Shown here piece by piece: positions 1 to 36,235 of a stretch of 36,235 bases of DNA; position 1 is the stretch's first letter; every line of letters starts with the position of its first letter. The notes below the pieces were generated by a model. It was not told the DNA's origin. It was given only the letters and a program-made list of their open reading frames with translations, and did not search any database. The translations under genes were made by a program, and so were the position numbers. Origin of the DNA: an uncultured Oscillospiraceae bacterium (GTDB lineage Bacteria > Bacillota > Clostridia > Oscillospirales > Oscillospiraceae); contig CANQBA010000041.1 of NCBI GenBank assembly GCA_947589545.1, forward strand, positions 1 to 36,235. The letters are read 5' to 3'.

Positions 1-55
1 GTGTCGCAGAACTTTTCCTTCTACGTAAAAAAAGTGTCGCAGAACTTTTCCTTCT
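1..55. repeat. Left copy of 53-bp inverted repeat flanking the recombinase
   Basis: Positions 1-22 and 34-55 are two identical copies of a 22-nt unit (starts GTGTCGCAGAAC) separated by an 11-nt A-rich spacer. Positions 3-55 are the exact reverse complement of 1465-1517. The left copy touches the window edge, so the repeat may extend further. The pair brackets the tyrosine recombinase gene, suggesting recombination or binding sites for that enzyme (inference). Confidence 0.9.
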
Positions 56-150
56 GTGTATAACCTTCTTTTTACGGGAAAACAGCCCGATTTTACGCGG
101 GAAAATGAACACATATCAAAAGAGTGACTGAAATATTTGACTGCTTAAAA

Positions 151-1266
151 TTAGAATCCCGCCGCAGTCAGCAGGTTCATATTGCTTCTCTTGACCTCCA
201 TGGAGGAGTGAACGTAGCAGTCAAGAGTGATGGCCGTACTGGAGTGTCCGAGTATCTCAGAAAGGCTCTTGATTTCAAACCCTACCTCCATACATCTGGT
301 GGCGAAGCTGTGGCGGAGAGTGTGAAAATGTACGCCCTCAAGCCCACACGCGTTTGTGAGCTTCTGAAGCCGCCTCTGAAGCTTTCGGGGCTCCAAACAA
401 TCCTGCGTTCCGGTCAGGACAAAGGCTGACGGGCAATGGGGGTCAAAACGCGCGCAAACATCAAGCATGCTAGCGGGAATTGGGATCGTCCGAACAGAGG
501 AGTCGCTTTTTGGCTTGCCGATGACAATTTTCGTTTTTTTCTCCTGTCCGCCCTCGTCGTCGTGGAGACGCTGCATGGTGGCCTCTACGCGGATCGTCTT
601 GTCCCGAAGGGAAATGTTCTCCCATCGGAGGGCGCACAGCTCGCCGATCCGAAGCCCGGTCAGCAGAGCCAGCAGGATCCCGAATTTGCACAGATCCATA
701 TCCTCCCGCAGGCACTCCATGAATCGGCGCTGCTCCTCCACCGTCAGGACTCTCGCCTCCTTCTTCTGCTCCTTTGGGTAGTTGATCTCTACGGTGGGGA
801 ATATCCCCGGAAACTGCGACGCCGTGAATTTGAGTATGGAGCGCAGAACCACCAGCGTGTCCCGTACCGTGGAAGCCGACATCCCTTCATCAAGAAGCTC
901 CTGCCCGAATTGCCCTACAAGGGAGGTGCTGAATCCCAAAGGGAAGACCCCGCCCAGCTTGGGGATGATGCGCTTTGACAGGATCGTGTTGTATTTAATA
1001 TAGGATGACTCCTTCACTTTCTTCTGCTGTGCTTTCAGCCATTCCTCGCAGAAAAAAGAAAAACGCCGGCGCTCACGGGATGACGGCGCGGGTGCGTTGT
1101 TTCGGAGCGCCGCCCTGCACTGTTCGGACTTCTCTCTGGCCTCCCTGTAGGTCTTGCCGTAGCAAAAGCCGTATTTGATCTTGCCAGAGATATCATGACC
1201 TTTGACATAACGGGCTTCCCAGCGGCCATCCTTGCGTTTGAAAATGTTTTCTCCTTTTCTTGACAT
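151..1266 (-). CDS. Tyrosine recombinase / phage-type integrase
   Basis: The 371-residue product belongs to the tyrosine recombinase family, which cuts and rejoins DNA at specific sites through a covalent 3'-phosphotyrosyl intermediate. The N-terminal part (about 1-60) resembles the arm-type DNA-binding domain of Tn916-like integrases, a SAM-like core-binding domain follows (about 65-155), and the C-terminal half is catalytic. Visible catalytic motifs are LTGLRIGELCAL (first Arg), HTLRHSFATR (His-x-x-Arg), LGHSS (second His) and a Tyr in LDCYVHSS. The ATG at 1266 is preceded by GGAGGG. The gene is alone between perfect inverted repeats at 1-55 and 1465-1517. No excisionase or cargo gene is visible, which is unusual for an integrative element and fits a small mobile unit or an invertible segment. 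Family assignment is firm; the role of the repeats is inferred. Confidence 0.93.
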   Translation of the reverse strand: MSRKGENIFKRKDGRWEARYVKGHDISGKIKYGFCYGKTYREAREKSEQCRAALRNNAPAPSSRERRRFSFFCEEWLKAQQKKVKESSYIKYNTILSKRIIPKLGGVFPLGFSTSLVGQFGQELLDEGMSASTVRDTLVVLRSILKFTASQFPGIFPTVEINYPKEQKKEARVLTVEEQRRFMECLREDMDLCKFGILLALLTGLRIGELCALRWENISLRDKTIRVEATMQRLHDDEGGQEKKTKIVIGKPKSDSSVRTIPIPASMLDVCARFDPHCPSAFVLTGTQDCLEPRKLQRRLQKLTNACGLEGVHFHTLRHSFATRCMEVGFEIKSLSEILGHSSTAITLDCYVHSSMEVKRSNMNLLTAAGF

Positions 1267-1303
1267 AATTAGCCCTCCATAGTATAATTGGAACCTACTC
1301 CGT

Positions 1304-1330
1304 TTGACTGCCGATTTGACTGCTTATAAT
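1304..1330 (+). promoter_or_regulatory. Possible promoter reading out of the recombinase segment
   Basis: TTGACT at 1304-1309 and TATAAT at 1325-1330 are near-consensus boxes but only 15 bp apart, shorter than the usual 16-18. A second TTGACT lies at 1316-1321 within a direct repeat (TTTGACTGC twice). It points right, away from the recombinase gene and across the right inverted repeat toward the gene at 1891. The short spacing keeps confidence low. Confidence 0.3.
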
Positions 1331-1464
1331 CTCCCGGCGCGGCATCCTGTCTGTGATTATAGTTTTAATTTTCCATCTTTCCTATAATATTGTAAAATTG
1401 GGGCTTGCTTTTTTGGGGCGCATGTAGTAAAATATCAAACAATAGGGCTTTAAGAACTTGTCAC

Positions 1465-1517
1465 AGAAGGAAAAGTTCTGCGACACTTTTTTTACGTAGA
1501 AGGAAAAGTTCTGCGAC
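1465..1517. repeat. Right copy of 53-bp inverted repeat flanking the recombinase
   Basis: This is an exact reverse complement of 3-55, again two ~20-22-nt units (1465-1486 and 1498-1517) with the same 11-nt spacer. Sequence inside the repeats (56-75 versus 1445-1464) is only weakly similar, so the conserved block is sharply bounded on the inner side. Confidence 0.9.
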
Positions 1518-1607
1518 GATGGACGAAAACAGTCTGTCCGGGATGGGTGGAAAGGATTCATCGGCACGGGCGTTCAGGCGACTCGACATGTAAGGGGGTG
1601 GTTTGAT

Positions 1608-1664
1608 ATGCGCGACCAAAGGGGCGGCCGTTCCGGGCGATACAGGAACCAGCCGCCTGCGCAT
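1608..1664 (+). other. Long leader hairpin upstream of the S-layer-type gene
   Basis: Three nested stems are readable: 1608-1613 with 1659-1664 (ATGCGC/GCGCAT), 1623-1628 with 1652-1657 (GGCGGC/GCCGCC), and 1630-1634 with 1645-1649 (GTTCC/GGAAC) closing a 10-nt loop. It lies in the otherwise gene-free stretch 1518-1890, about 230 nt before the next start codon. It may be part of a structured 5' leader or the outer end of the recombinase element. I do not recognise it as a known riboswitch class, and it has no U-tract to act as a simple terminator. Confidence 0.45.
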
Positions 1665-1819
1665 CCCGGCGGAGTGACACACCGTCCCTCGGCTCAGGGA
1701 CTTTCCATCCGCGCCTCTCCCAACTTTTCCGCCTTTACCGGCCGGCAACCGCCGTGAGCGGATCTCAGCCGCCCTTTTCGGGCCCCGTCCGGGGCTGGGG
1801 AGGGAAACGTCAAAACACA

Positions 1820-1884
1820 TTATTTATATAATACCCGCTTCGGCGGTGATTATACTAAGGAACATATTAATTTCAAAGGAGTGA
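1820..1884 (+). promoter_or_regulatory. Putative -10 box and ribosome binding site for the SLH gene
   Basis: A TATAAT sequence at 1827-1832 lies in an AT-rich patch about 60 nt upstream of the gene at 1891, but no good -35 box is seen 16-18 bp before it. AAAGGAG at 1876-1882 sits eight bases before a TTG codon and fixes that codon as the start. Confidence 0.35.
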
Positions 1885-1890
1885 CCGAAC

Positions 1891-4800
1891 TTGAAAAAAC
1901 GATTGACCAGCCTGCTGATCGTCTTATGCCTGGTACTTGCGCTGGTGCCTACGGCGATGGCGGTCAGCGCAGCAGACTTCACGGATGTCAAAGAGGGTAC
2001 ATGGTACTATGACTACGTGAACGAAGTAGTCTCCAAGGGCTACTTCAAAGGGGAGAGCAGCACCATCTTCTCCCCTGACAAGCAGATGACCCGCGCCATG
2101 TTCGTCACGGTTCTGTCCAGAGTGGACGGAGCCACGGTGAACGACAGCAAGTCCACCTTCGACGACGTCCCGGTGGATCAGTGGTACACCGGCGCCGTGA
2201 CCTGGGCCAATGAGAACAAGATCGTTCTCGGCACCGGCGGCAAAAACTTTGAGCCGGAACGGGCCATCCCCCGCATTGACATGTGCCTGATCATGAGCCG
2301 CTACATCTCCTACTACGCGGCCAAGACCGGCCGGGTGCCCGTCACCACCTCGAGCGGCAAGACCTTCAGCGACGTTTCCGGGCTTGACGCCGAGGCCAAG
2401 GCCGCCCTGGACAGGTGCGTCGCCTACGGCCTGATCGAGGGTACTCCCGAGGGAACCTTCAAGCCCTATGACACCGCCACCCGTGCCGAGGTCGCCGCTG
2501 TCATCTCGCGTCTGGCCTGGACCACCACCGGCGGCGGAGGCATTGCCCCCAGGGTCAATTCCATCACCTATTACCGGAACTACAATAACCAGGACACGTA
2601 CAATACAACCAGAACCGGTACTGGCACGCTGCACGTACTGGACGGCGAGAGTTTGTTTGGGGCCCGCGATGGCTATACGTTCGTCGGATGGAACGAAGAC
2701 CCTAACGGAAACGGAAAGGTATACGAGGTTGGAGCTTCCGTTACCGGAGAGGTTACCCTCTACGCCCAGTGGAAAGAAAAACCCGTCGACGCTGACCACA
2801 TCAACGAGGCGGTGGGTGAGGCTGTGAATTATGTCAACACCGAGGCCAACAGCCTGTATGACCGCGCTTTTAAAGAGATCGAGAACCTGCTGACTGGTAC
2901 CACGGCTCTTGCCGATGTCAAGGCATTCAAGGATGATACCACCTTCAGCGTCGTTCTCAATGGCCAGACGATCAGCGTCTCCTTCAACACCAACCTGAAC
3001 AGCGACAATGAGAACCTCCGGGCTCTGCTTCAGTTCGCCGTGGATTACGCTAAGGAAGTGTACGGCAGCGACACCAGCAAGCAGGATGTTAAGGATCTTG
3101 CCGCGAACATTAAGAATCGTCTGAAGGAAATGCTTGACCGCATGGAGATTGAGTACTCTGGCGACACTATGGCGCAGAAGCTTGACACCGCCGCCAGGAA
3201 CCTGGCTGAGCTGGGCAAGGGCAAGGCCGCTGAGTACAGAGACGACATGAAGGAAATCTTCAAGAACGTTGACACCAAGAATCTGGAAGAGGCCGTGAGC
3301 AACGGCGCCACCTCCATCCTGGGTGTGACCATCAGCGCCAACGGTAACGAGCTGCTGACGGTCGATAAGGACATGACTCCCACCAGGGCTGACCTTGAGG
3401 CCGCCGCCCAGAAGGCCCATGAGGTTGTCCAGACGGTTTCCGAGACGGAGTTCAGCGGAGAGTATAAGTCCATCGACGAGATCGCCAAGAAAATCACCGG
3501 CAAGGTTGTGTTTGAGCCCGCTGATGCTATTAAGCAGAACTACAAGGCCGCTGGCGGCGACTATGATGCCGAGTACACAGTGACGTTCACCGTCACCACC
3601 GGCACCGGCAGTTACCTGCAGTACAAGTATGACGGCAAGAACGACCACTTCCTCTTTGCCCCCACGCAGGCTATGTGGAATAAGTATGTTAAGAGCTTGG
3701 ACGGTATCAGGGGCAGGGTTGTTAATAGACTGAAGAATAATCCTGGTACTCCTGCCGCCGCTAACGTGCCCGCTCCCTTCGCCGCCAATACCGCCATGTT
3801 CATTGGCTTCGCTGCTCCTATTGCCGGTGTTCCCGTGCCCACTTCTGCTGAGGACGGCGGTCAGATGACTCTGGTCGAGCTGATCCATCTGCTGGACGAC
3901 ATGTTCAAGCAGGTGACCGACAACGAGGAAGACGATCACGTTGACAAGGCCATTGATAAGTGGAAGGATGCCAACAAGGATAATTTCACCAAAGAAGAAA
4001 TGGTTGACATCCTTATCGGCGAAAAGAGTCTGGATACCGAAGGCCTTGACAACTCGGCCATCGATGAGCTGGTTGACCAGCTGGTCACGGAAGCCGTGGG
4101 TAAGGCCCAGGATGAGATCAAGGGCCACAAGGCTTACGATTACGATAGAGTCTCTGATCTGCTTGACACCAAGGGCGGTGCCCAGGAGTTCTTGGGCTCC
4201 TCCGCGGACTCCTTCTTTGAGGCAGACGGCACTACACCGAAGGCCGGTTACGAGGGCATTGTCGATCATCTGTTCAACTCTATGGCCGATAAAATCAATG
4301 ATCAGCGTGCGGAAGAGATCACTGATCCCGCTGAGCAGGCAAAGGCTGCGGCCGTGAAGGAAAAGGCGGAGGATAAGACCGAGCTGAACACCTTCGTCGA
4401 TAACTCCATTAAGGAGCAGATGAACAACACCGAACAGATATTCGAGTTCGCCGGTGAGCTGGGCTACACTGAAGAGATCGAAAAAGAGATCAAGGATAAG
4501 TTCGGCGATAATGTAAATATCGATGACGTGAAGAAAGCCCTCAAGCTCTTCGACGATGCCAAGAATCCCGACGAGCTGGTGAAGAAGACCCTCGGAGGCG
4601 CTGTGGACAGCATGAAGTCCGAGGTCATCAGCAATCTTGCCAAGGATCGTTGGGCGAACTACTCCGCCAGAGTTGAGCGCGTCCTGACCAGGGCCAACAA
4701 CGCTCTGAACCGCGTGCTGAACTCCCGGTTCGGCGACACCGCCGAGAGCGCCACCATCCAAATCGGCACCAACGGCAACAAGGTCGATGTGGATGCTCTC

Positions 4801-4992
4801 CGGGCGATTCTCACGGATGACTACGACACCTATGATCTGTTGGTCGAGGCTCTCGGTACGTTCGTGAACGAAACCGCCAACATCAGCGATCTGAGCATCG
4901 AGTCCCTTGCCACCACCCCGATTACTGTCGAGGCCGGCAAGTACTCCTACACCTTCTACGTGGAGATCAGCTTTGACAACATCGTTGCCTGA
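1891..4992 (+). CDS. Secreted S-layer-homology (SLH) domain protein with InlB-type repeat
   Basis: This 1033-residue exported protein starts at a TTG codon chosen from the well-placed AAAGGAG. Residues 1-27 form a signal peptide (basic MKKR, hydrophobic core, AMA/VSA cleavage region). Three SLH domains follow at about 28-80, 88-145 and 158-212; such domains bind secondary cell-wall polymers and tether proteins to the wall. Residues about 224-294 match a Listeria-Bacteroides (InlB B-type) repeat, with GYTFVGWNEDPNGNG and VTLYAQW. The remaining ~740 residues are acidic, lysine-rich and mostly helical, with no recognised domain. It likely acts at the cell surface as a structural or adhesive protein. 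It precedes the pilus locus and is separated from it by a GC hairpin. Function beyond wall anchoring is unknown. Confidence 0.85.
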   Translation: MKKRLTSLLIVLCLVLALVPTAMAVSAADFTDVKEGTWYYDYVNEVVSKGYFKGESSTIFSPDKQMTRAMFVTVLSRVDGATVNDSKSTFDDVPVDQWYTGAVTWANENKIVLGTGGKNFEPERAIPRIDMCLIMSRYISYYAAKTGRVPVTTSSGKTFSDVSGLDAEAKAALDRCVAYGLIEGTPEGTFKPYDTATRAEVAAVISRLAWTTTGGGGIAPRVNSITYYRNYNNQDTYNTTRTGTGTLHVLDGESLFGARDGYTFVGWNEDPNGNGKVYEVGASVTGEVTLYAQWKEKPVDADHINEAVGEAVNYVNTEANSLYDRAFKEIENLLTGTTALADVKAFKDDTTFSVVLNGQTISVSFNTNLNSDNENLRALLQFAVDYAKEVYGSDTSKQDVKDLAANIKNRLKEMLDRMEIEYSGDTMAQKLDTAARNLAELGKGKAAEYRDDMKEIFKNVDTKNLEEAVSNGATSILGVTISANGNELLTVDKDMTPTRADLEAAAQKAHEVVQTVSETEFSGEYKSIDEIAKKITGKVVFEPADAIKQNYKAAGGDYDAEYTVTFTVTTGTGSYLQYKYDGKNDHFLFAPTQAMWNKYVKSLDGIRGRVVNRLKNNPGTPAAANVPAPFAANTAMFIGFAAPIAGVPVPTSAEDGGQMTLVELIHLLDDMFKQVTDNEEDDHVDKAIDKWKDANKDNFTKEEMVDILIGEKSLDTEGLDNSAIDELVDQLVTEAVGKAQDEIKGHKAYDYDRVSDLLDTKGGAQEFLGSSADSFFEADGTTPKAGYEGIVDHLFNSMADKINDQRAEEITDPAEQAKAAAVKEKAEDKTELNTFVDNSIKEQMNNTEQIFEFAGELGYTEEIEKEIKDKFGDNVNIDDVKKALKLFDDAKNPDELVKKTLGGAVDSMKSEVISNLAKDRWANYSARVERVLTRANNALNRVLNSRFGDTAESATIQIGTNGNKVDVDALRAILTDDYDTYDLLVEALGTFVNETANISDLSIESLATTPITVEAGKYSYTFYVEISFDNIVA

Positions 4993-5036
4993 TCGTCACA
5001 GTGCTTCCCTACCCCGCATGTAAACACGATCCCCTT

Positions 5037-5056
5037 GGGGCCGCTTTCGCGGCCCC
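5037..5056. terminator. GC-rich hairpin after the SLH gene
   Basis: GGGGCCGC (5037-5044), loop TTTC and GCGGCCCC (5049-5056) form a perfect 8-bp stem 45 nt after the SLH stop codon. A run of G rather than T follows, so it is not a classical intrinsic terminator on the plus strand. It may still stop or stabilise the transcript. Confidence 0.4.
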
Positions 5057-5160
5057 GGGGGGGGGGAGCGTTGAATCCGGAACCGGAGCATATTCGATTC
5101 CGGCTTGAGCGCTCCGCACCCTGCGCGTCGCGCGCGAAGCGGCATTTGGAGGAACTACCA

Positions 5161-6891
5161 TTGAACGAAAAACTGATTAGATACCTTGTGGAGGCTGGGC
5201 TGATCACCCCGGAGCAGGCAAAAGAGCTCTGGGAGGAGCACCGCGGCGCCCGGCGGTCCGTCCGGGATCTGCTGGTGGAAAAGGCCCTTGTCCCGGAGGA
5301 CAGGATCGTGGAGGCCCTGTCCCAGCTGTCCCGCATCCCCCGGATCCGGCTCTACGAGACCGCCATCCCGCCGGAGGTTCGGCGGATGGTTCCCCCCGAC
5401 CTTCTCAGAACCAACCAGGTTCTGCCCTTTGACATAGACCCCGACGATCCCGGCGCTCTGCGGGTGGCCATCTGCGACCCCATGAACATGCGCGGCCGCG
5501 ACGTGGTGGCCCACACCACCAGAATGCGTGTCCGCCCCTATCTTGCCACCTCCGTGGATATCATGCGAACCATCGACCGCTACTTCGGCAGTCAGGAGAT
5601 GCAGGCGGCGGCGGAGCAGTTCAACGTGGCGCAGGTGGGCGAGACGCCCCACACGCTGGAGGAGGAGCTTCAGCAGGCGGACGTGAACGCCTCGCCGGTG
5701 GTGGTGCTGGTCAACTCCCTGGTGGAGCAGGCGGTGCGTATGCGCGCCTCGGATATCCACATCGAGCCGGGCGTGGATCAGGTGCGGGTGCGGTTCCGGG
5801 TGGACGGCGTTCTGTACCGGCGGGCCTCCTACGAGATGAACCTTCTGCCCGCCATCATCACGCGCATCAAGATCATCAGCGGTATGCGCATTTCGGAGAA
5901 GCACAAGCCCCAGGACGGAAGCTTCTCCCTCACGGTGGATCACCTGGAGTACGATCTGCGCGTGTCCACCCTTCCCACCACCTACGGTGAGAAATGCGTC
6001 ATGCGTCTTGCCCAGAAGCGGGCCTTGAGCCGCGACAAGGAGAGCCTCGGGCTTGTGGGCGAGGATCTGGAGAAGTTCGACAAGATCCTCGCCAGGCCCA
6101 ACGGCATCTTCCTGGTCACCGGGCCCACCGGCTCGGGCAAATCCACCACCCTCTACACGGCTTTGAGCGGCCTGAACAGCGAATCGGTGAACATCGTCAC
6201 CGTCGAGGATCCGGTGGAGGCCCACATCGACGGCGTCAACCAGATCCAGGTAAATCCCAAGGCCGACATGACCTTCGCCAACGTCCTACGCTCCATCCTG
6301 CGCCAGGACCCGGACATCATCATGATCGGCGAGATCCGCGACGGCGAGACGGCGGCCATCGCCGTCCAGGCGTCCATCACGGGACACCTGGTGGTCAGCA
6401 CCCTGCACACCAACGACACCGCCAGCAGCGTCACGCGTCTGCTGGACATGGGCGTTGAGAGCTTTCTCATCGCCGACGCCACCGTGGGCATCGTGGCCCA
6501 GCGCCTGGTGCGGCGGCTGTGTCCCAATTGCAAGCGATCCCGCCCCATGCTCCCCTACGAGGCCGACTATCTGAACGTCCCCGAGGAGGAGCGGGAAAAC
6601 GCCGTGCTGTGGGAGCCGGTGGGCTGTGCCCGATGCGGCAGCACGGGCTTTCTGGGCCGGATCGGCGTCTATGAGATCATGGAGATCACCCCGGCGCTGC
6701 GTGCGCTCATCGCCCGGCGGGCCTCCACCGACGAGCTTCGCGAGCAGGCCGTCCGCGAGGGGATGCACACCCTGCGGGAGAGCGCCAGCCGCCTGGTTCG
6801 GGAGGGGATCACACACATAGGAGAGCTGCACCGCATCAACATGGAGGGCGACTTCCCGGAGCCCTCCGGAAACGGGGAGAACAGGTCATGA
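5161..6891 (+). CDS. pilB: Type IV pilus assembly ATPase PilB (GspE/PilB family)
   Basis: PilB hydrolyses ATP in the cytoplasm to drive pilin subunits out of the membrane through the PilC platform. The TTG at 5161 is chosen as start because GGAGG (5148-5152) precedes it, and the protein then begins with an ordinary GspE/MshEN-type N-terminal domain (about 1-145); an upstream in-frame extension is low-complexity and lacks a ribosome site. The 576-residue product shows Walker A GPTGSGKS at about 321-328, Walker B DPDIIMIGE at about 383-391, a His box in TGHLVVSTLHTNDT, and a zinc-binding pair of CxxC motifs (Cys 454/457 and 489/492) typical of assembly rather than retraction ATPases. Its stop codon overlaps the pilT start by 4 bp (ATGA), indicating translational coupling. 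Confidence 0.95.
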   Translation: MNEKLIRYLVEAGLITPEQAKELWEEHRGARRSVRDLLVEKALVPEDRIVEALSQLSRIPRIRLYETAIPPEVRRMVPPDLLRTNQVLPFDIDPDDPGALRVAICDPMNMRGRDVVAHTTRMRVRPYLATSVDIMRTIDRYFGSQEMQAAAEQFNVAQVGETPHTLEEELQQADVNASPVVVLVNSLVEQAVRMRASDIHIEPGVDQVRVRFRVDGVLYRRASYEMNLLPAIITRIKIISGMRISEKHKPQDGSFSLTVDHLEYDLRVSTLPTTYGEKCVMRLAQKRALSRDKESLGLVGEDLEKFDKILARPNGIFLVTGPTGSGKSTTLYTALSGLNSESVNIVTVEDPVEAHIDGVNQIQVNPKADMTFANVLRSILRQDPDIIMIGEIRDGETAAIAVQASITGHLVVSTLHTNDTASSVTRLLDMGVESFLIADATVGIVAQRLVRRLCPNCKRSRPMLPYEADYLNVPEEERENAVLWEPVGCARCGSTGFLGRIGVYEIMEITPALRALIARRASTDELREQAVREGMHTLRESASRLVREGITHIGELHRINMEGDFPEPSGNGENRS

Positions 6892-7949
6892 CAAAGCTTG
6901 ACCAGGTGATCTCCCGGGCCCAGGAGCGCCGCGCTTCCGATATCCACCTGACCGTGGGCTTTCCCCCGGTACTGCGGGTGGACGGCGCCCTGGTCAAGGA
7001 CGACATGCCCCCCTTCACGCGGGAGGAGATGGAAGCCGCCTCCCGCGACCTGGCGGGGGAGGAGGGCATGCGGGAGCTGGAGCGGGACGGGGAGACCGAT
7101 TTCGCCGTCACGGTTCTTGGCAGTATGCGTATGCGCTGCAACATCTTTTATCAGCAGGGCGAGGCGGCCATGGCCCTTCGCCTGCTCCCCCTGACCGTAC
7201 CCACGGCGAAGGATCTGCTTTTGCCGCGGATCCTCATCGAACAGGCGGAAAAGCCCCGGGGGCTGGTGCTGGTCACCGGGCCTACGGGCTCCGGTAAGAG
7301 CTCCACCCTGGCGGCCCTTCTGGATCACATCAACCGGAGCTCCCGCCGCCATATCATCACGCTGGAGGCCCCCATCGAGTACGTATACAAGCCCATGAGC
7401 TGCGTCATCCACCAGCGGGAGGTGGGCCGGGATACCGGCAGCTTCGCCGCCGGACTGCGCGCCGCCCTGCGGCAGGATCCCGACGTGATCCTGGTGGGCG
7501 AGATGCGCGATTTGGAGACGATCTCCACCGCCATCACCGCCGCCGAGACCGGGCACCTGGTGTTCGGGACCCTGCACACCAAGGGCGCGGCCAACACAGT
7601 GGATCGCATCATCGACGTGTTCCCCGCCGAACAGCAGGAGCAGATACGCATCCAGCTGGCGGACGTGCTGGAGTGCGTCATCGGCCAGACGCTGCTGCCC
7701 AGGATCGGCGGCGGACGGCGGGCCGTCTTTGAGATCATGGTGGGGAGCGCCGCCGTAAAGAGCCTGATCCGGCAAAACAAGTCCTTCCAGATCCCCAACG
7801 CCATGCAGACGGGGAAGAAGCAGGGGATGGCCCCGCTGGACGACGCCCTGGCGGCCCTGGTTCGCGCCGGGGAGGTTTCGGCTAAGGACGCCGCCGCCGC
7901 GGCCAACGACCCGGACACGGTGGCCGCCGTGGAGCGTGTCAGATTATAG
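6888..7949 (+). CDS. pilT: Type IV pilus retraction ATPase PilT
   Basis: The 353-residue product is a PilT-type hexameric ATPase that powers pilus disassembly and twitching. It has Walker A GPTGSGKS (about 131-138), Walker B DPDVILVGE (about 197-205) and the His box TGHLVFGTLHT. It lacks the MshEN domain and zinc cysteines of PilB, and it is near the usual PilT length of about 350. The AIRAGK-like segment of PilT, needed for retraction in studied species, is represented by LIRQNKSFQIPNAMQ. It overlaps pilB by 4 bp. Its TAG stop codon (7947-7949) lies within the first bases of the inverted-repeat element at 7945-8378, so the 3' end of the gene may have been set by that insertion. Confidence 0.94.
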   Translation: MTKLDQVISRAQERRASDIHLTVGFPPVLRVDGALVKDDMPPFTREEMEAASRDLAGEEGMRELERDGETDFAVTVLGSMRMRCNIFYQQGEAAMALRLLPLTVPTAKDLLLPRILIEQAEKPRGLVLVTGPTGSGKSSTLAALLDHINRSSRRHIITLEAPIEYVYKPMSCVIHQREVGRDTGSFAAGLRAALRQDPDVILVGEMRDLETISTAITAAETGHLVFGTLHTKGAANTVDRIIDVFPAEQQEQIRIQLADVLECVIGQTLLPRIGGGRRAVFEIMVGSAAVKSLIRQNKSFQIPNAMQTGKKQGMAPLDDALAALVRAGEVSAKDAAAAANDPDTVAAVERVRL

Positions 7950-8378
7950 CTGACGGGAGTCGAACCCACGCCGGTTTTCGACGGCTGATTTACGCCAGTA
8001 CTTTGTCAAAAGCCTTGACAATACGCAAGTATTCTCTGCGGCTTTTTCCGTGTCCTGACGCAAATCAGCTCGCCGAAAACCGCACAGCACTCCACGGGTC
8101 GCCATTTTCGAGGGATTTTTGCCGCGAAGGAGGAAGCCTTGGGTTCCCAGTGCGATTTCGATCGCATTGGGAAAGGAGAAGCGAACCGTGCGCCTGAGGG
8201 CGATTGGGATCCCCGTGCGCCTGAGGGCGATTGGGATCCCCGTCGGGCTGTTGCCCGACGGGGAGAGGACGTCCGACGCCTGCGCCTGAGCCCGAATACT
8301 TGGAGGGCAAGGTTAAGCGGCGTCGGTAAGGACGAGGGCCCGCGTGGAGCGACGTGGGTTCGACTCCCGTCAGCTATA
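7945..8378. other. 434-bp structured non-coding element with perfect 26-bp terminal inverted repeats
   Basis: This fills the pilT-pilC gap. The ends 7945-7970 and 8353-8378 are perfect 26-bp inverted repeats; each reads as GGGTTCGACTCCCGTCAGCT on one strand, closely resembling the T-arm and acceptor end of a tRNA or tmRNA. Inside are nested or serial stems: 7974-7994 with 8059-8080 (two short mismatched patches), 8008-8014 with 8040-8046, 8020-8024 with 8029-8033 closing a GCAA tetraloop, 8146-8155 with 8162-8171, 8238-8248 with 8253-8263 (11 bp, perfect), and 8274-8280 with 8319-8325. No convincing protein is encoded. The ends could be read as TA-flanked, as in a MITE. It could be a mobile non-autonomous element, a structured RNA in the pil transcript, or both. 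The repeats are certain, the function unknown. Confidence 0.75.
8187..8240 (+). repeat. Two identical tandem 27-bp units
   Basis: 8187-8213 and 8214-8240 are identical 27-nt units beginning CGTGCGCCTGAGG and ending GGGATCCC. They lie inside the structured element between pilT and pilC and run directly into its strongest hairpin (8238-8263). An exact tandem duplication suggests recent slippage or a repeated structural module. Confidence 0.9.
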
Positions 8379-8391
8379 GGAGGGATAAGCG

Positions 8392-9609
8392 TTGCCCGCT
8401 TTTACATATACCGCTATCAACACCACCGGCAAGCGCGTCAACGGCTCCATCGAGGCCGCCACGCTGGATATGGCGAAAAGCTCCCTGCGGGGCGTGGGCT
8501 ATACCATCGTGGACATCCGGTCCCCCAGCCTCTTCGAGCGCGAGCTCAACGTGCCCTTCATGGGGCGGCCCTCCTCCAAGGATATGGCTATCTTCTGCCG
8601 GCAGTTCATCTCCATCCTCCGGGCGGGGGAGTCGCTGTCCATCGTGCTGTCCCTGCTGAGCCAGCAGACCGAGAACAAGCAGCTGGCCGCCGCCATCCGC
8701 GTGATCCAGACGGACGTGGAAAAGGGCGAATCCCTGGCCGGAGCCATGCGCAAGCAGCAGAAGATATTCCCGTCCATGATGGCCAACATGGTGGAGGCCG
8801 GCGAGAACTCCGGAAACCTGGAGGACTCCTTCCGGCAGATGGAGGTCTACTTTGAAAAGGCCCGGCGCACCAAGAGCGCCGTGACCAAGGCCATGATCTA
8901 CCCCTGCATCCTGCTGGTGGTGATGGTCATCGTGCTCATCGTGATGATGACCACCATCATCCCCTCCTTCATGGAGACCTTCGACCAGCTGGACGTGGAG
9001 CTGCCCGCCCTGACCAGGGGCGTCATGGCCGTCAGCAATTGGTTCGTCAAATGGTGGATGGTGCTGGTGGGCGTGATCGCGGGACTGGTCGTCTCCGCCG
9101 TGCTGTTTGGCCGCACCGTCAAGGGGCGCCACTTCTTCGGCTACATCGCCCGCAAGGCGCCGGTGTTCGGGCGGCTCACCGTCCGCTCCGCCTGCGCCAC
9201 GGCCACCAGGACCCTGTCGCTGCTCCTGGGCTCCGGCCTTACCCTGCTGGAGAGCATCGACCTGACCGCCGCCAACATGAGCAACATCTGGTTCGAGGAC
9301 GCCCTGCGCACCGTCTCGAGCCTTGTCTCCCAGGGCTGGTCCCTGGCCGTGAGCCTCAGAGACACGGGGCTGTTCCCGCCCATGGTGTCAAACCTTGTGA
9401 TGGTGGGCGAGGAGGCCGGCGACCTCCAGGGCTCCCTGGCCAAGATCGCCGACTACTACGACGACGAGGTCAAGGACGCCACCGACCGCCTCCTGGCCCT
9501 TCTGGAGCCGGCCATCATCCTGCTGATGGCGGGGATGGTGGTGGTCATCGTCCTGTCCATCTTCCTGCCCATGCTGGCCATGACCCAGGGCTACGACCAA
9601 TACCTGTGA
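8392..9609 (+). CDS. pilC: Type IV pilus inner-membrane platform protein PilC (GspF family)
   Basis: PilC is the polytopic membrane platform on which PilB and PilT act to insert or remove pilins. The 405-residue product has the family's usual length and its two repeated GspF-type domains. Membrane segments are visible at about 165-190 (ILLVVMVIVLIVMMTTII), 220-242 and 375-400 (IILLMAGMVVVIVLSIFLP), and both domains contain the GE-x-SG or GEEAG signature (EAGENSGNLE; GEEAGDLQGSL). The TTG start at 8392 follows AGGAGGG (8378-8384), which overlaps the final base of the preceding inverted-repeat element. The gene is separated from pilT by that 434-bp element, so expression of pilC relative to pilB and pilT may depend on it. 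Confidence 0.93.
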   Translation: MPAFTYTAINTTGKRVNGSIEAATLDMAKSSLRGVGYTIVDIRSPSLFERELNVPFMGRPSSKDMAIFCRQFISILRAGESLSIVLSLLSQQTENKQLAAAIRVIQTDVEKGESLAGAMRKQQKIFPSMMANMVEAGENSGNLEDSFRQMEVYFEKARRTKSAVTKAMIYPCILLVVMVIVLIVMMTTIIPSFMETFDQLDVELPALTRGVMAVSNWFVKWWMVLVGVIAGLVVSAVLFGRTVKGRHFFGYIARKAPVFGRLTVRSACATATRTLSLLLGSGLTLLESIDLTAANMSNIWFEDALRTVSSLVSQGWSLAVSLRDTGLFPPMVSNLVMVGEEAGDLQGSLAKIADYYDDEVKDATDRLLALLEPAIILLMAGMVVVIVLSIFLPMLAMTQGYDQYL

Positions 9610-9743
9610 GGCCGCCGTGCGCGAAGCCCCTTTAATTCATTACCCTGGTATCCCGTCAGAGCGGGCCCTGTGCGGGTAGGCGCGCGGGCCCCCCGGACTT
9701 TCGATACATATCATTTTGAATTTTGAGAAAGGACTGATCACCC

Positions 9744-10205
9744 ATGAAGAATTTCAACAAGAGGATGGCCGCCCGTGAGGGCTTCACACTGGTGGAGCTC
9801 ATTGTGGTCATCGCCATCCTCGCCATATTGGCCGCCGTCTCGTATCCCGCGTATACGGGGTATATCAAGAAGGCCGATGAGACAGCTGACATTACCAATC
9901 TCGCAGGCGTATACACTGCCGCCTCGGCTGCTATGGCTGCGGACGGCAGTTTCTCCGGGCTCACGAGTATTGTGGTTAGCAGCGATGGAAAGACGGTGAC
10001 AGTGAACGGTACTGTTCTTTTTGGTACTACGTCTGGTGGTACGAAAGAAGCCACGCAAGCTCAGCAGGATACTTTCAAGCTTTTGTATTTTGGTGATACT
10101 TCTTCCACGGCGGATACTGTTGTGGAATTCAAAAGTGACACGTACAGCACTAGTGGGGCTACTTGGACGAAAGAAAATAATAAATGGGCCCCCACGACCG
10201 CGTAA
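9744..10205 (+). CDS. pilA: Type IV major pilin (PilA-like)
   Basis: The 153-residue prepilin has a short basic leader ending in Gly13, then the canonical class III cleavage and helix motif FTLVELIVVIAILAILAAV with Glu at mature position 5. PilD would cleave after Gly13 and methylate the new N-terminal Phe. The mature C-terminal domain (about 115 residues) is small, rich in Thr, Ser and Gly, and has no cysteine. Its size, dedicated upstream gap and place directly before pilD make it the best candidate for the major fibre subunit. Start ATG 9744 is preceded by GAGAAAGGA. The 134-bp gap before it (9610-9743) contains a GC-rich palindromic patch (GGGCCC at 9663 and 9686) and an AT-rich stretch, but no clear promoter. 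Confidence 0.9.
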   Translation: MKNFNKRMAAREGFTLVELIVVIAILAILAAVSYPAYTGYIKKADETADITNLAGVYTAASAAMAADGSFSGLTSIVVSSDGKTVTVNGTVLFGTTSGGTKEATQAQQDTFKLLYFGDTSSTADTVVEFKSDTYSTSGATWTKENNKWAPTTA

Positions 10206-10300
10206 CCCGGTTCCTAATTTGAGCTAACTCCCCCCCTTCCGGCGACCTATCAACCGGACGGGAGGGAGACTGTGACCAAACCCGAAGGAGATGAGACGGT

Positions 10301-11053
10301 ATGAGCCAACTTGCGCTGTGCTTCCTGGCCCTCATTGGACTTTGCGTGGGGAGCTTTTGCAACGTGCTCATCTACCGTCTCCCCCTGGGGGAGGACTTCG
10401 TCAGGATCCGCTCCCACTGCATGAGCTGCGGACACGTGCTTTCCTGGTACGAGCTGATCCCCGTGGTCAGCTTCCTTGTCCAGCGGGGCCGGTGCCGGGC
10501 TTGCGGGGCCAGGCTGTCCCTCCAGTACCCGGCGGTGGAGCTGGCAAACGCGGCGGCGTGGCTTGCGTGCGGCCTGCTTTTCCGGGGCGACCCGCTGCGG
10601 GCCGCGCTTTACTGCGCCATGTCCTCCCTGCTCCTGGTGGCGGCGGTCGTCGACGGGCGCACCCTGGAGATCCCCAACGGCCTGAATCTGGCGATGCTGC
10701 TGCTGGGCGCCGTCCAGCTGGCGGCGGACGTCTGGCACTGGCCGGACTACCTCATAGGCTCCGTGTGCGTGAGCCTGCCCCTGCTGCTGCTCCATCTGGC
10801 CTCCGGCGGCGCCATGATCGGCCTGGGGGACGTGAAGCTGCTGGCGGCGGCGGGACTGCTGCTGGGGTGGCGGAGGATCCTGCTGGCCCTGGCGCTGGGG
10901 AGTATCATCGGCACGGCGGTACACCTGGCGCGGATGTGCCGGGGCGCCGGCCGCCGGCTGGCCTTCGGGCCGTATCTGGCGGCGGGGATCTGGCTCTCCG
11001 CCCTGCTGGGCGACCGCGCCATCGCGGCCTACCTGAGCCTTCTCGGGGTCTGA
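10301..11053 (+). CDS. pilD: Prepilin peptidase / N-methyltransferase PilD (A24 family)
   Basis: PilD is an inner-membrane aspartic protease that removes prepilin leaders and methylates the exposed residue. The 250-residue product has the N-terminal LCVGSFCNVLIYRLP motif, a zinc-type pair of CxxC motifs (CMSCG near residue 45 and CRACG near 66) in the methyltransferase loop, and both catalytic aspartates: one in VVDGRTLEIPN and one in GLGDVKLLAAAG. Multiple hydrophobic helices fill the rest. The ATG at 10301 follows AAGGAGATGAG. It should process the five prepilin-like proteins encoded downstream and upstream in this locus. Confidence 0.95.
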   Translation: MSQLALCFLALIGLCVGSFCNVLIYRLPLGEDFVRIRSHCMSCGHVLSWYELIPVVSFLVQRGRCRACGARLSLQYPAVELANAAAWLACGLLFRGDPLRAALYCAMSSLLLVAAVVDGRTLEIPNGLNLAMLLLGAVQLAADVWHWPDYLIGSVCVSLPLLLLHLASGGAMIGLGDVKLLAAAGLLLGWRRILLALALGSIIGTAVHLARMCRGAGRRLAFGPYLAAGIWLSALLGDRAIAAYLSLLGV

Positions 11054-11162
11054 GCCGCCGCTGAAAATAATCCGCAAAGAGAGACATACCCGCGGACGCC
11101 GCAGAACCGGCCGGGCCATGCCGGCCGGCTGTGCCGTATCCGCGTGTAACGAGGTTTTAGCT

Positions 11163-14100
11163 ATGAAAATCAAAAAGAAATTATCCGGACGCGCCCTGGT
11201 CGTCCAGCTTTGCAGCCAGGAGCTGCGCGTCGCCAGTATGAAGCTGGGCTCCGTGCCCAAGCTGAAAACCCGCGTGGTTCGTCCCCTGCCCGAGGGCGCG
11301 GTGGAGGACGGAGCCATTCTGGATCCGGACGCCCTGCGGGAAGCGCTCAAATCCGCCCTGACGGAGCCGGGGATCAGGCACGTCAGGAACGTGGTGTTTA
11401 CCCTGTGCTCCTCCCAGGTGCTGTCGGAGACGGTGGCCGTCCGAACCGTCAAGAGCAGGCGCTCCTCCGGTTCAGCGGAGGATCGGCTGATGGAAAAGAC
11501 CCTGGACACCAACCGGGACATGTATTTTCCCGTGGACACCCGCGGAAGCCGCCTGGTCTGGACCCCCGTCGGCATCCTTGACGACGAGGACGGAAGCACC
11601 TCCCGGTCCGTACAGCTCTGGGCGGTACCCAACGCCCTGGTGGAGGAATACTACAAGCTGGCCAACTCCTGCGGCCTGAAGGTGCTGGCGGTGGACTACT
11701 GCGGAAACAGCTTCACCGGCCTTGTGAGGGCCGGATACGCCGCCCCGGCCCCCTCCGGGAAAAAGAAGGGAAACAAAAAGACGCCCTCCAAGGGCCGGAA
11801 GGCCCCCGTTACCGGCGCGCCCGCCGGGGAGGAGCGGCCAAAGGAGACGGTCCTCTATCTCCTCCCGGAGGAGGACTTTCTGCTGATGACCTTTGTCCGC
11901 GACAGGCAGGTGACGCACCAGCGGCTGCTGAACCGCGGCAGCTCCTATATGGATGAGCTGGAGGACGCCCGGATGGTGCTGGAGCTCTATGAGACCGAGC
12001 ATTCGGGCGGCGGGGACATCCTCGTGGCTGTCTGCGGCGCCGGCGCCCGGGATCCGGAGTATGTGGAGCGGGTGGAGGAGGCTTTGAACCTCCCCACGAC
12101 GGCCCAGACGGGAGCGTCCGCGGACGAATGGTGCCTGTGCGCCGGCGCGGCCGTAACGCGGCTGGACTTCGGCGACCCGGCCCTGAACTTCCCCGGGCGG
12201 CCCAATCTGCTCCAGAAGTTCTGGCAGTACGGCCTCCTTCTGGCGGGCGGCGGGCTTCTGGCTCTGACAGTCCTCCAGTTCCTCGGGGATTCGCTGGACT
12301 GGAGCACAACCCTGAACAGGAAGGAAAGCGCGCTGGGCAATCTGCAGGATTCGCTGGCGGACGTCAGCGGCTTCAAGCAGAACTGGGAGGATTATGAGGC
12401 TTACTACTTCAACTACGCCGCCGACTGGCGCACCCTGCTGGGCTCCGACGAGGAGGGATCCGAGAGCGTCGGCGCCCTGCGCACCTACAATGACAACCTG
12501 TCCCTGATGCTGAGCGAGCTGGAGCAGATCCTTCCCGACGGCGTCAGCGTCACCGAGATCGGCATCGCCCCGGAGGGGCTGGGCCTGCAGATCGCCTGCG
12601 AGGACAAACAGACGGCGGCCTACGTCATCCTGACCCTGCGCTCCCTGCAATACGGGGAGGAGCCGACGTATATCTCCGACCTGACGATCGGCCCCGGCGT
12701 GTCGGCTTTTTCCGTACTCTCCTCCCTGGCCCAGGCCACCGGCTCCCCCGAGGCGCCCCCCACCGAGGGCAGCTCCAACAACTCGGCGGACGTCTTTGAA
12801 GGCAGCGGCCTGTCGTCGGACGACCAGAGCACGCTGACGGAAATATCCGAAAAGCTGGCACGCGGCGACACGGTCTCCAACCGCGAGATGGAGAGCGTCA
12901 AGGAGATCCTCGGGGACGTGAGATCGGACAGCAAGCGGATCGAGATCGCCAGAGCCATGTGCGCGGGCACAAACGCCGGCAACACGGAAATCACGTATTC
13001 GCTGGATCAGGTCATAAGAGTTTCCTCCGTCGCCCAGAGGAAGAACGGGTTCAAGCGTATGCTTGGCAACCCCTTCGCCCTCTATCTGTTTGCCGAGCTG
13101 GTTCGGGCGGATATCGAATCCGGCAATTCCACGATGCGTGACGACCTCGAGACGTTCTGCTGGGATCATTTCGACGAAGACTGGTTCAAGGCGATCTTCT
13201 CCGCCCGTGACCTTCAGGCCATCGCAAAGGGGGACTACAGCTCGCTCACGGACGCCAGCCTGACGGATATGCAGACCCTTCTCATCCGTTTTATCGACGA
13301 TAAGTACCAGACCGACGACGAGTATTACTATCGGTGCGAGGAGCTTGTCAAGAGCGACCCGACGCTCAGAGGCGTCCTGACCTACTATATCTGTGTGGAG
13401 AAAGGACTGCCCCTGACCGTTTCCGAAGACTCCGAGACCGACCCGGAAACCGGCCTCGACATTGACCCGCTCACCGGGCTTCTGATCGACCCGGACGACG
13501 ACAGCCTTCTTTTCGATAAGGTCAACCGCCTGTACGTGGATAAGGCCACAAACGAGTACATCTACCCGAGTACCGGCACGCTCTTTGATCTGAGCTCCGG
13601 CCTGTATATCGACAAAAAGACAAAGAAGCTGTACGACCCGCAGACCGGAGAGGATCTGGATCCGGCCACCGACATGAGAATGGCCAAGTACACATGGCCC
13701 CTGAGGACGCAGCTTGAGGAGCAGGATCGGGATATCTCCGAGCTCGACTGGAGCAAGATCGACTGGACCCCCATCACCTGGAGAACCATGTCGGTGGACG
13801 AAGTGGTCGATACGCTGCGCCGGCAGGCCGAGAAGCTTCTGAAGGTCAACGTGACCATCGATCCGGATACCGGCCTCGTTGTCGATTCCAAGACCGGCCT
13901 TCTCTACGAGCCGAACACCGGCCTCTATATCGATCCCGACACGGGCCGTCTGGTGGACGCTGACGGAAAAGCCATTGACCCGCTGACGGACAGCAGGCTC
14001 TCTCAGTTCATGAAGTATCTGCCCATGGTCGGGCAGTTCACGGGCCTGAACACGGACGCGATCGACTGGACCAAGATCGACTGGCGCAAGTTTGACTGGT

Positions 14101-14924
14101 CAAATCTCGCGTCCATGGATAACGTTATGGAGCTTATAAAGCAGGTCAAGGATTTGTCGTCGGGCGACCTTCCCGGCATCGGCGACCTTCCCGGCATCGG
14201 CGATCTTCCCGGCATCGGGGATCTTCCGGGCGGCGCCGGAACCGGCTTCGTCGTGGATCCGGTCACCGGCCAGCTGAAGTACGCGGATACCGGGGAGCTC
14301 GTGGATCCCTCCGCCGATCCGAAGCTGGAGGGGCTGGTGGGTATGCTGGAGCAGTATCTTGGCGTGGATCTCGACGATTTTGACTGGAGCACCATCGACT
14401 GGCGGGATATCAACATCGACAACCCGGGCCAGGCGGACGCGGCCAAACTGATCCAGCAGATCTATGCCAATCTGAACGGCCAGACCCCCGAAACCGGCTT
14501 CGTTGTGGATCCGGCTACCGGCCAGCTGAAGTACGCGGATACCGGGGAGCTCGTGGACCCCTCCGCCGACCCGAAGCTGAAGGAGCTGGTGGGTATGCTG
14601 GAGCAGTATCTCGGCGTGGATCTCGACAATTTCAACTGGGGCGCCATCGACTGGCGGGATATCAACATCGACAATCCGGGCCAGACGGACATGTACAATC
14701 TGCTCCAGCAGATCTACGCCAATCTGAACGGTCAGACTCCCGGCGGCGGCGGACTTCCGGGCATCGGGGATCTGCCGGGCGGCGGCGGCGAGGCGGTAGA
14801 CACCCGGATCTTCTTCACGGTATCCATTCCCTATAAGGAGTCGCTGATCCAGGCCGAGATGGAGCGCAAGGGCCTTTCACGCGATGAGATACGGGAAGAG
14901 CTCGATCTGGAGGATTATCAATGA
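11163..14924 (+). CDS. GspL-like PilM-PilN fusion with giant extracytoplasmic repeat arm
   Basis: PilM is normally a cytoplasmic actin-like protein and PilN a separate single-pass membrane protein; together they align the pilus machine. Here both appear in one 1253-residue chain, as in GspL of type II secretion. Residues 1 to ~350 are PilM-like, ~355-377 form a transmembrane helix (LLLAGGGLLALTVLQFLG), and ~380-510 look like the PilN coiled-coil plus ferredoxin-like domain. A Ser/Thr/Pro-rich linker (~520-545) leads to a helical region (~545-750), then a long arm of TG-x-x-x-DP and DW-x-x-IDW repeats (~755-1210). The start at 11163 is preferred over an in-frame ATG at 11118, since it begins MKIKKKLSGRALVVQ like PilM and has a GAGG site; this is not certain. 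The stop overlaps the next gene by 4 bp. The arm is several times longer than any usual PilN periplasmic domain. Confidence 0.8.
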   Translation: MKIKKKLSGRALVVQLCSQELRVASMKLGSVPKLKTRVVRPLPEGAVEDGAILDPDALREALKSALTEPGIRHVRNVVFTLCSSQVLSETVAVRTVKSRRSSGSAEDRLMEKTLDTNRDMYFPVDTRGSRLVWTPVGILDDEDGSTSRSVQLWAVPNALVEEYYKLANSCGLKVLAVDYCGNSFTGLVRAGYAAPAPSGKKKGNKKTPSKGRKAPVTGAPAGEERPKETVLYLLPEEDFLLMTFVRDRQVTHQRLLNRGSSYMDELEDARMVLELYETEHSGGGDILVAVCGAGARDPEYVERVEEALNLPTTAQTGASADEWCLCAGAAVTRLDFGDPALNFPGRPNLLQKFWQYGLLLAGGGLLALTVLQFLGDSLDWSTTLNRKESALGNLQDSLADVSGFKQNWEDYEAYYFNYAADWRTLLGSDEEGSESVGALRTYNDNLSLMLSELEQILPDGVSVTEIGIAPEGLGLQIACEDKQTAAYVILTLRSLQYGEEPTYISDLTIGPGVSAFSVLSSLAQATGSPEAPPTEGSSNNSADVFEGSGLSSDDQSTLTEISEKLARGDTVSNREMESVKEILGDVRSDSKRIEIARAMCAGTNAGNTEITYSLDQVIRVSSVAQRKNGFKRMLGNPFALYLFAELVRADIESGNSTMRDDLETFCWDHFDEDWFKAIFSARDLQAIAKGDYSSLTDASLTDMQTLLIRFIDDKYQTDDEYYYRCEELVKSDPTLRGVLTYYICVEKGLPLTVSEDSETDPETGLDIDPLTGLLIDPDDDSLLFDKVNRLYVDKATNEYIYPSTGTLFDLSSGLYIDKKTKKLYDPQTGEDLDPATDMRMAKYTWPLRTQLEEQDRDISELDWSKIDWTPITWRTMSVDEVVDTLRRQAEKLLKVNVTIDPDTGLVVDSKTGLLYEPNTGLYIDPDTGRLVDADGKAIDPLTDSRLSQFMKYLPMVGQFTGLNTDAIDWTKIDWRKFDWSNLASMDNVMELIKQVKDLSSGDLPGIGDLPGIGDLPGIGDLPGGAGTGFVVDPVTGQLKYADTGELVDPSADPKLEGLVGMLEQYLGVDLDDFDWSTIDWRDINIDNPGQADAAKLIQQIYANLNGQTPETGFVVDPATGQLKYADTGELVDPSADPKLKELVGMLEQYLGVDLDNFNWGAIDWRDINIDNPGQTDMYNLLQQIYANLNGQTPGGGGLPGIGDLPGGGGEAVDTRIFFTVSIPYKESLIQAEMERKGLSRDEIREELDLEDYQ
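14163..14234 (+). repeat. Four 18-bp in-frame units (G-I-G-D-L-P repeat)
   Basis: Units at 14163, 14181, 14199 and 14217 encode a GDLPGI-type hexapeptide; the fourth is degenerate. It forms a flexible Gly/Pro linker between modules of the extracytoplasmic arm, and a further GLPGIGDLPG lies near 14752. Identical codons in the first two units suggest recent slippage. Confidence 0.9.
14241..14744 (+). repeat. Tandem 252-bp (84-residue) in-frame duplication
   Basis: 14241-14492 and 14493-14744 encode near-identical 84-residue modules. Each has a TG-rich segment (GFVVDP-x-TGQLKYADTG), an acidic helix (GMLEQYLGVDL), a DW-type motif and a Gln-rich helix (QQIYANLNGQTP). Two more degenerate modules precede them, at about 13629-13850 and 13944-14162, showing stepwise expansion. 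Confidence 0.92.
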
Positions 14925-15550
14925 AGAAGTTCCTGGCAAAATACTGGATAGCGCTTTTCGCGCTGATCCTGTTCGGCGCGGCGGCTTACGTGATTTTCAT
15001 GCTTTACAAGCCCGAAAAAGCGGAGTATGAGACAAACGACCGCCTCCTTGACACCCAGATATCCAACGTTCAGGCGCAGATCAACGACAACAGGCAGTAC
15101 GCCGGCGTCCAGGACGTTCTGGAGGGCGAGGAGAAGGCCCTGGACGAGAGCCGGCTGGCGCTTTACAAGGCGTTCCCCGGCGAGATGAAGGAGGAGGATC
15201 AGATCCTCTACATCCTCTATCTGGAGGAGCTGTTCGGAAACGACATCACCTTCAGCTTCGGAACCGAGAGCGATGTCATCACCCTCAACGACGGCTCCGA
15301 TCTGAAGGTTCTGACCCTCACGGTCAACTACGAGACGAACTATCAGGGCTTCAAGGACATGATCGACCGTCTGGCGACCGACGACACGTATATCACCTCC
15401 GTCCAATACTGCACGTTGAGCTACGACTCCGAAACGGATACCGCCACGGGCACCGTGACGTTGGTGCGGTATCTGCTGGATTACGGGCAGGAGTACCAGA
15501 GTCCCGACGTGGACGGCCCGGGCGGCGGCGGCGGAACCATTTTTGACTGA
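14921..15550 (+). CDS. PilO-like type IV pilus alignment protein
   Basis: The 209-residue protein has a short cytoplasmic tail, one transmembrane helix at about 9-31 (WIALFALILFGAAAYVIFML), a coiled-coil segment (~40-90) and a compact alpha/beta domain ending about residue 190. This is the standard layout of PilO, which pairs with PilN on the outer face of the membrane. Sequence identity to known PilO cannot be judged by eye, so the call rests on topology, size and position directly after the PilM-PilN fusion, with which it overlaps by 4 bp. It ends in a Gly-rich tail. The name pilO is withheld for that reason. Confidence 0.75.
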   Translation: MKKFLAKYWIALFALILFGAAAYVIFMLYKPEKAEYETNDRLLDTQISNVQAQINDNRQYAGVQDVLEGEEKALDESRLALYKAFPGEMKEEDQILYILYLEELFGNDITFSFGTESDVITLNDGSDLKVLTLTVNYETNYQGFKDMIDRLATDDTYITSVQYCTLSYDSETDTATGTVTLVRYLLDYGQEYQSPDVDGPGGGGGTIFD

Positions 15551-15560
15551 GGTAACGGCA

Positions 15561-15908
15561 ATGAAGAAAAAGCGCGTCAATGGAAAAGAAGGCGTCACCC
15601 TGGTGGAGGTGCTGGTGGCGATCACCGTTCTCGGTATCGTCACCGCCGCCCTGGGGGGCAGCCTGGTCGTCTCCAACCGCATCAACAGCCGGAGCGAGCA
15701 GATCATCAAGGATCGCCTGGCCGTCTCCAGCGCGGTGGAGACGTTGATGGCCAAGGGGATACATGATACAACTGATACAACATCTGACGACGATCTCGAA
15801 GTCAAAATCGACACTACCAGTGATTCCACTTGCTACAAAGTGACCGTTAAAAGCAAAGACGGCGAGGTGTCTGTCGAAACCTACATCCGCCCCGCTGACA
15901 CCACTTAA
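15561..15908 (+). CDS. Minor pilin / PilV-type prepilin
   Basis: The 115-residue prepilin has a basic leader ending KEG and the cleavage-helix motif VTLVEVLVAITVLGIVTAALGG, with Glu at mature position 5. The start at 15561 is chosen over an in-frame TTG at 15543 because GAGG lies 12 nt upstream and the leader then has normal length. The ~80-residue remainder is a small hydrophilic domain. Its position first in a run of three minor pilin-like genes resembles the order seen in minor pilin operons that prime fibre assembly (family knowledge). Exact class (PilV or PilI-like) cannot be assigned. Confidence 0.85.
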   Translation: MKKKRVNGKEGVTLVEVLVAITVLGIVTAALGGSLVVSNRINSRSEQIIKDRLAVSSAVETLMAKGIHDTTDTTSDDDLEVKIDTTSDSTCYKVTVKSKDGEVSVETYIRPADTT

Positions 15909-15925
15909 CCCGGAGGTGCCCAACA

Positions 15926-16342
15926 ATGAAAAAGAACAATGGCGGCTATGTGCTGGCCTATGTGATGATCGTGATCACGGTAGTGTCGGCCATGGCCCTG
16001 GCGGTCGGCTCCGTGGCTGTGCGAAACCTCCAGGTTCAGGAGGCGGCGGTCGAGAGGATGCAGGATCTGTACGCGGCCGAGGGGGAGATCGAGAGGTTCC
16101 AGGCGTGGGTGAAGGGGAAAGAATTTGATGAGGGCACAATAAAAAGCTTTCCCATGGGCAATTCACAAACCGATCCCACCGTTACGGTGGAAGTTGACAA
16201 AACATATAAAAAAATCACCGTCACCGCAAAAGCCAGAAACACGACAGTGACCGCCGTGATGGAGGTCGAAGTTGATAGTAGCAATAGCACAGTCAAACAA
16301 ATAAATAAATACCAATCCTACAACATAACCGCTACGCAGTAA
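15926..16342 (+). CDS. PilX/GspK-like minor pilin lacking Glu5
   Basis: The 138-residue product starts with a very short leader (MKKNNGG) followed by YVLAYVMIVITVVSAMALAV, a pilin-like hydrophobic helix in which the usual Glu at mature position 5 is replaced by Ala. Absence of this Glu and the following AAEGEIERFQAW-like segment are features of PilX and GspK, which sit at the fibre tip. The C-terminal part is a small beta-rich domain with no cysteine. GGAGG (15911-15915) precedes the ATG, and the gene follows the previous one by 17 bp in the same operon. Confidence 0.78.
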   Translation: MKKNNGGYVLAYVMIVITVVSAMALAVGSVAVRNLQVQEAAVERMQDLYAAEGEIERFQAWVKGKEFDEGTIKSFPMGNSQTDPTVTVEVDKTYKKITVTAKARNTTVTAVMEVEVDSSNSTVKQINKYQSYNITATQ

Positions 16343-16361
16343 TAGAAAGGGGAATCAGCAC

Positions 16362-17453
16362 ATGAAAAACAGTAACGGCGGCTTTACGCTTGTGGAGCTT
16401 CTGGCAACAATAGCCGCCACGTCCATTGTGACGTTGGCGGCTATGTCATTTTTGCTGGTATGCTTCCGCCTGTGCGCCTCGGCCCAGGCCACCGCGGGCG
16501 AGCAGGAAACCTCCCGCATCGTCCTGACGCTGATGGAGGATCTGGTCAGTGAGGGGAGCATAACGAAGGTAGAAAATACAGGTTCTCAGTGGAATCTGTG
16601 TGGCAAAAAGGATAACGACGATGTTGTTCTGCTTACATACTCTGGAGACGATCATACGCTTTCAGCCGGCGGCTCGGTCATTATGGAGGGTGTGGAGGAC
16701 TTTAGCGCTGCGTTGGATAATGTCAATAAAAAACTCCTTACCATAACCCTCAAAACAGAGAACGGGAAGGAGTATACGACCTCCGTCTACTGCAGAACCA
16801 CCGAAATAAATGATGATCCAACAAAACCCGCCTCCTTCAACTTCAATACCGGCATTGTGGGCCGGGTCTACGGCAGATCCTCCGCCGCCGGCGCCGCAAA
16901 CGCCCGGGCCTACGGCATCTCCAACGACGAGTGGATCGCCCGTCTGGCCCTGATCGCCAATCTGGATCTCCAAATCGGCAGCACCGGCAAGATCCTCAGC
17001 GGCGACGATGAGGGGAAGTATTTCTCCGAATGGTACATCGGCGGCTATGACGCGGCCCATCCCGGCTGGAGCAAAAACACCCCCTGGTGCGCCTGCTTCG
17101 TCTCCTGGGGGATCGCCCAGGTTCGCGATTCGTTGGACAGGACGCTGTCCTTCTCCGACGTGGACGCCGGCGTTAAGCGGCTGCGGAGCGGCGAAAACGG
17201 CGCCTGGCTGGATCCCGGCGCCGCCCCCATCCCCGGGGATCTGATCTTCTTCGACTGGGACGAGGATCCGGATCCGGACTACGACAGCGCCGCCGACCAC
17301 GTGGGCGTGTTCCTCATGCAAAGGGATGGCCGCGTCTACTCCATCGAGGGGAACACCGACGGCCGGGTCGCCGTGCGCAATTACGCCCCGGACGACCCCC
17401 GCATCCTGGGCTATGGCCGGTTGAAGTGGAAATCGTCATCCGGCGCGGATTGA
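16362..17453 (+). CDS. Pilin fused to a CHAP peptidoglycan hydrolase domain
   Basis: The N-terminus is a class III prepilin signal: leader MKNSNGG, then FTLVELLATIAATSIV with Glu at mature position 5. A PilW/PilJ-like minor pilin domain spans about 8-150. From about 180 to 360 the chain is a CHAP (NlpC/P60-superfamily) domain that hydrolyses peptide bonds or amides in peptidoglycan. The catalytic set is visible: Cys243 in PWCACFVSW, His313 in DHVGVF and Glu329 or Asn331 in SIEGN. The GDLIFFDWDED block and the GYGRLKW end are also family-typical. All catalytic residues are present, so an active enzyme is expected. A wall hydrolase carried on a pilin is unusual; it probably acts where the pilus crosses or touches peptidoglycan. 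It sits in the minor pilin operon, 19 bp after the PilX-like gene. Confidence 0.88.
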   Translation: MKNSNGGFTLVELLATIAATSIVTLAAMSFLLVCFRLCASAQATAGEQETSRIVLTLMEDLVSEGSITKVENTGSQWNLCGKKDNDDVVLLTYSGDDHTLSAGGSVIMEGVEDFSAALDNVNKKLLTITLKTENGKEYTTSVYCRTTEINDDPTKPASFNFNTGIVGRVYGRSSAAGAANARAYGISNDEWIARLALIANLDLQIGSTGKILSGDDEGKYFSEWYIGGYDAAHPGWSKNTPWCACFVSWGIAQVRDSLDRTLSFSDVDAGVKRLRSGENGAWLDPGAAPIPGDLIFFDWDEDPDPDYDSAADHVGVFLMQRDGRVYSIEGNTDGRVAVRNYAPDDPRILGYGRLKWKSSSGAD

Positions 17454-17476
17454 GCCGCCGGGAGGGAGGTAAGCAA

Positions 17477-17887
17477 ATGGAAAAGCAGGACTATCAAACC
17501 TACATGACCCCCGGCGCCTACGAGGCGCTGGTCTCCGAGGCGGGGGCGCTGCTCCGGGCCGGAGAGACGGCGGAGGGCGTCGTGGACAGGCTGCTCCCGA
17601 TGATCGCCTCCTCTTTGGAGGAGGGGCGCAAGGCGCGCCATAAGGAGGCCCAGGCCAACGGGATCCGCCACGCCAGGGAGGCCGGCGTCCCCCTCGGCCG
17701 CCGTCCCACGCCCCTGCCCGCCAACTTCCCGGACGTGGTCAGGCTGTACCGGGAAGGGGCCATCACCTCCGACGCCGCCGCGAAGCTGTGCCGTATGGCA
17801 AAAAGCACCTTTTTCTTCCGCATGAAGGAGTACGAGGAGGCAAAACGCGCCCTCCGGGCCGATGAACGCGAGCCGGCCCTGAAATAG
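17477..17887 (+). CDS. Small DNA-binding protein resembling the C-terminal part of a serine resolvase
   Basis: The 136-residue product has an acidic helical N-terminal half without enzyme motifs and a C-terminal segment (about 75-125) that follows the linker plus helix-turn-helix pattern of serine resolvases: GIRHAREAGVPLGRRP, then LYREGAITSDAAAKLCRM and STFFFRMKEYE. The catalytic resolvase domain, including its active-site serine region, is absent. The start at 17477 is set by GGGAGG ten bases upstream; the ORF could extend to 17426 but without a ribosome site. Placed between pilin genes in the same direction, it may be a recruited regulator of the pilus genes (inference). Confidence 0.68.
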   Translation: MEKQDYQTYMTPGAYEALVSEAGALLRAGETAEGVVDRLLPMIASSLEEGRKARHKEAQANGIRHAREAGVPLGRRPTPLPANFPDVVRLYREGAITSDAAAKLCRMAKSTFFFRMKEYEEAKRALRADEREPALK

Positions 17888-17963
17888 CCGGCTCCGACTG
17901 AACAGACGCTGTTTCTTCGCCCCGGAAGTCCCCGCGGGGAACGGGGCGGTCATATAGCGGCAT

Positions 17964-18020
17964 GTCCCGGGGACGGTTATTTGCGGCGCCAAGCGGCCCA
18001 CGGAACCGTCCCCTTGGGAC
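17964..18020. repeat. Imperfect REP-like inverted repeat
   Basis: GTCCC and GGGGACGGTT on the left (17964-17978) pair with GGAACCGTCCCC and GGGAC on the right (18002-18020). The same core occurs as a perfect hairpin at 21390-21421, so this is a dispersed repeat family rather than a one-off. It occupies the 223-bp gap after the resolvase-like gene. Confidence 0.75.
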
Positions 18021-18110
18021 GCCGGCGCCGGGTAGACGCCGATTGATTTTGGCAGCCAGCGGTATACGCTTTCTGCAATAGATCACAATATTTTTTTCAG
18101 GAGGTAAGCC

Positions 18111-18215
18111 ATGAAACGAAATTCTTCAAATCGTAAACAGGACAGCGGCGGCCGCGCGGCCGCCGCCCGGTTCGGAAGCGGCGGCGCGATGATTTTGCGC
18201 GGAAGGGGGGCTTGA
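18111..18215 (+). pseudogene. Truncated duplicate of the 5' end of the large pilin gene
   Basis: Positions 18098-18137 repeat 18345-18384 almost exactly (ribosome site, ATG and the first nine codons, MKRNSSNRK). After the ninth codon the reading frame passes into unrelated GC-rich sequence and stops after 34 codons, with no pilin cleavage motif. It still has an excellent GGAGG site, so a useless short peptide may be translated. It probably marks an insertion, deletion or recombination scar at the pilin gene. Confidence 0.75.
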
Positions 18216-18240
18216 TTATCGGCGCGAACAGTGGTACAAT
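18212..18240 (+). promoter_or_regulatory. Sigma-A-type promoter for the large pilin gene
   Basis: TTGATT at 18212-18217 and TACAAT at 18235-18240 are separated by 17 bp. It lies between the truncated copy and the intact pilin gene, giving a leader of about 110 nt before the ATG at 18358. The large pilin can therefore be expressed apart from the upstream pil operon. Confidence 0.6.
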
Positions 18241-18357
18241 AATTGGAAATTGGAAATTTATGCGATATTTGGTATGAATCGCCCCGGATCGGCCGTGGAC
18301 GGGGCGGCACGGGACACAGGGAGTGTGAGACGCGGCCCAAAAAACAGGAGGTAAACA

Positions 18358-19851
18358 ATGAAACGAAATTCTTCAAATCGTAAATATAACAGCGGCTTCA
18401 CGCTGGTGGAGCTGATCGTCGTGATCGCCATTCTGGCGATCCTCGCCGGCGTCGGCGCGCTGGGGTACGGCGCGTACATCGAGTACGCCAAAAAAGGGCA
18501 GGACAAAGCGCTGGTGGGAGAGGTCATGCACGCCTTTGAACTTGCGAACTACTCCAACCCCAATCTCTTTGCGGAGGGTGATTCCGCGACGTTCTACTTT
18601 ACGTCAAGCGGCGCAAAGGTCCTCAAAAGAACAGGTCAGGAGGATCTCAAAAAATCTCTGGAGGACGCTCTGGGCGATTTGGACAGCCTGTCCCTGACGT
18701 ATCAGGACTGGAAACCTACCAGTTTAGGCGGCACCGCCATGTTTGATCTTCTTTCTTCGAAGGATCTGCAGGATCTCGTAGATAATCCAAATTCCAGCTA
18801 TTACCAATATTTGGCTGCGGGGGGCACGGCATCCTATGCCAATGAAATGCCGGAACTGTGGGAGGCTGTTGAAAAAAATCTGGACGCACGTTCTCAAAAA
18901 GACATACTTCAACGGGTTATAAAGTTTAGCACAAACGCTGACGCGGTTCCGGGAATAAAGGAAAAATGGCAGAAAAAAGAGCAGCTGACGATGGGAATTA
19001 CGGGGCTTACCGGTAACGAGGGCCTTGCCTTGGAGGTAGCCCGCAACTACGCTTTTGCCGCCTTTGTAGAGGGAAAGTATGGAAATCAACTCACAGGCGA
19101 GATGAAGAAAACGCTGAATGGATTGAAAACAACCAATGGATTGTTGTCAGGTATTTATTACGATCAATGCGATGGTTCAGAATGGACTATCAACGGGGTC
19201 AATGTTGTCGATGACTATATTAACACGCAGGCCGAGGCCGACGTGCTGGCGTATCTGGCTCTGATGGAGAGCGTCAATACAGTCATGTACACGGATGAAA
19301 ATGATTTAAAGGAAAAAGTATCTGCGGTAGTAGACGGCATCGCTCCTTTGATGAATAAGAGCGTGGATCCATCATCGTATAACAATTTTCTCGGAGATTT
19401 AGGCTCGACTGGCAGCGTTGTCGGCTTTAGCATGACGAAAACCAACGGCGTTCTTGTTCCGTCGAATTTCTCCGACCCGGATCTGAACCCGAGGGGTTCG
19501 GGGAGCGACAGCACGGCAAGCAGCGGATGCACACAGAGCAATCATTCTTCCAGCGCGGAAACACTGACCTTTAGCGGAAGTTCTTCTAATTATACGGCGA
19601 ACAAAACGATTGAACTCTGCAGGACGAGCGGAGTGCAAGAGTGCAAACTTACGATACGTAACTATACTGATACAGGTGACTTAGTGTTTACTGCGGACAA
19701 CGTTAAGAATAGTAATTCCGATCTTGTCGAGTTTGATGTAGCCACAAAGACTGTGAAGATAAAAGGTGAAGGCAGTGGTTTTGCAACAATAACAATAACT
19801 GTTAAATCACTTCCAAGTAAGACCTATACCTTTACAGTTAATGTCCATTGA
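18358..19851 (+). CDS. Oversized type IV pilin with C-terminal Ig-like domain
   Basis: The 497-residue prepilin has leader MKRNSSNRKYNSG and the motif FTLVELIVVIAILAILAGVG with Glu at mature position 5, so it is a substrate for PilD. Unlike a fibre pilin (usually 130-180 residues), it continues with a ~380-residue, largely helical domain and ends in a ~90-residue beta-rich module (about 405-497; VEFDVATKTVKIKGEGSGFATITITV) resembling bacterial Ig-like (BIG2) domains. Cysteines near 400, 427 and 435 could form a disulphide. Size and architecture suggest a tip adhesin or a decorating pilin. It has its own promoter, and the stop at 19851 is followed by a 112-bp gap with no clear terminator. Confidence 0.85.
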   Translation: MKRNSSNRKYNSGFTLVELIVVIAILAILAGVGALGYGAYIEYAKKGQDKALVGEVMHAFELANYSNPNLFAEGDSATFYFTSSGAKVLKRTGQEDLKKSLEDALGDLDSLSLTYQDWKPTSLGGTAMFDLLSSKDLQDLVDNPNSSYYQYLAAGGTASYANEMPELWEAVEKNLDARSQKDILQRVIKFSTNADAVPGIKEKWQKKEQLTMGITGLTGNEGLALEVARNYAFAAFVEGKYGNQLTGEMKKTLNGLKTTNGLLSGIYYDQCDGSEWTINGVNVVDDYINTQAEADVLAYLALMESVNTVMYTDENDLKEKVSAVVDGIAPLMNKSVDPSSYNNFLGDLGSTGSVVGFSMTKTNGVLVPSNFSDPDLNPRGSGSDSTASSGCTQSNHSSSAETLTFSGSSSNYTANKTIELCRTSGVQECKLTIRNYTDTGDLVFTADNVKNSNSDLVEFDVATKTVKIKGEGSGFATITITVKSLPSKTYTFTVNVH

Positions 19852-19963
19852 TTCTTTTATAACTCAGCGGAGAAAAAAGAAGGGAGGTGGTTCCAATGGG
19901 ATGTTTTAAATAAGGCACAAGAAGTTCTTTAATCGTCCACCAAATATATAACAAAGGAGATTT

Positions 19964-21373
19964 ATGATCATGTCTACTAAAAAAGTTCTTGCAGTGATAA
20001 TGGCTCTCGTGATGCTGGTCTGTTGCATGTCTGTGACTGCCCTGGCTGATGACCCCGTGGAAGGCGAAGAAAAGTATGTCGCTTACATTCCGGTTGAAGG
20101 CGAAGAAACCATGAAATTCACCTCTCTTGCGGCGGCACTTAAAGCGGTCGAGGAATACACTGATATAACCATTTATTTAGCCGGTAATGATGAGCTCACC
20201 GATAATATGATCATTCCAGCCGGTATAACTGTCATTATTGCCACGAGCGAAAATTATGAGGCTGATAACACAACTAAGGGAAACAACATCTCCGGTGGAG
20301 TGAACCCTAAAGATGCTTTTGCCACACTTACAATTCCGAGCGAGTTTACACTTACAGTTAACGGCACCCTAATCGTCGCGGGCAACCAGCAGGGCTCCAA
20401 TCCGCGCACCGGGTTCCTCACCGGGGATTACGGCGCGGTTGACGTTGAGGGCGGCCTTATTGTCAACGGCTCGCTGTACGCACGCGGCGATGTCTACACA
20501 AAGACCACCGGCAAAGTGACTGCAAACGAAAATGCCAAGGTCTACCAGCGCCTTGAGATTTCCGACTGGCGCGGCGGTACGGCAGCTTCGATTGCCTATC
20601 TCGCAAAAATCTTCCCCTTCAACCTGTATGAGCTGAGTGGTATCTCCACAGAATTGATCTGCAACAACGGCACCACCCTGTATGCGCAGGCATTCATCTA
20701 TGCAAGCGACCAGGGTATCAGCGTCAATGTCCCGTATCTTGCCAGCAACGGCGATGGCATGATTCGCTTTTCCGGTACTGGCGGCGACGTGCGGTTCACA
20801 AAAGCGAACGATATTACGAATATCACGATAAACGCCAACCTTGAAACCGGTAACCTTTCGTTTGAAGAGGATGTTGATGGTGAGAGCTATCCGATCGACA
20901 GCAGCGGACTTGTCTGCCCCTTTGGCTATCATACCAATTTGCTCATCAACAAAGGCAGCTCCGTGACCGTTAAGACGCTGTTGAAGTTCCTTCCTGGCTG
21001 TCAGGTTACCGTCGAAGAGGGCGCTTCTCTGGCCATCGGCGAAATCATTGAAAATGAGGACGGGACCAAAACCACTACTGAGGGCGCTGCCTACTTCTAT
21101 ACGGCCGCCGATTATAGCAATACTTTTAACTGGGCGAAATGGCCGGCTGCGGACGTTACCGTTGACGATGCCGTACTTAAGGCTCCTGTCGATGCTGTTA
21201 AACTGGCTGCCGGCAAAATCGGCAGCAGCTCCGCTGAGCATAAAAATCTGCCCGAAGGCTTTACCCTGATTGAAGGCACCGCCGGTACTGCTCCGGTTAC
21301 TGAGTTTATTCAGAGGTCTCCGGTTTACTTGAGTTCCACGCAGAATGTGACCTTCTACCTTGTTACTCCTTGA
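19964..21373 (+). CDS. Secreted beta-rich protein of unknown function
   Basis: The 469-residue product has a signal peptide (VLAVIMALVMLVCCMSVTALA, cleaved near residue 28) and no transmembrane segment or sorting motif after it. The body has alternating hydrophobic strands and Gly/Asn turns (LTVNGTLIVAG, GGLIVNGSLYARGDVYT, TVEEGASLAIGEI) typical of a right-handed parallel beta-helix or solenoid. AAAGGAG at 19952-19958 serves ATG 19964, with a second in-frame ATG two codons later that is equally possible. It follows the large pilin gene in the same direction, so a surface or adhesive role with the pilus is plausible, but no domain is recognised. Confidence 0.7.
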   Translation: MIMSTKKVLAVIMALVMLVCCMSVTALADDPVEGEEKYVAYIPVEGEETMKFTSLAAALKAVEEYTDITIYLAGNDELTDNMIIPAGITVIIATSENYEADNTTKGNNISGGVNPKDAFATLTIPSEFTLTVNGTLIVAGNQQGSNPRTGFLTGDYGAVDVEGGLIVNGSLYARGDVYTKTTGKVTANENAKVYQRLEISDWRGGTAASIAYLAKIFPFNLYELSGISTELICNNGTTLYAQAFIYASDQGISVNVPYLASNGDGMIRFSGTGGDVRFTKANDITNITINANLETGNLSFEEDVDGESYPIDSSGLVCPFGYHTNLLINKGSSVTVKTLLKFLPGCQVTVEEGASLAIGEIIENEDGTKTTTEGAAYFYTAADYSNTFNWAKWPAADVTVDDAVLKAPVDAVKLAAGKIGSSSAEHKNLPEGFTLIEGTAGTAPVTEFIQRSPVYLSSTQNVTFYLVTP

Positions 21374-21389
21374 CACCTAGACCATAACC

Positions 21390-21444
21390 AAGGGGACGGT
21401 TCCCAACGGAACCGTCCCCTTAGAACGTCAGCGCCTTTTTTTTT
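21390..21444 (+). terminator. Perfect REP-like hairpin followed by a T-run
   Basis: AAGGGGACGGTTCC (21390-21403), loop CAAC and GGAACCGTCCCCTT (21408-21421) form a perfect 14-bp stem. A run of nine T lies at 21436-21444, 14 nt past the stem, so it may act as a terminator of the secreted-protein gene, though the spacing is wide. The stem sequence matches the repeat at 17964-18020. Confidence 0.6.
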
Positions 21445-21461
21445 CTTTGAGGAGGCCATTC

Positions 21462-21827
21462 ATGACACAAAACGAAAGCCAAACCGGCAAGGCTCGCGGG
21501 GGCAAGGTCGGCACACGGCTATACCTGGCCCTCGCCGTTGGGACGCAGATCTTGAGTCTCCTGGACTTCATCTACACCACCTTCGGCCTCCGGCTCATCC
21601 CCGGCAGCTTCGAGATGAACCCCTTCTTTGGCGGCGTCCTCGACGCCCCCTGGGCCGCGCTGGGGCTGAAATACGTCCTGATCCCCGCGTCCCTCTGGAC
21701 CCTCTACCATTTCCGCCGTCGCCCCCTGGCCCGCTTCGGCCTGTGGCTCTGCTTCCTCGCCTACCTCGCCTTCGACGCCTTCGCCCTCGCCGTCGTCCTC
21801 ACCTACTGGCGGTACGTTTTGGCCTGA
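21462..21827 (+). CDS. Small membrane protein, DUF5658-like
   Basis: The 121-residue protein has three to four hydrophobic helices (about 18-42, 65-85 and 93-118). The motif LLDFIYTTFGL followed by EMNPFFG and LKYVLIPA fits the DUF5658 family of small integral membrane proteins, whose function is unknown. The start at 21462 follows GAGGAGG (21449-21455); the ORF could be read from 21447, but that would place the ribosome site inside the coding region. No partner is evident; it lies between the pilus-linked secreted protein and spoVT. Confidence 0.7.
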   Translation: MTQNESQTGKARGGKVGTRLYLALAVGTQILSLLDFIYTTFGLRLIPGSFEMNPFFGGVLDAPWAALGLKYVLIPASLWTLYHFRRRPLARFGLWLCFLAYLAFDAFALAVVLTYWRYVLA

Positions 21828-21860
21828 CGCCCCGCCGCCGATTTTCCAAATCCGGCCAAT

Positions 21861-21890
21861 TGAATATTGGCGGGATAACGGCGGATACTA
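21861..21890 (+). promoter_or_regulatory. Sigma-G/sigma-F-type promoter of spoVT
   Basis: TGAATA at 21861-21866 and GATACTA at 21884-21890 are 17 bp apart and match the forespore sigma-G consensus (TGAATA / CATACTA) except for the first -10 base. In Bacillus subtilis spoVT is a sigma-G gene. A CCTGTC/GACAGG inverted repeat (21894-21899, 21912-21917) in the short leader abuts the ribosome site. Confidence 0.7.
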
Positions 21891-21928
21891 ATTCCTGTCG
21901 AAACAAATAGAGACAGGAGGACTTCAAA

Positions 21929-22468
21929 ATGAAGGCAACCGGTATAGTCAGACGCATTGACGACCTGGGCCGGGTGGTCATCCCCAAGGAGATCCGCCGT
22001 ACCCTGCGCATCCGCGACGGCGACCCGCTGGAGATCTACACCGAAAAGGACGGGGAGGTCATCTTTAAAAAGTACTCACCCATGGGGGATCTGAGCGATT
22101 TCGCCGGACAGATGGTGGAGACGCTCAGCAAAACCACGGGCCTGGCCGCCGCCATCACGGACAGGGATTCCGTCATCGCCGTCTGCGGCGTTCAGAAACG
22201 GGAGCTGTCGGGCCGGCAGGTCTCCGGGGAGCTGGAGGCCATCATGGAGGGCCGCCAGGTCTATCACCGGGAGCGCGGCGGCAAGGCCGTGACCCCCGCC
22301 GACGGCGTGGACAAATACGCCGTCACCGTGGCCGCGCCCATCCTCACCGAGGGCGACGTGATGGGCTGTGTCCTGTTCCTCGCCGAGGGCGACAGCGTCG
22401 TGGGCGAGGTGGAGTACAAGCTGGCCCAGACCGTGGCCGCTTTTCTCGGAAAACAGATGGAAAACTGA
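21929..22468 (+). CDS. spoVT: Stage V sporulation protein T, AbrB-type regulator
   Basis: SpoVT is a forespore DNA-binding regulator that tunes sigma-G genes and affects spore coat, cortex and germination. The 179-residue length matches the family. The N-terminal AbrB swapped-hairpin domain (about 1-50) is nearly canonical: TGIVRRIDDLGRVVIPKEI, RTLRIRDGDPLEI and a FKKYSP end. A GAF-like domain follows (about 55-178). The ATG at 21929 has AGGAGG at 21915-21920. A sigma-G-like promoter and a terminator hairpin bracket the gene as a single transcription unit, which fits its known expression. The presence of the gene indicates an endospore former. Confidence 0.94.
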   Translation: MKATGIVRRIDDLGRVVIPKEIRRTLRIRDGDPLEIYTEKDGEVIFKKYSPMGDLSDFAGQMVETLSKTTGLAAAITDRDSVIAVCGVQKRELSGRQVSGELEAIMEGRQVYHRERGGKAVTPADGVDKYAVTVAAPILTEGDVMGCVLFLAEGDSVVGEVEYKLAQTVAAFLGKQMEN

Positions 22469-22485
22469 ATCGGCTTTTTCAATGA

Positions 22486-22519
22486 AAAATCCGGCAGTCC
22501 TTCAAGACCGCCGGATTTT
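22486..22519. terminator. Bidirectional terminator between spoVT and the GH4 gene
   Basis: AAAATCCGGC plus GTC (22486-22498) pairs with GAC plus GCCGGATTTT (22506-22519), with A-rich and T-rich flanks on both sides. It lies between converging genes and works as an intrinsic terminator in either direction. Confidence 0.85.
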
Positions 22520-22529
22520 AATTTTTCTC

Positions 22530-23912
22530 TTACCGGAGTTGCGGGTAGTATGGCTCCAGATACGCCCGGGTGTTCCGGCACATCCTTGCGAACAGCGCCC
22601 CGGCGTCCTCCACAGTCAGGCCGGAGCACAGGGGCTGGTTCAAAAAGGCGGCGAAGAGCTTGTCCATATCCCGTTCCGCCGTGCCCTCGCACACAAGGTC
22701 GATGTTGTCCGAGGCCCTGCGCACCAGGGACAGCGCGCCCAGGGGCAGGGGAGGGGCGGTGACGGGGGAGACGGTTCCGTGGGTGAAGACGCAGTTCGTC
22801 TCCACGATGCTCCCCAGGGGGATCCCCGGCATCTGGCCCCGGTTGGGGAAGTTGACGTTGGTGACCACCGTCTCCAGCCCCGCAAGGCCCCGCAGGATCC
22901 GTACAAGCTCCTCCCCGGAGGGCTTCAGGGGGATCTCCTTCCGGCCTTCCGCCATTTCGACGGAGTCCGCGATCTGCCGGGCCTGATTGGCCTCCCGCCA
23001 GTCCACGGTGGTGAGGGCGAATTTCCACCGCCTCACCGTCTCGGGATCCTTGAGATACCAGCTGTTGTTCACAAATTCCACCAGATGCCTGTCTCCCGCC
23101 GCGCCCAGAGCGCCATAGCGCCGCCACAGATCCATCTTCACCCGGTTGGCGTAGGAGAAGGTGTTGGTCAGATAGTCGTCCACGGGGCCGGCCTCGTTGA
23201 AGCCCTCCTGAAAGTGGCGCTCCACAAAATCCGGCAGCAGGGCCATCAGGTCGATGTCTCTGTACCGCGCCCCGGTGATCCAGGTAAAGTGGTTGACGCC
23301 GGAGACGTCCGTCCAGATCTCCCGGCGGCCGGCGTCCAGGCCCGTGGCCTCCTTGAGAACACAGCAGAGAAGCTCCTGGGTGTGAAAGACCTCGTGACAG
23401 CACCCGAAGGCTTTAATTTCCGGGAAGACTTGATAGAGCGTCTTGACGCAGGCGCTCATGGGATTGGTCAGGTTCAGCACCCACGCCTGGGGGCAGCGCT
23501 CCCGGATGGCGGCGGCAAAGCCCTCGTAAAGGGGGTTGGTGCGCATGGCCCGGAGCACCCCGCCGGGGCCGGCGGTGTCCCCCACGGACTGATAGATACC
23601 GTACTCCTCCGGCGCGTGCACGTCGGAGCGCATCTCCCGGAAGGTGCCGGGGAGGATGGAGATCAGCACATAGTCCGCCCCCGTCAGGGCCTCCTCCAGC
23701 GTCCCCGCCACCGTGTAAACAAACCGCGACCTGGCCTCCGGCTTTTGGTGGATGCGCGTGCCGATCTTCCGGTTCCGCTCCGCCGCCGGCATGTCGATGT
23801 CGTAAAGCGCCACCTCACCGCTAAGGTCGGGATCCAGCGCCAGATCCTGCATGAAGGAGCGGGCCCAGAGCTTGGAGCCGCCGCCGATGTACGCGATCTT
23901 GATGGGTTCCAT
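22530..23912 (-). CDS. Glycoside hydrolase family 4, alpha-galacturonidase or alpha-glucuronidase
   Basis: GH4 enzymes cleave glycosides by an unusual redox-elimination mechanism using NAD+ and a divalent metal. The 460-residue product opens with the NAD-binding motif IKIAYIGGGSKLWARSF, has the LNLTNPMS segment, and carries CCHEVFHTQ, whose CHEV signature marks uronate-specific members (LplD-like) rather than CHSV galactosidases or phospho-glucosidases. VSGVNHFTWI supplies the metal-ligand His. The start at 23912 is chosen over an upstream in-frame ATG because AAGGAG lies nine bases before it. Uronate catabolic genes sit nearby, so it probably frees galacturonate or glucuronate from oligosaccharides in the cytoplasm. 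It is transcribed with or just after the AraC gene, 106 bp downstream of it. Confidence 0.88.
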   Translation of the reverse strand: MEPIKIAYIGGGSKLWARSFMQDLALDPDLSGEVALYDIDMPAAERNRKIGTRIHQKPEARSRFVYTVAGTLEEALTGADYVLISILPGTFREMRSDVHAPEEYGIYQSVGDTAGPGGVLRAMRTNPLYEGFAAAIRERCPQAWVLNLTNPMSACVKTLYQVFPEIKAFGCCHEVFHTQELLCCVLKEATGLDAGRREIWTDVSGVNHFTWITGARYRDIDLMALLPDFVERHFQEGFNEAGPVDDYLTNTFSYANRVKMDLWRRYGALGAAGDRHLVEFVNNSWYLKDPETVRRWKFALTTVDWREANQARQIADSVEMAEGRKEIPLKPSGEELVRILRGLAGLETVVTNVNFPNRGQMPGIPLGSIVETNCVFTHGTVSPVTAPPLPLGALSLVRRASDNIDLVCEGTAERDMDKLFAAFLNQPLCSGLTVEDAGALFARMCRNTRAYLEPYYPQLR

Positions 23913-23968
23913 AGTACATCTCCTTTTATATTCATACAAAAAATGAATTAAAAATAATAAAAAAATAC

Positions 23969-23997
23969 TTGACTTATACTTAGTTGTATGGTATAAT
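23969..23997 (+). promoter_or_regulatory. Near-consensus promoter facing antisense into the AraC gene
   Basis: TTGACT (23969-23974) and TATAAT (23992-23997) are 17 bp apart, with an extended TG-n-TATAAT (23989-23997). TTATAC and GTATAA (23974-23979 and 23991-23996) form an inverted repeat between the boxes. It reads right, but the genes on both sides read left, so the transcript would be antisense to the 3' end of the AraC gene. Confidence 0.65.
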
Positions 23998-24018
23998 GCG
24001 TTCAGAAACCTAAAGGGA

Positions 24019-24882
24019 CTACTTTACGCTCCGGGCGAATTCCCGGGGGGTGACGCCGTACTCCGCCTTGAAGGCCCGGTAGAAGCCCGTATAATCCCCG
24101 AAGCCGCACTCGGCCCAGACGTGACTGGGCTTGACCCCCTGTGCCATCAGGGAGCGGGCGATCTGAAGCCGCTTTTTCATGATGTACCGGTGGACGCTGG
24201 TGCCCACCAGGCGGTTGAATTCGTGGCTCAGGTGGTATTTGCTGACGTAAAAATGCTCGGCCAGCTCCTCCAGGGAGAGATTTTCCCCGTAGTGCTGGGC
24301 GATATAGTCCACCACCTGGCCCACCACCTGCCCGCCCCGGGTCAGATCCTCCGCCGGGGCCGTCTCCCGCTGGGCGATGCGGTTGATCTCCACCAGCAAA
24401 AGCGTCAGCAGACATTCCGGCATCAGCTCGTCGCCGAAGCCCCCGTCCTGGAGCTCGCCGTAGAGCTTGCCGACGATGTCGTAGATCCGGCGCTGATCCT
24501 CCGGCGTCATGTGCAGCTGGTTGCGGTAGCGGGGGCAGGAGGGATCGAGACACAGCATCAGATCCGTCCGCTTGGTGCTGAGACGCTTGATGGCCTTGGG
24601 ATCCACCCACAGGACGTACCGCTCATAGACCTCCCGCTCCGGGCGGATATGTACCTGGTGCAGCTCCCGGGGGGAGATGAGCAGGATGTCCCCCTGCTCC
24701 ACCTTGTAGAGCTTGCTCTCGATGGTGTAGGTCACATCGCCGGAGATGAGGAAAAAGATCTCAAAAAAATCGTGGTGATGAAGCTTTACCTTTTTAAGGT
24801 AGGAGTCGCGCTTGTACTGAAGCTCGAAATCCGGCCTTTTCATGATCTGCCGCGTGTCGAACGCCTTGGGCTCGTTGGCCAT
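24019..24882 (-). CDS. AraC-family transcriptional regulator
   Basis: The 287-residue product has an N-terminal cupin sensor (about 20-150, with the HHHDFFEIFFLISGDVTYTI and GDILLISPRELHQV strands that usually bind a sugar) and a C-terminal double helix-turn-helix (about 185-285). The second HTH carries the hallmark VWAECGFGDYTGFYRAFK and GVTPREFARS. The start at 24882 is set by GAGGAGGGA seven bases upstream; the frame stays open further upstream but no ribosome site supports a longer protein. Located directly upstream of the GH4 gene and next to the hexuronate genes, it likely senses a uronate or oligogalacturonide and controls one or both units (inference). Confidence 0.9.
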   Translation of the reverse strand: MANEPKAFDTRQIMKRPDFELQYKRDSYLKKVKLHHHDFFEIFFLISGDVTYTIESKLYKVEQGDILLISPRELHQVHIRPEREVYERYVLWVDPKAIKRLSTKRTDLMLCLDPSCPRYRNQLHMTPEDQRRIYDIVGKLYGELQDGGFGDELMPECLLTLLLVEINRIAQRETAPAEDLTRGGQVVGQVVDYIAQHYGENLSLEELAEHFYVSKYHLSHEFNRLVGTSVHRYIMKKRLQIARSLMAQGVKPSHVWAECGFGDYTGFYRAFKAEYGVTPREFARSVK

Positions 24883-24909
24883 GCCCGTCCCTCCTCGTAT
24901 AATAAGATT

Positions 24910-24937
24910 AGCAGAGATTTTATAAGTGTTATCTGCT
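24910..24937. promoter_or_regulatory. Inverted repeat upstream of the AraC gene
   Basis: AGCAGA (24910-24915) and TCTGCT (24932-24937) form a perfect 6-bp inverted repeat with 16-bp spacing, 28-55 bp upstream of the AraC start codon, in an AT-rich stretch where its promoter must lie. It may be an operator, possibly autoregulatory. No clear -35/-10 pair is seen on the minus strand. The rest of 24883-25024 holds nothing I recognise. Confidence 0.35.
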
Positions 24938-25024
24938 GAGTTCACACCGGAAAAACCAGCAGGAAAAGGGATGCCCGTGGTACAATGGCTGTAGGACAGC
25001 AGGGACAAGTTCTTTTCCCTCCCG

Positions 25025-25570
25025 TTGCGCCGCAAGGCGGCTTCATGCAAAGTCAGTCCCCCTGGACCGGAAGTAAGCTGCAAACTCATTAGCGGCCGGT
25101 TTGCTGACCCGGAGGCTGCTGCCAAGGCCATTCAAGCCGCCGCCAAAGGCTCCTACCGGCTGCCCAAGACGGTAAACGATTCGGTGAACCAGGCCATGTC
25201 CGTCTCCATCGCCGCCATGCGCGCCCTGGAGAGCCAGATCAAAACGCTGGACAAGGCCATCGAGCAGCAGTTTGAGATCATCCCTAACACGTTGACCTCC
25301 ATTCCCGGCATCGGTAAGGTCTACTCCGCCGGCATCATCGCCGAGATCGGCGACATCAACCGATTTCAGTCCCAGGCATCTGTCGCCAAGTACGCCGGCC
25401 TTGTCTGGACCCAGCACCAGTCCGGTGAATTTGAGGCCCAGCACACCCAGCTCATCAAGTCCGGCAGCCGTTTCCTCCGCTACTACCTGCTGGAAGCCAC
25501 CAACTCCGTTCTTGTGGGGTACTTCTTTCGCAAATTTTCTCTTATTGCATTCTTGACTTCACACCATTAG
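25025..25570 (+). pseudogene. Truncated IS110-family transposase
   Basis: From about 25085 the frame matches the C-terminal (transposase_20) half of IS110 transposases: the helical stretch before TSIPGIGKVYSAGIIAEIGD, then FQSQASVAKYAGLVW and GSRFLRYYLLEATNSV. The N-terminal DEDD (RuvC-like) catalytic domain is missing, and the usual C-terminal tail is replaced by unrelated residues after about 25510. The first ~20 codons look like non-coding sequence read by chance. It is an inactive remnant between the GH4/AraC unit and the uxa operon, so it marks an old insertion and deletion at this boundary. Confidence 0.85.
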
Positions 25571-25701
25571 ACTTCGCCGCATTTGGGAAAAAAGCGGCCC
25601 TGAGACAATCATAATTCGACGGGGCCCGATTGTCAATGAAAATTGCCGCAACTTTTGCAATGCTTTCCCGCAAATATCGGTATTCCGAGATAAAACATGG
25701 C

Positions 25702-25765
25702 TGGTATAATTATTTATTAGAAATTGAAAAAATGTATGGAAATGTTTGTACAGTTCTGCTATAAT
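25702..25765 (+). promoter_or_regulatory. Candidate promoter region of uxaB-uxaA
   Basis: An extended -10 box TGGTATAAT (25702-25710) and a second TATAAT (25760-25765) lie in the AT-rich 262-bp gap before uxaB; neither has a good -35 box. A GACAATC/GATTGTC inverted repeat (25604-25610 and 25628-25634) lies further upstream and could be a regulator site or an end of the insertion remnant. Which -10 is used cannot be told from sequence. Confidence 0.4.
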
Positions 25766-25832
25766 TAAAGACAGCATATTGTCCTCTGTTGGGCAAACAA
25801 CATAAAAAACTACATTCAGGAGGAGCGGCAAA

Positions 25833-27329
25833 ATGGAACTTTTAAATTACGACACCCTGCAAAAATCCGGCTACACGGGCTACATACTCAAGGACGCCCC
25901 TGAAAAGGTCATGCAGTTCGGCGAAGGCAACTTCCTGCGGGCATTTGTCAACTACTGGTTCGACGTCTCCAACGAGAAGGTGGGCTGGAACGGCAAGTGC
26001 GTCCTCATACAGCCCATCGCCATGGGCCTTACCAAGCTCATCAACGCCCAGGAGGGCCTCTACACCCTCTATCTCCGGGGCAACGAGAACGGGGAGAAGA
26101 TCGACCGCAAGCGGGTGATCTCCTCCGTTTCCAGGTGCCTCAACCCCTATGAGAAAGAGGGCTTTGACGCCATGATGGCCCTGGCCGTCAGCGACGATCT
26201 GGAGTACGTGGTCTCCAACACCACCGAAGCCGGCATCGTCTACGATCCCGCCTGCCAGATCTCCGACGCGCCCTGCTCCTCCTTCCCCGGCAAGCTGACC
26301 CAGGTGCTCTTTACCCGGTATAAGGCGGGGAAGGGCGGCCTTGTGATCCTCTCCTGCGAGCTCATCGACAATAACGGCAAGGAGCTTCAGAAGTGCGTCA
26401 ACCAGTACATCGACCAGTGGGGCCTGGACGACGGCTTCAGATCCTACGTCAATCAGGACTGCACCTTCTGCTCCACTCTGGTGGACCGCATCGTCCCCGG
26501 CCGCATCCGCGACGCCGCCGAGGTGGCGAAGCTGGAGGAGCAAAACGGCTACCACGACGAGCTCATCGACGTGGGCGAGGTCTTCGGCGTTTGGAACATC
26601 GAGGGGCCGGAGTGGCTGGCGGAGAAGCTGCCCTTCAAGGCCGCCGGGCTCAACTGCCCCGTGGTGCCCGACGTGACCCCCTATAAAAAGCGCAAGGTGC
26701 GCATTTTGAACGGCGCCCACACCGGCTTCGTGCTGGGCGCGTATCTGGCGGGCTTCAACATCGTCCGGGACTGCATGGAGAACGACACCGTCCGGAGCTT
26801 CATGAACAAGATGCTCTACGACGAGGTGATCCCCACCCTGCCCCTGGACAAGAAGGATCTCACCGACTTTGCCGCCGCGGTGCAGGATAGGTTCAACAAC
26901 CCCTTCGTCAACCATGAGCTCATGAGCATCAGCCTCAACTCCACCTCCAAGTGGCGCGCCCGCAACATGCCCAGCTTCCTGGAGTATGTGGAGCTGAAAA
27001 AGGCCCTGCCTCCCTGCCTCACCGCCTCCTTCGCCGCCTACATCGCCTTCTACTCCACCGATATCCAGGAGCTTTCCGACAAGGGTCTGGTGTGCAAGCG
27101 CGCCAAGGGCAACACCTACGTCTGCTCCGACGACCGCTGGGCGCTGGAGTTCTACTGGGAGCACAGGAACGACGATGACGCGACCCTCGTCCACGCCGTC
27201 ATGACCAACGAGCAGATGTGGGGCCAGGATCTCACCCAGGTTCCCGGCTTCGAGGCCGCCGTTGTGGAGCTTTTAAAGAAGATCAGAGCCGAGGGCACGC
27301 TGGCGGTGTACGCCGGCGCGGTGAAGTGA
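25833..27329 (+). CDS. uxaB: Tagaturonate reductase (altronate oxidoreductase)
   Basis: UxaB reduces D-tagaturonate to D-altronate with NADH, the second step of galacturonate breakdown in the cytoplasm. The 498-residue length and layout fit the long-chain mannitol dehydrogenase family: an N-terminal Rossmann domain (VMQFGEGNFLRAFVNYW, the family nucleotide-binding start), then CTFCSTLVDRIVPG and VRILNGAHTGFVLGAYL, which carry the conserved Lys/Asn-x-x-His active-site region. Mannonate-type UxuB proteins have a different N-terminal pattern, so the tagaturonate call is preferred. ATG 25833 follows AGGAGGAG. The next gene starts 9 bp after the stop, so uxaB and uxaA form one unit. Confidence 0.92.
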   Translation: MELLNYDTLQKSGYTGYILKDAPEKVMQFGEGNFLRAFVNYWFDVSNEKVGWNGKCVLIQPIAMGLTKLINAQEGLYTLYLRGNENGEKIDRKRVISSVSRCLNPYEKEGFDAMMALAVSDDLEYVVSNTTEAGIVYDPACQISDAPCSSFPGKLTQVLFTRYKAGKGGLVILSCELIDNNGKELQKCVNQYIDQWGLDDGFRSYVNQDCTFCSTLVDRIVPGRIRDAAEVAKLEEQNGYHDELIDVGEVFGVWNIEGPEWLAEKLPFKAAGLNCPVVPDVTPYKKRKVRILNGAHTGFVLGAYLAGFNIVRDCMENDTVRSFMNKMLYDEVIPTLPLDKKDLTDFAAAVQDRFNNPFVNHELMSISLNSTSKWRARNMPSFLEYVELKKALPPCLTASFAAYIAFYSTDIQELSDKGLVCKRAKGNTYVCSDDRWALEFYWEHRNDDDATLVHAVMTNEQMWGQDLTQVPGFEAAVVELLKKIRAEGTLAVYAGAVK

Positions 27330-27338
27330 GGTGACACG

Positions 27339-28823
27339 ATGACTGATTTCATCCACATAAACCCCAAAGACAACGTGGTGGTGGCCCTCCACCCCATCCA
27401 AAAGGGCGTCGTTTTTGAGGGCGACGGGTACGCCGTCACCGCCGCCATGGACATCCCCCAGGGGCACAAAATGACCCTGAAGCCCCTCTCCGAGGGGGAT
27501 CAGGTGGTCAAATACGGCTTCTCCATCGGCCACGCCACCGAAAGCGTGGGGGCGGGGGAGTGGATCCACACCCACAACATGCGCACCAATCTGGAGGGGG
27601 AGCTGGAGTACACCTATACCCCCAACGTGCACTTCCCTGAGAAGCTGGAGGCCCCCGCCTTTATGGGCTACCGCCGCAAGGACGGCCGGGCCGCCATCCG
27701 CAACGAGATCTGGATCATCCCCACCGTGGGCTGTGTCAACGACGTGGCCAAGGCCCTGGTGCGGGAGAATCAGGATCTGGTGACAGGCTCCATCGACGGC
27801 CTTTACACCTTCACCCACCCCTTCGGCTGTTCCCAGACCGGCCATGACCACGCCCAGACCCGCAAGCTCCTGGCCGCCCTCACCCGCCACTCCAACGCCG
27901 GGGCGGTGCTGGTGCTGAGCCTGGGGTGCGAGAATCTGACCCACGAGCAGTTTTTGCAGGAGCTGGGGGACTACGACCCCGACCGGGTGAAATTCCTCAC
28001 CTGCCAGGAGGTGGACGACGAGCTGGAGGCCGCCAGGCCCCTTCTGGAGGAGCTGGCCGCCTACGCGGGACAGTTCAAGCGCGAGCCCATCCCCGCCAGC
28101 GAGCTGGTGGTGGGCATGAAGTGCGGCGGCTCCGACGGTCTCTCCGGCATCACCGCCAACCCCACCGTGGGGCGCTTTTCCGATATTTTGGGCGCTATGG
28201 GCGGCTCCACCGTGCTCACCGAGGTGCCGGAGATGTTCGGCGCGGAGGGCTTTTTGCTGGATCGGTGCGTCAATGAGGAGGTCTTCCACAAGGCCGTCAA
28301 CATGATCAACGGCTTCAAGGACTATTTCATCCGCCACAACGAGGTGGTCTACGATAACCCCAGCCCCGGCAACAAAGCCGGCGGCATCACCACCCTGGAG
28401 GACAAGTCCTGCGGCTGTGTCCAGAAGGGCGGCTCCGCCCCCATCATGGACGTGATCGGCTACGGCGAGCCTGTCACCACAAAGGGCCTCAACATGCTCT
28501 ACGGCCCGGGCAACGACCTGGTGTCCGCCACGGCCCTGACGGCCGCCGGGGCGCACCTTATCCTGTTCACCACCGGCCGCGGCACCCCCTTCGGCGCGCC
28601 GGCCCCCACCATGAAGCTGGCAACCAACACGCCGCTGGCCACGAAAAAGTCCACCTGGATCGACTTCAACGCCGGCGTGGTGGCCGACGGCACGCGCACC
28701 ATCGACGAGGCCGCCCACGACCTTCTTGACCTGGTGCTGGAGGTGGCCTCCGGCAAGAAGACCTGGGCCGAGAAGAAGGGCTTTAGGGAGATCAGCATCT
28801 TCAAGGACGGCGTGGTGCTGTAA
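27339..28823 (+). CDS. uxaA: Altronate dehydratase
   Basis: UxaA removes water from D-altronate to give 2-keto-3-deoxygluconate, using a metal centre. The 494-residue chain has the full two-part form: an N-terminal SAF domain (about 5-100) and the large C-terminal altronate dehydratase domain. Visible family segments include FMGYRRKDGRAAIRNEIWI, FTHPFGCSQTG, LVVGMKCGGSDGLSGITANP and the Cys-rich EDKSCGCVQKGG. These conserved Cys and His residues probably hold the iron. It is translationally close to uxaB (9 bp gap) and ends in front of a series of hairpins, so the uxaB-uxaA transcript likely stops there. Confidence 0.94.
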   Translation: MTDFIHINPKDNVVVALHPIQKGVVFEGDGYAVTAAMDIPQGHKMTLKPLSEGDQVVKYGFSIGHATESVGAGEWIHTHNMRTNLEGELEYTYTPNVHFPEKLEAPAFMGYRRKDGRAAIRNEIWIIPTVGCVNDVAKALVRENQDLVTGSIDGLYTFTHPFGCSQTGHDHAQTRKLLAALTRHSNAGAVLVLSLGCENLTHEQFLQELGDYDPDRVKFLTCQEVDDELEAARPLLEELAAYAGQFKREPIPASELVVGMKCGGSDGLSGITANPTVGRFSDILGAMGGSTVLTEVPEMFGAEGFLLDRCVNEEVFHKAVNMINGFKDYFIRHNEVVYDNPSPGNKAGGITTLEDKSCGCVQKGGSAPIMDVIGYGEPVTTKGLNMLYGPGNDLVSATALTAAGAHLILFTTGRGTPFGAPAPTMKLATNTPLATKKSTWIDFNAGVVADGTRTIDEAAHDLLDLVLEVASGKKTWAEKKGFREISIFKDGVVL

Positions 28824-28828
28824 CTGGC

Positions 28829-28855
28829 TTGAAAGGCCGCAAAGCGGCCTTTCAA
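28829..28855 (+). terminator. Hairpin ending the uxaB-uxaA unit
   Basis: TTGAAAGGCCGC (28829-28840), loop AAA and GCGGCCTTTCAA (28844-28855) form a perfect 12-bp stem six bases after the uxaA stop codon. It has no strict U-run, but position and strength suggest transcript termination or 3' end protection. Confidence 0.65.
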
Positions 28856-28868
28856 TGCCAAGGGGAAA

Positions 28869-28993
28869 AATTTTCTCTGAATTTCGCAAAATTCAGAGAA
28901 AATTACCCTGCCGTCGCCCTGCGTGCGTCCCGAAGGGACACACTAAGGGCGACAAAAGGGATTTTTCCCGACGCGCATGTCGCCGGGAAAAAT
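28869..28993. repeat. Cluster of three further strong hairpins between uxaA and kdgA
   Basis: Stems are 28869-28884 with 28889-28904 (16 bp, perfect, AT-rich), 28913-28920 with 28946-28953 (8 bp, with an inner GTCCC/GGGAC), and 28961-28970 with 28984-28993 (10 bp, perfect). With the hairpin at 28829 they fill most of the 348-bp gene-free stretch. No reading frame here looks real. They may be REP-type repeats or a structured RNA. Confidence 0.7.
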
Positions 28994-29062
28994 ATCGAAT
29001 TTGAGTTTTTTGACAAGCTGCATATCCGTTGCCTTTCGCTTTTTTGACGGAAAATCCATGCC

Positions 29063-29097
29063 TTTTGGCTTGACTTACAGCCAAAATACACTATAAT
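29063..29097 (+). promoter_or_regulatory. kdgA operon promoter with palindromic operator over the -35 box
   Basis: TTGACT (29070-29075) and TATAAT (29092-29097) are 16 bp apart. A perfect inverted repeat, TTTTGGCT (29063-29070) and AGCCAAAA (29079-29086), overlaps the -35 box, which is where a repressor would block RNA polymerase. This gives kdgA-kdgK-pfkB-uxaC its own control, apart from uxaB-uxaA. Confidence 0.75.
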
Positions 29098-29171
29098 GGA
29101 TAGTAGAAACGTCCGGCCCGCTCCGGGGCCGGGTTGACTGAAAAATCAATACATACAGGAGGGAACCAACC

Positions 29172-30134
29172 ATGAATGAGATTTTGAAAACCATTTCCAA
29201 CATCGGCATCGTCCCCGTGGTGGCCATCAACGACGCCTCCAAGGCCGTGCCTCTGGCAAAGGCCCTGGTGGCCGGCGGACTTCCCACCGCCGAGGTGACC
29301 TTCCGCACCGCCGCCGCCGAGGACGCCATGCGCGCCATCACCGCCGAGGTGCCCGAGATGCTGGTGGGCGCCGGCACCGTCCTTACCCCCGACCAGCTGG
29401 ACCGGGCCTTGGACGCCGGCAGCAAGTTCATCGTCAGCCCCGGCTTTAACCCGGAAATGGTGAAATACGGCCTCTCCAAGGGCGCTCTCATGCTCCCCGG
29501 CACCGCCACCGGCGGCGAGATGGAGCAGGCGATGGCCCTGGGGCTTGACGTGGTGAAGTTCTTCCCCGCCGAGCAGAACGGCGGCATCGCCAAGATCAAG
29601 GCCCTGGCCGGCCCCTACAAGAAGCTCAAATGGATGCCCACCGGCGGCGTCAACACCAAGAACCTGATGGATTATCTGTCCTTCGACCAGATCGTGGCCT
29701 GCGGCGGCACCTGGATGGTGAAGCCGGAGCTCATCGAGAACGAGAAGTGGGACGAGATCACCGCCATCTGCAAGGACGCCGTCAAGACCATGCTGGGCCT
29801 GCAGATCATGCATGTGGGCATCAACTGCGCCGATCCCGACGAGGCCGCCGCCACCGCCAAGCGGTTCGAGGCCCTCTTCGGCTTCGCCTACAAGGCGGGC
29901 AACAGCTCCGACTTCGCCGGCACCGTGGTGGAGTGCATGAAGAAGCCCGGCCGCGGCAAGAACGGCCACATCGCCATCGGCACCAACAGCGTGGACAGGG
30001 CCATGTACCATCTGGGCCGCCAGGGCGTGGAGTTCGACGAAAGCTCCATCTCCTACAACGACAAGGGCCAGGCCAAGAACGTCTACCTGAAGGAAGAGGT
30101 GGGCGGCTTCGCCATCCACGTCATGAAGAAATAA
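29172..30134 (+). CDS. kdgA: KDPG/KHG aldolase fused to a C-terminal VOC-like domain
   Basis: The enzyme splits 2-keto-3-deoxy-6-phosphogluconate into pyruvate and glyceraldehyde 3-phosphate through a Schiff base. Residues 1 to ~207 form a complete class I aldolase barrel: the Glu41 region (GGLPTAEVTFRTAAAE), GAGTVLTPDQ, SPGFNPEMV and the Schiff-base Lys129 in DVVKFFPAEQNGG. Ordinary KDPG aldolases end near 210 residues; this 320-residue chain adds a domain (~209-320; MHVGINCADPDEAAATAKRF, GHIAIGTNSVDRAMYHLGRQ) with the beta-alpha-beta-beta-beta pattern of vicinal-oxygen-chelate (glyoxalase-fold) proteins. The role of that domain is unknown; it could bind a metal and a sugar acid or tune activity. 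Good GGAGGG ribosome site; first gene of its operon. Confidence 0.88.
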   Translation: MNEILKTISNIGIVPVVAINDASKAVPLAKALVAGGLPTAEVTFRTAAAEDAMRAITAEVPEMLVGAGTVLTPDQLDRALDAGSKFIVSPGFNPEMVKYGLSKGALMLPGTATGGEMEQAMALGLDVVKFFPAEQNGGIAKIKALAGPYKKLKWMPTGGVNTKNLMDYLSFDQIVACGGTWMVKPELIENEKWDEITAICKDAVKTMLGLQIMHVGINCADPDEAAATAKRFEALFGFAYKAGNSSDFAGTVVECMKKPGRGKNGHIAIGTNSVDRAMYHLGRQGVEFDESSISYNDKGQAKNVYLKEEVGGFAIHVMKK

Positions 30135-30189
30135 AATACCCGGACCGTCCCCCAATCAATACTATTTTAAAAAAGGAGAAACACCTCTT

Positions 30190-31215
30190 ATGAAAGTTGT
30201 CACCTTCGGCGAGCTTATGATCCGCCTTCAGCCCTATAACTACGAGCGCTTTGTCCAGGCCGACCACCTGGAGTTCACCTTCGGCGGCGGCGAGGCCAAC
30301 GTGGCCGTTTCCCTGGCCAACTACGGCGCCGAGGCCGTCTTCGTCACCAAGCTCCCCGCCCACGCCATCGGCCAGGCGGCGGTGAACAGCCTGCGCCGTT
30401 ACGGCGTCGACACCAGCAAGATCGTCCGCGGCGGCGACCGGGTGGGCATCTACTTCAACGAGAAGGGCGCCTCCCAGCGGCCCAGCGTCTGCATCTATGA
30501 CCGGGCCCACTCCGCCATCCAGGAGGCCGACCCCAGCGAGTTCGACTGGGACGACATCTTCGAGGGCGCCGACTGGTTCCACTTCACCGGCATCACCCCG
30601 GCCCTGGGCCCCAACATGGTGGCCGCCTGCCTCCAGGCCTGCAAGGTGGCCAAGGAGCGCGGCATCAAGATCTCCTGTGACCTCAACTACCGCGGCAAGC
30701 TGTGGACCCGCGACCAGGCCCGCGCCGCCATGACCGAGCTTTGCCAGTACGTGGACGTGTGCATCTCCAACGAGGAGGACGCCAAGGACGTGTTCGGCAT
30801 CGAGGCCGAGGCCACCGATATCACCGCCGGCACCCTCAATAAGGAGGGCTACAAGTCCGTGGCCCGCCAGCTGGCGGACAAGTTCGGCTTTGAGAAGGTC
30901 GCCATCACCCTGCGCGAGTCCAAATCCGCCTTCGACAACGACTGGAGCGCCATGCTCTACGACGTGAAGACCGGCGAGTACTGCTTCTCCAAGCTCTATC
31001 ACCTGCACATCATCGACCGCATCGGCGGCGGCGACTCCTTCGGCGGCGGGCTCATCTACGCCCTGCTCACCGGCCACAACACCCAGAGCGCCGTGGAATT
31101 CGCCGTGGCCGCCTCCGCGCTGAAGCACTCCATCGAGGGCGACTACAACTTCGCCACCGTCCCCGAGGTGGAGAAGCTGGCGGGCGGCGACGCCTCCGGC
31201 CGCGTCCAGCGGTAA
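30190..31215 (+). CDS. kdgK: 2-Keto-3-deoxygluconate kinase (PfkB family)
   Basis: KdgK phosphorylates 2-keto-3-deoxygluconate to KDPG, feeding the aldolase encoded just upstream. The 341-residue ribokinase-fold product has the N-terminal VVTFGELMIRLQP and FGGGEANVAVSLANYG substrate motif and the C-terminal PfkB signature DRIGGGDSFGGGLIYALL with the catalytic Asp. AAGGAG precedes ATG 30190 at a somewhat long spacing. It lies 55 bp after kdgA and 12 bp before a second PfkB kinase, all in one operon. Of the two kinases this one looks more like typical KdgK. Confidence 0.88.
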   Translation: MKVVTFGELMIRLQPYNYERFVQADHLEFTFGGGEANVAVSLANYGAEAVFVTKLPAHAIGQAAVNSLRRYGVDTSKIVRGGDRVGIYFNEKGASQRPSVCIYDRAHSAIQEADPSEFDWDDIFEGADWFHFTGITPALGPNMVAACLQACKVAKERGIKISCDLNYRGKLWTRDQARAAMTELCQYVDVCISNEEDAKDVFGIEAEATDITAGTLNKEGYKSVARQLADKFGFEKVAITLRESKSAFDNDWSAMLYDVKTGEYCFSKLYHLHIIDRIGGGDSFGGGLIYALLTGHNTQSAVEFAVAASALKHSIEGDYNFATVPEVEKLAGGDASGRVQR

Positions 31216-31227
31216 GGGGGGACTGAG

Positions 31228-32316
31228 ATGGAGCACTCCAACCCCCTAACGAAGGGAAGCCGTGGCGGACAGAAGTTCATCACCTTTGGCGAGATCATGC
31301 TCCGCCTCACCCCCCCGAACTATGAGAAGATCCGGGCCGCCAACGAGTTTGAGGCCAGCTACGGCGGCTCCGAGGCCAACATCGCCCTGGCTCTTGCCAA
31401 CCTTGGCGTGGACAGCACATTCTTTTCCGTGGTGCCCAACAACTCCCTGGGCAAGAGCGCCGTCAGGATGCTCAGATCCAACGACGTCCACTGCACGCCG
31501 GTGATCCTCTCCACCCCTGAGGAGACCCCCACCCACCGGCTGGGTACCTATTATCTGGAAACCGGCTACGGGATCCGGCCCAGCAAGGTCACCTATGACC
31601 GCAAGCACTCCGCCATTTCGGAGTTCGACTTCTCCAAGGTGGATGTGAACTACCTGCTGGACGGCTTTGACTGGCTGCATCTGAGCGGCATCACCCCGGC
31701 GCTGTCCGCCTCCTGCGGCGACTTCATCCTGAAGCTGATGGAGACGGCCAAGGAGAAGGGCATGACCGTCAGCTTCGACGGCAACTTCCGTTCGCTCCTG
31801 TGGAGCTGGGAGGAGGCCCGGGATTACTGCACCAAGTGCCTGCCCTATGTGGATGTGCTGTTCGGCGTGGAGCCGTACCACATCTGGAAGGATCCCGCCA
31901 ACCCCAAGAAGGGGGACGTGAAGGACGGGATCTCCCGCCAGCCCAGCTGGGAGGAGCAGGACGAGATCAACCAGGCCTTTGTGGCGGCGTACCCCAACAT
32001 CAAGTGCATCGCCCGCCACGTCCGCTACGCCCACTCCGGCTCGGAAAACAGCCTGATGGCCTACATGTGGTATCAGGGCCACACCTTTGAGTCGAAGCTC
32101 TTCACCTTCAACATCCTGGATCGTGTGGGCGGCGGCGACGCCTTTGCCAGCGGCCTCATCTACGCCATGATGAACAACTATAAGCCCATGGATATGATCA
32201 ATTTCGCCGTGGCCAGCTCCGTCATCAAGCACACCATCCACGGCGACGGCAACATCACCGACGATGTGGAGTCCATCAGGAACCTGATGAACATGAACTA
32301 CGACATCAAACGGTAA
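31228..32316 (+). CDS. Second PfkB-family sugar kinase, KdgK paralogue
   Basis: The 362-residue product is clearly related to the preceding KdgK (FITFGEIMLRLTP, YGGSEANIALALANLG, DRVGGGDAFASGLIYAMM with the catalytic Asp) but is diverged and has insertions near residues 220-245 (KDPANPKKGDVKDG). All active-site motifs remain, so it should be active. Possible substrates are 2-keto-3-deoxygluconate or a related keto-deoxy sugar acid; sequence alone does not decide. The tandem arrangement suggests duplication with later specialisation. The start at 31228 has GGGGGGA about 7 bases upstream; a later start at the conserved FITFGE block is less likely. Confidence 0.82.
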   Translation: MEHSNPLTKGSRGGQKFITFGEIMLRLTPPNYEKIRAANEFEASYGGSEANIALALANLGVDSTFFSVVPNNSLGKSAVRMLRSNDVHCTPVILSTPEETPTHRLGTYYLETGYGIRPSKVTYDRKHSAISEFDFSKVDVNYLLDGFDWLHLSGITPALSASCGDFILKLMETAKEKGMTVSFDGNFRSLLWSWEEARDYCTKCLPYVDVLFGVEPYHIWKDPANPKKGDVKDGISRQPSWEEQDEINQAFVAAYPNIKCIARHVRYAHSGSENSLMAYMWYQGHTFESKLFTFNILDRVGGGDAFASGLIYAMMNNYKPMDMINFAVASSVIKHTIHGDGNITDDVESIRNLMNMNYDIKR

Positions 32317-32322
32317 TCTTCG

Positions 32323-32396
32323 GCGCCCGTCTCGTGAAAACGGGACGGGCGCTTGTTCCGTTACCCCCCTGTAGGGGCCGATGACCGCATCGGCCC
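32323..32396. repeat. Two hairpins between the second kinase and uxaC
   Basis: GCGCCCGTC (32323-32331) pairs with GACGGGCGC (32344-32352), followed by a short T-rich patch, and GGGCCGATG (32375-32383) pairs with CATCGGCCC (32388-32396), closing a 4-nt loop. The second resembles dispersed GTAGGGGC-type repeats of gut Firmicutes. They may reduce readthrough into uxaC or set relative mRNA levels. Confidence 0.6.
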
Positions 32397-32424
32397 AAAT
32401 TTCAATGTAAAGGAGACGATTCTT

Positions 32425-33858
32425 ATGAAAGAGTTTATGGATAAGGATTTCCTTCTGGAGACCGAGACCGCCAAGCACCTGTTCCACGACTATGCCGAGC
32501 ATATGCCCCTGGTGGACTACCACTGCCACATCTCCCCCCGGGAGATCTATGAGAACCGCCGCTTCAACGACATCGTTGAGGTCTGGCTGGGCGGCGAGAA
32601 CCCCGACGGCACCTACTTCGGCGACCACTACAAGTGGCGCGTCATGCGCTCCAACGGCGTGCCCGAGGAGTATATCACCGGCCACAAGCCGGGGTATGAG
32701 CGCTTTTTGAAGTTCGTGGAGAGCCTGGAGATGGCCATCGGCAACCCCATGTACCACTGGTGCAACCTGGAGCTGCGGCAGTTCTTCGGCTACAATAAGC
32801 CCCTGACCGTGGAGAACGCAAAGGAGTGCTGGGATTTCGTCAACGACAAGCTTCAGAACGACCCCTCCCTCACCGTCCGCGGCATCATCGAGAAGGCCAA
32901 CGTGGCCTTCATCGGCACCACCGACGACCCCGTCGACTCCCTGGAGTGGCATGAGAAGATCGCCGCCGACCCCACCATCAAGGTGAAGGTGGCCCCCTCC
33001 TACCGCCCGGACAAGGCCATCAACATCAATAAGCCCGGCTTTGCCGAGTATATCGGGAAGCTGGCCAAGTCCGTGGGCAAGGAAAGCCTCGACACCGTGG
33101 AGGATGTCTGCGCCGCCCTCACCGAGAGGCTGGAGTTCTTCGCCAGCTTAGGCTGCCGCGCCAGCGACCACGGCCTTGACTACATCCCCTACCGTCCCGG
33201 TTGTCCCAAGTGCGTCAACGAGATCTACAAAAAGGTCATGGCGGGGGAGGAGATCACGGTGGAGGAAGCGGAGAAATACCAGACCGCCATCCTCATGCAC
33301 CTGGGCAAGGAGTATCACCGCCTGGGTATCGCCATGCAGCTCCACTACAGCTGCAAGCGCAACGCCAACACCCGCGTCTACAGGAAGCTGGGCCCGGACA
33401 CCGGCGTGGACATGATCGCCCAGAATACCTGCGGCGGCGCCATCGCCGACCTGCTGGCCGCCCTGGATGAGACGAACGAGTGCCCCAAGACCATCCTCTA
33501 CAGCCTGAACCCCGCCGACAACGAGCAGATCGGCACCATCCTGGGCTGCTTCCAGTCCGACGAGGTTCCCGGCAAGATCCAGCACGGCTCCGCCTGGTGG
33601 TTCAACGACACCAAGTCCGGCATGGAGGATCAGATGAAGTCCCTGGCGAACCTGGGCTTACTCGGCAACTTCGTGGGGATGCTGACGGACTCCCGCAGCT
33701 TCCTCTCCTACGCCCGCCACGACTACTTCCGCCGTATCATGTGCAACCTCATCGGCAATTGGGTGGAGAACGGGGAGTATCCCAACGTCGAGTCCTCCCT
33801 GAAGAAGATCGTCGAGGGCATCAGCTACACCAACGCCGTCCGGTATTTCGGCCTGTAA
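32425..33858 (+). CDS. uxaC: Uronate isomerase (glucuronate/galacturonate isomerase)
   Basis: UxaC converts D-galacturonate to tagaturonate and D-glucuronate to fructuronate, the entry step for the other enzymes here. The 477-residue product is a full-length amidohydrolase-fold member with VDYHCHISPREIYENRRF (metal-ligand His-x-His), DHYKWRVMRSNGVPEEYITG, the central CRASDHGLDY and the C-terminal LTDSRSFLSYARHDYFRRI block, all hallmarks of the family. ATG 32425 is selected for AAAGGAG nine bases upstream and the usual MKEFMDKDFLL start; the longer upstream frame is not supported. It is last in the kdgA operon and is followed by a terminator. Confidence 0.96.
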   Translation: MKEFMDKDFLLETETAKHLFHDYAEHMPLVDYHCHISPREIYENRRFNDIVEVWLGGENPDGTYFGDHYKWRVMRSNGVPEEYITGHKPGYERFLKFVESLEMAIGNPMYHWCNLELRQFFGYNKPLTVENAKECWDFVNDKLQNDPSLTVRGIIEKANVAFIGTTDDPVDSLEWHEKIAADPTIKVKVAPSYRPDKAININKPGFAEYIGKLAKSVGKESLDTVEDVCAALTERLEFFASLGCRASDHGLDYIPYRPGCPKCVNEIYKKVMAGEEITVEEAEKYQTAILMHLGKEYHRLGIAMQLHYSCKRNANTRVYRKLGPDTGVDMIAQNTCGGAIADLLAALDETNECPKTILYSLNPADNEQIGTILGCFQSDEVPGKIQHGSAWWFNDTKSGMEDQMKSLANLGLLGNFVGMLTDSRSFLSYARHDYFRRIMCNLIGNWVENGEYPNVESSLKKIVEGISYTNAVRYFGL

Positions 33859-33877
33859 GAGCTTTCACAAACGCCAA

Positions 33878-33904
33878 AAAGGAGACGCTTTATGCGTCTC
33901 CTTT
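33878..33904 (+). terminator. Intrinsic terminator after uxaC
   Basis: AAAGGAGACGC (33878-33888) and GCGTCTCCTTT (33894-33904) form a perfect 11-bp stem 20 bp after the uxaC stop, with A-run before and T-rich end after. It probably ends the hexuronate operon. Confidence 0.8.
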
Positions 33905-33964
33905 ACAATGCCGCCCGAACGCGCCCGAGGGGGCGGGGGAGCGGAGATCCGGGGAGAGAACGGT

Positions 33965-34543
33965 ATGAGCAGGATTTTTTGCATCGTGGGAAAAAGCGGG
34001 GCCGGGAAGGACACCTTCTACAAGGCCGTGCTGGAGCGCTGGGGCGGCGCGCTGACGCCCGTCATCCCCTGCACCACCCGGCCCAGACGGGAGGGGGAGC
34101 GCAACGGGGAGGACTATTTCTTCGTGACGGAGGAACAGCTGGCGGAGCTGGAGCGCCGGGGGCAGATCATCGAAAAACGGGAGTATCACACCGTCCAGGG
34201 CCTTTGGACTTACTTCACCCGCCGGTTCTCGCCCATGGAGGGGCGCGACTACATCGTCATCACCACCCCGGAGGGCGTCCGCTCCTTCCTGGGGGTCTTC
34301 GGGGATATGGTTCGGGTGGTCTATCTGACGCTCCCCGACGGACAGCGGCTCCGCCGGTGCCTGGATCGGGAGGAGCGGCAGGCAAAGCCCGATTACGCGG
34401 AGCTGTGCCGCCGGTTCCTGGCCGACGAAAAGGACTTTGCCCCGGAGAAGCTGGCCGGGCTCCCGCGCCTTCGGGTCATCCGCACGGACGGCGCACCGGA
34501 ACAGTCCCTGCGGGAGTGGGAGCGGATCTTCCGGGAGGCGTGA
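33965..34543 (+). CDS. Guanylate-kinase-like P-loop kinase
   Basis: The 192-residue product follows the guanylate kinase fold: P-loop GKSGAGKDT at about 9-17, the CTTRPRREGERNGEDYFFV block that binds GMP in Gmk, and a lid and Arg-rich helix (QRLRRCLDREERQ). True Gmk usually reads GPSGVGKGT with PGE-x-x-G-x-x-Y; here the P-loop ends in Asp and the ~175-residue core is diverged. It may be a second guanylate kinase or a related nucleotide kinase. The ATG at 33965 is preceded by GGGGAGAG. It sits between the uxaC terminator and the ppdK promoter, so it is its own transcription unit. Confidence 0.75.
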   Translation: MSRIFCIVGKSGAGKDTFYKAVLERWGGALTPVIPCTTRPRREGERNGEDYFFVTEEQLAELERRGQIIEKREYHTVQGLWTYFTRRFSPMEGRDYIVITTPEGVRSFLGVFGDMVRVVYLTLPDGQRLRRCLDREERQAKPDYAELCRRFLADEKDFAPEKLAGLPRLRVIRTDGAPEQSLREWERIFREA

Positions 34544-34614
34544 GCTTTTGCTTTTTTCGCATAAAACGGCCGGGAAACAGGGATAATTTTATTGAAATTT
34601 TTCCTGCAAAGAGC

Positions 34615-34643
34615 TTGAAAAAGCGCCGGGGTATTGATATAAT
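34615..34643 (+). promoter_or_regulatory. ppdK promoter
   Basis: TTGAAA (34615-34620) and TATAAT (34638-34643) are 17 bp apart, in an AT-rich gap and 63 bp before the ATG at 34707. This is a strong sigma-A-type promoter, fitting an abundant central-metabolism enzyme. Confidence 0.8.
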
Positions 34644-34706
34644 ATTTTCGGCTTTTTCCAAGACTGTAAAAAAGTAAAAATTTAACTACGAGGAAGGATA
34701 CTACAA

Positions 34707-36235
34707 ATGGCAAAAAAGTATGTCTACCTGTTCTCAGAGGGCAACGCCAACATGCGCGAGCTCCTGGGCGGCAAGGGCGCTAACCTTGCCGAGATGACCA
34801 ACATCGGACTGCCTGTGCCCCAGGGCTTCACCATCACCACCGAAGCCTGCACCCAGTACTACGAGGACGGCCGCACCATCAACGACGAGATCATGGCCGA
34901 GGTCAACCAGTACGTCAAGAAGATGGAGGAGATGAACGGCAAGAAGTTCGGCGACCTCAAGAACCCCCTGCTTGTCTCCGTCCGTTCCGGCGCCCGTGCC
35001 TCCATGCCCGGCATGATGGATACCATTCTGAATCTGGGCCTCAACGACGACGTGGTGGCCGCCATGATTGCCGGCAACCCCGATCCCAAGTTCGAGCGGT
35101 TCGTCTATGACTCCTATCGCCGCTTCATCCAGATGTTCTCCGACGTGGTCATGGAGGTGGGCAAGAAGTACTTCGAGCAGCTCATCGACCAGATGAAGGA
35201 GCGCAAGGGCGTGAAGTTCGACGTGGAGCTCACCGCCGCCGACCTGAAGGAGCTGGCCAATGAGTTTAAGGCCGAGTACAAGAAGCAGCTGGGCCAAGAC
35301 TTCCCCTCCGATCCCCAGGTACAGCTTTATGAAGCCATCCGCGCGGTGTTCCGCAGCTGGGACAACCCCCGCGCCAACGTATACCGCCGCGACAACGACA
35401 TCCCCTACTCCTGGGGCACCGCCGTCAACGTGATGCCCATGGTGTTCGGCAACCTGAACGACAACTCCGGCACCGGCGTGGCCTTCACCCGCGACCCCGC
35501 CACCGGCGAGAAGAAGCTCATGGGCGAGTTCCTGACCAACGCCCAGGGCGAGGACGTGGTGGCCGGCGTCCGCACCCCCATGCCCATCGCCCAGATGGAG
35601 GAGAAATTCCCCGAGGCTTACGCCCAGTTCGTCAAGGTCTGCAACATCCTTGAGGAGCATTACCGCGACATGCAGGACATGGAGTTCACCGTGGAGAACG
35701 GCAAGCTCTACATGCTCCAGTGCCGCAACGGCAAGCGCACCGCCCCCGCCGCCCTGAAGATCGCCTGCGACCTGGTGGACGAGGGCATGATCGACGAGAA
35801 GAAGGCTGTGTCCATGATCGACCCCCGCAACCTGGACACCCTGCTCCATCCCCAGTTTGACCCCGCCGCCCTGAAGAAGGCCGAGGCCATTGGCCGCGGT
35901 CTGGGCGCCAGCCCCGGCGCCGCCTGCGGCAAGGTGGTCTTCACCGCCGAGGACGCCAAGGAGTGGAAGTCCCGCGGCGAGAAGGTAGTCCTTGTTCGTC
36001 TGGAGACAAGCCCCGAGGACATCGAGGGCATGAAGGCCGCCCAGGGCATCCTCACCGTCCGCGGCGGCATGACCTCCCACGCGGCCGTGGTGGCCCGCGG
36101 CATGGGCAAGTGCTGCGTCTCCGGCTGCGGCGAGATAAACATGGACGAGGCCAATAAAAAGTTCACCCTGGCCGGCAAGACCTATCACGAGGGCGACTGC
36201 ATCTCCATCGACGGCTCCACCGGCAACATCTACGA
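34707..36235 (+). CDS. ppdK: Pyruvate, phosphate dikinase (5' part, runs off the window)
   Basis: PPDK interconverts pyruvate, ATP and phosphate with PEP, AMP and pyrophosphate; in anaerobes it often serves glycolytic or gluconeogenic flux. About 509 codons are present of a usual ~875. The N-terminal ATP-grasp domain is recognisable (VYLFSEGNANMRELLGGKGA, LPVPQGFTITTEAC, VSVRSGARASMPGMMDTILN), as is GVAFTRDPATGEKKLMGEFL, and the central phosphohistidine domain is seen just before the edge (GILTVRGGMTSHAAVVARGM, with the His that carries the phosphate). The PEP/pyruvate-binding barrel lies beyond 36235. ATG 34707 follows AGGAAGGA. Pyruvate from the neighbouring KDPG aldolase is a plausible substrate source. 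Confidence 0.95.
   Translation, partial: MAKKYVYLFSEGNANMRELLGGKGANLAEMTNIGLPVPQGFTITTEACTQYYEDGRTINDEIMAEVNQYVKKMEEMNGKKFGDLKNPLLVSVRSGARASMPGMMDTILNLGLNDDVVAAMIAGNPDPKFERFVYDSYRRFIQMFSDVVMEVGKKYFEQLIDQMKERKGVKFDVELTAADLKELANEFKAEYKKQLGQDFPSDPQVQLYEAIRAVFRSWDNPRANVYRRDNDIPYSWGTAVNVMPMVFGNLNDNSGTGVAFTRDPATGEKKLMGEFLTNAQGEDVVAGVRTPMPIAQMEEKFPEAYAQFVKVCNILEEHYRDMQDMEFTVENGKLYMLQCRNGKRTAPAALKIACDLVDEGMIDEKKAVSMIDPRNLDTLLHPQFDPAALKKAEAIGRGLGASPGAACGKVVFTAEDAKEWKSRGEKVVLVRLETSPEDIEGMKAAQGILTVRGGMTSHAAVVARGMGKCCVSGCGEINMDEANKKFTLAGKTYHEGDCISIDGSTGNIY

Follow-up and report, generated by a model that had tools for sequence, protein, structure and literature searches.

How a type IV pilus passes the mesh-like peptidoglycan of a monoderm cell was still listed as an open question in a 2019 review, passages of which speculate about an enlarged PilO (PMC6916266). 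Here we studied a locus that raises this question in a particular form, namely whether a pilus can carry its own wall-opening enzyme. The locus lies on a 36,235-nucleotide stretch of DNA from an uncultured Oscillospiraceae bacterium (GenBank assembly GCA_947589545.1, contig CANQBA010000041.1), which as a whole is called the window below.

A prepilin joined to a CHAP module

The gene at the center of this study is a single ATG-to-stop frame on the forward strand, which combines a type IV prepilin and a CHAP/NlpC-P60 module in one protein with the following features.

16362..17453, forward: putative J-type minor prepilin fused to a CHAP/NlpC-P60 peptidase, 363 amino acids (aa)
16362..16829, forward: pilin module, residues 1-156, with class III leader, helix 10-64 and beta head 67-143
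16830..16901, forward: linker between the modules, differing strongly among homologues in both length and sequence
16902..17450, forward: CHAP/NlpC-P60 module, residues 181-363, with Cys243-His313-Glu329-Asn331

The original prediction had read a class III prepilin signal and a CHAP domain in this one frame. Both were recovered above the curated Pfam cut-offs, N_methyl at residues 3-28 (23.4 bits versus 21.2) and CHAP (PF05257) at residues 238-331 (29.8 bits versus 26), and the four catalytic residues that it had named are found at exactly the predicted positions. Nothing else in the protein scored above a Pfam cut-off, and the TIGR02594 score of the CHAP part (25.1-27.6 bits) was under the cut-off of 70.55. 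The leader reads MKNSNG-GFTLVE, with Gly7 preceding Phe8 and Glu12 corresponding to Glu5 of the mature pilin. As befits a class III signal of type IV pilins, Gly7 and Glu12 are invariant in the aligned fusions. With a pilin module, a linker and a domain that is not specific to type IV pili, the protein has the make-up of a modular pilin.

We then considered the predicted structure. The AlphaFold model (mean pLDDT 65, pTM 0.54) shows a long helix (residues 10-64) and strands (67-143). These are followed by a linker of low confidence (145-178), and the C-terminal domain is papain-like. The helix and beta-sheet head are those of a type IV pilin, with a pLDDT of 36-44 in part of the helix. In a fold comparison, in which 7 of the 50 matches listed were mainly pilin matches, the pilin half resembled the J-type tip pilins or pseudopilins XcpW and EpsJ; this part of the model was built on three sequences. 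The fold of a J subunit thus appears to be present in the pilin half, which sharpens the earlier designation as a minor pilin, and this likeness places the enzyme probably at the pilus tip. The ComGF profile gave 25.3-28.5 bits with the pilin half, far under the curated 80 bits, and the protein was therefore not filed as ComGF. Unlike the fusion, the J-type minor pseudopilins XcpW and EpsJ, as well as ComGF, lack a catalytic module.

Distribution and descent of the fusion

We searched a pilin-half profile against the genus (34 genomes) and against overlapping samples of the family (400), order (394) and class (311). For the whole protein, the search covered 34 genus and 400 family genomes. Pilin-profile matches weaker than E 1e-17 were excluded from the orthologue counts; counted by genomes, these were 2 of 10 in the genus, 16 of 29 in the family, 4 of 11 in the order and 20 of 21 in the class. 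The CHAP fusion then amounted to 17 genes in 16 genomes from three families. Nine of the genes belong to the window and seven further genomes of its genus, and the other carriers are G314, G278, G267, G190, G120, G180, G512 and G564. One genome of the set, G024, has two cassettes of minor pilins mp1 and mp2, CHAP pilin, large pilin and PilD on contigs L028 and L029, both starting in mp1; its PilM-PilN is broken at a contig end, and either a duplicated cassette or mixed strains may be involved.

A frameshift or assembly error had been named at the outset as what would undo the claim. Such an artefact, whether chimeric or due to annotation, would have joined two separate genes, and it is excluded by the occurrence of the same join in 17 intact open frames from 16 genomes, which fall into one clade. 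We found nothing in its favor and regard its probability as negligible. A chance CHAP match was likewise ruled out by the Pfam CHAP matches at E 0.01 or better in all 14 aligned members, together with the fold match; N_methyl matched the same 14 at this threshold.

In a tree with 72 other CHAPs, the 17 fused CHAPs formed a single clade (support 100/99). No sampled CHAP fell inside it and no donor of the module was found among these 72, which were gathered by similarity to the window CHAP and form a biased set, so that the single clade is compatible with other origins as well. Two non-fused CHAP loci of this set both adjoin conjugation ATPases, that is, another envelope-crossing machine, and CHAP in a prophage or type IV secretion context is described in passages of PMC11076991. 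The fusion indicates that CHAP matches in gut genomes are not necessarily phage lysins or conjugation enzymes.

The same pilin profile also detected plain pilins without CHAP in five genomes (G179, G074, G222, G162 and G632). Homologues with separate parts, unlinked from pilus genes, had been foreseen as counterevidence to the original prediction. Plain pilins do exist, but no separate CHAP gene was found beside them in the stretches of 5 to 19 kb that were searched. These relatives run a machine of this kind without CHAP, which means that it has no general need of the enzyme. In the pilin tree, the fused G314 and the plain G179 are sisters with strong support, which implies at least one loss or gain of the CHAP module since the original fusion. 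Beside the plain pilin of G179 (contig L147, 4531-5926) we noted, by eye, a signal peptidase-like gene and a TasA/CalY-like secreted protein, perhaps a different surface fiber system.

The catalytic set is intact as far as the sequences tell. All 17 fusions (the 14 aligned ones plus G512, G564 and G180) retain Cys, His and Asn, the His of G017 lying within a motif that reads EHVG, and 16 retain Glu, which is replaced by Asp in one of the two G024 copies (G024a). Peptidoglycan cleavage is thus a predicted activity of the module. It could instead be a wall-binding or adhesive module with a CHAP fold that does not cut, much as modular pilins of S. sanguinis bear binding domains (passages of PMC8179133). 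The retention of Cys, His and Asn in all 17, although other parts of the protein change fast, argues against this reading, which we consider very improbable.

Four close pairs were compared in terms of divergence between the two halves. In the window-G031 pair, the CHAP part is 97.7% and the pilin head 62.5% identical (aa), which suggested that conservation always lies with the CHAP module. This idea was dropped, since two of the four pairs clearly point in the opposite direction (G024a-b and G015-G024a, linker-CHAP half 61-66% versus pilin head 71-76%), as does, slightly and versus the whole pilin half, a third (G190-G120, 93.8% versus 96.6%).

The comparison of the window with G031 (contig L022) showed another feature. 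In 100-nt bins the machinery is mostly 95-100% identical. All five pilin genes (9744-10205, 15561-15908, 15926-16342, 16362-16901 and 18358-19851) combine a near-identical N-terminal part with a strongly changed head, the major pilin having 29% aa identity after residue 40. This looks like an exchange of pilin heads.

The pilus locus and the PilN insert

The fusion gene closes a run of minor pilins within a complete type IV pilus locus, all on the forward strand.

5035..6891, forward: PilB extension ATPase (TIGR02538, 551 bits, under the cut-off of 675.65)
6888..7949, forward: PilT retraction ATPase (TIGR01420, 449 bits, over the cut-off)
8392..9609, forward: PilC/GspF-like platform protein (GspF, 331 bits, under the cut-off of 424)
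9744..10205, forward: major pilin, named from size and place
10301..11053, forward: PilD prepilin peptidase, named from sequence and position
11118..14924, forward: PilM-PilN fusion protein, 1268 aa (PilM and PilN matches under the Pfam cut-off)
12687..14804, forward: large PilN ectodomain insert, placed after the PilN core and before the C-terminal strand
12747..13421, forward: helical domain of the insert, homologous among loci (model all helical, pLDDT 79)
14921..15550, forward: PilO-like protein, named from position and conservation, with no family match
15561..15908, forward: minor pilin mp1, from the ATG at 15561 (listed frame from TTG 15543)
15926..16342, forward: minor pilin mp2, without Glu5, with related frames at the equivalent place in other loci
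17477..17887, forward: small protein that resembles a DNA invertase's DNA-binding end, 23 nt 3' of the CHAP pilin
18358..19851, forward: large second pilin, 497 aa

Among PilB, PilT and PilC, only PilT exceeds its family cut-off. From PilM-PilN through the small gene that follows the CHAP pilin, the genes overlap or are separated by gaps of less than 25 nt, and no forward terminator-like site was listed between 12705 and 17963, in a scan that as a whole showed no clear excess over shuffled sequence. The lack of Glu5 in mp2 is what we take to be a trait of K-type tip pilins. The operon slot is identical in 16 of the 17 fusions, with mp1 and, where recognized, mp2 directly upstream; in the remaining genome, G278, the contig begins too near the fusion gene for the upstream genes to be judged. 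The setting in a pil locus, as originally proposed, was thus borne out, and so was the lack of a secretin. As expected of a cell with one membrane, none was found in the source genome, while the control search detected it in 6 of the 14 named genomes. The small gene at 17477-17887, possibly a regulator, matches phrog_125 (E 2.8e-5) in the DNA-binding end only; of 15 loci, 3 have it next to the CHAP pilin. Between PilT and PilC, a 29-nt inverted repeat (97%; 7945-8378) that by eye resembles a tRNA 3' end flanks some 330-370 nt that are missing in G031 and contain a 27-nt tandem repeat; no tRNA gene was called there.

We next compared PilN among loci. The insert with the homologous helical domain was present in all 14 fused loci having a complete PilM-PilN (a contig end cuts PilM-PilN in G278 and in the two G024 loci, which were therefore not counted). 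The helical domain was missing from 5 of 5 plain-pilin relatives and from 12 of 12 judgeable distant loci, out of 14; here G292, whose frame runs off the contig, and G254, whose 359-aa frame covers the PilM part only, were left out. No pilin-profile match was seen downstream in the distant loci L198, L200 and L201, so their minor pilins may have gone unseen. Among the loci compared, the helical domain was therefore found only together with a CHAP pilin, and the co-occurrence has no counterexample. The independent evolutionary contrasts behind this link number two on supported branches and three on all branches, too few to reach significance.

A PilM-PilN fusion as such is found in PulL of the type II secretion system, in which PilM is likewise joined to PilN (passages of PMC10191384); what sets the PilN of this locus apart from PulL is a large insert that goes with the CHAP pilin. 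Our literature search returned nothing on a PilM-PilN insert, and we describe the linked domain here as new and previously unnamed. As judged from sequence, the analysis overall confirms a real, conserved fusion and a new linked domain in PilN. Within the insert, Tyr-x-Asp-Pro-x-Thr-Gly repeats at about 13860-13949 score as an OCRE domain (62 bits).

Wall crossing and known parallels

The original prediction had left open whether the enzyme makes an exit hole for the pilus or acts on neighboring cells. We lean, with a little better than even confidence, towards the former: a J-type minor pilin of the tip complex would bear its own peptidoglycan endopeptidase and cut the cell's own wall for pilus exit, PilN being adapted accordingly. 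That the tip pilin endopeptidase and the PilN-inserted domain are one module, gained and lost together, and giving monoderms a route through thick peptidoglycan without a secretin, is a more tentative proposal, to which we assign somewhat less than an even chance. We infer the enzyme activity, the tip position, the own wall as target and a contact between insert and enzyme, and the route may be pictured as follows. A prepilin with an intact endopeptidase fold, as sequence and model suggest, would be processed by PilD and would join, as the J pilin, a filament-priming tip complex with mp1 and mp2. Pilins polymerizing below would push the tethered CHAP domain into the cell's own wall. The enzyme would go through the wall first, cutting stem peptides or cross-links, and the pilus would emerge. 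The insert of membrane-fixed PilN, in the wall space, might dock to the wall, or guide or restrain the enzyme.

CHAP domains also occur in the baseplates of diffocin and phi812, contractile tail machines that are directed at a target cell. The main rival to an exit hole is that the pilus shows its CHAP enzyme to neighbors, with lysis or weakening serving competition or DNA release and uptake. The exit hole is favored, since the presence of the enzyme is accompanied by a change in PilN, at the base of the machine. It is favored also by the lack of a shared downstream partner gene for immunity: up to four frames of at least 45 aa within 2.6 kb were compared in the 15 loci with enough downstream DNA, and no gene was common to all. 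Moreover, passages of PMC13192262 report no fratricide by LytF, a competence CHAP enzyme of S. sanguinis. Attack on neighbors is thus disfavored and kept as an unlikely rival. Two observations stand against self-boring, namely that the plain-pilin relatives run such a machine with no adjacent CHAP gene, and that the linker-CHAP half has diverged more than the pilin part in two of the four close pairs and slightly more in a third, which is unexpected for one fixed self substrate.

The pilin part might also merely tether the enzyme by the machine, where it would loosen the wall and stay outside the filament. Processed pilins do reside in the membrane before assembly (passages of PMC8179133), and the PilN insert shares that compartment; the enzyme's function would again be to make an exit hole. 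The J-like pilin head and the retained Glu5, however, go beyond the needs of an anchor, and we consider an anchored remodeler quite unlikely.

Returning to the tip-borne enzyme that we prefer, its separate elements are not new, since both modular pilins and LytF are in print. According to passages of PMC8179133, the known class of modular pilins comprises 264 architectures, with S74 and M26 peptidases among the predicted modules. PilB (vWA) and PilC (lectin) of S. sanguinis likewise combine a pilin module with a grafted domain in a monoderm type IVa pilus, and tip display was proposed; their modules bind ligands, whereas the CHAP fusion has a peptidase fold. CHAP is absent from the main text of that paper, in which S74 and M26 are the peptidase modules named, and a CHAP architecture may be among the 264 of its Dataset S1, which was outside our search. 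LytF is described in passages of PMC13192262 as a CHAP hydrolase that raises extracellular Com pilus in a monoderm, and its authors suggest an association with the pilus or pore widening. It differs from the fusion in being a separate, secreted, competence-induced protein for the Com pilus, with Bsp repeats and no pilin; no Bsp repeats were found above the Pfam cut-off before the CHAP domain of the window protein.

The closest working parallel is dual-domain FlgJ, which likewise unites a cap at the growing tip with a peptidoglycan hydrolase for passage of a filament through the wall, the two being separate parts in other bacteria (passages of PMC8517470). FlgJ is flagellar and nonhomologous, and its enzyme is a glycoside hydrolase versus the cysteine peptidase/amidase fold here; neither its rod-cap nor its glycoside hydrolase domain was found in the window protein above the Pfam cut-off, and the analogy is functional only. 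A CHAP-bearing pilin was not found in the literature searched, nor was the combination of modular pilin and CHAP-aided pilus exit in one subunit. The early suggestion of a candidate undescribed system may thus hold for the combination and not for its separate ideas.

If the proposal is true, modular pilins would gain a wall-cutting function in parallel to FlgJ, and the pilus base would gain a newly named domain. The locus makes wall crossing in monoderms directly testable, as Cys243 and the PilN insert can be removed separately. Further along the window, at 25833-33858, we noted by eye genes resembling those of hexuronate breakdown (altronate dehydrogenase/dehydratase, KDG kinase/aldolase and glucuronate isomerase).
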